A DNA stretch of 64,000 bases, from the NCBI GenBank assembly GCA_905250025.1, contig CAJNOJ010000206.1:119318-183317 (forward strand), read 5' to 3'. The notes under the pieces are model-generated. The model was not told the DNA's origin, ran no database searches, and saw only the letters and a list, made by a program, of their open reading frames with translations. Below, in pieces: positions 1 to 64,000 of this stretch (position 1 is its first letter; each line of letters starts with the position of its first letter). Origin of the DNA: Adineta ricciae (Eukaryota; Rotifera; Eurotatoria; Adinetida; Adinetidae). Made by a program: the position numbers and the translations under genes.

Positions 1-126
1 GTATTCTCATCGCCTGAGGAGCAATTATAAAGAGAATCTTTTCTGAGACGTATATAAGTATAAATCTATGTTTGACGATAAATACAAGCAATAATAGTAG
101 AACAATTAAAAGATGATTTTTTGTCT

Positions 127-2471
127 TTAATCAAAAGATATTTCAAATTTTTGAATTCGATGATTCGCATAATCTGCGACATAAAAATCTCCTTCAGAAT
201 CAAAAGATAAACCATGCGGTTGATCTAATTGATTTGACTGTTTCCCTGATCGATTATTTCCAATAACAACAGCACCTTCACGAGAACCTTCATACCAGCA
301 CATTATACGATGATTATCGGAATCTGCTATATAGATTTGACCTAAATGGTTAAGAATAATTCCTTGAGGAGATGATAGTTGATTGAGATTTTTTCCTTGA
401 CCATTTCCACCAGCAACAATTATTCCTTCACGAGCATCTTTTCTCCATTTTATTATACGATGGTTATCACGATCTGATATGTAAATAGAATTATTTTCAT
501 CAACATATAGAAATGATGGATTATTGAGTTGATTAAGTTGACCTCCTTTTCCGTTTCCACCTGCTACTAATATTCTTTCTGTTTCATTTTCTTTCCACCG
601 TGTTACTTCATGGTTAACATGATCAGATATATAAATATAACCATCTTTATCCATTGCTAAATGAGAACAATCAATATTTGATAGAAGAATTTCTGGATTT
701 TTTTTCTCTCTAATTGACCAACGCATTATACGTCTATTTCCTTGGTCAGCAATAATTAAAGACATATTTTCTTGATCAATGAGAATCTCTGATGGATAAT
801 TCAATTGGAATATTTCATTTCCTTTTTCATATCCTCCTGCAATACATTCACCTTCTTGTCCATCAGATTTCCATTGAATAATACGATGATTATTACGATC
901 AGCTATAAAAATTCTTTTATAAGTATCGATAAAGATTCCATTTGGACAATTAAGTTGATTTAATTGTTGTCCTTTACCATTTTTTCCAATAACAGTGGTT
1001 CCTTCTTGTTTCCACTTGATTTGTGCTAGACATTACAGAATAGATTAATTGTTAGTAAAACATCAAAATGTAAATCCAACAAAAAATGTACTCTGCATGA
1101 CGTTTTTCTAACTTGTTATTGCACTGTACAGATCTCATGATGTGTTCTTAGCAAACATGATGCGTTCAAAAAGTTTCCGGGCTCGTTTTACTATTATTCC
1201 TGGGCTTTTGTCTATATGCAGTAGAGACAGAGCACGATCTACGGATGTGATAATCATTGGTTAATGAAATATGCATCTACGAATTTAACAGATTCTGCGA
1301 GGCCATCATGTTTATACTGATGAAAAATCAAAAGTCTGTCATGTGTGATGGGTATCGTCACTATAAACCACTGTTAAACATTTTTGAATGTCGGCTGGAG
1401 ATTCCCTTTCCAACAACCAGAAAGTTGATCACCACACGATACGTGGGCTTTCGATTTTTCATCAGTATGAAACGAGTGGTCTAGTAAAACTCGTTAAATT
1501 CGCAGATGCGTATTTCATTAACCAGCGATTGCCATATCTATAGATCGCGCTCTGTTTCTACTGCATATAGACAAAAGCTCAGGAACAATAGTAAAACGAG
1601 TTCGGAAACTTTTTGAATGCACCATATATTATGTTTTTGATCAGATAATTCAAGATCATTATTTACATGCCAAAAGATTATCAACTAGGATAAAAAGTTC
1701 AAAATGCCGGAAGTAGAGTGAACAATTGCCTCATCCCAGAATACGCCGCTGCAATACATTAGACATCCGTTGTTTCTAATCTCATTTATGTTATCTTACG
1801 TCTATATGTTACGGGCATAACCAACGTTACGAAATTTTACCTGTAAAACCTTTTCCCATGCAAAGGTGATCACTGACTGATTTCATCGTTATGTAAAGAA
1901 TCTGACTTCTTGTTCTTACTACCAAAATGAGTGAATCTTTTTTACACTAACCCGTTGAGATTATTGAAATTTCATTGAGAAATGCAGATGGTAATGTGTT
2001 ATGTCGAATGGAAATATTTAACGGTTGAATAAGTTGCTTTGTAAGATGTGTTAATTTATTTCTCAATTGATTTAAATCAATTTCATTAAAGTCATTATCT
2101 TGTTGAAATTGTTTAATTTGTTCAATAATTTGATAAAATTTTTTTTCAACGATTAATAATTGATCATTAGGATATTTTATTAACATTTGTCGACATTGTT
2201 CTGCTGTTTGTTTGATTTTTCCAATAGAATTTTCTTCCCATTGATTAATTCGTTCGATTACAGAAAAGTTTTCTGGTTTGTGTCGTTCTTGTTCAATTGC
2301 TTGTTGAAATATATCACGATCAATTTTAATTTCATTTAATTCTATACGAAGTTTTTCTCGATGTTCTGTTATATGAGAAAGACAAAAATCTTTTAGACAT
2401 CCTTCACAATGATAAACAATTTTATCTTTGTGACAAATGAAACATTGGGCTTTGCTACTTGCTGTCGTCAT
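127..2471 (-). CDS. B-box zinc finger, coiled-coil, NHL-repeat protein (copy A)
   Basis: The two-exon model is complement(join(127..1025,1952..2471)), 472 aa. Exon 1 starts at the ATG at 2469-2471. It carries a B-box-like zinc finger (Cys/His residues at about 10-45, including CFICHK and FCLSH), then a long Glu/Gln/Lys-rich helix to about residue 155 that should form a coiled coil. Exon 2 encodes six NHL repeats (blocks such as IYIADSDNHRIMCW), enough for a six-bladed propeller. The donor G|GTTAGT and acceptor TCTAG| keep the frame exactly. The layout is that of TRIM-NHL proteins without the RING finger, so a role in protein or RNA binding is likely and ubiquitin ligase activity is not supported. 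The 926-nt intron is unusually long for this window because it holds a foldback element. A near-identical paralogue lies at 31590-33894. Confidence 0.85.
1160..1621. repeat. Intronic foldback (MITE-like) element, copy A
   Basis: The two halves are imperfect reverse complements, folding at about 1390. Outer arms start TGCGTTCAAAAAGTTTCC at 1161 and end with the complementary sequence at 1621. No coding capacity is seen. It sits in the intron of the B-box/NHL gene and the same element occupies the matching intron in copy A', so insertion predates the duplication. A nonautonomous DNA transposon is the likely class; no target-site duplication could be assigned. Confidence 0.75.
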
Positions 2472-3061
2472 TAAAACACAAAACGATGCGAATATGTGTT
2501 TGTGTACATAGTAAGTATCGAAAAGAAATCAGAGAACGAAAAGAAAAATTTCGCTTTTTTATATGTAATAAATTTTTCTTGTTGTTGAAACGTGACTAGT
2601 GGAAATAATTTAACATCCATTGAAATTGTATGAAAATATTCAAATCCTCCACATTCATGTAGAATCTTATTTCTTTTCTTTTCTTTCAAAAACAATTGTT
2701 ACGAGAGTAAGGGTGAGAGCGTTGGTGCCAAAGGGGAGTATAGAATCGTGTGACTGTAAGTCTAAGCGTTGTTACCGTGAACTTGGGCAACCGTGAGTGT
2801 CGGTATCGATGTGAATGTAGTTAAGTATCAGTATTAGTTCGACTCTAAGTGTAGTTGTGTACGGGAAAAGTGAGGATGTAGAAATGAGTTTCAACAACTA
2901 TGCCTATACGATACCTGTGTTTAAACTCACAACCATACGCACACACTTACATTTACCTATATATGAAGTTCATATATATGTTAATATGTTGTCTAAGCGC
3001 GAATGTTTTGAAGTGACCCACACCTGATTGGTTTTTCTAAATAAAGTTAGTGATTATTTAT
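2472..3061. other. Upstream region of B-box/NHL gene A
   Basis: About 590 bp upstream of the start codon. No convincing exon or promoter motif is recognised. It is AT-rich with short GTGAG/GTAAG-type runs near 2705-2730, and it is conserved in copy A' apart from small deletions. Confidence 0.5.
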
Positions 3062-3062
3062 N
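3062..3062. other. Single-N contig join
   Basis: An isolated N marks the end of homology to copy A'. To its right a GATCC-rich repeat begins, with no counterpart downstream of copy A'. Single Ns at 11010, 16234 and 62165 behave similarly, so this is read as a scaffold join of unknown true length. Confidence 0.8.
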
Positions 3063-3260
3063 AATCCATGTTTCGGTTCCGACGAGATCCGACGTGGGAT
3101 CCGATCGGATCCGAGACCGTCGGAATCCAATGCGATTCCGTCACCAGGATTTCATCGGATCCGTCGAATTCCTGTAGGATCCGGTAAAATTCAGTATTGG
3201 ATCCGATGGGATTCGATGGGATCCGGTGGGATCCGAGTATGGGATTGTTCGACCTGGGTA
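3063..3260. repeat. GATCC-rich dispersed repeat, copy 1
   Basis: A tract of irregular repeats of the type GGATCCG/GGATTCG ends in a conserved edge at about 3233-3256 (GAGTATGGGATTGTTCGACC). The same edge recurs at about 12510 and 46105. It has no open reading frame. It appears to be a dispersed noncoding repeat family, possibly a nonautonomous transposon. Confidence 0.7.
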
Positions 3261-3543
3261 CCGCTCAGATATCAAAACGGAACTCAATTACCCCATTTTC
3301 CGAATTCAATGGTGACCTTCAAAATCAAATTTCGAAAAAAAATTAGGCGTCGATTTTTTTGAGCATATGAGTATCAAACGTTTTTGAAAATAAGTGACAG
3401 ATTTTCTCCTGTTCCAGATGACGTTATTCTCAGAATAATATATGCACAAGTAAATTTTCCCTGCATAACAGCGGCTTTTTCAAATGCTCATTACAGCGCA
3501 CCATTCATTGATATTGAGTTTTTTTGCTTTAGATTCGAAGGAA

Positions 3544-4083
3544 ATGGGTAATTTTTTCAGTGATCTGCTGGGTATCGAAGCGGCTAGTGATAATTTTTCC
3601 AATGCTATCGTAGCAGCGGAAGTAGATGCATCTAGACAGTTACGTTATGTCTTGCTTATGGCTCTCAAATATGTTAGGTCGTTCACCCCGATCATCGTTT
3701 TGACCATGATTTCTCTAATTGTTCTCTTGCTGGCCAGTATTTTATTCACATTGAATCGATTATTTATTGATCTCGAAGTGAATCTCACGATTCGTCGATA
3801 TATCGCGTATGGAATAGCAATTCTTCTATATGTCTGGTTTACCGGTGCTCAAATTGTAGCAGCAGTTAAACAGAAGAGTGCGACTTCTATTTTTATTGTC
3901 ATAATGGCTTGCCTGGGCCTGGTGGTTATTATAGCTATTTCTATCGAGTCCATCCGTAGATCGACCAAGAATAATCAATGGAACTCAGATTCTGAAAACG
4001 AACTGCTTCCGACTAAAGGCAGTACAGCGGATTATTCCCGATCAAAAACAGATTACACCAAACTATCAGATGAGAAAAATTGA
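3544..4083 (+). CDS. Small three-TM membrane protein, predicted N-myristoylated
   Basis: The product is 179 aa from the ATG at 3544, which gives the N-terminus MGNFFSD. Gly2 and Ser6 fit the N-myristoylation consensus. A pyrimidine-rich TTTGCTTTAG just upstream could be the acceptor of a 5' UTR intron, favouring this start over the one 60 nt upstream. Hydrophobic segments lie at about residues 47-70, 85-108 and 113-135. A polar, Ser/Lys/Asp-rich tail of about 45 residues with an ExxLL-like patch (NELLP) follows. The family is not recognised. It could be an organelle or vesicle membrane protein, but only the topology is supported. Confidence 0.6.
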   Translation: MGNFFSDLLGIEAASDNFSNAIVAAEVDASRQLRYVLLMALKYVRSFTPIIVLTMISLIVLLLASILFTLNRLFIDLEVNLTIRRYIAYGIAILLYVWFTGAQIVAAVKQKSATSIFIVIMACLGLVVIIAISIESIRRSTKNNQWNSDSENELLPTKGSTADYSRSKTDYTKLSDEKN

Positions 4084-6695
4084 CACTTTTCTCATAGTCG
4101 TTGAGGATCGCTCTATTTAAACTTTAATTAAATTCTATAAAATCCTAGAAGTTTCGGTATTTTGAATACGCTTGTCTATAATTTTACTAGATATAATTCA
4201 TGGATTTAAATGAAGTTTCTATTTTGTTTTTTATTTACTTTCAATCCAGCAAATAGGAACACTTTGTGTTACCATCCATTGTGTATTCAACTAGATAAAC
4301 CGTTTTTTATGCGTTGCATTGACCATTATTTGGAATACACGGTTTCTGCCTATTCACAGCCCAATCACCAATTCCACCACAACTTCCTGAGCTAAAGAGT
4401 ACGTAGCCTAAATACGAATGTGTTTTAGATAATTTACATTTTATTTTTGCTTCTCGAAATGTTTTCGACTGTTCATAACGTTTGATGCTTTATGCTGGTT
4501 CACCCTCATCGATGTGAGTTTTGCGAATAAAAATTGAGTCTTATATGTTCCTCTTGAAGATTTTTGTAATTTTATCCATCTGGATTTAATCACTTTCTTT
4601 ATTGGCTATTGTCGATAAGAACGAGTGTTTCTGCATTAATAATCAATCTGCTAATTTTTTCCAGTTAAGGCGTGGGAATTTAACCAATGTTCTGATGATT
4701 ATGGCCGCAATGTGTCTTCAGAGACAAGTAACGCTCATCCTTTGGATTCGCTGGCCCTTTTGTGAAACAATTATAATAGTACTCACTAAGTCTCAACGTC
4801 GATATAGATCTAACTGAGCTGCATCCCAGCACGCTTTGGACATAAAAACGTTTTAATAATTTTTTGCAAATTTTCACCGATTTAAAGTATTTTTAATTCA
4901 TTTATATTAGGACAAGCAAAGTCAGAGAACGTTTAAAAGAAATTATGGATCGATTCCTCTCCAATTCTCAAAAATCCATTTAGTTACTCGTTTTTTAGCC
5001 CTCGTGAAACTCCAGAACACACGCCTAGTCGCTCGTCGGCCTCCTTCTGGTCGGCCACTCACGGCTAGTCGTATACATGCATGCTTCCAGGTTTTTATGT
5101 TTTTGATTCACTCTTTAAAAAGTCACTGATTTTGTTTCTGTGACTCTTCGAAAAACATTCGAAGTGGAGGTCAGGTGTCTTATGATCTGCTGGACTTGAA
5201 GGATACTTGTCTAGTACAGCTTGTTAAATGTTTGTTTTACAAATTAATCTCTGTAAAGATCCAACAACAGAATTCTAGTCAACCAGTTCGTTCTCATCTA
5301 CATATATCTGTGAAAAATTCTTTCAAAAGTTCTGAGGTGTAGTTATTGACAACACAAAAACTTTGAAAGAAAATTTATATCAGACTCTTCTGTCTCCTTC
5401 AGATGACCTGAACTACAGTTTTAATGAAGCGCTTGATGTATCTTATCTTTACAACTCGATAATTGATTTATTGACACACAAATCACAGACAATGTTCAAC
5501 TCATCTTGTGCCGTTAAGGTTTCAAAAAGCCATGCACATACGAACGTCTTGCGTCTGCCTTATAAATTTGTTTAGATATACGTTAATTACACCACTACGA
5601 AGTTAATAATTTAAAGTATCTTTTAAAAGCTATCTTCAGATTCGAGTTACTCGACACTAATAATCTTCGATCAAACCTTATACAATAGATTTTTTTCTGA
5701 AACGTTTCTTTTCCCAGAAATGCCATTAGATACGGGATCATCCACCTCCAAAGCCGTGCGGTCAACTCGTACTCGACAATAAGCCAAGTGATTAATTATA
5801 TAATTAGTTAATTAATTGACGGAAACTTTTAAAAACTAATGTCAGATTCGTGATCCTCGACCTCGATTACCCATCGATGGATCATCTCGAAATGGCCATC
5901 ATTAAGTTTTTAATAGCTTATAAAATGCTGCAATCTGATTGGCTTGGACAAACTCACAAACTTTTTTTATTTTATTGGCCGTATTTTTTACGCTATAACC
6001 CTTTCTTTCATAAAAGGGAATAATACCAAAAGCTTTCAATGACATATTCTCATTAAAAAAAAGTTATATACTAATTTAATCTAAGATCTAAAGAAAATAA
6101 CTGTTGTTCTTTTTCATCTATAAATCTAAATTTCCAAATGGCATTAATCTAAATATTTACTGACTAAAAGCTCATTGAGATTATTAATATTAAATAAAAT
6201 TATAAAATTCTTTATTATATTTCTAAAAAATGTTTAATTCAACTCTTATAATAATGAATTCTGTAACACAACAAGTGATCATTTATTTAGGTTTTTTACT
6301 TTTTTATTTTTGGTCTTATTAATAATTTTTTAACATTATTTAATTTTTTAGTCTTGAAACATTTCCACAAAATTCTTGTACATTTTATTTATTAATAATG
6401 TCTTTTATGAATACGTTTACGGAATCCTTTGGAATGTATGGACCTCACGGCACGACTTTTCTTTTCGTTAGCATCGAAAAGAATCCATAGCATTCACAGG
6501 ATCTACTTTTCATCCTTGGCTGAAAAGAATCGTGTAGAAATGCATTAAAATGTATACTTTTTATGCATTTTTATAAAGTTCTTATCCAAGAGGTATTAAA
6601 CGAATTCGACGATGTTTCTATTTCTTAGAATGTATTTTTTCGTCTTTCATTTTTGCCAATAAAATAAAAATAAATGAATACAGTCGATTTCTCTG
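4084..6695. other. Long AT-rich intergenic region
   Basis: No supported gene. Short open frames at 4210-4395 and 4602-4817 show no family resemblance. A possible exon-like stretch follows a TTTTTCCAG acceptor near 4665 (translation with WEFNQCSDDYG), but it is too short to call. The rest is AT-rich with homopolymer runs. Confidence 0.5.
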
Positions 6696-6940
6696 CACTG
6701 AACAAAAATTCGGCGTTTAACCAACCCTCAGAAATGGTTTATGGCTGAAAAATTTGTTCATCAATCTGATCTACCCCCAGATCAACCCTTGGGTTTATCA
6801 GTTTGCAACGTATAACAAACCCTTCATGGGTTTTTGAAGAAAAAAGGGTTGATCTAGGGGTAGATCAGGTTGATGAACAAATTTTTCAGTCATAAACCAT
6901 TTTTGAGGGTTGATTAAACACCGGATTTCTTTTTTGAGTG
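6696..6940. repeat. Foldback (MITE-like) element
   Basis: Inverted arms of about 95 bp (6696-6795 and about 6845-6940) flank a short spacer. Both ends begin CACT and share the internal block TTTATGRCTGAAAAATTTG. No coding capacity. It lies just downstream of the Kelch gene's stop codon. Flanking target-site duplications were not clear. Confidence 0.75.
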
Positions 6941-7008
6941 TGATTAAAGCACTATAGCAATGATAAAAAGTTTTGTGTATGATAAATGACTGTTCGAAAA
7001 TTCTTGTT

Positions 7009-8366
7009 TTATTTATCAATATGAATCCAATTTTCTGTTGATGCATTGAATAGTTCAGATTGTGCAAGTAAATAATCACCAGATGATCCACCAGTAATCA
7101 AAACATTTTCATTCGTTAATACTTCTGAAATATGCCATGCTCGGTTAATATGCATGTTATCAACAATTGTCCAGTTTCCCGTTGTTGGATCGTATAATTC
7201 AGCACTTTTTGTAGGGTTTTGAAATTCAATATACCCACCTGTAATCAATACTTTTCCATTTGGTAGTCGGCTTGCGCTGTGAAAAGCTCGATCAAACATT
7301 GGTTTTTCAGTAATTGTCCAAGTTTCCGTGATTGGATCGTATAATTCAGCATGAGTACGTTCATGTTTAGTACCACCAGTAATCAGTACTTTTCCATCTA
7401 ATAATATGGATGCCGTATGATAACCTCGAGCATGGTACATGGAATTAATTTTTGTCCAATTTCCAGTTAACGGATCGTACAATTCAACGATCTTTGTTGC
7501 ATTACGTTCATCAATTAACCCACCTGTGACTAAAACTTTTCCGTTTGATAATAGAGTTCCCGTATGGCCACGTCGTTGCATATGTAAAGTACCAGTCGTT
7601 GTCCACTTTCCACTTGATGGATCATATAAATAGGAACGTTTTTTATAACTACTAGCGTTACACCATCCACCTGCAGTCAACACTTTGCCATTTAATAGGA
7701 CAGTTGATGTGTGACCAGATCGACAATCAGGCATGTCATCAATAGTTGTCCAATTTCCAGTTGAAAAATCATACAATTCAGCAGTCTTCAAACTAGATTC
7801 GCCATCATTATCTCCGCCTGTTACTAAAACTTTTCCATTGGATAAAAGAGATACTGCATGGGCATATCTCGAATGTTTCATAGCAGCTGATTTAGTCCAC
7901 TTTCCTGACGATGGATCATATAGTTCAGTACTACGTAACGTTTTTCCAACATTCGATCTATCATAATTTTTGTAAGCATTTCCAGTAACTCCACCAATCA
8001 CTAAAACTCTTCCATTCGGTGTCAAACATGATGTAAACATAGCTCTTGCAGTAAGCAGACTTCCAGTAATAGACCATTCTAAATCAAAGTAACAATATAA
8101 GTTCTGTGCAAAAACTGTTTTATGGTGTAGATTTTAGTTGTATTTTATAAAATCCTTACCAGACAGTGCAGTTTCAATTGTAGTTCTTCCAGAAGTAAAT
8201 GATGTTTTTGAGTAAATATTTTTTTCAAATTTTCTTGATGCATCAACGAGAAATATAAACAACCATACGAAGAAGACCAAAGTTTCTAATCATTTTAAAT
8301 GAAAAGTCTTGGCATCAAAGAAATAAATCGAGTATAGTACTCACTAAAAATAGATTGATCTTCCAT
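7009..8366 (-). CDS. Kelch-repeat protein with N-terminal signal/anchor
   Basis: The three-exon model is complement(join(7009..8078,8160..8285,8345..8366)), 405 aa, with exact frame through introns of 81 and 59 nt (GTAAGG...TTTAG and GTGAGT...ATTAG). Exon 1 is only 22 nt. Residues about 8-24 are strongly hydrophobic (LVFFVWLFIFLVDA), so the protein is secreted or a type II membrane protein. The rest is seven repeats with NGKVLVTGG and LYDPxTGNWT blocks, the double-Gly and Trp signature of Kelch propellers of the galactose-oxidase-like type. No catalytic domain is seen. Such proteins bind ligands or partners; in bdelloids they form large families. The intact frame and splice sites argue for a functional gene. 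Confidence 0.85.
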
Positions 8367-9029
8367 ATAAGAACTTAGAAAAAATTGTCATAAGTTACTC
8401 ACAACAGATGAGATATTTTATATTAATATTATTGAAAAAAGCATTTCTCTACTATCTTTATGGGAAGATTATCATCTGTCTGCTTCAAATTTGAAAAACA
8501 TCCTCGAAGAAAATAGAGTATTTTACAGACAGAAGTAGAACGAAATTCAAACATTTTACAAATTATTGTTTTTTTTCGATTGAAGTAGCGCGTGTTTGCG
8601 ATAAACAGATTTTGTTTTTACTAAATAAAGTCATCAAATGCTTCTATAAATAATTTAAGATTTAGTGTAGCCAATAAAGCTTCATATTTCTTCAAATTTT
8701 AATACATTTATTGTCTTATAAAATTACTATTTATTTGTCTAGAATTTGATAAATTATTTAAAAAATAATAGAAATGATAAATTATATAAAAAACTACATA
8801 TCTGCATATATTCCCAACAGCTATGTGTAAATAATTTTATTTATGTATAGAGTGATTTTTTCCGAATCACAAGAGTAGTGTAGAAATCGTTAATTCGATT
8901 CTAGTTTTAAAACTTTCCTTCGAATTCTAAATCTTTCGGTGTCGAATTCCAGTACTCGAGTTTTAAACTTTTAAACTTCTGAACTTCCGAACCTAAAATT
9001 CCCAGTTTCGAGTTGTCCGCTCATCCATC
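8367..9029. other. AT-rich intergenic region
   Basis: No gene seen. From about 8880 to 9010 there is a degenerate run of TTCGAATT/TTAAACTT-like words that leads into the telomere-like tract at 9030. Confidence 0.5.
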
Positions 9030-9065
9030 CACACCCACACCCACACACCCTCACCCTCACCCTCA
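9030..9065 (-). repeat. Telomere-like interstitial tract (C-rich on + strand)
   Basis: Tandem CACACC units pass into CACCCT units. On the minus strand this reads TGTGGG then TGAGGG, close to the bdelloid telomeric unit TGTGGG. It lies about 330 bp upstream of a truncated TPR fragment. Confidence 0.7.
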
Positions 9066-9391
9066 GTGTCTTACGTTCTATGTAAATCTAGTGCGATCAA
9101 TAAATAAAAAACAATTACTATTCTAACAGAAGACATCCCTTATAACTTGATTGCTCACAGTGAGTCTTTTCTCTTTGAAAAAGATGAAACAACGAAGAAA
9201 AAGTCTTTTGTGTTCTGTATGTCATCTGCGACGTTAGTATTGGGATTGATAAAGACTAAAACATATTCTCTGAATGACTTATTATGCGTCTTACGTTTCT
9301 TTCTAGTCATTGTAAACAATGTCATGATTACTCATATATTAATGACCACGAAAAAAAAGGAACATCAAACATTTTTTTCTTTGCTTAATAA

Positions 9392-9691
9392 AAGGCACTC
9401 GACCATACAACAGATCAAAATACAAAGGCAATAATTTATATAGGTCTTGATATAATCGAATACAGACAAGGAAAATATGAAGAGGCAATCAAATTCAATG
9501 AATTACTCCTTTCCTTACTATCTTGTGAAACAATTTTTTCCATAGATCAGTCATTCCTAACAAGCATTTATCAAAATATCGGTAGTACATACCACAGGAT
9601 GGACGACTATCGCAGAGCACTTTTATCTCATACTATAAAATCAATTGAAAAACTTTTGAAGGAAAGTAAAAATGGCTATATAGACATATAA
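9392..9691 (+). pseudogene. TPR-domain gene fragment
   Basis: An open stretch of 99 codons without its own start, bounded upstream by TAA at 9389. It encodes two TPR-like helical hairpins (EYRQGKYEEAIKFNELL and STYHRMDDYRRALLSH), the kinesin-light-chain-like type seen in the ART-TPR genes of this window. A neighbouring frame is open at 9147-9434 but has no recognisable domain. It is most likely a relic of an ART-TPR or TPR gene. Confidence 0.6.
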
Positions 9692-10271
9692 ATAATCGAA
9701 GTAAACGATTTACAACACCTTATTTAATATCATTATTGTTTTCTGCACCCGACTCCTATGTAATTTGTCAAAGAAGATATGATTTTTTGTAGAAAATTGA
9801 CTGGTATTCAAATATGCGTCGATTAATAAAACAGAGACTATGCAAAATGACTTGAAAATCTTTTTGTTGAACTATGTGTACTCACCCTCTCTCAAATGAG
9901 ATATTCTAATCACGTTTCAAAAAACTGATGCAAAGCAATTACAATATTCGAAGCTTTTACACAAAGAAACACGTTTCACGAAAACTTTCTTTGGCACGTT
10001 TATGATACCCTCAAATAGTGTAGATAAAAACATAATTATGGAGTAACGCTTGTATGATTGTATCAAAAAGCACGTGTGCATATGAATCGAAGGTAAGAAT
10101 ATTACATATTTACCTGTTTATTCATCATTTGAGAAGAAAAAAAATGAATGGAATAAGATCGATTTTTACTCGAAATTTCAATTGGTGTTCGAGAAAATCA
10201 AATAATAACTCGTCGTTCAGTTAGTTATTCAAGAGATTCTATTCTTTAATAAAGCTTTTGCTTCAATGTAG
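9692..10271. other. Region upstream of NADH dehydrogenase exon
   Basis: AT-rich, no clear gene. It ends at the acceptor CAATGTAG|, so a first exon carrying the start codon and probably a mitochondrial targeting sequence should lie in or near this stretch; it could not be identified. Confidence 0.4.
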
Positions 10272-10987
10272 GTGGACGATTAAAACGAAATGTAAGAAAT
10301 ATTATCATCGTTGGTATTATTGGTGTTGGAACATACCATGGTTATCGAAAATATCATCGTTATCAATGGATAAATGCAGTCAATGATTTGAATGAAAATC
10401 TTGGAAGAAAACCGCGATTAATTGTCTTAGGAACAGGTAAAACAAATGAAAAATTTCTTCTTATCGAAAAGATATGTGTAGGGTGGGGTTCTGTATCTCT
10501 TTTAAAACATATTGATACATCAAAATATGAAGTTATTTGTATATCACCACGAAATTATTTTCTCATGACACCATTATTACCATCAGTTAGTGTTGGAACA
10601 ATTGAAACTCGAACTGTTATCGAATCAATTCGATCATTAATTGGACCACATATTCAATTTCTCGAAGCAAACTGTTTTAATGTTGATATCAATTCCAAAA
10701 CAATTTCATGTAAGACAAATAATGAATCGAATCAGTCAACATTTAATCTGAATTATGATATTCTTATTGTTGGAATTGGTTCAGAAAATAACACATTTAA
10801 TACACCTGGCGTTGAACAATATGCACATTTTCTTAAAGAAATACCTGATGCTCGACGTATAAGAGCAAAGATTAGTGATGCTTTTGAATTTGCAATGATA
10901 CCAACACAAACAATTGAAGAAAAAAAACGCCTTTTACAATTTATTATTGTTGGTGGTGGACCAACCGGAGTGGAATTCGCTGCTGAA
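10272..10987 (+). CDS. Type II NADH dehydrogenase, N-terminal exons
   Basis: Exons 10272-10436 and 10482-10987 are joined by a 45-nt intron (GTAAAA...TGTAG), which gives the FAD-binding motif LGTGWGSVSLL. The first exon holds a probable membrane-proximal segment (IIIVGIIGVGTYHGYRK) preceding the Rossmann fold. Further motifs are SPRNYFLMTPLLPSVSVG, typical of NDE/NDH-2 enzymes, and the second dinucleotide-binding glycine motif IIVGGGPTGVEFAAE, where the next intron donor (GTATTT) occurs. The family oxidises NADH with quinone at the mitochondrial inner membrane without pumping protons. The first coding exon and the middle of the protein are missing, the latter because of the assembly join at 11010. 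Confidence 0.85.
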
Positions 10988-11010
10988 GTATTTATTTTTA
11001 TAGTTTATCN

Positions 11011-11204
11011 AATGTACGTAGCTTTTTATCAGCTTTTTCTAAGATAAGACGAAGTGTATCAACGGTTAAATAACCCGAATTTTCTTTGCAACAAGTATTG
11101 AAAAAGCATTTGCAGAAGCTGACAAAGAAAATTCGGGTTATTTAACCGTTGATACACTTCGTCTTATCTTAGAAAAAGCTGATAAAAAGATACGTACATT
11201 ACCA
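11011..11204. repeat. Hairpin at contig join inside NADH dehydrogenase gene
   Basis: Bases 11011-11088 are the reverse complement, with one mismatch, of coding sequence at 11127-11204, with a 38-bp spacer. The hairpin starts directly after the N at 11010. It replaces the expected central exons, so it is best explained as a chimeric contig end (for example an inverted artefact of whole-genome amplification). Confidence 0.75.
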
Positions 11205-11549
11205 GCAACAGCACAAGTTGCATATCAACAAGGTTGTTATCTCGCCAATTTATTAAATCAAATCAATGATTTCAAATCGATTCATTTTCAAGAAGGAAAT
11301 TTCGAACCATTTCGTTATAAACATCGAGGCTCATTGGCATATGTTGGTGGAGATTCAGCTGTTTTAGATTTCAATCATTCGAAGACGATTTTCGAAAGAT
11401 TTTCATTGAAATCATTATCTGGTCGTAGTGCTCTTTATCTATGGAAATCATTTTATTTAACTGAAATGTTTACTGGACGTACAAAAGCTTTATTAGCTTC
11501 TGATTGGATTCGTACTCGACTTTATGGAAGAGATATTAGTCGATATTAA
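11089..11549 (+). CDS. Type II NADH dehydrogenase, C-terminal part (EF-hand-like insert)
   Basis: An open frame of about 150 codons to TAA at 11547-11549. It carries an EF-hand-like loop (ADKENSGYLTVDT) followed by the family's C-terminal motifs: PATAQVAYQQG, PFRYKHRGSLAYVGGDSAV, LWKSFYLTEMFTGRTK and the terminal RLYGRDISRY. These match the membrane-anchoring end of external NADH dehydrogenases of plants and fungi, some of which carry a calcium-binding EF-hand at this place. The last loop position is Thr instead of the usual Glu, so calcium binding is uncertain. It belongs with the exons at 10272-10987; roughly half of the NADH-binding region is lost at the join. Confidence 0.8.
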
Positions 11550-12359
11550 ATCAATGACAAATTGTTCAGAAATACAGTTTGAATAAAAGATAAGATTTAT
11601 CAATATAGGATTCAAACTTCTAAAAACTAATTGCAAATTTATGATCTTTGATGACTCTTGTAAAATGAAAATGACTTTGGTATTTCCCTCGACTGAAAGG
11701 AAGGTCATATGAAAAAAAAAGTTTGTGTGGGTTTGTGTCAGGGTCGAAAAAAAACATTTTTTTCCGAAATGCTCAGAATTCAATGAAACATCGTTTGGAA
11801 TAGGTTTAAAGATCGACCGAGAATAGTTTTTATATAACAAGAGAAGACTCTTAGGTCTAAGAGAGAAATTTGCCGCAGCAATAAATTGACTACTCTAATA
11901 AGATATTACGGATATATACATGGACCAATTAGATATTCTCTGGGCTAGAGGGAGAATCATATAACGATAAATACTGTATATGGCAGTTTGCTTGTGCTAG
12001 GGTCAAAGATCGGCATTGACAGAGACTTCACGAACAGGATTCGAAGATCAATGAAACTAATCGATAACTATAATGGATTGTGACAAATTGGATATTTAGG
12101 ATGAATGAATTAGGGAATCAGTCATTCAATACATTAGATTATTTAGTTGTATGTGTCTCCTCTCATAACTTCTAGAAAATGAACGACATTTTCCAGCTGA
12201 AGGCCTTCTTCATTTATCATTTTGTTGAAGTAGCTTAATTTGTGAAGCATTGGAGAGAAAGACACGTGCTCATTAAGTAGACTATATGTACAATGCGCAA
12301 TATCGAGCAGTCGGGAGTGACGGGCTGGAGGAACGCCGACGACCGACTGCGAGATGACC
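11550..12359. other. Intergenic region after NADH dehydrogenase
   Basis: No supported gene. A 75-codon frame at 12143-12370 on the minus strand has no recognisable domain. Confidence 0.4.
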
Positions 12360-12545
12360 CAGATCAACAAATCCGATCGGATTCCTGGAAACGGAATTGC
12401 ATTGGGATCCGACTAGAAAAATCCCGTCGGTTGTTGCAAATTTTATGAGCGATCTTTTTAGCTATGTTCTATGATGACTCTTAGAAAATCCAGGAAATCC
12501 ATGTTTCGGATCCGAGTATAGGATTGTTCGACCTAGGGAATGGTT
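12360..12545. repeat. GATCC-rich dispersed repeat, copy 2
   Basis: Scattered GATCGGATTCC/GGGATCCGA words end with the conserved edge near 12510 (GAGTATAGGATTGTTCGACC) as in the copy at 3063-3260. The phrase ATCCATGTTTCGG is also shared with that copy, although at its opposite end. Confidence 0.6.
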
Positions 12546-12890
12546 TGATAGTTCTTTTGAAAAGTGCGGAGTGAAAAGAAAACCAGCTGAGACTTAAGTC
12601 ATCCTGCCTCGGCAAGCATTATCTAATTATTTACAGTTATGGGCAAAGGTGGTTTATCTCTATCATCAAAGTTGTTTCTGAATTTTTAACTGAAAACTAA
12701 CATTAGTTTGTACGCGAATGTCATCTTCAGTTTCTCGAAATAAAAAAGGTTTCAAGAAAATACTTCACTATATGACGCCTATTTTAAAAAATCAGTCGAG
12801 AGTAAAGCGAGTCTGCCTCGACGAGCGTTACTAAATTAGTTAAATAGGGGCAAATTATTTACTTTAAATGGCTTATCAAATAATTTTTAG

Positions 12891-13136
12891 ATAACAAGTC
12901 CACTTCATCTAACTATTTTTGAAGTGATAAATGGATTATCTAAACAGCATCAATCACGAGAAACTAAAGCGCCAGGTTTTGTGATAAAAACAATGGAAGC
13001 AGCATTATGGGTATGTTATCATATGAATTCATTTCAAGAATGTGCATTAAAAGCTGTTCATTTAGGAGATGATGTTGATACCGTCAGTGCTATTTATGGA
13101 ATTCATTTTATTCCTGTTGAATGGAAAGATAAATGA
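12891..13136 (+). pseudogene. ADP-ribosylglycohydrolase (DraG-like), C-terminal exon or relic
   Basis: After a TTTTTAG acceptor, 82 codons encode the C-terminal part of an ADP-ribosylglycohydrolase. It has GFVIKTMEAALWVCYH and the metal-binding block KAVHLGDDVDTVSAIYG, whose paired Asp residues bind magnesium in this family. The usual Gly/Ala-rich stretch after AIYG is shortened before IPVEWKDK and the stop. No upstream exon with the N-terminal metal site was found, so this is called a relic, though a diverged multi-exon gene cannot be excluded. The family removes ADP-ribose from proteins, the reverse of the ART activity encoded elsewhere here. Confidence 0.65.
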
Positions 13137-13644
13137 TGTTTCAAAGATTGTGTACAAACAATTATTGATGAAATAAAGAATTTGATGAAGATGTCAGAGA
13201 CTGGGTGAGTACAAGTACCGGAAGTATAAGTTAAAATATTTGTACTATAAAAATATCACTTTCAACTTTAACTTACCTATAATTACTTGAGTACATTCAT
13301 AGTCCGTACTAATACTCCAATAAATCTGTACTAAGTAAAAGGCTTAAGTAAATCTGTACGAAGTGGTAATATGTGAGTACTTTTATATTCAAGCAACAAC
13401 ATTATACACCTGTAATATGAAATACTATGCAATAGTATAAATCATTCTTGGATATCATAGATTAGCATTTATGTCTACGTGATTTTCCTTTGAATTGTAC
13501 GAGTATTTTCAATACAATATGCATTATGATGAAAGTAATTCAAATCCTTTTATCCGGCATCAAGTGAAGTATGAATTATTATCATCATAACTACGAGCAG
13601 TACTTAACATGTAATCATGTTCATGACAAACAAGAGATCCTCAA
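13137..13644. other. GTACT-rich noncoding stretch
   Basis: No gene. From 13200 to 13390 the words GTACTTAAGTA, AGTAC and GTACTAAG recur irregularly, giving a degenerate GTAC-rich repeat. Confidence 0.5.
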
Positions 13645-13775
13645 AACGCGGTAGGCTATCATTTTCCTGAAACTGTGGTTCCTATAACTGGTTCACAAAT
13701 AAAGTCCACAATAATTGTGAACTTTATTTGCGGAACAATTCTCGGAGCCACAATGTTGGGAAAATGGTAGTCATT
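13645..13775. repeat. Short foldback element
   Basis: Arms of about 60 bp pair around position 13710; both contain CAAATAAAGT and CATTTTCC words in opposite orientation. It is a MITE-like hairpin with no coding capacity. Confidence 0.65.
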
Positions 13776-14269
13776 CCAAAACACTATCGATTACATAATT
13801 CGGTCTTAGTGCGTTTTCTATTTCTCGCTAGTTGATATATGTTCTCACGAATAGCTGTTACACACACGATCTTTGCTATTGTCTGGCTAAGATAAAGTAT
13901 GAATGTGGTGTATTAGTATAGAACAAAGACAACCACACCCTAACTCTCCGCATTTGCATTATAAATTCTTTAATTATTCTTTCTTTCAATTATTTAATCA
14001 GAATATATACTCTTGTATTGAGCTGTTTGAATTATGACAGCCTGACATAAAGTTCGGTAATAGTAATCTTTACTAGTATACCTTTAATGATATAGTGAAA
14101 TCTTGCTAAATAACAAATAAAAAATATTTAAGACTAAAAAACAAAGACAAATATGCAAGAATATAATGCAAGTACATTTTTTAAACTTAGTACTGATTCT
14201 TAAGAGAGGGTCCATGAGAGGAGACCCCCCAGTAGCGGGTCAGGGGTGGGGAGGTGCGAGGGTGGGAGC
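13776..14269. other. AT-rich intergenic region
   Basis: No gene or repeat recognised; base composition turns sharply GC-rich at about 14220. Confidence 0.4.
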
Positions 14270-14272
14270 GAT

Positions 14273-14306
<34 letters not shown>

Positions 14307-14440
14307 CCCGGCCGCGCCGGCCCGCCGCGCCNNNNNNNNNNGAGGCGTGTGGGAGGGGGGGCGCCGCGGCGCGGGGCCTGGAGGGGGGGGGGGGGGGTGG
14401 GGGGGGGGCTGCGCCCCCATCCCCCCCCCCCCCCCCTGAA
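14270..14440. other. Assembly gap within G/C homopolymers
   Basis: Long runs of C, then GC-only sequence, ten Ns at 14332-14341, then long runs of G and C. The surrounding DNA is AT-rich. Open frames here encode only poly-Pro, poly-Gly or Arg/Ala-rich strings and are dismissed. A local sequencing or gap-filling artefact is the best reading. Confidence 0.8.
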
Positions 14441-15976
14441 AATTGTGGTCTGGCCCGCCAATGGAGACCTCTACTTTAGTGTAACGACGGTGAGGAAAAA
14501 AATTTTCTCGATTTTTTTTCCCATTCAAACGAAGGGCCTAGTTGAAATATATTTAAATCCAAAATAGCAAGTCGTTCGGTCTAGCCATTAAAAAATGGGA
14601 GCAGAAGCATAAATTTTTAGTGTTTTCAATAGTCCTATTTTATGGATCTTTCGAGAGTACCTAGTATCTGGACATTGTCTCATGAAAGGATTCACCGAGA
14701 GAACTCGGTGACGTCTCATTCGTTAGAGAACAGTTTAGGGTGTAACTTTACCATAGACGAATGTCTGATATCTAAGATTCATGAAATCTTCCAGATGAAG
14801 AACTGCTCAATACTCTAAACTCCGTACTATTCGAAATGACGGTATTTCCAGCTTTTTCCTTTCTCAACATGAACCGCCTAGACTTCTTTTTTTACCAGAG
14901 ATACATCTTTTGACATAAAGCTATATGGGTAAAATCACTGGGAGGTTGAGTTTCTCAGTACTACACTGGGTTCATCCCTACCCCGCGGCTATCGCTTTAG
15001 CCACCAGAGACCATCAAAAAGTTTTCTTTATCGAAAAACTAACATCAGATGCGAACTCAGCTCGCAAAACTGGGCCGGAAAAGTTATTTTTGTTTGATTC
15101 AGCACTCTCTTCTAGCGTAATCTCAGTACAGGACCTCTCACACCCTTCCCTTGTACATGAACGTATGAGTATGTGATCGGTTGCTCATCAAGTACAGAAG
15201 TTAGTGGGTGTGATTTTGGATCAGTTAGTAAATTTTATACATAGAAACAGTTACTGATATAATTTGTAGCCTGGAGACCATGATTAGTTGTGGTGTGACA
15301 CGACCCATTTGTCCGGAACCCCATGTACCACTTTTTAGACCCCTTATCGGCCGGATAGCGATTCCAAATAATCACAAGGGCTCAAAACGAATCTCATATT
15401 CAAAATCAGCATGAAAAACTAAGTCGATCCATATATATTTTAGAGAATTCTGACACAATTCATTTTTCCATGAAAAATGAACCTTGTACTCTTCCTGAGG
15501 TACGGCGGAAAATACTTTTTTCTGAAAAGCTAACATTTAATGAGTAGATTTTCATTCAATTTCATTATAAATTATAATAAAACGCGTAATGCTCTAACTC
15601 AGGCCACGAATTGTGTTATTTTCAAAAGAAGTATTTTTCCATCACACCTGAGGGGGAATTGATCGATAGAAAAGTTCCTATTTGACACTCTTCGATATTT
15701 TTTCTATCAATCTTCGTTAAAACATCGATCTGTACGACACTCGTTGACGTTATTGATGATTTCAAGGAAAGAATAACGGACGAAATAAGGAGCATCAACT
15801 CAGAGATCATGTACGAGGTATTTGGTATTAATGTTGAATGAATGAAATGATGTACTCATGAGACATTGGACACGCGCACATGAGCGATTTTCTAAACGAA
15901 AAACTTCAAGTCTTACTCTAACGAACGCAGAACAATTTTATTAAACTCTGTTGAAAAATCATTCAGATGTTTAAAT
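14441..15976. other. Intergenic region without recognised genes
   Basis: Short open frames at 14925-15176 and 15622-15810 have no family resemblance. The stretch at 15240-15400 is less AT-rich (GGCCGGATAGCG and similar words) and may be a repeat, but no second copy was found in the window. Confidence 0.4.
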
Positions 15977-16362
15977 TTACATTCCACGCGGGATTCTCGG
16001 AATATTGGGCAGACTGGGCAATCCACCACCACCATTAGCACATCGGGAACAGACGCATACCGCTCGATTTCCGCGAAATTCACACTGACTATTACCACAG
16101 TTGCGAAAGTTGCACGAGGCTCCACAAGCCAATTGCGCTACTTTCTCGCCAATTGGACCGTCATTCATTCGTGCACATGTTGAAAGGTAGAGGCCTTTTG
16201 GCTGAACATGTTCGAGCTGGTCGGCACTGACATNTTCATTCGTGCACATGTTGAAAGGTAGGGGCCTTTTGGCTGAACATGTTCGAGCTGGTCGGCACTG
16301 ACATTGAGAATGAGTGTTTCAAATAGAGAAAGAATAAGAACGATCAACATAGCGGACCGCAT
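15977..16362 (-). CDS. ASABF-like secreted antimicrobial peptide, left copy
   Basis: Reading from the ATG at 16362 gives a hydrophobic signal peptide (MLIVLILSLFETLILNVSA) and the start of the mature peptide, then a join at N 16234 duplicates 70 bp (16164-16233 repeats 16235-16304). Allowing for that overlap the gene would be 104 codons plus stop with no intron. The mature part has eight Cys, including CGASC (CxxxC) and CVCSRC (CxC..C), the cysteine-stabilised alpha-beta pattern. The order STCARM, KVAQLAC, CNFRNCG, CEFRGNRAVCVC and a Gly-rich tail closely resembles nematode ASABF antimicrobial peptides. The C-terminal tail (LPSLPNIPRIPRGM) differs from that of the right copy. The gene is divergent from its near-identical neighbour at 16768. 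Confidence 0.8.
16164..16304. repeat. Unmerged 70-bp contig overlap around N 16234
   Basis: Bases 16164-16233 and 16235-16304 are the same 70 bp with one substitution (GGTAGAGGCC versus GGTAGGGGCC). The substitution changes Leu to Pro in the peptide. Two overlapping contigs were placed end to end with one N between them; they may be different alleles. Confidence 0.85.
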
Positions 16363-16412
16363 CTTGAGTGTTGAATGCCGAAAAGATGAATTAAAATGGA
16401 CTTTAAACGGTA

Positions 16413-16419
16413 ATTTATA
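16413..16419 (-). promoter_or_regulatory. TATA box, left peptide gene
   Basis: TATAAAT on the minus strand, about 50 bp upstream of the ATG, at the same place as in the right copy and conserved in both arms. Confidence 0.5.
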
Positions 16420-16710
16420 CTCGAACATTTCTTCTTTCTTTACATTAGAATAAATGCCAATATGCTGATTATTCGTGCGTATGCTCACTAAATATTCTTA
16501 CTTTTCATCTTGATCATTAATCGTATGCTAATGTTTGGGACTTGAGACAAGTTATTATCATTTAGATGTGTAGGATGAATTGATATTTAAATATAAACGT
16601 TCTCACCCTATGCGCGTACATCATTATGATGTGCGTAATTGCATACATTAAAAAACAATCGATTAGCAAACGATGAAGAAAATTATGTAAAGAAAGAAGA
16701 AATGTTCGAG

Positions 16711-16717
16711 TATAAAT
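16711..16717 (+). promoter_or_regulatory. TATA box, right peptide gene
   Basis: TATAAAT lies 51 bp upstream of the ATG at 16768, which would give a 5' UTR of about 25 nt if transcription starts some 30 bp downstream. Confidence 0.5.
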
Positions 16718-16767
16718 TACCGTTTAAAGTCCATTTTAATTCATCTTTTCGACATTCAACACTCAAG

Positions 16768-17055
16768 ATGCGGTCCGCTATGTTGATCGTTCTTATTCTT
16801 TCCCTATTTGAAACACTCATTCTCAATGTCAGTGCCGACCAGCTCGAACATGTTCAGCCAAAAGGCCTCTACCTTTCAACATGTGCACGAATGAATGACG
16901 GTCCAATTGGCGAGAAAGTAGCGCAATTGGCTTGTGGAGCCTCGTGCAACTTTCGCAACTGTGGTAATAGTCAGTGTGAATTTCGCGGAAATCGAGCGGT
17001 ATGCGTCTGTTCCCGATGTGCTAATGGTGGTGGTGGATGGCCAGGAAAGAAATGA
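16768..17055 (+). CDS. ASABF-like secreted antimicrobial peptide, right copy
   Basis: The product is 95 aa in a single exon. Residues 1-23 form a signal peptide ending in VSA. The mature peptide of about 72 residues has eight Cys spaced C, C, C, C, C, C, C, C with CxxxC and CxC motifs and a Gly-rich end (NGGGGWPGKK). Motif order and spacing match the nematode ASABF family, whose members are secreted cationic CSalpha-beta peptides that permeabilise bacterial membranes. The ATG at 16768 is chosen over an in-frame ATG at 16639 because it directly precedes the signal peptide and follows the TATA box at 16711. Similar peptides are known from nematodes and a sponge; presence in a rotifer could reflect inheritance or transfer. 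Confidence 0.85.
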   Translation: MRSAMLIVLILSLFETLILNVSADQLEHVQPKGLYLSTCARMNDGPIGEKVAQLACGASCNFRNCGNSQCEFRGNRAVCVCSRCANGGGGWPGKK

Positions 17056-17234
17056 AGCGTTATATTCACTGGTAATTTTTTTCTGTGAATGATGACCGGA
17101 ACGATAATATACCTAAGGAAAGGATCGTAGTTGTTTCAATAAACACCTGATGCTTCTAATTAATTTTCCACAGTTTACTTGAATTAATACAACACTTCCT
17201 CTCAATCGTACTACGAAGCAACAAATCAGAAAAG

Positions 17235-17535
17235 CTAGTCCCGGCAACGTATCGAAATAGAATTTGCTGGGACGAGTGATATCTCGACTTGCTCCTGATA
17301 ATTTAAGCTTTCGACCACGATTTGAATGATTCGCAAAACATTGGTCATATGGTTTTTGCCACCAGTTGGTGGCAAATTGAATCGAACGATGAATTTTTTT
17401 CGCAACCCAGTGTCGATTAATGAATGTTGCACCAGCATCTCGAGCTTCACGTAAAACAATGCATTTGATTCTATCGATAATTCTTTGCTCTTCAGTATTA
17501 TAAGTATCAACCATTCGAGAAGCATTATATTCCAC
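17235..17535 (-). pseudogene. Tc1/mariner-like transposase N-terminal fragment
   Basis: About 100 codons resemble the N-terminal helix-turn-helix part of Tc1/mariner-type transposases: RHWVAKKIHRSIQFATNWWQKPYDQCF followed by GRKLKLSGASRDI. The catalytic DDE/D domain is absent; the frame runs on into unrelated sequence and stops at 17113. It sits 60 bp beyond the stop of the right peptide gene. It is a truncated relic. Confidence 0.55.
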
Positions 17536-18748
17536 TAATACACCGAACCGGTAGATTTTTTATGAAGGATACGACTTGGAAAATGACCTTATATATGGCT
17601 TCATAATCGTTTCGAACTTTCTTGTTCTCTAACTTTTCAAGAGAGAAAATTAAAATATCGTTTTCTTCACCGTCATCAAAACTTATAAATAACAGAACGC
17701 ATAAGGAAAACCAATATAGAAAAGAGCAGAATCCGATCTGTTCAGATTCTAAGGATTCCAGATGATTCCGATAGATTTAGTTGGATTTCAGTGGATTCTT
17801 TTAGATTCTAATAAATCCATTTTTGATTCCAATGGGCTCTTACAAAAACAAATATACTTTCTTATACGTATAAGGTAAAAATTCACTGCCTACTTTCAAC
17901 AAAACATTTTTTAATTATTTTACTATTTTAATGAGAAGAAACCTGGTCAAATTGGCCCTTTGATTTGCTCCATCTGCTGAAAGGAGTATAATGCGCCGAA
18001 CTGATATCACGAAAGAAAGAAGTTGATGTCTGTTAGCACGTTTAGTCACATCATCAACATATAGTATCATATATTTTCAAGGGTTGATCGAAGGGTTATC
18101 GAGGACGAGAAACATCTCTCATGAAATAATTGCATTCTAAATATGCTTCTACAGCAGTCATTTATCTAAATTTTTCTTGTGGATTCAAACGTGAAATAAT
18201 TCATAATTTGTTTCAAATGTCTTCGAATACAATATTTCAGTTTTTGGTTTGAAAGAAATTCTACCAAAAATCATGGTTTATTCTATTTAATACTTTATTA
18301 TTTTTAGTAATTTTCTGTATTTCTCAAGAGAATGCATATTTGAAAAAAAAACGTTGTATATGGTTGGTTCATCAAGCAGATATTTTGGCAGAAATATCAT
18401 GAAAATATTGTAAGAAAAGTCATCAAGAAAACGACATAGAAATATTTGGACTCGTACAGAAAGCATCTGCTCTTTTCTTTTTCTTTTTCTTTTTTAATTT
18501 ATTTGAGCATTCTTCGTTATTTTTCATTGCTCAGCTATAAGAAATGGCGTCTTTTCTGTTTTATCATCTACAATTTAGTTACAGCCGTCATCTTATGATT
18601 TTTATTTCCATTGTCAGTCATTATAAATAAGTATTTTCATCATATACCATTGCCAGTGTAAGTAAAAATCGATGACTGTTCGACTACGCTTCTTTATATA
18701 GATTTTTAAAAAGTCACAATTAGTTTTATATGTTCAAAGGTATTTCTA
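17536..18748. other. Intergenic region with GATTC-rich tract
   Basis: No gene. At 17728-17840 there are repeated GATTCC/AGATTCTA words, possibly a decayed relative of the GATCC-rich repeats. The rest is AT-rich. Confidence 0.45.
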
Positions 18749-19264
18749 ATGCATCCTTATCATGCAGAAATTGATGGATTGAGAGCAGTCACTGTATTAT
18801 CAGTTATCTTGTATCATGCTGGTTTAATTTAATTCTATTGACTCCTGGAGGTTTTATTCGTGTGGATATATTTTTTTGTCATTAGTAGATATTTAATTAC
18901 ATCACGTATTGATATTGAAATTACAAATGGGACATTTTCACTGATTCATTTTTATGAAAGACGATGTCGTCGTATTCTTCCAGCATTATATGTTATTTCA
19001 TTGATTAGTGCTTATATAGCCTTTTATTGGATGCCATATGAATTCTTAAAAGAATTTGGTTATTCGCTCATTTCTATTATTACTTTCTCTACAAATATAT
19101 TCTTTTGGTGGAATGATAGTTCATATTCCTCACGACGAATTGAATTAAATCCTGTGATTCGCGGCTGGAGTTTGGCTGTAGAAGAACAATTTTATCTTAT
19201 TTTTCCTTTATTATGTTATTTATTTACAAATAAGAAGTCTTATTTTATTACTATTCTCGGTTGA
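18749..19264 (+). pseudogene. Acyltransferase-3 (OafA/YrhL-like) relic
   Basis: The ATG at 18749 begins HAEIDGLRAVTVLSVILYHAG, the hallmark start of bacterial-type acyltransferase-3 membrane enzymes, which move acyl groups onto sugars. A stop at about 18829 and a shift follow. The next open frame (18860-19264) continues the family with FFVISRYLITS, FYERRCRRILPALY and the catalytic-region motif RGWSLAVEEQFYLIFPLL. The gene ends abruptly at about 19260, roughly 165 residues in, where a telomere-like tract begins; the remaining transmembrane helices are gone. Such genes in bdelloids are commonly attributed to horizontal transfer from bacteria; that origin is inferred here. Confidence 0.8.
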
Positions 19265-19305
19265 GGGTGAGGGTGAACGCATCTTGAGAGTGGGTGTGGG
19301 CGGGG
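19262..19305 (+). repeat. Telomere-like interstitial tract at gene breakpoint
   Basis: TGAGGGTGAGGGTGAAC, then GAGTGGGTGTGGGCGGGG. The tract starts exactly where the acyltransferase homology stops. It reads as a degenerate mixture of TGAGGG and TGTGGG units. Confidence 0.7.
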
Positions 19306-19539
19306 TGCGTGAACGTTGGTGATTGGACTCGGTGATCGGCGGCTCTGTTCCCTGAGTTGAGGATTTTGATGTAGGCTAGGTGTCTAGTTCTTGTCGATTT
19401 GTTTATGCGTTTACGGCCGGCTACCAGAAGACATTAAGCAAAATATTCTCTTTCTACATATTCTTTGTTCTGTAGGTGTAGTGGTTACCGGATTTGGGTT
19501 TGAGCTCTAATGAACCGAGCCTACGCGGGATGTCAATAT
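19306..19539. other. Less AT-rich spacer before foldback
   Basis: No gene. The segment at 19476-19520 has a tRNA A-box-like and B-box-like arrangement (TAGTGGTTACCGG then GGTTTGAGCTC), too compact for a tRNA; it may be a SINE-like head. Confidence 0.3.
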
Positions 19540-20100
19540 GTTACCTTTCGGTACCACTGGCCGTAAGGGGTCAAAAACTGAGAGAAGCTACTTTGCTCCC
19601 CGCGCTTGAGTTTCGGTATTTTAGCGTTAGTTTGGGTCCAGACTCTCATGCACGGCCACATTTTTACTATTTGTCCATCTCTTGCAGCTATAATCGACGA
19701 CATATCCAAGGAGTACTTGAAAACCTATGACAAAAGCGCAGATTTCACCCATTTCTCATGAAGGAACTCACAAGTTCACGCAGAGTTTAGGGAGATTCAT
19801 AACTCATCGTAATATTCATCTTACAATCATTATCAAGAGTTGTGGAAACTTAGAATCTGCGTGAACTTGTGAGTTCCTTCATGAGAAATGGGTGAAATCT
19901 GCGCTTTTGTCATAGGTTTTCAAGTACTCCTGGGATTTGTCGTAGATTATAGCTGCAAGAGATGGACAAATAGTAAAAGTGTGGCCGTGCATGAGAGTCT
20001 GGACCCAAACTAACGCTAAAATACCGAAACTCAAGCGCGGGGAGCAAAGTAGCTTCTCTCAGTTTTTGACCCTTTACGGCCGGTGGTACCGAAAGGTAAC
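19540..20100. repeat. Long foldback element, about 245-bp arms
   Basis: Left arm 19540-19785 and right arm about 19855-20100 are close reverse complements and both termini read GTTACCTTTCGGTACC inward. The spacer is about 70 bp. No coding frame. A related end fragment (TTTGGTACCATCCGGCCGTAAAGGG) lies near 20422. The class is probably a nonautonomous DNA transposon. Confidence 0.75.
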
Positions 20101-22194
20101 ATTCTTGTTTTCTTTGTATTATATATTATTCCAGGATTATTGTTACTGGTGAAACATATTGATAATCCATCCTGAAAAGTTCCATAATAGGGGACTTCAC
20201 ATAGACTTTAATTGTTGCCCAAAAAAAAGATAATTACGATTATATGGAAGTGTCAAGTAATATATGTTTCATTAGACTATTTTGAGATAGAAGATAGATA
20301 ATGAACTTCAACACACGAACAATAGAATTCACAATACCTGTCCTTAGTTATTATGAGAAGAGATCGATATTTTGTCCTAGTTTGAACGAGTTCTTGATGA
20401 AATAGTTTTCCGATGTTATCGTTTGGTACCATCCGGCCGTAAAGGGTTATAATGGAATATGACGCTGATGTGGGTTTGGGATGGCTAGGAGTGGTGTCAG
20501 AAGACAGTTGAAATGACTAGGGTGTTCCAACTTGTATGCAACTGCAACTGATCTTAGGAGTAATAAAAGAACGACGAATAATCGTATGTATTACCGTAGC
20601 TAAATGCACTGAAAGCGAAAAATAGAGATATCAAAAGGTACATTACCCAAAGTCACATGTGTCAAATGTAATTCTAATCCATTGAGTTAAACCTATTTAA
20701 TATATGGGAATTTGACAAAGACAGAGAAAGGAAACTTCTGCGAGTAAGTGATGATTATTGCTGGTGTTCGTAGTAAATTTGGATTCATGTTAAAAATATT
20801 CTTTTGTAGTTGAGTGTTTGTTACAGTTGGATTCATAAATCGGAGTTAGAGTTGCTTTTCCGCGGAGTTGCCTATTTCAGTGAGTGATGTCGTGGCAGTG
20901 AAGTTGATGGGCTGAAGTATGTAGATGAGGATGGGGATGCCTGGAAAGTGACATTGACTTAGAGCAGACTAAAATTAATGTTTGACGATCCATTTTTTTG
21001 ACTCTTGTGTATGCTTCGTGGCGCATTTGATATGTTGTGTATGGTTGTGATGTTGTTTGATTGAAGTGGCCCTAGTGCTTATTGTACTGTGTCATCGTTT
21101 CTTTCCTTTTATTGCATATTGTATTGGTAATATAAAATTGTTCGATCAATTTGTCTCACAATTGGGACACGAAAAAAAATGTCTGTCTTCCAGAGTCGAG
21201 GGTTAAGTGAATCGGCACGGCGAGCGCTACTTGTTTCATTGTGTACTTTTCTTCGAATTATTTTAAAAGAACTTAAAATTCATACATTTCTCCACTCATT
21301 ATATTGATTATTGTACTTAACAATAATAAAGAAACTCAGATAAAGTCGTCGATACATTAAATCAGCTCAAAATGAGTGTCATATGCAATCTGTTAGGCTG
21401 GGCTAAACCGTGTATACGACAAGTACATGAAGCGTGCTGAGAATTCTTCGGTTCGAAGCCAGCAGAATGGTTCTTGAGTCAAATCCGAATGCTGGCAGAT
21501 CGGTGGTGAAAGATTGTTGAAAACGATGGACTTTGTTATGAAGAGTAGTTATTATTTCTGAATAAGTTTGTGAATGAAAATCAACTTTGTCAAAAGTGTT
21601 GCAGAACTTTTTGCCCAACCTAATAATTGTTTGAACTGCGATTTTGGCCCTTTTCGATCATTATTAATTCAACAAGCCATCCAATGCTCTTCTAAGCCGA
21701 AGTGAAATCTGGATTATGGCAGCTAGTTTCATCCCCACACCCTTCTTCAGAATCACACGGAATTCATTTCGTTCGATGGGAAGATGAAACATTATGCTGG
21801 TCAAATGACTTTGTTTGAAAAAAATCTAATAATGTCTCTCCATCCAAATCGCAAACAATTCCACAGCCATAATCTGAAAACTGAAATAACTTTGGCTTAA
21901 AGTTTGATATTTGCCAAAGTCTCGGAGGATGAATTGAACTGGATATTATGAAAGCATTTCCACCTTCAGAAGCATCTACAGAACCTTCAATTTCAGAGCC
22001 ACTGTATTCATCGGATTCTGAATCTGATCCTATTTGAGATTTTATGTTGCTGAAAATTTCGTTGAGTTTATTCGCACTTGTTTCTTTGATTAACGCCATT
22101 CTATTGTTCATTGGGAGTAAAGAACGACGAAGCAAGATTTATTTCGTACAAACGCAAATTAAATCAGAATCAAAACACACATATGTGCTTTCCA
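20101..22194. other. Intergenic region; possible unknown coding remnant
   Basis: No recognised gene. The minus-strand frame at 21764-22135 (123 codons, with an acidic Ser/Asp/Glu-rich stretch SDSESDEYSGSE) could be the N-terminal part of a decayed transposase or a host gene, but no motif decides it. Other frames are short. Confidence 0.35.
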
Positions 22195-22339
22195 CAAGGG
22201 GGAAAAGCGAGACTTCATCTACTTTAGATAGTATTTGAAGTATAGTGAAACACAGTGAAGTATCGGCGAAGTACGACTGAAGTACCAGTGAAGTACGGAC
22301 GACGTAGTTGAAGTCTGAAGTCTCGCTTTTTCCCCCTCG
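22195..22339. repeat. Small foldback with internal GAAGTA repeats
   Basis: The ends AAGGGGGAAAAGCGAGACTTC and its reverse complement enclose several GTGAAGTA-type units spaced 13-17 bp apart. It is about 145 bp and noncoding. Confidence 0.65.
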
Positions 22340-22595
22340 GCTTCCCATTACCAAAGGGTTAATATACTGATGAAAATGCTACAATATATTTAGAGATAGC
22401 TTCCAACAAATTGTACTTTATCAGCCTTTACGGTAAATTTTTCTTGATTAAATTTCAAATGAAAGGAAAGGGGTTGTCTGCCTTTCAGCTTTTTCATTCT
22501 AAAATTACTTTTTCTTCTTCTAATCTTTTACGTATATAAATTAAAGAGATAAAATTTTGTGCGAATAAACCTTTATCTTTGTCTTAAACTTCATC

Positions 22596-23547
22596 ATGGC
22601 AGATCTAGCAACTATTCTTTCTATTCTTCAATTGGTTTTAATGAGTTTAGCCTTAGTTTTGACTTTGATCTATTCACTTTCAATTCTATCAAATCGTCGA
22701 TTTCATCATCAAAATAATATCTTTATACTTAATATCTGTTTTGCTATAATGACAAGTGCGATTTTTTTTCTTGCATATCTTAGCATATTAAATTTCAATG
22801 TGAAACTTTTCTATATTTCCAATATTTGCATAATTATGTACTATGCATATAGTATAGCAAGTATTCAAATACCATTTGCATTTGTGGCATTTACTGTACA
22901 TCGATTTTGTTTCATATTATATCATACTCGACCTTTCTTTCGAACAAACAAATGGGTGATTATTTGTATTGGAGGACAATGGATTAGTGAATTTCTTATT
23001 TCGTTACCGTTTATTATTAGATCACAACCAGTAAGTACTATACGGTTCTTATTTTACTTTCTTCAAAATTTGCTTTTCTTTTGTTTAGTATTGCCTTATT
23101 CCAGTATCATTACGACTTTATTTTTTTATGATAGTGGTCATCGTACCATCATTTATGAATATTATTTTGAATATTCGTATATTTGTCCATGTTCGATCAT
23201 CAAGTTATCGTGTTCGACCTGCATGGACTGCTTCTACAGTTAACAATGTAAATAACACTCAACAACAACAGCGCAACGCATCAATTAGTCGTCGAGAAAT
23301 ATCGCTATTACGCCAAATGATTTTTATGTTTACTATGTTTATTGGTGGTTGGACTCCAGTATATTTTATGCTATATCTTAGTCAAATTATCTACATCAGT
23401 GCAGTAATACAACTATTTGCTACAATATTATGCGAATTTGCTCTATTAAGTTCAATCATCAATTTATTTATTTGTAATCGTGAATTACGAGAATATTTAA
23501 TGAACAAACTTCGCTTTTGTCTTACACGAGGGAACGTATTTAGATGA
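22596..23547 (+). CDS. Rhodopsin-like GPCR with a one-base frameshift in a T run
   Basis: The ATG at 22596 opens a seven-transmembrane receptor: TM1 and TM2 (LVLMSLALVLTLIYSLSIL and IFILNICFAIMTSAIFFLA), then VHRFCF in place of a DRY box after TM3. TM4 has Trp (GGQWISEF), TM5 ends near position 23120. The frame is then lost at a seven-T run (23121-23127) and continues in the next frame as ATGATAGTGGTCATC to the stop at 23545-23547. That second part holds TM6 (FMFTMFIGGWTPVYFMLY) and TM7 (LCEFALLSSIINLFICN). The family resembles orphan rhodopsin-like receptors abundant in bdelloids; the ligand is unknown. A homopolymer sequencing error or a recent mutation would both explain the shift. Confidence 0.7.
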
Positions 23548-25075
23548 TTAAACTATTTAGATCCCATCTTTTGGTGATAGACAGACTTCAATGAGGCATC
23601 AAAAACTTCAAGAGGATTTGTGCCCTCATGCCTTTGTTTCAGAGATATTCAATTCTCAAAATGAATAGAAAAAGAGACTGAAATAAAGAATGATCGTTTT
23701 TAGAGAACAGTAGAGTTTTCAGATGAAAACTTTTTCCGGTCTTGTACACTGCTTGTATAATCTACTCTGGGTTATGAGTTGGATCTATCAGAATTTTTCA
23801 CTTCACGTCCAATATTGTTATACATCAGAAAAGTGCTCACATGGGAAAATCAGTGAAAATGATAGCTCAAAAAAAGTGATTAAAACATAGTGATTTTTCA
23901 CACCAGTTGCATCAGATAAACGGAGCTACATCGCATGAATCTGCGGCACATACTTTCGTGTCGAAAGAAAAATATCGGAAGACACTTAGTTATGAGTGAG
24001 TGACATAAGACGAACAATATCATCCCGCTCGCTACTGTTGATGTTAACTTGATCTAGGGTGTGGGTGAGGGTGTGAGGAGCTGACCATCAAGCGTACTTG
24101 TTGGCTGCATTGTAACTTTTCTCTCATTTGCGGCTAAATGTTCGATTAAAGTGCAGCTCAAAGTGGGTTCCACTTTGATCGGTGTTGACGCTTTCGTTGG
24201 CTTGGTATCGGGGCGAGCGTTTGCGAACATCAGATATGAACTGATCGGCCGAAGTCCTGATGATCGCTCTAACTTCTGCCTGATGTTTCGTCACAATCTA
24301 CAAATAACAAATAATTTCGGTAAGTTTTTAGCGAACTTAACGATTGACGAAAATCGAGAATTCTGGAACTCGTAAAATCTCCTTTTCTCATCTGTCCTTA
24401 CAAGAGAAGTTTCTCTCACAGATTCATAAAACTGATCAGCAATCTCCTACCTTGGTCACCTTGCGCGAGATGACTTTGTGTTTATTTTTAAAGGAGTGCA
24501 ACCAGCAACTTGAAGCGACAGAATTGTGTAACGATTCATCCAAAGCCTTTCAAAGAGCCCATCGACGTGGATCAATATCGTGTATTGGCAGTGCATTCTC
24601 TTGAGCGCGTTAAAACATATTAAATACATAATCATCGATTTTTTCGAGCTTTTGTTTCTTCGTTCCGTATCCAGTTGCTTGTTGGTATGCCACTCGTATA
24701 TCGTATATTATCAAGAAGACGTGATTGTACACTAGCAAAGAACACGAAAAAGAAGGTAACCGATAGGCTTTCATCATTTTTTTTCACCAATTAGTTTTTC
24801 CGTGTATAACAATATTAGATGTGAAGTGAAGAATTCTGATAGATCCAACCCATAACCCAGAGTGGATTATACAAGCAGTGTACAAGACCGGAAAAGTTTT
24901 CATCTGAAAACTCTACTGTTCTCTAAAAACGATCATTCTCTATTTCAGTCTCTTTTTGTATTCATTTTGAGAACTGAATATCTCTGAAACAAAGGCATGA
25001 GGGCACGAATCCTCTTGAGATCTGTCTGTCACTAAAAGATGGGATCTAAATAGCTTCATCATCTAAACATGTTTC
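23540..25075. repeat. Inverted duplication of GPCR 3' end
   Basis: The left arm 23540-23845 (last codons and downstream flank of the GPCR) is repeated in inverted orientation at about 24795-25075. The arms share blocks such as TTAGATCCCATCTTTT and differ by several substitutions and small indels. The 950-bp spacer contains a telomere-like tract and no recognised gene. Confidence 0.75.
24056..24078 (+). repeat. Telomere-like short tract
   Basis: AGGGTGTGGGTGAGGGTGTG within the spacer of the inverted duplication. The units are TGTGGG and TGAGGG. Confidence 0.6.
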
Positions 25076-26007
25076 CTCGCGAGAGCAGCTCCAAAACTGC
25101 CATGTCTGTCATGCAATCGAACGTCTTCTCTCTCCAACAACAGTGAAGGCGATTTTATCTCTTTTGGATCCCATTGACAAGTTTTAAGGTCGCTAGCACG
25201 CGGTCTGTTCCGCTTCCTGCTGAAAAATATGATAGTTAGGGACTCATACCATTCTGCTCGATTTACAACTGTAACAAAATGCTTTTAGTGATAAAGAGAT
25301 CATCTTTTAATAGATTGATTCAGCACTTATTAACATAAAAGCCATTTAGCGTACAGCTTATAGGTATCGTTGAATAAAGGTCGCCAAGATACTGGGACAG
25401 CTACTTAACCCTTTTACATTGGTATTACTCTCAGAGACATATCATTATCGCAACTATATTAACACACATACCTAAGTGTATCTGATTCTTAGTGAAAAAT
25501 TTTTCTCAGCTCATAAACAACCTATGGCCATTATATGGCAACCACCCGTCCTGGAAGAGTTAAAGCAGCATACAAGCGTCAAAACAACCTTCACTGTATG
25601 AGATCCTTGTTTCATTAGCGCTAAAGAAGTAAGTGTTTTTTTAATTTACCAGAAACCGCCTTCTCTGGAAAATAAAAGGATCTTCATGGCATAAAACTTG
25701 ACGACTCAACAGTACTACCATAGCCTTTAGAGGGGTATAATATGATCTGCGATATGCGGCTCCTGGCCGACAAACGAACGTGTATTAGATTTTTCTGTCA
25801 CTTTTTTCAATACGGCCCTCTTCTCAGTCGAAGCAATCCATCCATATGTGCGAATAATGTACCGGGAGCGGCTACTGGTTTGTCGGCACCCTTTTGAGAC
25901 TTCACTCATGACTAGCCGCACGTATTGCCCCAATGTATATCGATTAGCAACTCATTTGATCAAGCAAAAACCCTAACGGATCATGGTTTCCTGGTTCATG
26001 CGCTTAT
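25076..26007. other. Intergenic region
   Basis: No supported gene or repeat; a 68-codon minus-strand frame at 25727-25933 has no recognisable motif. Confidence 0.4.
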
Positions 26008-26754
26008 ACAGCTGTAGTAAAAAAAACTTGCATTTACAAGTTTTGATACTGTGTTCTTGTAATTAGTTCATTTCTCTTGTTTCTCAAATAGTTGGATAGC
26101 CCACAAAAAACACTACGTATAAATGTATTTTGATCTATATGCTGTTCATCTCCGAAAGAAAAATGAAGAGTATAAGTGTCTCTGTTGGCAGTAACAAAAA
26201 ACATTACACGATTATATGAAAATTCGCAATGAAATTGTATCAGCAGCTAGAAAAAACCAAAAGATGGTACAGAAAATAACGATCACAACATAAAAAGTTC
26301 GAAATCAATTAAATCGTTCGAATTTAACGTTGGAACACATAAAACTTCAGTTCAGAAACCGAAATAGACAGAAATTCCGTATAAAAAACAAAAGTTGACC
26401 AAAATTGTGACCGGTTGTTCAGTTCGTTTTTGAAAGGTGGAAAGTTTGTTAAAACTTAGGTTCATATTGAGAGAAGTTCATTGAACATATTTTGAGCATT
26501 TCCAGATGATATAGATAGGAAATAACACCAGAAGCAATTTTTGAAAAAAACTGTAATGTTTTTTGTCACTGCCAACAGAGACACTTATACTCTTCATTTT
26601 TCTTTCGGAGATGTACAGCATATAGATCAAATACATTCATACGTAGTGTTTTTTGTGGGCTATCCAACTATATGAGAAACAAGAGAAATGAACTAATTAC
26701 AAGAACACAGTATCAAAACTTGTAAATGCAAGTTTTTTTTACTACAGCTGTAGA
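26008..26754. repeat. Foldback element with about 200-bp arms
   Basis: Arms 26008-26212 and about 26550-26754 are reverse complements with few mismatches; both ends read ACAGCTGTAGTAAAAAAAAC inward. The 340-bp spacer is unique and noncoding. Confidence 0.8.
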
Positions 26755-29015
26755 TGAGTCTGGAGAAAAACGAATATCTATTTTGTTTCATTCTCATATA
26801 TAGTCCGTAAGTCTTGAACTCGTTAAAATTTCGACCCTAGACTGTTATCCGAATCTCTTAGACCAATATGTAAATCTTGTAGCCTATAAATGAAGATTCT
26901 TGAATATTTCCTTGAGGGTTGGAATTGGGGGTGCACGATTTGAGTCCATCTTGTAGGTGAGGACTAAACGTCATCTTGAACATATCTTCAAAGAAAACGT
27001 TATTTAATTGCCGAATTGTAGGCGAACATATTCCCCCAAAGATTCCATCAATTTTATCATTAAATATAATCTCTTTCAGCAGAAGGTATCAACAGTACAT
27101 TATCACCTCTCTACCATAGTTCTATGGATATTGGAGGGACTTGTGCGCTAGGATCCCTTTATAAAATCTAAGTAATAAACCCCTCCCCAACACTACAACT
27201 TTCTTTCCTAAAGGATTCAGGAAAATACTTCTTTGGCCTCTGACTTTTAACCCCGAGATGTTTCTATCACCTATGGTCACTTGCCTACGGAAGCTTCTTT
27301 TCATCTTTATGAAATTTCGAAAAGAACCTTTTTCTGACCTTTGATCCCGAAGACGAATGCACCCTCAATCCCATACCAATCCCCCTTACTAACATCCCTT
27401 CCAAACCGTGTTTTACAAACATTTGAGCGTTTTTGAGGAAAATGTTTTTCGACCCTCAGCCCCCTCCCAAACAATGCTTTATGAAATTTTAAGAATATCA
27501 ATATACCTTGACCTGCGACAGACACACACAAGCGAATTTTAGTGTTTTGACCACTTTTTTTCGACATAATCCTCCTTACAGTCGAGGGAACAAGGATGTA
27601 TATTAAACGTGAATTGTCTACGTAGGTGTTTTATTTGTATAAGTGCTGAGTGTCTTTAGTAATTCTTCAAATATATTGTAGCAAAAGGATGATAAATGCA
27701 TTTAATTGCCTTTCCATTCCAATCTATTTTCTCAACCGAAATTATGCATTCTTTTAGGAACAAAGTGACATTTTAATTTTTTTGCTGGAGTACTGAATGA
27801 ATTCGTCAAAAAGATTATGAGAAATATCTCAAATTATGTTAAGTAGTTGAAAGAAAGATAATATCTATAAATATAATAGAAATGTCTGGTGGAGATTCTA
27901 TACAATGTTCTCAATATACATATGACAAATAGAATGATACTTAGTTTGGAAATCTTTGACAAAATCGATTTACGCATATGAATAGTGCACGTTTAGAACA
28001 TATTTTGTATAAAAACGATCGTAATTTTATTGTGTTAGTCTTAACGCACTTTGAGTTATTTCTTTGAACGACGAGATGGAGACTTAAGCATGTGAATCAC
28101 CAGTCACAGGCCTTGAACATACAGCACAAAGTTATATACATTCGGTAACGGTGTTTCCTCCTACTTGTCAAAGCAAAATTTGACTTATGATTGTCATTTA
28201 AAAATCTGAAATAAAGAAAAATATGTTCCCTCGCTGTCACTGTTTGAAATAAATATTAAAAACTACATCCGAAATCACGTTTAGAATAAAATATTGCATG
28301 GAATTGAAATAAACTCAATATGTTTTCTCTAGGACAAAACAGACATCTATTAAGAAATGTATCTAATCCTTAAACTATACTAAACGATTTTTAGTTTGAA
28401 ATCCGTATATACTGCGGGGCAACATATCTTCTATTTTAGCATTTTTTGGCACAGAAAAACGCCTTAGCAGATTTGTATGACAGAAAACAATTGTTTTTTT
28501 TCAAATCAAACACGTCAAGATCCAGTATAAACAGCTGATTGTCTGTGTATTCAATCCGTAACGTAATCGATCTATAGAAATAATACTGACATAGTTAAGC
28601 GTGCTTTATTTCACTAAAATATCTTTCAATGACCGCGACCGAATTGTGTATTTGCTTTGAATTTGACGTTGACAAATAATACATAATTGATCAGAGGGAA
28701 CAAAAGCTTTGCGCTGATATAGGTTTTTCATTCAATGCTGTCGGGCTATATCCTAACACAATTAAAAGAACATTTTGAAAATTTAGAAATAGATTTAGTA
28801 TATTTTTTCTAATAATTCATGAAAAGGAAATGAGTACGCAAGAAATATGGGTAGAGATTTTGTTAAAAGTAAAAATTTTCTATTCTGTCGGGGAGATAAA
28901 AATTTCTCGTTGTTCGGAAAAATCTCTGGTACGCTTACACGGTAAATTCTATCCTTTATCAAAATACTAACAGCGAAAATAAACTATATTCACATTCTGT
29001 TTTTATTGAATCAAT
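26755..29015. other. Intergenic region, partly C-rich
   Basis: No supported gene. At 27120-27560 the plus strand is rich in CCCTCC and CCCCGA words with degenerate internal repetition, and the minus-strand frames there (Gly/Lys/Arg-rich) look like by-products of that composition. The remainder is AT-rich. The last 100 bp should hold the promoter of the GPCR at 29016. Confidence 0.45.
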
Positions 29016-29960
29016 ATGTTATCATTACCAGAAATAACACTTGATCTTACTTTCGTCGGTTTCTTTACTGTTTTATTTATTGGAACAGCCGGGAATATTC
29101 TCAATCTTATCGCATTATTATCGAAAGATTTTCGAAAACAATCGTGTATATTTTACTTGATTTGTTGTTCTGTATTTGATATGCTCACCGACGATGCTGC
29201 TATTATCGTTCGTTTCCTGACAGAGTATTTTGGAAATAATCTGTATGTTACAAGTCATGTTGTATGCAAAATTCGTCCTTATTTCTTCTTCTGTTTACCA
29301 GCGACGGCTTCAACTTGTCTTTTATTAGCAGCATTTGATCGATGTGTTTCAACATCATTACACGCTTGGTGGCGACGATTGAGTTCAATGTGGTTTGCTA
29401 AGCGTCTTTTCAGCATACTCATGTTATTTCTTTGGACTACAAGTATTTTTCATTTTATTGTATTTGATCTTCGAAATGGTACATGTGCACCTTTGCCTGG
29501 TTCTCTTTCGGTTGTAGCTACGGTTTATAATCTTATTTTCGTGTCTGTCATTCCTGATGGAGGTACGTTCATTTGTGGCATCATAACCTGGATTCATATA
29601 CATCAATCGAAAAATCGTGTTGATTTCAATATTCATGGCAACAATCAAACACCAAATAATCGACGAACGAATCGACAATTAGTCCTTTTAGTATTTGGAC
29701 AGGCTTCTGTGTCCGTCGTAATCGGAGCTTTGCGATCTAGCGCATATGCATACAATTTGCTGACGACCTCTGTGAAGAAGAGCATTGAACAACAACAAAT
29801 TGAGTATTTCATTCAACAAAGCACTCTTATACTTTTTTATTTCAAATTTGCTTTGGCTTTTTATATCAGCTATGGTGTGAGCGCCATGTTTCGAAAAACA
29901 TTTCATAAATCGATGCAATCACTAAAAAATCGGTACTTTCGTTTCTGTAAATGCAGTTGA
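29016..29960 (+). CDS. Rhodopsin-like GPCR, intact
   Basis: A single-exon gene of 314 aa with seven hydrophobic segments. TM1 carries GTAGNILNLIALL with the conserved Asn. TM2 has SVFDMLTDD. A Cys precedes TM3 (VVCKIRPYFFF), with a partner Cys in extracellular loop 2 (NGTCAPL). After TM3 the motif is AAFDRCVST, a DRC variant of the DRY box. TM4 has FLWTTSIFHF, TM5 lies near residues 165-190, and TM7 is FKFALAFYISYGVSAMF with an NPxxY-like YISYG. The tail is short and basic. It resembles the FMRFamide-receptor-like orphan GPCRs that are numerous in rotifers. The ligand and tissue cannot be inferred. Confidence 0.8.
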   Translation: MLSLPEITLDLTFVGFFTVLFIGTAGNILNLIALLSKDFRKQSCIFYLICCSVFDMLTDDAAIIVRFLTEYFGNNLYVTSHVVCKIRPYFFFCLPATASTCLLLAAFDRCVSTSLHAWWRRLSSMWFAKRLFSILMLFLWTTSIFHFIVFDLRNGTCAPLPGSLSVVATVYNLIFVSVIPDGGTFICGIITWIHIHQSKNRVDFNIHGNNQTPNNRRTNRQLVLLVFGQASVSVVIGALRSSAYAYNLLTTSVKKSIEQQQIEYFIQQSTLILFYFKFALAFYISYGVSAMFRKTFHKSMQSLKNRYFRFCKCS

Positions 29961-30697
29961 ACAAAAAATAGATATTTCTTTAAGATCATAGAACATGAAC
30001 TAAATCAAAATGTAGTTAGAGCCTGTATTTTCTTGCTTTCAATAAAACGATTGGGATTCGTCAATAATTAACCCTACGTAGATGTTGTGAGGTCCACGAG
30101 AACCCACACCGCACGATTTTTCCCTGCTAAGATTGTATTTCATCAACTGATGCACTATTTTCAGTAACTTCATGAGCGGCTAAATAAGAAAAAAAGATTC
30201 TGCAATAATCCATCGATTCTACAAATAAGTTTCCTTTTCTATGTTCAAAATTGTATTTCATACATCAAATACGGATCATCAGTTTACCACTTTATCTCCA
30301 GAAATTACAAGCCATGACAGTAATCGTCACTACGTCACATACCAAAAAAACAGTAAATCAATCAATCTAAAAGTCCGTCTGACGAGGGAAGTACCCGAAG
30401 TGTTCACTTGCTTTACGGCTCATATTTTGACCACAAGTAAACTTCAAGAAAACTAGTAGAAAGCTAAAAGGATTTGGGCCCATGGTTCCGTAGTCAAAAG
30501 GTGTGACCACGAGCCTGAAAACTTTTTCTGAAAATCTTTTGATTTGAATAGTAACTTTTTCGAGAATAACACCATATATCCCGGTGTATATCCACGCTCC
30601 CTTTCGCTTCTGTTGTGTAATGGCCACAAAATGAATGTGATGGATAAGATGTAGATCTACTAGACTGTGTATTTCTTCACTGACTCGCAAAAGTAAA
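29961..30697. other. Intergenic region
   Basis: No supported gene. Short frames at 30241-30456 and 30367-30726 show no motif. Confidence 0.4.
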
Positions 30698-31160
30698 ATG
30701 ATAAAAGCCGCGTCTGTGACGAACATATTGGCTGATCGTATTGCGAAGAAAGATTCGTGTCGTCCTTCAAGAAAAATTCATGAGCAGAAATTCGTCGTGG
30801 ACTTCTATGACGCAATCAACGAAAGAACTGGAAAACGAAAGCATACATGGAAAAGTGTTCAGCATCGGTTTTTAACGGGTCCGTCACAACCAATATCTTG
30901 GCCGTTTTCGCAAATATTTCGAAGATCTTGGCATAAAAAAAGCAAAAAGTAGATAATATCGATACGTTCGTATTTGAAAGACTCGAAGCGGCTCGTGAAA
31001 GCTGTCTTCCTATCCACAACATCGATCTCGAACTCTAGACTCCACAAAGAGCACAAAAACAGCCACTCGTGGAATTCACAGCCTCCAAATATTGGATTAA
31101 TAATTTTAAACACCGGCATGGCATTGTCTTTCGGAAAATTACGGATTTCGTTACAAAACA
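30698..31160 (+). pseudogene. pogo/Tigger-like transposase relic (CENP-B-type HTH)
   Basis: Several frame-broken pieces together give the N-terminal DNA-binding part of a pogo/Tigger-class transposase. The first (30720-30950) has a basic region with TWKSVQHRF. A later piece (30960-31160) reads RLEAARESCLPIHNIDLE and then LVEFTASKYWINNFKHRHGIVFRKI, which is the CENP-B-type helix-turn-helix. The DDE catalytic domain is absent. Homology ends at about 31160, directly at a telomere-like tract. Confidence 0.55.
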
Positions 31161-31161
31161 T

Positions 31162-31180
31162 ACCCTTACCCTCACCCTCA
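31162..31180 (-). repeat. Telomere-like short tract at transposase breakpoint
   Basis: ACCCTTACCCTCACCCTCA on the plus strand, that is TGAGGG and TAAGGG units on the minus strand. It abuts the end of the transposase relic. Confidence 0.6.
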
Positions 31181-31202
31181 ATACATCAGCATGGACTATT
31201 AA

Positions 31203-31394
31203 GATGTTCATAAAGGTAGCACAGAATGTGCGATATGAATGCTGTTGTGCTGCCAGTTGAATAAGGGAAATAAAATTCAAACTATTCAAATCAAACTGAA
31301 ATAAATTATAATTGACGCCCTGTTCAATCAATTTGATGATCTCATCGAAATCAGGATTTGTTTTTAGTACGTCGAATAAATATGTTTCATGCAA
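31203..31394 (-). pseudogene. Possible ankyrin-like coding remnant
   Basis: An open minus-strand frame with a helical pattern (VLKTNPDFDEIIKLIEQG, LIQLAAQQHS) reminiscent of an ankyrin repeat start. It has no ATG of its own and no second repeat. It lies between the telomere-like tract and the start of duplication copy A'. Weak call. Confidence 0.25.
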
Positions 31395-31589
31395 TGTTTG
31401 TTTGCATCATATTAGTAGAAACATTTAGTTCTTTTTTCCACTATCGTATATAAAATGCACTCATATTCTCATCGCCTAAGGAGCAATTATGAAGAGAATC
31501 TTTTCTGAGACATACATAAGTATAAATCTCTGTTTAACGATAAATAAAAGCAATAATAGGAGAACGATTTAAAGATGATTTTTTTGTCT

Positions 31590-33894
31590 TTAATCAAAAG
31601 ATATTTCAAATTTTTGAATTCGATGATTCGCATAATCTCCAACATAAAAATCTCCTTCAGAATCAAAAGATAAACCATGAGGTTGATCTAATTGATTTGA
31701 CTGTTTCCCTGATCGATTATTTCCAATAACAACAGCACCTTCACGTGAACCTTCATACCAGCACATTATACGATGATTATCGCAATCTGCTATATAGATT
31801 TGACCTAAATGATTAAGAATAATTCCTTGAGGAGATGATAGTTGATTGAGATTTTTTCCTTGACCATTTCCACCAGCAACAATTATTCCTTCACGAGCAT
31901 CTTTTCTCCATTTTACTATACGATGATTATCACGATCTGATATGTAAATAGAATTATTTTCATCAACATATAGAAATGATGGATTATTGAGTTGATTAAG
32001 TTGGCCTCCTTTTCCGTTTCCACCTGCTACTAATATTCTTTCTGTTTCATTTTCTTTCCACCGTGTTACTACATGGTTAACATAATCAGATATATAAATA
32101 TAACCATCTTTATCCATTGCTAAATGAGAACAATCAATATTTGATAGAAGAATTTCTGGATTTTTTTTCTCTTTAATTGACCAACGCATTATACGTCTAT
32201 TTCCTTGATCAGCAATAATTAAAGACATATTTTCCTGATCAATGAGGATCTCTGATGGATAATTCAATTGAAATATTTCATTTCCTTTTTCATATCCTCC
32301 TGCAATGCATTCACCTTCTTGTCCATCAGATTTCCATTGGATAATACGATGATTATTACGATCAGCTATAAAAATTCTTTTATAAGTATCGATAAAGATT
32401 CCATTTGGACAATTAAGTTGATTTAATTGTTGCCCTTTACCACTATTTCCAATAACAGTGGTTCCTTCTTGTTTCCACTTGATTTGTGCTAGGCATTACA
32501 GAATAGATTAATTGTTAGCAAAACATCCAAATGTAAATTCAACAAAAAAAATGTACTCTGTAGGACGTTTTCTTTAACTTGTTATTTCACTGTACAGATC
32601 TTATGATGTGTTATTAGCAAACATGATGCGTTCAAAAAGTTTCCGGGCTTTTGTCTATATGCAGTAGAGACAGAGCGCGATCTATGGATATGGTAATCAT
32701 TATGGTTGATAAAATATGCATCTACGAATTTAACAGATTCTGCGAGGCCATCATGTTCATACTGATGAAAAATCAAAAATCAGCCATGTGTGATGGAGTA
32801 TGGTCACTATAAACCGCTGTTAAACATTTTTGAATGTCGGCTGGAGATTCGCTTTCCAAAACCAGAAATTTGATCACCAAACGATACTTGGGCTTTCGAT
32901 TTTTCATCGGTATGAAACGAGTGGTTTAGTAAAACCCGTTAGATTCGCAGATGCGTATTTCATTAACCAATGATTGCCATATCTATAGATCGCGCTATGT
33001 CTCTACTGCAGATAGACAAAAGTCCGGAAACTTTTTGAATGCACCATATATTATGTTTTTGGTCAGGTAATTCAAGATCATTATTTACATGCCAAAAGAT
33101 TATCAACTAGGATAAAAAGTTCAAAATGCCGGAAGTAGAGTAAACAATTGCCTCATTCCAGAATACGCCGCTGTAATACATTAGACATCAGTTGTTTCTA
33201 ATCTCATTTATGTTATCTTACATCTATATATTACGGGCATAATCAGCGTTACGAAAATTTTCCTGAAAAACCTTTTCCCATGTAAAGGTGATCGCTGTCT
33301 GATTTCTTCGTTATGTAAAAGAATCTGACTTCTTGTTCTTACTACCGAAATGAACGAATCTTTTTCACACTAACCCGATGAGATTATTGAAATTTCATTG
33401 AGAAATGCAGCTGGTAATATGTTGTGTCGAATGGAAATATTTAACGGTTGAATAAGTTGCTTTGTAAGATGTGTTAATTTATTTCTCAATTGATTTAAAT
33501 CAATTTCATTAAATTCATTATCTTGGTGAAATTGTTTAATTTGTTCAATAATTTGATTAAATTTTTGTTCAATGATTAATAATTGATTATTAGGATATTT
33601 TATTAACATTTGTCGACATTGTTCTGCTGTTTGTTTGATTTTTTCAATAGAATTCTCTTCCCATTGATTAATTCGTTCGATTAAAGAAAAGTTTTCTGGT
33701 TTGTGTCGTTCTTGTTCAATTGCTTGTTGAAATATGTCACGATCAATTTTAATTTCATTTAATTCTATGCGAAGTTTTTCTCGATGCTCTGTTATATGAG
33801 AAAGACAAAAATCTTTTAGACATCCTTCACAATGATAAACAATTTTATCTTTGTGACAAATGAAACATTGGGCTTTGCTACTTGCTGCCATCAT
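31590..33894 (-). CDS. B-box zinc finger, coiled-coil, NHL-repeat protein (copy A')
   Basis: The model is complement(join(31590..32488,33375..33894)), 472 aa, exactly the length of copy A. Exons, splice sites and domains match that gene: B-box-like finger at about residues 10-45, coiled coil to about 155, then six NHL repeats. Replacements relative to copy A are few and mostly conservative (for example ISSG against ISTG at the exon 1 end, GDYANHR against ADYANHR in the last repeat). Both copies keep intact frames, so both may be expressed. They could be paralogues or the two members of an allelic or homeologous pair that the assembly placed on one scaffold. Confidence 0.85.
32630..33043. repeat. 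Intronic foldback element, copy A'
   Basis: Counterpart of 1160-1621. It lacks a block of about 22 bp near the outer end of the left arm and the matching complementary block in the right arm, so the hairpin is preserved but shorter. Confidence 0.75.
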
Positions 33895-34419
33895 TAAAAC
33901 ACAAAACGGTGCGAATATGTTTTTGCGTACATAGTAAGTATCGAAAGGAAATCAGAGAACGAAAAGAAAAATTTCGCTTTTATATGTAATAAATTTTTGT
34001 TGTTGTTGTTGAAACGTGACTAGTAGAAATAATTTAACATCCATTGAAATCGTATGAAAATATTCAAATCCTCCATATTCATGTCGAATCTTATTTCTTT
34101 TCTTTTCTTTGAAAAACAATTGTTACGAGAGTAAGGGTGAGAGCGGTGGTAGCATTGTTACCGTGAACTTGGGTAACCGTGAGTGTCGGTATCAATGTCA
34201 GTTTGACTATGAGTGTAGCTGGGTACGGGAAAAGTGAGGACGTAGAAATGAGTTTCAACAACTATGCCTATACGATACCTGTGTTTAAACTCACAACCAT
34301 ACGCACACACTTACGTTTACCTATATGAAGTTCATATATATATTAATTCGTTACATAAGTGCGAATGTTTTGAAGTGACCCACACCTGATTGGTTTTTCT
34401 AAATAAAGTTAGTGATTAT

Positions 34420-35414
34420 TCATTCAACTGAAATCAATATTCTTAGTTGCATTGATGTATAAAAAGAACTTTTCACAAGGTTTGGAGAGCTGGTAAGTTT
34501 TTATTTGTCTTTCTGTATTTCCTGTATTTGCTATTTAGTAAGAATAATTTATGCTTTTGACGTTGCATTTTTTTCGGAATTTCAACAGATGTTGATTCGT
34601 ATTTTCCTATTTCCTTTCCATTTCCATCATACTTGATTTCTGCACAACGACAAGACACTATGCTGCTTGTGGATAAGACGGATATCCTGTCTGCATATTA
34701 AATTCAGCTGATGATTCTATGTCGAAATGCAATCGTATTCCTGCGTGCCGGAATAAACATCGGTAGTTGATGCAGCCCACACTCCGGCAATGTTAAATCT
34801 CAATGGAGCGTTAGCTGTAAATAAAGTAAGATCTTTTCCTCCTTGAAAGTCTCTGATTCCGTTGTTGGCATATAGTTACCAATTTTATATCTGCCGTTAT
34901 TGAATACAACTACAAATCTGGCTGCAGGATAGCTGGAAATTATAGATCTGCTGCTAGGTGTGTGACCGTTCTGGTTTAATTCAAATAGTAGTTAAGCGAT
35001 CGAGAAAAGAGCCGGTGTCAGTTGAATATAGAAAGACTTGTTAAGTCTTATTTTCAGCAGTTCCTTTTTGACGAACTGGCCGGTTAGTGCAATTCACATG
35101 AATCGATGGCAACCAGTTCTACAGTTCCGAACTGTCACACACCTACCGTAAAGCCATGTGAATGTCATCCCGCAGCAGAAGATGCTTTTTAACAGTCAAT
35201 GGATGTACTACAGACGACCTTGTTCGATAGTTATGTTTGAGCGTATATGCACGTCACCGGGAGTCAAAAGGTTAAAGTGCTCATATAATTAAGAATGTTG
35301 ATCAAAAGAATACAAATTTCCTATTATCGACTTTTCTATGAAGTAAAAGTATTCTTCTCATCTTCGTTTCACATCGACATTGTGAAGATAGCGTAAATGT
35401 CATTTATTGTTTAT
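34420..35414. other. Spacer between A' and the GTPase pair
   Basis: No recognised gene. A 61-codon minus-strand frame (34473-34658) is low complexity. TGTGTGACCGTTC near 34964 and its approximate inverse near 35132 hint at a decayed foldback. This kilobase is absent from the A and B' copies, which both end at Ns. Confidence 0.4.
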
Positions 35415-37188
35415 TCAGAAAGGATAAAAACAATAACTGTATTTTTGCTACGCCGCTAAACTAAAGTATTATGAAGTTTTTATTTCTTGATAAGGAGCCA
35501 TCAAGTCTTTTTCATTTAATTCTAGCAATAGTTTTGCCGCTTCTTGTTTTGCATCCTCTGGTGTAAAATGAAGTTTAAGAAACATTTCTTCGAGCTCAGG
35601 ACGCAACGATACTTCTTGAAAGCCTAACCATGCCACGTATCTGATTAACGTATTATAAAACGAGCGTGCCATAATCATTACTTTACGTTTCCATGAATCG
35701 ATGGGTATTGGCGTTGTAAGAGCATGTTTTTTAATAGCGCTAATTACATTCGTACGAGAAATTAAGTACTGATTTAATACGACATCTGGATTAGTTGGTG
35801 AACTTTTAATTGTTGATACACAAACACCATCGATAAAATTATATTTCAGCTTATTCTTAATATCATTACAATTTTCTATCCACCATTTATTTAGTGGATT
35901 ATCATGATCACAATTTGTACGTACAAATAAACATGGTATTCGATGTTCACATAAATTCTCTACAAATATTCGATAATTAGCTTTGAATTGTTCGGTACTT
36001 ATACGTGGATTTGAATGGCAACAAATTAATAAATTGATACCATTTGGAATTGCATATGCAAGTTTAATTAATTGAACGAAAGCTGTCGATGTTGGTACGT
36101 TTCCATCTGTACTTTCCGAAAGACCCGCTGTATCATATAAATTGATTGTCAAATCAGGGTAACCTTTGATCGATCCGGTAACTCTTGCATTATCCATTGT
36201 ACATCCTAATACACAATCGCTTGATTCAACGACAATATCATCATATATTAAATTGATGAGCGCACTTTTGCCAGCACCCGATTCTCCGAATATTACCACA
36301 TTGTATTCCAATTTATTTGGTGAGTTGCTTTCTTCAACATCAGACTGTTGACTTTCAGAACCTGAAGACATTCTCAATGTTAATAGTAATGAAAACTTGT
36401 AAATATTGTCCCCTTTTTATTATCACTTCTTCAATTATAGAGCTCTAACAAGTGCACGTTGTATCTTGGATTTTTCTTACTTTGCAGAATATAGGAAAAA
36501 ACCAGACTTATGCGACTTTTTTTTAGTTCTTATCTTTTATCGAAATATTTCACAAGGCGTCTGATGAAATATTTTGGGCTTCTACCCAGCAGATAAGGAA
36601 CGGTTTCGCCTTCTCTTTAAGAAAAAAAATTCTAGAAAAGAATCTTGTTGTCAGTAAGATTGCATACAAAACAGAAAAATTCATATAATTTGTTTTTTGT
36701 ATGATAGATACAATGGCAAAAGCCCGTGTTAAATATACATCGGATAGTCGAGTTGTACAAACACCTATTACATACAATATCCTATTAGCTGGTGAAACAG
36801 GAACAGGTTAATAGTTAATTTTTTCATTAAAATATTTCAACTCTTTTGCCTTCAAGGAAAAAGTGCAGTGATAAATATGATATTTGATGAAGATCGTGTA
36901 GAAACTTCCTCAGGTGCTATTGGCTGCACTAGAGATTGTAATTCAGTTCGTGGTACACTCAAAGAATATCCTCATATGAATTTAAGAATGGTTGACACAG
37001 TTGGTCTTGGTGAAAGTTTAGAGGGTGAAGTACCAAATGAACAGGCAATGAATATATTTCAAAATAAAATAGATAGTTTATATTCCAAAGATGGTATTCA
37101 TTTAATTCTATATTGTATTAGAAAAGGTAGACAATTAACGCCAACTATTGAACATTATCAAACAATTGTTCATGATTTATGTGAAAAA
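35415..37188. repeat. Segmental duplication copy B (GTPase pair)
   Basis: Matches 62166-64000 in the same orientation at high identity; the match continues to the window end, so the real unit is longer. Copy B lacks a 67-bp block present in B' at 62199-62265. Confidence 0.9.
35469..36371 (-). CDS. AIG1/GIMAP-like GTPase (copy B, minus gene)
   Basis: 300 aa, single exon, from the ATG at 36369-36371. A Ser/Glu-rich N-terminus leads to the P-loop GESGAGKS (29-36). The G3 motif is DTAG (80-83) and a G4-like motif TNCD lies at 152-155. The TRAFAC-class AIG1/IRG-like families share this arrangement. The C-terminal third is helical with a hydrophobic stretch (YVAWLGFQEV), and no clear lipidation site is seen. 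Animal relatives act in immune or stress responses at membranes; a defence role here is inference. The gene is divergent from the GTPase at 36713, with about 340 bp between start codons as a shared promoter region. Confidence 0.8.
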   Translation of the reverse strand: MSSGSESQQSDVEESNSPNKLEYNVVIFGESGAGKSALINLIYDDIVVESSDCVLGCTMDNARVTGSIKGYPDLTINLYDTAGLSESTDGNVPTSTAFVQLIKLAYAIPNGINLLICCHSNPRISTEQFKANYRIFVENLCEHRIPCLFVRTNCDHDNPLNKWWIENCNDIKNKLKYNFIDGVCVSTIKSSPTNPDVVLNQYLISRTNVISAIKKHALTTPIPIDSWKRKVMIMARSFYNTLIRYVAWLGFQEVSLRPELEEMFLKLHFTPEDAKQEAAKLLLELNEKDLMAPYQEIKTS

Positions 37189-37620
37189 CAAGTCCCATGT
37201 TTATTAGTTATCACTCGCTGTGAAGGAGATTCTCCTACTGGTCGATGGTGGAAAGAAAATGAAGTTTATTTACGAAAAAATTTAAAATTTGATGTTGATG
37301 ATGCTGTAGCTGTTACAGCCGTTAAAACTGATGCATCATTATCCGAGTATAACGAATCGAGAAGACAATTAATAGAAGCTATTAGACAATATGCATTAAA
37401 AGAACCTTGGCGTTCGAAAAATTTGAAAGAGAAATTATTATCGTTATATCACAGTAAAGTACATAGGCCATCAATTAAACGACAGGGAACATCTGATCCA
37501 TTATGGAAACAATTACAAGAGCCAATGAATACCCAATCGTTAACTCGATCATTATGGTCATGGTTTTCTTCTACTTCTCGTGCAGTGTCATGCGATGAAG
37601 ATCAAAATGAAAAAAACTAA
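36713..37620 (+). CDS. AIG1/GIMAP-like GTPase (copy B, plus gene)
   Basis: The two-exon model is join(36713..36806,36857..37620), 285 aa. The 50-nt intron (GTTAAT...TTCAAG) interrupts the P-loop after the first base of Gly32, and splicing gives GETGTGKS (27-34). Switch II carries DTVG (78-81), and TRCEGD is the likely G4-like loop. The C-terminal region is basic, then Ser/Trp-rich (SLWSWFSSTSRA). Sequence is clearly related to, but distinct from, the divergent partner at 35469, so the pair arose by older duplication and was then copied together. Nucleotide binding is supported by the motifs; the biological role is not known. Confidence 0.8.
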
Positions 37621-38097
37621 TTCTTAACGAATAAAATTGAGTGATGACATATGAAATTCACTAAGCAAGTTTAAGAAAAATAAAACATTAAAGAAATATC
37701 ATAAAATAACTTGTTATTAACGTCATAGTTTCACTATATTGATGGTACTATGATGAATACCTTTTTCACAGGATATGAGCATGTATCGAGAAAAAAAGAT
37801 GAAATTCAAAAATTTACATCTTACTAGTGATAATTATTCGATTGTCTCAATTATTCCTATGGAATGTAAACAACATGTTAATGGCAACTCCATTCATGGA
37901 AAAGTGTTTACCTGATTTACTGAGAAGGAAAAATAGTGATTTCTCAGGGAGGCGAGGAGGTATCAACCGAAATCTATTAAAGATTTTATGCTTAGTCAAT
38001 GTCGCATATCAAATGATATAGAAACAAACGAAACCGGAGTGGACACATGTGAATGTTCCTTCATAACATAAATACCAGTTAGATGGCTTAATGAACC
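37621..38097. other. Decayed downstream region
   Basis: No intact frame. Scattered translations with several stops (for example IPMECKQHVNGNSIHGKVF) suggest a decayed coding region leading into the fragment at 38098. Confidence 0.35.
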
Positions 38098-38343
38098 TGA
38101 TCGATTTTCAACAAAATCAATAACAATTTCGACGATATAACAGCGATTAAACTTGATATTCCATGTAAATTATGTACATCACATGTGTGCCTATGTGAAA
38201 TAACTTTTATAGAGGAAAATAAAAAGCAAGATCAGATACTATGTCAGCAAGTTTACAAACAATCATTTTGCCAAGGAGATCAATATCAGCTTATGTTGAA
38301 TATTGAATATGATTCAGACTGTCTAATTTACATTTTACAATAA
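38098..38343 (+). pseudogene. Cys-rich coding remnant, unknown family
   Basis: About 80 open codons ending in TAA at 38341, with clustered Cys (IPCKLCTSHVCLCEI, then LCQQ, FCQG, SDCL). Codon usage looks coding and the upstream 300 bp carries related broken frames (for example VRWLNEPDRFSTKS). No start codon in frame. It may be the last exon or a relic of an unrecognised gene. Confidence 0.3.
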
Positions 38344-38935
38344 TCGTTGACATAATTTTCCCGTAAATCTTTCGGCTTCGGAATTTCTTCCGGATTTGAA
38401 ACTCTTTTATTATAATTATATTTCATTGGTTTTCACTTTCTAAAAAGTCGCGAGTGATTTTATACAGATTCATGAGTTTCATACTTTCTTCTATTGATTT
38501 TCGTAAAAATTTAGTTTAATTTGTGACTTGTATTCATTTTGAATATTCGAACTAATGTGAATTTACATAATGAGGCTACTGTTACATATATCAGTTTGTT
38601 TCTCCATATGATTGAGAAAGGTGCCCTTTACATCTGACATCTCTGAGCATGAAGTCGTTCAACACCATTTACTATACTGGTATTAAATGACTTTTTGTAA
38701 CGCGGTAAATGAAGAACATTCAACCGAAGTAGAACAAAAACCAATAATACATGCTTACACAAAACAAAAGTGTTTCATTCAGTGTATTTTTCTCTTTTCG
38801 TTTCTCTTACGACGGACATGTGCAACCATAGATTGTTCTGCATGATTTGCACATAGGAGAGGGAAAAGGTAGTCGCTTATTTCTTCATTATAACGTTTCA
38901 TTTTTTGTACACATCAACTACGGTAAATAACTAAA
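38344..38935. other. Intergenic region
   Basis: AT-rich, nothing recognised. The 3' end should carry the promoter of the ABM-fold gene. Confidence 0.4.
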
Positions 38936-39401
38936 ATGGTGGTCACTGTTGTTGTACATTTAACTGCAAAAAACGAGCATGTGGATAAAGTAAAAGCAAA
39001 ATTAATTCAAGCAAGTCGTGTCTATGTTAAAGATCAAGGAACCATCAATTGGTATGTTCATCAGGGTAAACGAAATGTGTTATTATATTTATTATTTAAA
39101 TAAAAATTTCTCATATGAAAAATGATAGATGCAACGGATCCAACGAAATTTACCATTGTTGAACGATATGAACAAGGAAATTATGCACAAGCCCATATCA
39201 ACCATCCATACTTTAAAGAATTTTGTTCGTATGTAAACCCGCTTCTTGCTAAACCTTGGGTAAGTAATTATTTTCATCACTAAAATACTTCATCTATTAT
39301 TCTATTTGGAATCTTAGGAAATACATCAGTTAGTCGAGTTAGATACATCAAAAGAAGTCGAAGTTCCACCACAAACCTGGTCGGATGAAACAAAGAACTA
39401 A
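38936..39401 (+). CDS. ABM-superfamily (antibiotic biosynthesis monooxygenase-like) small protein
   Basis: The three-exon model is join(38936..39065,39129..39259,39318..39401), 114 aa, with exact frame through introns of 63 and 58 nt (GTAAAC...GATAG and GTAAGT...CTTAG). The sequence begins MVVTVVVHLTAKNEHVDKVK and continues with INWYVHQDATDPTKFTIVER and YEQGNYAQAHINHPYFKEF. This is the ferredoxin-like pattern of the ABM/YgiN family: a first beta strand, helix, central strands, then the conserved His before the second helix. Members are dimeric; some are quinone-related monooxygenases and many have no known substrate. The missing cofactor signature fits a cofactor-free family. Function beyond the fold is not supported. 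Confidence 0.8.
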
Positions 39402-40852
39402 ACTATACTTCCAATGACATTTTCTCCCGTGATACTTCTTTAGAGCCCCTTACCCACCCTAGATGATCGCAAAATTCTATCAAATAATTAATGCTTTTGA
39501 ATTATACGTTCGTTTTTTTTCTCGCATAGGGCGATTTATTTATTTGATTATGCCGAGATTTTCGATTGTCCTACTTCTCTTCATTCTATCAATATTTTCC
39601 TTTCGCTCAGAAAGTTTCTCGTCACCTGTGCTTCGTCATCATTGCACAATTCATGACAAGGCAAAAAATACAAATACATTCTAATGTTTATTCAACAGAA
39701 TCATCACAGCATTTATCTAGAGCAACGGTCCAAATCGGTCATTTTGTTCCCCCAGGAAAAGAAAAGGATTTTTGATTGCAACCAGTTTTTCTCTTGGGTG
39801 CGTGTCTTTGCAGAAGTCTTTCTTAAATCGACATCGTCATTGATATAACAGATTGATAGGTAAATACAAGAAGGTAATTTGATTTTTCTTCAAGAAAACT
39901 ATAGGTCAACAACCAACAAGGCATTGGTCACAAGTTTCTTTTCACATATATAAATGAAATAAATTATAACGAAATGATTTGATAATATTACAACCGGATT
40001 CCTTGACATGAATTGTGATTTCTGATGAAATTACGGTCTGTGTCAACGCTGCAGGTAGACAATTAAATGGGAAAACACAAAAATCAGTGAAAACTCATTT
40101 TCACGAAAATTTTCGCCCAAAGGATAAAAACATTTCATTTTATTTCTTAAATTCGACAAGAAAACAAATCATCCTTTCAAAAAGTATTCATGAGTGAAAC
40201 ACCCGTTGAGTAAGCTTCAAATAAGTAAATCATTCAACGAAGTTATAGCTGGCTTTTTCCAGGTAATGTATGTTTAGATGATTCAGTCAATCATGCTGTG
40301 TCATACACCGCATGGTATTAAGATACAATTTTTTGTACAGAATGTTTTCATCAAGCAATACCATATTGATATAGGTGTTATAAGAAATATCGGTCGAATC
40401 GGAGCCCAAGATCAAACGACCACAATTTGCTAGTTCATATTTAAACATTCTCTTCATTAATAGAGAAATTTATGGTTTATCGTTATAAAACGAGTTTCAA
40501 TAGTTTCGATGAATGCTTTACAGAACACAATTTGTTTCCTCTAATTATCTCTACTTCGAGATTCACATATTCACCGATGTTAACAAAACCAAATAAATTC
40601 AGTAGGATCAGTGTCTTCGCAGTTCATCGAGCAATATTCAGTCGAGTTCTTTTTATTCGAAAAGAAGATGAAATTTATCTGAAGTGTTCCGTTATTGAAT
40701 AAATCTCAACATACAGAGAGTAACAAAACTTATATCCTATAATGTCTGCAGCCTAACCGTAATTATGTTCCTTCAAATACATTTCGCTCAGGGTCTTCTC
40801 ATTGTTTGGAACACACATCCTATTGACGCTAATATATCAAGTTTCATTGGAA
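39402..40852. other. Intergenic region
   Basis: No supported gene. Frames at 39463-39775 and 40472-40702 (76 codons) have no family resemblance. Confidence 0.4.
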
Positions 40853-42151
40853 TTAATTTTTACATGAAGTGGAATTAACATTGAATCTAACCAACTTTTT
40901 CTCGTCATGATCATAGACATATAAGTTTCCGTATTTATCAAATGCTATTCGATCAGGGAACGACATTTTTGTTCCATTAGTCGATACTCCTCCAATAGCG
41001 ATACCAAGATATTCAGCATTTATCGACCATCTCGTAACTTTACCAGATTCTCCAATTAAAACATTTCCCATTTTATCTAACAGTATCGCTTGAGGTTCAA
41101 TATAATCTGCGGGTGCATCAGAAAGAGCTGTCTTAGGACCACCACCAAAGATAACTGTTCCATAAACAGATCCATCTGAGAATCGTCTTATGGCTTGTCG
41201 AAATTTAAGATGTGTTTGAACATATATATGGTTGTTTTGCTCATCTACAGCTAATGCTGATGCCATATCAATTTGATCCGAATTTGATTCATCTTGTTTC
41301 CTTCCAGCAACAAGTATTTGCGAAGTACCATTATTTATCCATTTAACAACACGGTGATGACCACTGTCCAATACATAAACATCATTTTTGGAATCAACAT
41401 ATAATCCATTACAACCTCTGTCAAGTTCGTTTATATTCCAACCTGTTCCATTTGCACTAAATACACGTATTGGTGTAGGATTCCCATTAACTAATTTATA
41501 TATACCAGGAACATCATGAAACATGTAATAAAAGTAAATTGAATTTGTCAATGAATGATAAAATAATGGAGTTCCGAGAAAATGTCCTTGAAACAGATTA
41601 ATCGGTTTATCAGCACCCGGAAGCCATTTTTGCAACGTATTCAAATTTGAATTAGAAATATATATATTGAGATCAGTATCTACAATAAAACTTTCTACAT
41701 AATCGCTTCGAAGTAAGATTTCTCCCGTTTGATTCCAACTGATTGGAATACAAATGTCTAATACTAAAAGAAAACAGAATTTAATAATCGTCTGAAAACA
41801 AATTAGCAAACCTTGTTGATTTCTTGTTGTTGTTGGTCTAACTGATATAGATGAGGGTGTTTCTGTCGTCGTTGTGCTGGTCAAAACTGATGTTGTTTTC
41901 TGTCTTGTAACTATAAAGATGATACCGAAAATTGATACCGAAAATAAAAGCACCAATAAACATATTCCAAAAATTGTTATTCGATACTTTTTACATAGAG
42001 ATGGTGAATTAGTTCCTCCACTTGAACTCTCGAGTAAAGTATCATGCGATTGCGATAAACAGTCATTAACCATTCGGGAAAAAAATTTTAAAAGGTAAAG
42101 ACGTGATATGTATCTGTATTTGTCTTTTACTTCATTTATAAATTCATTCAT
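40853..42151 (-). CDS. Type II membrane NHL-repeat protein
   Basis: The model is complement(join(40853..41763,41812..42151)), 416 aa. The 48-nt intron (GTTTGC...TTTTAG) is a multiple of three and open, so retention would add 16 hydrophobic residues without breaking the frame. N-terminal cytosolic part of about 57 residues ends in CKKYR, then a transmembrane helix (residues about 58-82). A Thr/Ser-rich linker follows, then Cys (LDICIPISWNQTG) and six NHL-like repeats (for example GLYVDSKNDVYVLDSGHHR). The positive residues before the helix place the propeller outside the cell. The repeats are more diverged than in the B-box/NHL genes. A second possible first exon lies at 42232-42520. Confidence 0.75.
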   Translation of the reverse strand: MNEFINEVKDKYRYISRLYLLKFFSRMVNDCLSQSHDTLLESSSGGTNSPSLCKKYRITIFGICLLVLLFSVSIFGIIFIVTRQKTTSVLTSTTTTETPSSISVRPTTTRNQQGLLICFQTIIKFCFLLVLDICIPISWNQTGEILLRSDYVESFIVDTDLNIYISNSNLNTLQKWLPGADKPINLFQGHFLGTPLFYHSLTNSIYFYYMFHDVPGIYKLVNGNPTPIRVFSANGTGWNINELDRGCNGLYVDSKNDVYVLDSGHHRVVKWINNGTSQILVAGRKQDESNSDQIDMASALAVDEQNNHIYVQTHLKFRQAIRRFSDGSVYGTVIFGGGPKTALSDAPADYIEPQAILLDKMGNVLIGESGKVTRWSINAEYLGIAIGGVSTNGTKMSFPDRIAFDKYGNLYVYDHDEKKLVRFNVNSTSCKN

Positions 42152-42231
42152 GCGTACAGAAACAACATTCCCGTTTTTCTAACGCCTCTTTTTTTTTTCT
42201 TTGTGCCTTATAATAAGTCTTCTTTACTTAC

Positions 42232-42520
42232 TAATCGATTCAAGTTTAGTAGTTTTCACAGTTGTTGTCGTTGCTGTTGTTATCGTCGATACTATTACAA
42301 ATGTATTCATCTCTATCGATTCATCGTGTTTTCGCGGCCGTAACCATATCATACATATGAAAATTATGATAAAAAACAATCCTAGACCAATAATACTGGC
42401 ATAGATCAAATTTTGCGCTGGATGAACAGGTTGATCATTATTTGATCTTTCATTTTGTAATATAAGGGCATTATTAGGCACACCACCTACAAAGTCGCTT
42501 AATTCATCGCTTTCATGCAT
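42232..42520 (-). CDS. Alternative first exon or separate small TM protein
   Basis: The ATG at 42518-42520 opens 96 codons with a transmembrane helix (about residues 39-60, IGLGLFFIIIFICMIW), a basic stop-transfer (RPRKH) and a Thr-rich linker (TTATTTTVKTTK). It ends at a consensus donor A|GTAAGT; reading through gives a stop two codons later. The donor is in phase 1, the same as the donor at 41811, so it can splice in frame to the NHL exon at 41763. The architecture (TM plus Thr-rich linker) repeats that of the first exon at 41812-42151. The charge pattern would place the propeller in the cytosol instead, which weakens the case for a shared function. Confidence 0.5.
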
Positions 42521-42613
42521 GATAATGCAAAGTGAAGTGTCTGCGTAATGATAAACATAAAAACATATTCGTTTTCAATTTATTATAGAGGAAAAAGTAC
42601 ACAAACGTGTCAA

Positions 42614-44890
42614 ATGAGTACTATCGAACGGGACACGATTTTAACAAAAATTCGACTTCGTATTCGCACTTTACACAACGAGGCAAGTAATCAATGTGCT
42701 TTGATTTGGTTAGATTCTGATGCATTAGATGACTCAATTTATTCCCTACGTACAAAACTATTACTTCGTGAAAACAGTGATATTCCTTGTTACTTTTATA
42801 ATAACCTTGAATTATGTTCAACGAAAATTCAGAAATTAAAGCAAGACGAAGTTCGATTGCTTGTTATTGTATCTGATTTATTTGTGGAAGAAATTCTTCC
42901 TATTGCGAAAAGATGTTCAATCTTAATCTTCTGTTCAAACTGTCATCAATACCAACATTTAAAGAAAGATCATTCAAATATTATCGAAATTTGTAGCGAA
43001 CACGAAACGTTAAAGAATTCCATCCAACGCGAGTTACCCTTATTAAAATTCAATTTATTTGGAAATCAAAAAGTCTTTTCCACACGTTCATTACCATCAG
43101 CAGCAAATCTAATACATAATAAAGCTTATTTCTCATATATGCTCTTTGTTAACTTCTTAAAGCGCATTCCTTCAACAGATCAAGCAAAAGATATTATGCT
43201 AGACCGATGTCAACACCATTTTAGACTTGACAACCACACGTTGGAAGAAATTGATTTATTCCGTAAGACATACACACCAGAGCAAGCGATCGCGTGGTAT
43301 AAAAAGGAGTCATTCGTTTTTTCTTCAATCAATCGAGCATTTCGAACGGAAAATGTCACATTATGGTATATATTTCGTTTTTATATTAGCGATTTAAGTA
43401 AACAAATAGAAAATGCGCATAAAAATCAAAATTGGCAAGGAATTCTCCAACTTTATCGCGGTGATGCTTTTATTTCGACTGAGGAGATAGAAAGCTTGAA
43501 ATCGAATATAAATGGTTTTATTTCAACGAATGCTTTCTTTTCAACATCAAAACAGATCGATGTAGCTTTAATGTTCGCAGGGGGTATAGAAGAAAAATTG
43601 AGTAAGCAGCGAGTTTTATTTGAAATCACCGTCGATACATCAAATTTGAAAAACACAACTTTCGTTGATATTAATGAATTTTTGGGAAACGATGAAGAGC
43701 AAATTCCGTTTATATACGAAGACGAGATTCTATTTAACGTTGGATCTGTTTTTCAAATAAAAAATGTTTATTTCAACGACGAATACAACATGTGGAGAGT
43801 TGAAATAGAAGCAACAGATGAAAGAATCGATTCAATTATCGAACGTATTAAACATATGGAAGAAAAATTCCATAATACAAATGATAATTTATTATTCGGT
43901 CATTTATTAATCGACATGAATCAATATGTCAAAGCAAATTCATATTTTCAAATGATTTTAAAACTTTTACCTAAATCACATTATGATGTTCCGTTGGTTT
44001 ACGATTACATTGGTGATTTAAATATGTATATCACCAACTGGAATGAAGCATTGAAAAGCTATGAATTATCTTATAAAATCAAAAGGAAAAACTCCCATTC
44101 CTACCGACAAACAGTCGGAATAACATTGAATAGCCTAGGAAATCTTTATAAATCTATCGGAGATCATTGTCAAGCGTTGAAACATTATTTCAAAGTTTTA
44201 GATTATCAAATTAATCCTGTGAATAAAGCAATCACTCTATTAAATATTGGTGCGATTTATATAATAAAAAAAAATTATACGAAAGCTTTGGATCGATGTT
44301 TAGAAGCACGAGATCTTATTCATGAACACTCTTTGATAGCACCCGGTGGGCTTGTTCGATGTTACCGAATTATAGGGGATATTTACTTTGCACAAGATGA
44401 TTTCGATCAAGCAAAAGATTTTTATTTTGCAGCATTTGATTTGAGCAAGAACTCTCTTTTTGATAGTGATCTTCAGCGGATTGTTTGTGTGAAATCGTTA
44501 GTTGATTTGTATGCAAAGCAGAATATGAAACAACAAGCAATTGATTTTTGTTCGAGAGAATTGAATTTTTATGAACACTGTTTAACGAAAGATCATCCTA
44601 ATATTGCTCATTTATTGATGATTTTGGCTGAATTGTATGAAGTCAATGAAGATCAAAGAATTGACTATTTGCAGAAAGCATTGAACATTTTAGAAGAGAA
44701 TCGCCATCACAATTATGATCAAACAGCCAATTGTTTCAAACTAATTGGAAAATTTTATGCGGAGAAACATTTATATGAACAAGCAAAAATATTCTTTAAG
44801 AAGACTTTGGAGATACAAAAGCAAATCTATCCGAATAAGCATCTGATAATAAAAGAAACTCAATATCTTATTGATATGATTAATGTTTAA
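42614..44890 (+). CDS. ADP-ribosyltransferase-TPR protein, intact
   Basis: The likely start is the ATG at 42614 (MSTIERD), just after a TTATTATAG acceptor-like sequence, giving 758 aa; an in-frame ATG at 42548 would add 22 residues. The N-terminal third is a variable domain found with these proteins. The ART domain follows with the arginine-type R-S-E signature: LQLYRGD (about 43447), the STS block NAFFSTSK (about 43530) and the ExE block YEDEILFNVGS (about 43715). The C-terminal 320 residues are about six TPR units of kinesin-light-chain type (for example LNSLGNLYKSIGDHCQALKHY). All catalytic residues are kept, so NAD-dependent mono-ADP-ribosylation of a protein target bound by the TPRs is plausible. 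It is divergent from the NHL gene, with about 95 bp between the ATGs. Confidence 0.85.
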   Translation: MSTIERDTILTKIRLRIRTLHNEASNQCALIWLDSDALDDSIYSLRTKLLLRENSDIPCYFYNNLELCSTKIQKLKQDEVRLLVIVSDLFVEEILPIAKRCSILIFCSNCHQYQHLKKDHSNIIEICSEHETLKNSIQRELPLLKFNLFGNQKVFSTRSLPSAANLIHNKAYFSYMLFVNFLKRIPSTDQAKDIMLDRCQHHFRLDNHTLEEIDLFRKTYTPEQAIAWYKKESFVFSSINRAFRTENVTLWYIFRFYISDLSKQIENAHKNQNWQGILQLYRGDAFISTEEIESLKSNINGFISTNAFFSTSKQIDVALMFAGGIEEKLSKQRVLFEITVDTSNLKNTTFVDINEFLGNDEEQIPFIYEDEILFNVGSVFQIKNVYFNDEYNMWRVEIEATDERIDSIIERIKHMEEKFHNTNDNLLFGHLLIDMNQYVKANSYFQMILKLLPKSHYDVPLVYDYIGDLNMYITNWNEALKSYELSYKIKRKNSHSYRQTVGITLNSLGNLYKSIGDHCQALKHYFKVLDYQINPVNKAITLLNIGAIYIIKKNYTKALDRCLEARDLIHEHSLIAPGGLVRCYRIIGDIYFAQDDFDQAKDFYFAAFDLSKNSLFDSDLQRIVCVKSLVDLYAKQNMKQQAIDFCSRELNFYEHCLTKDHPNIAHLLMILAELYEVNEDQRIDYLQKALNILEENRHHNYDQTANCFKLIGKFYAEKHLYEQAKIFFKKTLEIQKQIYPNKHLIIKETQYLIDMINV

Positions 44891-45708
44891 GTTGATTTTT
44901 TGAATAAATAAAACCAGAAATCAACATTTCGCTAAAAACATGCATACCGTTGACGACATAATGTACTTTTTTCATTGACCTTTTGTATAGTACACAGGTG
45001 AAAAAACATCATTAGAAAGAAAGATAAAATCACTTCCTTTTTACCGTACGTCACATAATTGACGCAGGTTATCGTAGATTGAGCTTCGGGTTTTTCCAAA
45101 TAATATTCAACCATAGGGTATACTAACGAGGAAATAATCCTAGGTGTACATGTCCTTTAGTCTCGGCTCATGTATTAGTCGATAGAGGGCATCGAGATGG
45201 TACACACCCTAGACGAGTTACGGCCGACAGCGGTTCTATCTTGAAGAGTTATAACGATTTTTTTCTGTGAAAAATTTGAAAAGTAGAAAACTGCGTGCTC
45301 AATAAAATGTCGACATTGACACCTAGAATTTTCAGCAGTGTCACCTCACGTTAAGTCTTCATTGTACTTGAGGTTTCAACTCCATTGGACGGTTTTATTC
45401 TAAAATGGAAGAAGCTTCGATTCGCTCTAAAAAAATAACTTCTTTGTAACACACCTGAAATAGTCCAGGACTTGTGTCTAAATAAGCCGACTGGTACGAG
45501 GTATAACGACCCATGGGTTTTGAATTTTGGAGACATCATTTGATTTTATGCTAAACTGTTCATTTTTATAATATTATTACATTACGCTAAATTGACATTT
45601 AAGTCATGCAGATGAACGTGATCATATATTTGGCTTGCAAAGTACTTATACTAGCGGTTCCACTCCACAACAAGAGATTGAATCATTGACGCAGTACTTT
45701 TTATCAGT
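44891..45708. other. Intergenic region
   Basis: No supported gene. Near 45222 the word TTACGGCCGACAGC recalls the ends of the foldback at 19540. Confidence 0.4.
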
Positions 45709-46057
45709 CTGAAGCTATAGCACGAACAAACGATGTGTCAGCTAAAAACTTTCCCACTAAACAAGTCCACTCCCTGAAAAGTATACTATTCGACTCAGAA
45801 TTTAGTTCTGCATCGAACGGTGATGTTTCTACTCATGGGACCACCTTTGGGAAAATGTTTACCTATATCTTAGTTTGCCTCCTGTAGGTCTTTTTATGAT
45901 CCAAATAGAATTTTTCCAAAGTTTGTCTTGTGAGTAGAAACATTACCATTCGATGGAGAATTAAATTCTGAATCGAGTGGTAGAATTCTCAGGGACGGGA
46001 CTTAGCTAGTAAAAAAGTTTTTAGCTAACACATCGTTCGTTCGTGCTAGCTTCACAT
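45709..46057. repeat. Foldback element
   Basis: Arms 45709-45851 and 45914-46057 pair imperfectly (about 80-85 percent by eye); both ends read GAAGCTAKAGCACGAAC-like inward. Noncoding. It is followed at 46071 by a GATCC-rich repeat edge. Confidence 0.7.
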
Positions 46058-46070
46058 CGATAATCCTCGA

Positions 46071-46140
46071 GATCATCGGATCCGATAAAATCCTATATTA
46101 AATGCGAGTACGGGATTGATCGACCTGGGGTGTTGTTCAT
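46071..46140. repeat. GATCC-rich dispersed repeat, copy 3
   Basis: A short copy with ATCATCGGATCCGATAAAATCC and the conserved edge GAGTACGGGATTGATCGACC at 46106-46125. It abuts the truncated caspase-like relic. Confidence 0.6.
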
Positions 46141-46540
46141 TGATTTCATATCTTCTCAGATCTTCACTAATGCATTTGTCTAGATTTTCACTGAAATAAT
46201 CAACTGGAATTAGATAATTTTGCTCCTGGTTTAAAATCTTTTCTAGTAAAATTGTTTTCTTCAAAATTTCTTAGCTTTTACCTCGAATTGGATTCCATGG
46301 CCAGTCAAATAAAACAAAATCACATCATTTTCTTTAATCAAATCTTCAAAATCAACCAAAATGCGTTCCATTTGTGAACATTTCAAAACTACTTGTGGTT
46401 GATCGCCATGAATTTTGAATCCAATACTTTTTAACAGAGAAGCCATTTCGCTTGCATCATTTGTTGGATTTTTCTAAGAATAATCTCCTTCATAGGCACC
46501 AATCTCAATGACAAGTGCAAGTTTTCATCGAGACTCGCGG
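46141..46540 (-). pseudogene. Caspase-like (peptidase C14) relic
   Basis: Minus-strand pieces give the p20 part of a caspase-like or metacaspase-like protease: ALVIEIGAYEG near 46515, then a TAG stop near 46478, then KNPTNDASEMASLLKSIGF, and LIKENDVILFYLTGHGIQ with the catalytic His in GHG. The frame then shifts and continues with NYLIPVDYFSENLDK. The catalytic Cys region is missing because homology stops at the GATCC-rich repeat edge. Two disruptions and the truncation make it a relic. Confidence 0.7.
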
Positions 46541-47426
46541 TTAGTGAAAGAGTACTTGTAGAATGTGCCATAGAAAAAAACAAAACTTCAACCTGAAAAG
46601 AAGAAATTCTTCAGACATCAGGCTTATTTCACGAAATTTAATGAGACAATTGCTTTGAAACATTGAAATTGAAATGTGGAAATCTTAAGCAATGGTTTCT
46701 TCTTAGCTACAAGAAAATTTTCAGAAATAATATTTATTAAAATCTTATTTTACGATCAATGTTTTATCTAAGAGAAGAACATAGAAATTTCATTAAAAAT
46801 GAAAAAGATCAACATGAGAAAAACACAAAGTTGATACATTTTACACAACTTATATTTTCTCAAAGTAAAGAACTTGAATAAGATACATTTCGTAATCGAA
46901 AGATGAATTTGAAGAAAATTTCTTAATATAAAATAGTGATGTAAACAGAATAGAGTAGATCAGACGCTAAAAGCTTGACGGATTTTTAAGAGACTTGTAA
47001 AATAAATGTGAAAAAGAGATTTATTGAAAACCTGATGAGGATGAATAACGATCTCAAAAGTTTATCGAGAGAATTTTGAAATCTTTTCTAAAAACAAATT
47101 ACTCGTTGCAAGTCGACACATATGAAATCGGTTTCTCCCCAACAAACAATTCGTATTCATTGCTAATAAAAGATAAGGACAAACATTTCTTTTGTCTGGC
47201 CGAAGAGAAGAAAATTTGACTAGAAAAATGATTTCTTTTTATTTTAATGAGAAAGTTATTCCAAATAATCCATCGAAATATTTTCGATGCAAAATTCTTG
47301 AGAGTGACAGTGTGATTATTTTCCTCGTCCCTCCGTCTCACACATCCTCATCGTCTTTTTAACTTGAATCAAACAGAAAACTAATCAAATGGAAAGTTCA
47401 TGTGGAATTTGAACATTTTCATTGGG
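46541..47426. other. Intergenic region
   Basis: AT-rich, no supported gene or repeat. Confidence 0.4.
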
Positions 47427-49142
47427 TCAAACTTGTCTAACAGAATACGTCAAAGAGAATCCAGCCATATCGTCGGGATAGATTAGAAAATTCAATCGAA
47501 TTGTTCGTTCTTTTGCAATAACTGCTTGTTGCCTATGAATATTTGCTAATTGCATATTTTGAGTTTTCGTATAAGCTATTACTAAACGAGGATGACTGAT
47601 TTCATCCAATGGATAATCTTTTAAAAATGCTTCGTTTTCATTATTTTGTTCATATATTAACAAAGCTTGTTGAAGATGTTCTATGATTTGATTCCAATTC
47701 TCTAGTCGTTCATATATGACCGCTAAAGCCACATGTATAATCGCTTGATGTTGTTGATTTGTTTCCGAACAAGATTGAAGGGCTTTGTAAGAGTTTTCTA
47801 TGGCTAAATCGAATTGTTCTAATAGAAAATAAACTAAACCACGTCCTCGATATATATCGATAATTCTTTGAGAATCATTGTCAGGTTGAAGTAAAGCTCG
47901 ATCAAGGCAATCCAATGCAAATGGATATCGTTGTAAATCAAGATAAATAACAAACATGTTAAACAAATAATCCCTATCGGTACAACGTTCATTTTTATCA
48001 ATTTCTTTTAAATCATCTAAACCTGCACTAAGGTGAAATTTCGATTTAGTTACTTTATATAGCATCGCTCGAAGAACTGCTCGAAATATATAAACATCGA
48101 TCGGCGGAGAACCTATTGTTCACATATATACGTAGAAAACATTGCATTACTGTATTTTTCAGTACTTACAGGGATCGTGTTTGAGATATTGTTGCTCAGC
48201 TTGATTACTGTAATGAAGAGCCATGCCGTACATTTCTCTTTCTTTATAAATCACAGCGATTGTTGAGAAAATACGTCCCAGTTTGTCATAGGGAATTTTC
48301 TGATTAGGAGTTTCCATAGATTGAGTTTTAGTTATTACCTGAAGGTAAATATTTAATGCTAATGATTTGCAAGTCTTTTCTGTTCGTTCATTGAACTGAG
48401 CAGCCAAATCAAGTAAACAAAAGTGATCATTAACATGATATTTTTTGAAAAAACCATCTATTAGACAGTTGTATGATTCGATGAGAAATAAATCTTCGCA
48501 ACGTAATATGTGAAGTTGAGAAACGAAACGATATCCACTCATTGCTAAATCATGTTCCTTGGGATGAGATTGCAATGATCTTTTCAAGCATTTTATATAA
48601 AAGTCTATCAATGGATTTCGTAGAGTTAATAATAAATTATTTTCATGAATGTTTTTGATTCTTTGACTGAAAAGGAGAAACCAATAAGTACTTGCTTGTA
48701 ATTCATTCAAAGAGAATAGAATGTTTCCAATAAAAATTGATGCAGTTAGGATATACGAATTGCTCAGATTTAATCGTGGGGTGGGCCAAATTGTGACCGT
48801 TATATCGCTCTGTTTCGTTGAATACATTGCAGGAATTACAATAGATGAATTAGATATAGATTTTGCTTTTTCTTCTACCGTAATTTCCGCAGTTGATGAT
48901 GGTTGAAATTCGATGGCGTAAATACGTACGATTTGTTTCATATCCAACATTTGACGACACGAACGATTCAATGTAATAAGAAGAATTTGTTGATCGTCAT
49001 TTGTGTTTTCAATGTCATCGGATAACTTAGCAAAATCTTTATAAATCTTTAGTGATTTTGGTAAGAAATCAATCTCACAAATGGATTCGATATTTAGTAA
49101 ATCATCTCCATCGTGAAATACAAAAATGTTCCCAATCGACAT
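47427..49142 (-). CDS. TPR-repeat protein
   Basis: The model is complement(join(47427..48112,48170..49142)), 552 aa, with a 57-nt intron (GTAAGT...CAATAG). The ATG at 49140-49142 (MSIGNIFVFHD) is preferred; upstream in-frame codons run into the divergent gene. The N-terminal 115 residues form a domain like the variable N-terminus of the ART-TPR genes (LITLNRS, RIYAIEF) but there is no ART catalytic block. The remainder is helical, with TPR units in the last 200 residues (VIYKEREMYGMALHYSNQA, YLDLQRYPFALDCLDRAL, VYFLLEQFDLAIENSYKAL). It is therefore a scaffold-type relative of the ART-TPR proteins. It is head-to-head with the ART-TPR gene at 49200, with 5' ends about 60 bp apart or overlapping. 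Confidence 0.75.
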
Positions 49143-49199
49143 TTTCTTTTCATCGAATTTCGTACATTTACCTGGCGTATTTATAAAACGAAGGTAATC

Positions 49200-52005
49200 A
49201 TGCGTGAAAAAAAACATGCTATAAATCGAAAGAAAGTACATATCGTTCGTTTTACAATGTTAAAAACAATTTGGTATCATTGTACAATTAAATACAGCGT
49301 CAAAGAAATTGAAAAAGATGCTGAATATGAGAAACAATTAGTCAATGCATTTCCTCAATTATTAACATTCACTGATATAAATAATTGTATTGATTACATC
49401 ACCGATTGTGATGATCGAACGGTCTCTTTGATTTTTTCCGACGTTCAAGGTATTCAATCTTTATCACTTATTTATCAACTTGAACAATTCATACGTATTT
49501 ACGTTTTGGAACCGATTTCATCGATTAAACAAGCATCAGATAATGTCATTATTAAAAATGTTCCTGTTATTTGTGGACCATTTAAACAAGTCAATAAATT
49601 AATTGCTCAGCTACATTGTGATGCAACATCACTGGAGAGAGCCACTTTTACAAATCCGTTCAATCTGCTTGTTGATCGTTTACATACAATTGATAATATT
49701 GACGAACAAGAAAATGACCGACTTCGCTTTCAAGTCATACTCACCGCTCTTCTGCGTTCGGATACTTCAACGGAGTTTGTTCGACAGTTGATGATTGATG
49801 AATGCCGTCAACATTATACAAATTTTAAGAACATAGTTTATCTATGAAAAATTGATGAATTTGAACGAGAAGAAAGTCGATTTTCCACTTTTCATTGGTG
49901 GTCACAAGATTCATTTGTCTATCGTTTGATTAATGAGGCACTACGTTCTCGTCATTGGAGTTCAATTATGAAGTATCGTTATTTTATAGTGAAGTTATAT
50001 AACGAAATAAAGAAACTTCATCAAGAGCAATTTCCAATAATACATCGAGATGATTCAAATAACCAACTTTTAGTTTATCGTGGTCAAAAGATATTTGAAC
50101 ATGATTGGAAATTATTAGAAAATAATGTTGGAGGATTAGTATGTATCAATTCCTTTTTATCAACCACTCTTTACGAAGATATTGCAATGCAATTTGCTCT
50201 CGCATGCCCAGAAGAAAAAACAGTCGCTGTTATTTTTCGAATTACACTTGATCGTCGTGTTTCGTCTTCAATTTTTGCTAATATCTCTGGTCAGAGCAGT
50301 ATGGGATATGAAGCTGAAGTACTCCTATCTCCAGGTATTGTGTTTCGTGTTGACAAGATCGCGTATGATGATGTGTTTGATCGATGGATTGTGAATCTGA
50401 TCGCTACTGATCCAGATAAAGATTCTTTACTTTCATTTATGCTATCCGAATCAGAAACATCAACTCTTGGTCAAGTGCTTTATCAAACGGGCGAATATGA
50501 AGCCGCACGTGATTACTGTGAATTGATGCTGAGATATTCAGATGAGCATCTTATTCATTATTCTATTCTTGGGAATATTTTCAAAGAAATACAAGAATAT
50601 GATCGAGCGCTTGAAAAATCATTCTAATGCTCTTAAACTTGTCACATCAATCTATCAATGTTCATTCATTTATTATAATCTTGGACTAGCATGTTTAGGT
50701 AAAGGCGATTATAATCGTGCACTCCACTATTATCGCGAAGCATATGAATTAGAATGCGTTGAAGGTGAAACAAAGCAACTAGCAGAAATCTGTCATGACA
50801 TGGGATTCGCCTATATCGAAATTGGTGCGTTGCGTCTTGGTGTAGAATATTTAGAAAAAGCTCTAGACATACAAAATACCGTCTTACCCGCAAATCACTA
50901 CCATTTAGGTTGTACATATACGAATTTAGGCGATTATTATCGTGCCCGAAATGAAAGTGGACAAGCCTTAGAATATTATCAGCACGCTCTTGATACATTT
51001 CAATGCTCACGACAGCATGATAACAATATCGTCGCTCAAGCTCATTTTCGTATTGCTCAGCTATATGTTTATATGCATCAATACGACATGGTGACAAGAA
51101 CGCTTGAACAGTTGGCGAAAGCATATGGAAGAATGGCTAACGGTTTAGGACTTGCAAGTGTCTATATGAGAATAGTAATCTATACGTATTATTCAACAGC
51201 AAATCTTAAGCAATGCGCTACATATACTGAGTATGTTCTCACAATTCGTCGACAGCATCTAGATGCCGATCATAAATTGATTGGAATCACACACTATATT
51301 CTGGGTTCACTTCAACTTGGAGCCCATATGCAATGCTTTCCAGCACATGACTTTGCTGCTCTAATCAATGGCCAAAAAAATCTTATGCGAGCGGCTGAAA
51401 TATTAAAGTCATGCCCCACTTATTCCATTAAAGTAATTGAAAACCTCGCTTTCGTTTACCGCCAACTGAAACTTTATGATAAAAAAATCGTATATTTTAA
51501 GCAGTCAATCGAGCATACATCAATTGATAGTGAATTTCTTCCACAACGCTATAAAAACCTAGCATCGGCTTATGGAGAGCTACATCAATTTAAGACTGCC
51601 ATTCGGTATTTAAAAGAGGCATTGCGTCTATACGATCAATCATCCAAAGTTACAGCAGATCGACAAATTATCCGCTGTCATGCTGTTCTCGGTACATTTT
51701 ACAAATATACTAAACGGTATAAGTTAGCATTGAAACACTTCTCTACTGCGCTTTCACTATGGCGAATGACAGCTGGTCCCATGGATGCTGATCATTCTAT
51801 CGGTGCAGTTTATTATCATACGGCTGATATTTATTACAAATTACGTTTGCCGTATCCGTCATCCATTGCTCAATACTTTTATTTCTGGAATCAGTATAGA
51901 ATTGGCCAGATGAATTCTCAGCGGGTAGCAAGATCATCATTAATGGACTCCGACCCTGGACACATCACTGGCTTTCTTATTCACATTGAACTAGATCTCG
52001 GCTGA
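49200..52005 (+). CDS. ADP-ribosyltransferase-TPR protein with two frame breaks
   Basis: The likely start is the ATG at 49200. The N-terminal variable domain (LLTFTDINNCIDYI, FIRIYVLEPISS) runs to an in-frame TGA at 49845-49847. The same frame then resumes through the ART domain, with LLVYRGQKIF (about 50078), the serine block INSFLSTTLYED (about 50147) and the ExE block YEAEVLLSPG (about 50307). At about 50615-50625, by an A run, a one-base shift moves into the frame that encodes about nine TPR units (for example LGLACLGKGDYNRALHYY, LKEALRLYDQ) to the stop at 52003-52005. The catalytic residues are kept. The gene is either a young pseudogene or carries sequencing errors. It is a diverged paralogue of the intact gene at 42614. 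Confidence 0.75.
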
Positions 52006-52740
52006 AAAAAAAACTCCAAACCCATCAATGACTTAAATCTTTTCTGTATTTCAATATGCTCTAAAGAGTTAAATAATGTTTCTAGTAGTCGACAGTGACG
52101 CCATTGCCAACATACAGAAGTGAGCGTGTCGCCTGAGATGAAGTCACATTCCACGGTATCATCCTCAAAAGTGTTTGAAATCTATTTTAACGTTTGATGA
52201 AGTTCATTGCTAAGTTTACAACTATATCTTCGTAGGCATTTGTCAGAGAATTGTCAAATGCGCATTTTCATATAGTAAGATCCATTATCAGCATATGACG
52301 ATATCAGATATAGCAAAAATAGCATCAGGCACTAGAATACAGGGAAAAAAGGACAGAATGCAAACAAAATCTAGAAGAGTATAAATCCGTTCTCTCCTAT
52401 TCCGTAAACGAATGACGAAACTACCTTCAGAATCACAGTGAATGCTGCCACTATCGCAAGGTAACATAAAACAATAAAGCATACTTTACGAAGGATTATC
52501 GTTCTAACAACATAAAGAATGTCTACAATTATTGCATTTTCATCTGTTCTTTTCTTATGTTTATGTTTACCAATATGATTTTATTTATTTTTCTTAGATA
52601 AGAAAAAAAAAGTTCGAAACAATACAACGCGCAACTATTGCATCATATGAAATGTGTCTAAAACGTATAATCGTTTGATAAAATCAACTCAGAAGAAAAC
52701 TGTTTTCGTTGATCAGTCAGACATAGGATCACTCTTGGTT
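52006..52740. other. Intergenic region
   Basis: No supported gene; AT-rich and nothing repetitive noted. Confidence 0.4.
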
Positions 52741-53757
52741 TTATGTGAATGTATTTGAGACTTTCAAGCTACAAGCATTCTTTGCAACTTCTCCATATTT
52801 GTCGAGAAGATAATATTCTGCTCGTCCGACTAAACCTTTTGACCGTTGAGATCCATAGGCAAAATGAACAGTAAGCGCTGAGCCGACTGCAATAGAATGT
52901 TTCTTTTGTAGCGTCGGAATACGACGTGAGATTTGCAATTCATCATCTCCCATATCCAGACCCATTACATCTTTTCCTTGAAACAATATAAAATTAATCG
53001 ACCATCCAGTATAGTTACCAGGTGTTTCCATGTGGTGAAAATCCCACAATGGAAACATATATGCAGATAAGGTGCCTTCTTTGTATCGTTTGATAAAAGA
53101 TTCATGCTGTAGAACTCCACATCGATAACTTCTCCAATCACAAGCGTGAAGTGAGCCTGTAAAATTTTCGAAACCTGTCAAGTTATGAATAGCTCGCATG
53201 TGTGCGTGAACTTGGCCTAGAATCGGGTGATTGATAACGTTAGCACTAACGAATAAAATCTCGGGATGGGTCAGTTTTGCTTGCAACATTGAAGCTAATG
53301 TATTGGGATGTATGTAGACAGTGTCATCATCCATTTTGAAATAGTATTGATCCGATATTAATGATTGATAATGTTCGTGAAATGAGATTTCTTTGTTCGT
53401 GGTATTTTTTCGAAAGAATCTTCCAGGATGCTTAGCAACAATCTCGTCAAGATATGGCAGATCTAATGCTTCGTTCGTTTTTGCTATAAATATAACAGAT
53501 GACAGTACACCTCCATTGTCGATCAAATTCTGCACCAAATAACAATATAAGATCCTTATATATCGTTGACGCCCATAAAATACAAGTGCAATAGCAGTTC
53601 GATTGGCCAATTTATTTCGTTGTGTAGTATTGCTCTCGTACGATTTAGGGTAACGAAGAAGATGACCAGAATTCAAATCTGAAGACCACAGATAGAAAAT
53701 CAGAGTCAGGAGAAGTAGATTCAACATAGAAATCGCGATAGTGCGTTGTTGTGTCAT
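52741..53757 (-). CDS. Golgi-type (type II) glycosyltransferase with DDD motif
   Basis: 338 aa from the ATG at 53755-53757 (MTQQRT), just after a GGTTTTAG acceptor-like site, so a 5' UTR intron is possible. A short cytosolic tail is followed by a signal anchor (about 10-24) and a stem, then a catalytic domain with YYFKMDDDTVYIHP (DDD at 143-145), the metal-nucleotide-sugar motif of GT-A folds. Several N-glycosylation sites (NTT, NRT, NLT, NFT, NYT) fit a lumenal domain. A Cys pair lies at 206 and 213. The family could be galactosyltransferase- or fringe-like, but the exact class and the sugar transferred could not be assigned. Confidence 0.75.
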   Translation of the reverse strand: MTQQRTIAISMLNLLLLTLIFYLWSSDLNSGHLLRYPKSYESNTTQRNKLANRTAIALVFYGRQRYIRILYCYLVQNLIDNGGVLSSVIFIAKTNEALDLPYLDEIVAKHPGRFFRKNTTNKEISFHEHYQSLISDQYYFKMDDDTVYIHPNTLASMLQAKLTHPEILFVSANVINHPILGQVHAHMRAIHNLTGFENFTGSLHACDWRSYRCGVLQHESFIKRYKEGTLSAYMFPLWDFHHMETPGNYTGWSINFILFQGKDVMGLDMGDDELQISRRIPTLQKKHSIAVGSALTVHFAYGSQRSKGLVGRAEYYLLDKYGEVAKNACSLKVSNTFT

Positions 53758-54276
53758 ACTAAAACCAAATGGTTTCTTATTGAGTGACTTGACCGTTCTC
53801 CAAATAATGTGTCCACACCTACCAGACAAGAAAGTCTTTAATCATTTTTTCGAAAGAGTAAAATGTAATATCTCACTCTTCTCTTCTTCTACTTCTAATC
53901 AGTAGTTTTAAAAGTAAGCATGCATTTTTGTTTATATTTCATTGAAGAATAACATTGACTGATGGATTTTCGTCTTTCTGACTAAGAATGAAAGAGAACT
54001 GCAACATTTTCTATTAGGTGCAAAATACATTCATTCAGGGTGTGGGTGAGATACTTTCTTTATTCCAGTGATCTCTCCAAAATCTGATCTTAGAAACGCT
54101 GTTTGCTGATTATAGCTTGAACAAGCAAACGAAATTCAATGATTTTTATCCAACTGTATGTCCTTGTTTTCAGAAAAGGATAAACAAGTTATTATATGCT
54201 TGAACGTTTATTTGATAATGTCAAAGACATTAAATTTTTATCTCTTCACCGTAATGTTTTCAGAAAATTTATTTCA
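53758..54276. other. Intergenic region with a telomere-like word
   Basis: No gene. At 54037-54050 the sequence AGGGTGTGGGTGAG is a minimal telomere-like tract. Confidence 0.45.
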
Positions 54277-54874
54277 TCAAAAAAGTTGAAGATGATCAGG
54301 ACCTGATGCAATAATCGTGAAATTTCCTGTTTGATATGCAGAAGTCGTTGTAATCAGTAAAACATATGGAGTGCCTTCTTTAAGATTATGTGATAATTTG
54401 AATTGATGGTTGTCGTCAAATAAATTGACCGACGAAATTAAATATAAACCGATATTTAAAGGATCAAACCGATCCATAAAAAGAACACCAAATGTATTCA
54501 AATTACTTTGACTTGTAAATGTATAGAGACCTGATTTTTTTACAATGATATTTATTGTGTGATAATATTCGGTTGCGCCGGGAACTTTAGGACTGTTCTT
54601 GGTTAATTCATTGGAATAATTTGAAAGAACAGAAATTGATGGGAATTTTGTTGTTGTCGGTACTGTTGGATAAAATGTTGTGACTTTTGATGATGAACAT
54701 ACTACAAAACATTCAGTATTTTATCCAAATATTTAGAAAAAAAATAAGAAAAAACAAACCTGCCAAGCTAAAACAAAGAAAGATTCAGTGTTAGAAAACT
54801 CAAAATATTAAAAGACAGGGTGTTTATTACCTTAAAACAATGAAAATCGCCGAGAAAATTGATAATGAAGCCAT
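54277..54874 (-). CDS. Small secreted beta-rich protein with an 8-nt microexon
   Basis: The three-exon model is complement(join(54277..54701,54760..54767,54831..54874)), 158 aa. Exon 1 encodes MASLSIFSAIFIVL; the 8-nt exon CTTGGCAG completes the signal peptide as SLAVCSSS in frame with exon 3. The introns are 63 and 58 nt with standard GT/AG ends. The mature part has a short Thr/Pro-rich linker (FYPTVPTTTKFP) and one beta-rich domain of about 100 residues (YYHTINIIVKKSGLYTF, FDPLNIGLYL, GNFTIIASGP). It resembles the pre-peptidase C-terminal type beta-sandwich in general pattern. No catalytic residue is suggested. It may bind carbohydrate or protein; function unknown. Confidence 0.65.
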
Positions 54875-55488
54875 GATCAATAGTGCAATATAAATTTAGT
54901 AGTGAAAAATCTTACTCACGGCTTCATTTTTATACCGAAAATAAATCAAGAAAATAATCCTTAGTCAATTAAAGAATTAAGAAATGTACTTTCACTTTGG
55001 GAGTGCGATGACAGAACAAAAAAAACAAAATCGATACAATGACTTGACATGACGCGTGCACTAAGAAAAATGCTTATCATTATGTCATTATGTTTCTAGC
55101 AAACCTTTTTTATGTCCAGTGAAATGTTTATCTATGAGAACAATAATCATGATACGTGATGAAGAACTGATCTTACTTCATTGGAGTATGATTAACTAAA
55201 AATATCCTTCGAAACGTCCATGTCAGCGGAAATAGCCAGTGCCAGTCAAAGAGTATTTTCATGAAAACTTATTAAACTTACTTCTTTCATAAACGATCGT
55301 TCTCAACTTGACATGGCCGATCACCAATCTCAGTTTTGATCTCACACTATTCTATGCATCAATATCCTTCACCAATAGCTTTCTCTCTCTCTCCATATGT
55401 AGACAGAAAATAGACGAGGATAACTGAAATGAATAATGAGGAGAAAAGCAAGTGTAATTTTAATTGATTTATTTAGTACTTTAATGTT
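54875..55488. other. Intergenic region
   Basis: No gene; a TCTCTC run near 55383 and AT-rich flanks. Confidence 0.4.
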
Positions 55489-57069
55489 CTACAGTTTCAT
55501 AAATTTTTGAACACGATGATTACCATAATCTCCAATGTACATATTCATATTCGAGTCGAAAGCAATACCTCTCGGGTCGTTTAATTGTATGGAAGTATCA
55601 CCCATGGTACCGTTTCCAGCAATGGTAATACCAACACGATTGTTTGCGCAAAACATTTGAACTCGATGATTATAGTTGTCAACAACATACAAATTTAAAT
55701 AAGCGTCAAATTTAATACCCATCGGATTGTTGAGAAGAGTTGAATTGGAGCCTGATACACCAGGAACACCGGCGACAAATATACCTGAACTAGCACCAGG
55801 AGTCCAACGCATCACTGAGTGTCCACCGTAGTTTGTTATAAACAAATCATTACTTACAGATGGCATATAGTGAATACCCCATGGGATGTTTAATGATGTG
55901 TTTTGATTAGCAACGCCATTACCACCTGCCACGAGAACTCCATTATCGCCGGTAGTTGCGTTTGTCAAATAGCGCATGATTCGATGTTGCGCATCATCGG
56001 CAATGAACATATAAGTCTCTGTCGCATCAAAAGTGAGATATCGTGGACAGTTAAGTCGATTTAATTCAGACCCATTTAATTCACTGATACCGGCGATCGT
56101 TACTCCAATATTGGATTTATTACTGAACTTCTGGATACGATAATTGGCACAATCACTAACGTATATATTTCCAAGTCTATCAACATAAACATCATTTGGA
56201 AAATTCAGTTGCGAACTATTTGTTCCTCGAGATCCTAAAGTTCCAGCGACGACTGTGGCATTAGTAGAATTTTTGTCGAGTTTCCATACAACCGAATCAA
56301 TACCTTCGTCAGCAAAGTAAACCGCACCATTCAAATCAACAAATACGCCTGACGCTATGAGTGATGGTGATAAACTAAATATAGTAATGCCAGTTGTGTT
56401 CCAACGCAAATTTCCCAGTTCGCCTAGAGCAAAAATAAATTTGAATTGTCTGTAGACGCAGAATGACTATCGACGATAGATCTTTACTTACACGGATTCA
56501 TCTGAGTGGTAGTCACTGTTGTCGTTGATGTACTAAATATATGTTTAATGGGTAAAACAAGAAAACAAAAGAATATAATATCTCTATAATTCTATCTACT
56601 TCAAATCGCAGTAATCTTTAAAGTGCTGAATATCGATACAAGACAGACTTAGTAACTTACGTGAATGATTCTGTTGTTACTAAAACGAAAAATAACAAAA
56701 TAAAGACATATAAGAAATCTATCTTATGTCCCTAAACTTACAAGTTGATTCTTGTAAATTATCCATAGAAATCATCGTTATAGTATTTATTTGTACTGTA
56801 TAGTTTCCATCTTCTAATGAGTTCTTCGGAAAAAGTTCACATTGATTATTTAATGAATTGAAAGTAACAACAGTGCAGTGTGAGTAAGTTAAACAAGATA
56901 TTTGACATTGTCTCAATGTTGATGTCAAAATGATCATCGATGATGCGCAAGACAGATGATTACATTCATATTTAGTATTGATTTCGATTTTCAATCGTAT
57001 CGATCGATAATCTTGAGAACTTCCTTGTGTAATAAGAAGAAATAGAAAGTACACCTCAGTTGTCAACAT
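55489..57069 (-). CDS. Secreted PAN-like/NHL-repeat protein
   Basis: The four-exon model is complement(join(55489..56423,56492..56532,56661..56679,56742..57069)), 440 aa, frame exact. Exons 2 and 3 are only 19 and 41 nt. The ATG at 57067-57069 gives a signal peptide (MLTTEVYFLFLLITQGSSQ). The next 90 residues have a Cys pattern of a PAN/apple-like module (CNHLSC, CQISCLTYSHC, CELFP). A Thr-rich linker is built by the two small exons (STLTTESFTTSTTTVTTTQ), then MNPCELGNLRWNTTG and six NHL repeats (for example NIYVSDCANYRIQKF). A secreted propeller on a lectin-like module suits extracellular recognition. No transmembrane helix is seen after the signal peptide. Confidence 0.8.
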
Positions 57070-57639
57070 CTTGAAAGAAGTATAAATTACTTTGAAAAAC
57101 AAAAAAAAGCACTTTTTTAAAAATATAAATGTATTTAATATTTAAAAGAAAAGAAAATAGTTTCCTCATTTATTTTTCAGCTTGATGTTTGCCTCCGCAT
57201 TTACTTCCTATATATTTGAAAAGTCGAATACACAATTGATACCCGCCCGGTGTCCGGTGGTTTATTCATTTACAAGATAATTTTCGAAAAGGACCAACAG
57301 AGATAAGATCAGTATCAGTACGTGAAGCGAAAGTAAAAATATTTTTTGTTCCAAGGGATCTCTCCTTTCTACAATACGCTTTCAAACTTGGTCAGTTAGT
57401 TGAATCAACCTTCAAGGATTTTATAACAAAGCGTAGGAGAATAGTCTATACAAAAATTGTTTGTTCCGTATAACCATACTCTCGAAAACTACTGCACTGA
57501 AATTGTCGAAATGACAAATTGAAAATTTTCTTTTGAAAGAAGAACATGTTTTTTGTGAGATAAGAAGAGAAGGATAAACGACCATGAAATATGTTTAGAA
57601 CTTCTTTTCTTTCTCATACCTTCCGATTCTGCCGTTACA
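57070..57639. other. Intergenic region
   Basis: No gene seen; it likely contains the promoter of the minus-strand NHL gene. Confidence 0.4.
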
Positions 57640-58780
57640 ATGATACATTCACGTACAGATAACATAAGTTGTACAATACAAGATCAAGCGAGATGTTCAA
57701 ACTCATCTTATGGCAACGAAGTAGAACAAAGTCTTTGATCGTTTAATCGTGAATATATCAATTTAGAATCACATCAATTGATATTTCTTCACGAATTGAA
57801 TGAACTTCATCAAATTGTTGATTACACCAAAGTAATAAACAACATCGAACAAAAGCTCTACAATTCATCCGACCAGCGAATAGTACCATAACATATTTAG
57901 TTTGTTTCGGTAATATCGATCAGACCATTCTGTCAGAAATTCATTCCTTGGAAAATGTACGATCAATCTATATCTATGAACAAGACCAGCAATGTCATGT
58001 ACAATGGACGAGTGAATATACGAAAGTAAAATTTTTTTTTTTAATACCCAGATTCACAAGTTCGACAGATAAGAAAAGTGCTTGTGAGACGATAAAGTAC
58101 ACGTTTATAAGAAACAGACGAAAATCGTATTCTTCTCCTTCGAATTAGTTCCGCGTTGGGTACATAAAATGATTATATTTCATTCGTTTCGTCTTGATAG
58201 ATTAGGGAAATATACATCGACTGGAAATTGCTTTTAAACGAGCTTAGATCTGACGTTGAACAATATTTACATGAATAAAAACACGGAATATTCAGTGAAA
58301 TTGGTCGAGATAATTATACAAGTGATATTTATACATTTTCATGGTGGAATTACGTTATTTCATGAATTTGTCATCTATCTTACGCCAAACATTCTTCTGA
58401 CAATTTTCTTGTCACTTTAAGAGAATATTATCAAGGTAAAGAAGTCGAACTGGATTACTCGCCTGACACTGCCATACGTTGGTATACGCGTAATACATTC
58501 CTTTATTTGGCTATAAACAAAGCACTTCGTCAAAAGAATATCGAAGTTATTTTTCTATTTGCTTTTTTTATCAAAGATATTTACAATGAATTGAAAAAGT
58601 AACATGAAACATTACGACTGAGTCATTTAGTTAGTCCAATAATCAATGTTTATCGTGGACAAATGATCTCATTCCAAGAAATTCATCAACTTAAAGTTGC
58701 GACTTATTTCATTACTAATAGTTTTTTTCCACATCACTCGATCCCACTTTAGCATCATTCATCGACTGGATCAAATGATC
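57640..58780 (+). pseudogene. ADP-ribosyltransferase gene relic, truncated by the retroelement
   Basis: Translations in broken frames match the order of the ART-TPR genes: a variable N-terminus (SHQLIFLHELNELHQIVDY, LENVRSIYIYEQDQQCHVQW), then the pre-ART segment (SPDTAIRWYTRNTFLYLAIN) and the Arg block (INVYRGQMISF near 58650) with a following serine-region remnant (FITNSFF). Several stops interrupt it, including one after the segment ending ELKK. Homology stops just before 58781, where the Penelope-like element begins, so the ExE block and TPRs are absent. The stops suggest decay beyond the insertion alone. Confidence 0.7.
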
Positions 58781-59212
58781 CACTATATGTACGATGATTT
58801 ACGGGTAGTAATTTAGTAATGAAAAGTAGAGATTTTACAGCAGCGAAAAACATTGTTTATTTGTATAACACGTGTCAACGTTTCAACTCAAGTAGAGTCA
58901 TTTTCAAGACAGCGAAAAAATGTGAGAAAAAAAATATTTATATCTTTGAACGTAATTGGAGATCAGACCAATGAAAGTTAATTATTCTTTATAAGAATTC
59001 TTATAAAGAATAATTAACTTTCATTGGTCTGATCTCCAATTACGTTCAAAGATATAAATATTTTTTTTCTCACATTTTTTCGCTGTCTTGAAAATGACTC
59101 TACTTGAGTTGAAACGTTGACACGTGTTATACAAATAAACAATGTTTTTCGCTGCTGTAAAATCTCTACTTTTCATTACTAAATTACTACCCGTAAATCA
59201 TCGTACATATAG
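58781..59212. repeat. Apparently perfect 432-bp palindrome (inverted pseudo-LTRs)
   Basis: The two 216-bp arms, 58781-58996 and 58997-59212, are exact reverse complements by eye with no spacer, centred on an EcoRI-like GAATTC. The right arm includes the start codon of the element's frame and its first 23 codons. Confidence 0.85.
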
Positions 59213-62036
59213 TCTATATATCAGGCAGCACTACGGGGATTTTGCTTCAAATCTTGCTTTCCACTACGTCAAATCGCAACTCAAACTCAACAAACTCAAA
59301 TGTGATTTGAAATTTCTCAAACAATGTAAAGGGGAAAATCTTCTTCCCACGTTTGTATGTTTCCATTACGCGAAATCATACAGCCGCCACGAACCGATTA
59401 TTACCAATTGTTACCATCAAATCCTGAAGAATGAAATCAACAAAAAGAAGAAGGAACTAACTGATGCTTATCGTCGATCGGCCCGTCTCAAAGCGGACCT
59501 TTCGATAAATATAAATTTCTTAATTTTCTCTCGTGTTCTTAGAATCGCTAATGAACGGATTGCACTCAAAATCGAAGAATGGACACTTGCACACCAAGGG
59601 AAACTTGATCTCGCCCGAACCCGTGCACAAAAACGAAATCAACTACAAACGACTCGGGATCGAATGAGACACACAACTGATCGGCGTCCACCACCAACGC
59701 CATACAACATCCAACCTATCAAGAACTTGTCCAGAAAACAACTAAGCGAAGAGGAAACTCTGGCATTATCCAATGGGCTAGACTATGTCTATCCAAACAG
59801 GAAAATCAATATGCCTTCCTTTATATCTAATATTGAAACTTGCTTTGTTAATGTTTTAGGTCATTGCACCAACAGACCTGACTACGAAGAAAGAGACGCA
59901 GATGAAACCACCATCTATAACTTAACACCAACCCAACTTCAAGCAGCTACTAAGCTTCGGAAAATTTGCGACAAATTTTGTTCTGATTCTTCTAGGCAAA
60001 CTACAGATAGGAACGCCAACAAAATGCTCAACGTCATCCGCAATCTTCGAAAAGACAAGTCCATTCACATCACAAAACCCGACAAGGGCCGAGGAGTCGT
60101 CATTTTGGACCATTCAGACTACATATCTAAAATGAATGAACTTGTAAATGACACTACCACTTTTCGCCTCGTCGATATAGATCCTACAATCAAGGAAGAA
60201 GCTAAACTCCATCGAAAACTCCTTGCATTGAAGGCCTCGGGTTTCCTGTCCAATGAAGAATATGGCATGTGTCGTAGGGTTGGTTCGCAACCAGCCCGCT
60301 TATATGGCCTACCAAAGACCCACAAAGACGGCGTTCCATTGCGTCCTATCCTGTCCGCCACTGGTACCTTTAACTACGGAGTCGCCAAAATGCTCGTCAA
60401 CCGCCTGACTCACCTCCGGTTGCACCACACAGTAATATCTGACACTTTTTCTTTTGTAGATCAACTCCATAGGCTCACCATCGACATGTCAAAACACAAA
60501 ATAGTATCGTTCGACGTGACCAGCTTATTCACCAACGTTCCGCTAGACTATACAATTGATCTCATCGTCGAACAAGTATACGGGAACATCTGCGGATGTG
60601 CCAACAACAACCGTGGCAAACATAGAACAACTGACCAATGTAAGAACTGTGTGAACAAAAGCAACTTAAAATGGCTTCTCGATATTGCCACAAAAGGTAC
60701 GCATTTTTCGTTCAATGGAAAGAATTATGTTCAACATAATGGAGTCGCCATGGGTAGCCCTCTTGGGCCATTGCTAGCGGATATTTTTCTCGTTCATTTA
60801 GAAAAACAACTCATGGACGATCTCAATCAAAATGGTCTCGTTTTTTGGCGACGCTATGTGGACGACACGTTTGCAATCATCGCTGAGAACACCAATCCGC
60901 AGGCCTTGCTCACCATTCTTAATTCTTTTCACTCATCAATTCAGTTCACTATGGAATCCGAATTGTCTGGTTCGTTGTCTTTTCTAGATATAAACATCAA
61001 ACGCTTATCAACACCTACACCCAGTACACACTCTTTCTTTGAAACCACTGTATACAGAAAGCCAACGTTTACCGGCCTTCTAACGAAGTTTACATCTTTT
61101 ATACCTATACAATACAAAAAGAGCGTGATCTCGTCTATGGTATACCGGGCCATTAGAATTTGCTCTTCCTATCCACTCATGGATAAGGAATTTACAATCA
61201 TCACCTCAATTGCGTTGGCAAATGGATACCCAGTTAAGTTCATTGAACAACAAATCTGCACCACACTCAATAATCATTTCTCTAAAAGGACACGTAAACT
61301 ACCAGGCAACTCGACAACAGCAACATCTACAAGCGCTCAACCACCAACCGCTGAACTCATCAAGAAAAATGTCTTACTCGTCGATATTCCTTTTGTAGGT
61401 AGACCTTCTTTCGTTTTAGGGAAAAAACTAATCAATTTCGTCAAACAAACCCGCCCGGACATAAAACTCCAACCAATTCCACGACCTCCCCTTTCAGTCC
61501 AACAGCAGCTACCTCGAAAGGATCCGATTCAAAAAGATCTCCAGTCACATTTGGTCTACGAAATACATTGCAAGGACTGCGATGCCAAATATATCGGTAA
61601 AACGATCCGCCATGCTATCACCCGTCATACCGAACATGGTGCACCAAAACACTCACACCCGTCTCACACAATAACTGCTGTTCCTCTTCCGGTGCCGAAT
61701 GATCTGAGACGGTCTAGTCGCTTGAAACTCTTAAAAACAAAAAACACTCACTCTATTTCTGTAGACGCGTCGCCAACCTGTGATACGTCACCAAAACATA
61801 GATCTTCAATCTTCGAACACCAACGACAAACAAACCACACTATCGATTGGCCGAATTGGAAGATAATTGACAAGGACCCGCATGGTTACAAACTAAAAAT
61901 ACGGGAATCATTGGCCATCCAACAACATCAACCTTCACTCAATCGAACCACTTCTTCAACTCCGTTGATTATCTATCCGGAGGGTCTCAGGTTTACCAAA
62001 CCTAAGGTGAAAATCAAACGTGTGCATGGCAAATAA
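59142..62036 (+). CDS. Penelope-type reverse transcriptase with GIY-YIG endonuclease
   Basis: 964 aa from the ATG at 59142. A Lys/Arg-rich N-terminal region precedes the RT domain: YGLPKTHKDGVPLRPILSA (about residue 388), motif A FDVTSLFTNVPLDYT (about 456), motif B GVAMGSPLGPLLADI (about 540), motif C RRYVDDTFAI (YVDD at about 573), and the downstream SLSFLDINIKR. The Penelope-specific VYRKPTFTGLL follows. The C-terminus carries a GIY-YIG nuclease preceded by a Cys pair (EIHCKDCDAKYIGKTIRHAI, about 806-825) with downstream Arg, His and Glu. Catalytic Asp residues and the nuclease core are intact with no frame break, suggesting a recent, possibly active copy. No internal intron is needed. Confidence 0.9.
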   Translation: MFFAAVKSLLFITKLLPVNHRTYSLYIRQHYGDFASNLAFHYVKSQLKLNKLKCDLKFLKQCKGENLLPTFVCFHYAKSYSRHEPIITNCYHQILKNEINKKKKELTDAYRRSARLKADLSININFLIFSRVLRIANERIALKIEEWTLAHQGKLDLARTRAQKRNQLQTTRDRMRHTTDRRPPPTPYNIQPIKNLSRKQLSEEETLALSNGLDYVYPNRKINMPSFISNIETCFVNVLGHCTNRPDYEERDADETTIYNLTPTQLQAATKLRKICDKFCSDSSRQTTDRNANKMLNVIRNLRKDKSIHITKPDKGRGVVILDHSDYISKMNELVNDTTTFRLVDIDPTIKEEAKLHRKLLALKASGFLSNEEYGMCRRVGSQPARLYGLPKTHKDGVPLRPILSATGTFNYGVAKMLVNRLTHLRLHHTVISDTFSFVDQLHRLTIDMSKHKIVSFDVTSLFTNVPLDYTIDLIVEQVYGNICGCANNNRGKHRTTDQCKNCVNKSNLKWLLDIATKGTHFSFNGKNYVQHNGVAMGSPLGPLLADIFLVHLEKQLMDDLNQNGLVFWRRYVDDTFAIIAENTNPQALLTILNSFHSSIQFTMESELSGSLSFLDINIKRLSTPTPSTHSFFETTVYRKPTFTGLLTKFTSFIPIQYKKSVISSMVYRAIRICSSYPLMDKEFTIITSIALANGYPVKFIEQQICTTLNNHFSKRTRKLPGNSTTATSTSAQPPTAELIKKNVLLVDIPFVGRPSFVLGKKLINFVKQTRPDIKLQPIPRPPLSVQQQLPRKDPIQKDLQSHLVYEIHCKDCDAKYIGKTIRHAITRHTEHGAPKHSHPSHTITAVPLPVPNDLRRSSRLKLLKTKNTHSISVDASPTCDTSPKHRSSIFEHQRQTNHTIDWPNWKIIDKDPHGYKLKIRESLAIQQHQPSLNRTTSSTPLIIYPEGLRFTKPKVKIKRVHGK

Positions 62037-62054
62037 ACCATGACCGGACATTTT

Positions 62055-62147
62055 CTTTATAAGAATTCTTATAAAGAATAATTAACTTTCATTGGTCTGA
62101 TCTCCAATTACGTTCAAAGATATAAATATTTTTTTTCTCACATTTTT
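62055..62147 (+). repeat. Partial 3' pseudo-LTR
   Basis: Repeats the pseudo-LTR sequence found at about 58988-59080, including the short palindrome at its start (around 62056-62077), then stops before the hairpin/GAAAC region that lies at 59090-59120. Confidence 0.8.
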
Positions 62148-62164
62148 TCTTGATGAGTTCAGCG

Positions 62165-62165
62165 N
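62165..62165. other. Single-N contig join before copy B'
   Basis: The N sits between the retroelement's short right flank and the first base of homology to copy B (35415). Confidence 0.8.
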
Positions 62166-62287
62166 TCAGAAAGGATAAAAACAATAACTGTATTTTTGAC
62201 TGATGTTACCGACGTAACTAGGAATTCGCGCGTGGTCGGGCGTCGTCAAACCATGCTCATCCTTGGCTACGCCGCTAAACTAAAGTA

Positions 62288-63190
62288 TTATGAAGTTTTT
62301 ATTTCTTGATAAGGAGCCATCAAGTCTTTTTCATTTAATTCTAGCAATAGTTTTGCCGCTTCTTGTTTTGCATCCTCTGGTGTAAATTGAAGTTTAAGAA
62401 ACATTTCTTCGAGTTCAGGACGCAACGATACTTCTTGAAAACCTAACCATGCCACGTATCTGATTAACTTATTATAAGACGAGCGTACCATAATCATTAC
62501 TTTACGTTTCCATGAATCGATGGATATTGGTGCACGCAGAGCATGTGTTGTAATGGCCCTGATTACATTTATACGAGATATTAAGTACTGATTTAATACG
62601 ACATTTGGATTAGTAGGTGAACTTTTAATTGTTGATACACAAACACCATCGATAAACTTATATTTCAGTTTATTCTTAATATCATCACAATTTTCTATCC
62701 ACCATTTATTTGGTGGATTATCATGATCACAATTTGTACGTACAAATAAACATGGTATTCGATGTTCACATAAATTCTCTATAAATATTCGATAATTAGC
62801 TTTGAACTGTTCAGTGCTTATACGTGGATTTGAATGACAACAAATTAGCAAATTGATACCATTTGGAATTGCATATGCAAGTTTAATTAATTGAACGAAA
62901 GCTGTCGATGTTGGTACATTTCCATCTGTACTTTCCGAAAGACCCGCTGTATCATATAAATTGATTGTCAAATCAGGGTAACCTTTGATCGATCCCGTAA
63001 CTTTTGCATTATCCATTGTACATCCTAATACGCAATCACTTGATTTAACGACAATATCATCATATATTAAATTGATGAGCGCACTTTTGCCAGCACCCGA
63101 TTCTCCGAATATTACCACATTGTATTCTAATTTATTTGCTGAGTTGCTTTCTTTAACATTAGATTGTTGACTTTCAGAATCTGAAGACAT
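62288..63190 (-). CDS. AIG1/GIMAP-like GTPase (copy B', minus gene)
   Basis: 300 aa, same length and motifs as the gene at 35469-36371: P-loop GESGAGKS at 29-36, DTAG at 80-83 and TNCD at 152-155. About twenty replacements separate the two proteins, clustered in the C-terminal half (for example the segment after YLISR). The frame is intact. Its start and the divergent partner are about 335 bp apart. High similarity with intact frames suggests a recent duplicate or the alternative allele. Confidence 0.8.
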   Translation of the reverse strand: MSSDSESQQSNVKESNSANKLEYNVVIFGESGAGKSALINLIYDDIVVKSSDCVLGCTMDNAKVTGSIKGYPDLTINLYDTAGLSESTDGNVPTSTAFVQLIKLAYAIPNGINLLICCHSNPRISTEQFKANYRIFIENLCEHRIPCLFVRTNCDHDNPPNKWWIENCDDIKNKLKYKFIDGVCVSTIKSSPTNPNVVLNQYLISRINVIRAITTHALRAPISIDSWKRKVMIMVRSSYNKLIRYVAWLGFQEVSLRPELEEMFLKLQFTPEDAKQEAAKLLLELNEKDLMAPYQEIKTS

Positions 63191-63524
63191 TTTGAATAAT
63201 AATAGTGATGAAAACTCGTAAATATTATTCCCTTTTTATAATCACTATTTCAATTTATACAACTAAAAGATGCACGTTTTATCTTGGATTTTTCTTTCTT
63301 TGCAATATACAAATAACCAACTATATCATTGTTTTTAAATTTTTATCTTTTTCTAAATATGTCACACAGTGACTGATGAAGCTTTTCTGGGTTTTTTCCA
63401 GTAGCTAAGGGTCTCGTTCTTCTTATCTATATGAAAGAGTCTTTTAGAAAAGAACATTGTTGTCAGTAAGATTGCATACAAAACAGAACATTTCATATAA
63501 TTTGTTTTTTGTATGATAGATACA

Positions 63525-64000
63525 ATGGCAGATGCCCGTGCTAAACATACATCGAATTGTCGAGTCGTACAAACACCTATTACATACAATATCCTATTAG
63601 CTGGTGAAACAGGGACAGGTTAATAGTTAATGTTTTCATTAAAATATTTGAATTCTTTATTCTTCAAGGAAAAAGTGCAGTGATAAATATGATATTTGAT
63701 GAAGATCGTGTAGAAACTTCCTCAGGTGCTATTGGCTGCACTAGAGATTGTAGTTCCGTTCGTGGTACACTCAAAGAATATCCACATATGAATTTAAGAA
63801 TGGTTGACACAGTTGGTCTAGGTGAAAGTTTAGAGGGAGAAGTACCAAATGAACAGGCAATGAATATATTTCAAAATAAAATAGATAGTTTATATTCCAA
63901 AGATGGTATTCATTTACTTCTATATTGTATTAGAAAAGGTAGACAATTAACGCCAACCATCGAACATTATCAAACAATTGTTCATGATTTATGTGAAAAA
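63525..64000 (+). CDS. AIG1/GIMAP-like GTPase (copy B', plus gene), cut by window end
   Basis: Exon 1 is 63525-63618, a 50-nt intron follows (63619-63668), and exon 2 runs from 63669 past the window end. The intron again splits the P-loop GETGTGKS at the same base as in copy B. The DTVG switch motif is kept. The visible 142 codons differ from copy B at a few N-terminal residues only ([10 protein letters not shown] against MAKARVKYTS). The remaining half is outside the window. Confidence 0.8.

Follow-up and report, generated by a model that had tools for sequence, protein, structure and literature searches.

We find that a stretch of 64,000 nt from Adineta ricciae contig C206 (hereafter the window, with positions counted from its first letter unless a contig is named) carries a head-to-head pair of genes for ABF-type antimicrobial peptides. 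The pair lies in a 9.5-kb block (11686..21233, + strand) that has transposon termini at both ends; a sister copy of the region lacks this block and has the empty site at C206:107619/107620. The ABF family is resident in this bdelloid genome and is represented there by at least two types. We favor a history, to which we give a probability of roughly two in three, in which the pair comes from this resident family and was carried as cargo by rolling-circle transposition past a terminator into its present site.

The right-hand gene (16768..17055, + strand) is intact. It is a single open reading frame for an ABF-type antimicrobial prepropeptide of 95 aa, which has a hydrophobic N-terminus and, in its translation, eight cysteines at positions 39, 56, 60, 65, 70, 79, 81, and 84. 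The spacing of these cysteines is found at two places in the six-frame translation of the window, versus none in 50 triplet-shuffled windows; its presence is not due to chance. The peptide matches the Pfam profile Antimicrobial25 (PF16839) with 72.8 bits, for a cut-off of 27 (E 2.3e-20), and the solved chains closest to it in the PDB are Blo t 19 (2mfj), Ce-ABF2 (5ix5), and ASABF (2d56), such that 3 out of 3 matches at E<=10 are ABF-type. Both results bear out the initial annotation, which had placed the peptide in an ASABF-like family. Inspection by eye shows that C39, C56, C60, S68, C70, C79, and C81, with C65 and C84 in addition, follow the eight-cysteine ABF/ASABF consensus C-X(3,18)-C-X3-C-X(7,9)-[GS]-X-C-X(4-13)-C-X-C quoted in PMC3210614. 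These comparisons of sequence support the view that the window genes encode members of the ABF/ASABF family. The N-terminal hydrophobic run reaches a maximum 11-aa mean hydropathy of 3.1 and is a putative signal peptide, judged by hydropathy only. Supposing cleavage before Gly33, the product would have a charge of ~+4.7 at pH 7 and a pI of ~8.9. Both structure models were of low confidence, and a structural comparison of the model gave no ABF chain among the matches listed, which we put down to the low-confidence model.

The left-hand gene (15977..16362, - strand) is broken by a single N at 16234. As assembled, its eight-cysteine half lies at 15977-16233 and its signal-peptide half at 16235-16362, and no single frame holds the signal peptide plus the eight cysteines. 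The mature half scores 75.2 bits against PF16839 (E 4.1e-21). Since the same 70 nt, with one mismatch, are found on either side of the N (16164-16233 and 16235-16304), we infer that this N most probably marks two overlapping contig ends that were left unmerged. The initial annotation had described two divergent genes, each with a signal peptide and eight cysteines: the right-hand gene and the head-to-head layout stand, but the left-hand gene is not one open reading frame. In a self-comparison of the window, the two genes fall into the arms of an inverted duplication (left arm 16017..16445, right arm 16685..17042). The arms are identical over 217 nt (16017-16233 and 16826-17042, 100%) and match at 99% over 211 nt (16235-16445 and 16685-16895). 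They are separated by a spacer of 239 nt (16446..16684) that lies within the divergent promoter region. The motif TATAAA is found upstream of the right start at 16711 (+) and upstream of the left start at 16414 (-), and a third time at 16592, within the spacer. Against immune-element consensus sequences, the promoter region gave no kB-like match and one GATA match on the minus strand; a bacterial promoter scan was uninformative.

ABF-family peptides kill bacteria by acting on membranes. The window genes would stand under promoters that face away from each other and yield secreted antibacterial products. Removal of the signal peptide and of a short pro-part would be followed by the formation of four disulphides, and the outcome, by analogy with the family, would be a secreted cationic CS-alpha-beta peptide with antibacterial action. 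The pairing of the disulphides in ABF is given as C1-C5, C2-C6, C3-C7, and C4-C8 in PMC5116183.

The genome assembly (130 Mb in 1033 contigs) has ABF genes on three contigs, of 183, 465, and 375 kb. In addition to the window pair, C88 carries an intact gene, which encodes 92 aa with ten cysteines, and C57 has a counterpart, whose frame is without an ATG at the place where C88 has one; their PF16839 scores are 72.5 and 69.5 bits, respectively. Around these two genes, the contigs align over 3.2 kb with 91% identity. By Pfam, the neighbours of the C57 gene encode an NHL-repeat protein on one side and an RNA ligase on the other, and similar ORFs flank the C88 gene. Degenerate ABF relatives with stops were found at C57:185543 and C88:260172. 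The collinear intact and degenerate copies on these two homologous contigs point to a long residence of the family. The initial annotation did not include this second type, the degenerate copies, or the transposon-bounded, presence/absence character of the block around the window pair. Between the mature parts of the C57 and C88 genes there are ~3.7 nonsynonymous and 6.3 synonymous changes (dN/dS 0.16, from few sites). In the PDB search with the C88 peptide, we took two other listed chains, whose E values were 1.1 and 2.1, as chance matches. The C88 variant (L009, 1474-1752) owes its ten cysteines to an additional CC pair and a cysteine at the C-terminal end, which possibly form a fifth disulphide. 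Among viral contigs and prokaryote genomes, no relative was confirmed by tblastn, and 1 of the 14 control genomes in the ABF search (Methanosarcina acetivorans) gave a signal below the cut-off.

The host itself had been called a bdelloid in the initial annotation, and its receptor genes agree. A gene on C202, with one open frame of 896 codons, matches the ligand-binding domain of AvGluR1, the receptor of Adineta vaga, at E 2e-130, and this is the sole PDB sequence at <=1e-60. AvGluR1 is again the best match of a second receptor gene. The sequence matches therefore support a bdelloid host genome. Two AMPA-type receptors were uninformative on the host, as the best 60 chains listed for them were other glutamate receptors, and a bdelloid spliced-leader pattern gave no match in the genome.

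The empty site came from a DNA search of the host's own genome with window positions 9500-23500, in which 39 of the 879 candidates were scored. It revealed a collinear sister copy on the same contig (C206:104720-109867) from which 9.5 kb, including the ABF pair, are missing. In the sister copy, positions 11685 and 21234 meet directly, overlapping by 2 nt, and the flanks match at 96.7% over 603 nt on the left and at 91.5% over 177 nt on the right. The site has 4 T in the sister copy versus 3+3 in the filled site and, because it is a T run, the 2-T overlap is indistinguishable from a target duplication. One copy only of the block was seen in the genome. The sister copy is on the same scaffold and could be either an allelic copy or the product of an old tandem duplication. 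At a larger scale, C206:104.6-122.4 kb and window positions 9390-34423 contain the same region twice in series, in pieces of 79-97% identity, and the first of these serial copies ends at a single N (3062). The two are perhaps homologues placed in tandem by the scaffolder.

At its left edge, the block starts with a Helentron-like element, A1 (11686..12834, + strand), with the 5' terminus CCCTCGACTG and a 3' end of its own near 12830-12834. That A1 is an independent element is shown by a stand-alone relative of ~1 kb on C536 (L058), which shares its 5' end and its 3' part as far as 12830 and matches 11686-11748, 12081-12357, and 12542-12830. Among 40 scored of 200 candidates, 11 genome pieces stop exactly at 12830. 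At its right edge, the block closes with a second Helentron-like element, TE-B, which is represented by its 3' part (19297..21233, + strand), is known from dispersed copies, and has, marked against the following base, the terminus GAGCGCTACTTG|T. Nested in TE-B is a palindromic element (19410..20449) with copies on C259 and C416 at 89-90% and a self-palindrome at 19538-20102. The 5' end of the dispersed copies is CCCTCGACTG, or TCCTCGGCTG in one of them, and it follows TT in 6 out of 7 and TC in the C536 copy. The 3' end is CTTG (CTCG once) and is followed by T in 12 of 12 rows, from 11 distinct copies. In these counts, rows more than 15 nt off the 3' terminus or more than 12 nt off the 5' terminus were dropped, and a 3'-end count whose query ended at the boundary was left out of the boundary evidence. 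The repeat CCCTCGACT stands at the 5' end, and its inverse AGTCGAGGG, also 9 nt, is ~30 nt inside the 3' end.

The elements resemble Helentrons and HINEs (DINE-1-like elements; PMC4067079) in their 5' and inset 3' inverted repeat, with a subterminal repeat of 9 nt here versus the 12-15 bp given for the mite families of that study, and they may also share the T-rich target and the clean, paralogous empty site described there. They differ from them by a weak 3' stem-loop, the size of 9.5 kb (versus ~1 kb for the stand-alone relative), and the presence of a complete gene with its inverted copy aboard. Because the 3' hairpin is weak (the fold, computed for the window copy only, is no better than shuffles, z +1.75), we call them Helentron-like without assigning them to that group. 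The genome has 37 matches to Rep domains of the Helitron_like_N type, with longest open frames of 2070 and 1536 aa, and none of the 37 was linked to the element ends of the block.

Between the two elements, the block carries, in addition to the ABF pair, pieces of two other genes that appear to have been captured. One is a C-terminal ADP-ribosylglycohydrolase fragment (12891..13136, + strand; PF03747, E 1e-9, profile positions 219-272 of 287) and the other an acyltransferase-3-like fragment (18842..19264, + strand; PF01757, E 1.4e-6, profile positions 51-156 of 326) whose 28 bits are under the cut-off of 31. A stretch of dispersed repeat lies in the cargo at about 17271-17709. As it is a repeat of this genome, it suggests that the cargo came directly from a rotifer genome, provided that the repeat did not insert later. 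Among 40 scored of 200 candidates, we found no near-identical donor locus: besides the dispersed repeats, there was one 128-nt match at 85% (C901), and the others were at 66-75%. The 5' part of the window element matches five typical copies over only ~63-115 nt, and in one of these copies (L052) ~160 further nt before the next common piece are without counterpart in the window. We tried a model in which a typical copy was split by a later insertion and rejected it, since a stand-alone relative of A1 exists and read-through is simpler.

In the history that we favor, rolling-circle transposition would have started at the Helentron-like 5' terminus (11686), overrun the element's own 3' end (~12834), and copied the adjoining DNA, including the ABF pair and the pieces of two other genes. 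It would have halted at the 3' end of the second, related element (21233), and the 9.5-kb product would then have inserted into the T-rich site that is still empty in the sister copy. A missed A1 terminator and a stop at the 3' end of the next element would give exactly the observed order of parts. Terminator bypass is described as the prevailing explanation of Helitron capture in the review PMC6431247. Since the same review calls full-length gene capture by Helitrons exceptionally rare, a promoter-bearing defence pair, of which one gene is intact in the assembly, in a block missing from the sister copy makes a good case for studying the shuffling of defence genes in asexual animals. Capture of antimicrobial peptide genes by Helitrons was not reported in the open-licence literature that we searched, and a bdelloid NRPS gene has been reported as mobilised with transposons (PMC11258130). 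A broader proposal, which we regard as distinctly unlikely, would make rolling-circle transposons a vehicle for intact animal immune genes. The ABF pair would then have moved as a promoter-bearing cassette within, and perhaps between, the genomes of soil and moss animals (nematodes, bdelloids), and an asexual animal would rely on transposon-borne presence/absence variation, in place of sex, to renew its set of antimicrobial peptides.

Some of the alternatives to this history concern the assembly. If the head-to-head pair were an artefact made from one gene with two alleles, one would expect arms of 99-100% identity and a join at an unmerged 70-nt overlap, as observed. However, both 5' ends and the 239-nt spacer share one gap-free stretch from 16235 onward, and the two genes differ in their C-terminal tails (GGGGLPSLPNIPRIPRGM versus GGGGWPGKK), in their 3' flanks, and in the position of AATAAA, 34 nt past the left stop codon and 82 nt past the right one. 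We thus deem such an artefact rather unlikely. We also judge it unlikely that the 9.5-kb block is ancestral and was lost from the sister copy, or that it results from a scaffolding error. Gaps do occur inside the block, at 14332-14341 (10 N) and 16234, and the stretch 14342-16233 is tied in only by this 10-N gap and the overlap join; there are other single-N joins in the window, and the match to the sister copy stops at one of them (3062). Against this, the junctions lie on gap-free stretches (11011-14331 and 16235-62164) and coincide with termini of dispersed elements. Because these two separate stretches point to one and the same sister position, the junctions testify independently and the joins are supported. 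A deletion would moreover have had to excise both transposons together with the cargo that they enclose, with an accuracy of two bases. Contamination of the assembly by a nematode could account for the closest named relatives being nematode peptides, yet it is very improbable: the ABF genes are on three large contigs, two of them collinear and with like genes flanking, and dispersed transposons of the same genome directly adjoin the window pair. On the strength of the collinear C57 and C88 loci, of the neighbouring genes, and of these transposons, the earlier claim that a rotifer carries an ABF gene holds.

How the family reached bdelloids is a more balanced question. The best match of the window type is Blo t 19, with 63% identity (38/60). 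The two have CARMNDG...KVAQ...SC..NCG...C..R..R..CVCSRC.NGGG in common and differ in their host, in the prepro part and tail that the window peptide has of its own, and in 22 of the 60 aligned residues. Blo t 19 was reported from a mite and has been judged a nematode contaminant and not a mite gene (PMC10542617). With Ascaris ASABF (2d56) and C. elegans ABF-2 (5ix5), the window type shares the eight-cysteine arrangement and the CARM/CVC.RC motifs, at 57% identity. These two are nearest to the ten-cysteine C88 type, which is 67% identical to ASABF (33/49) and 65% to Ce-ABF2 (35/54). The two rotifer types are 55% identical (29/53), and by these alignments each is nearer to a nematode peptide than to the other rotifer type, a pattern to be expected from two transfers as well as from an ancient duplication. 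Acquisition from nematodes by horizontal transfer, perhaps in two events with one ASABF/Ce-ABF2-like source and one Blo t 19-like source, would explain these identities and accords with the judgement on Blo t 19, and both complete ORFs (the window right gene and C88) need no intron. We consider it possible, somewhat short of an even chance. A deep duplication predating the nematode-rotifer split would yield these identities as well, and the five sequences compared, with ~50 aligned aa each and rotifer members from this one genome, are too few and too short for a reliable tree that could decide on transfer. The ASABF-type peptide described from the sponge Suberites domuncula (PMC3210614), a non-nematode member with eight cysteines, also speaks against transfer. 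The alternative of vertical descent, in which an ancient peptide family of animals has disappeared from most phyla or gone unnoticed there, is to our mind evenly poised between being right and wrong. It accords with the long residence of the family on C57 and C88, with a cysteine pattern that is also that of mollusc defensins (PMC5116183), and with a faint Pfam match of the window peptide to the mussel Myticin-prepro profile (11.2 bits, E 0.45, under the cut-off of 28.5). However, when the PDB was searched with a profile of the rotifer peptides, ABF chains were the only matches up to E 10, with no mollusc defensin. The nematode identities are also far over the 27% given for the S. domuncula peptide versus A. 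suum ASABF-gamma (PMC3210614); by this published figure, through which we compared it, the sponge peptide is far less nematode-like than the rotifer peptides. If confirmed, our observations extend the ABF family to rotifers, for which none of the open-licence papers listed in our searches reports ABF genes. The presence of two nematode-like types in one rotifer makes animal-to-animal transfer testable.

Some other features of the window deserve mention. The sequence around the 10-N gap (14240-14440) is a very G+C-rich poly-C/poly-G stretch, versus 34% GC in the window. A GTPase gene region is repeated at 35444-37188 and 62263-64000 with 91.9% identity, the second copy being just past a single N at 62165. 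A perfect palindrome (432/432 nt, 58782-59213) overlaps the start of a reverse-transcriptase ORF (59139-62036, PF00078) and is explained either by an artefact of the assembly or by a structure at the terminus of this retroelement. Finally, an ADP-ribosyltransferase domain with TPR repeats is found at 49848-50624, near other TPR-rich ORFs, with scores just over the Pfam cut-offs (PF03496 26.4 bits, PF01129 24.1 bits); the transposon block holds the ADP-ribosylglycohydrolase fragment noted above.
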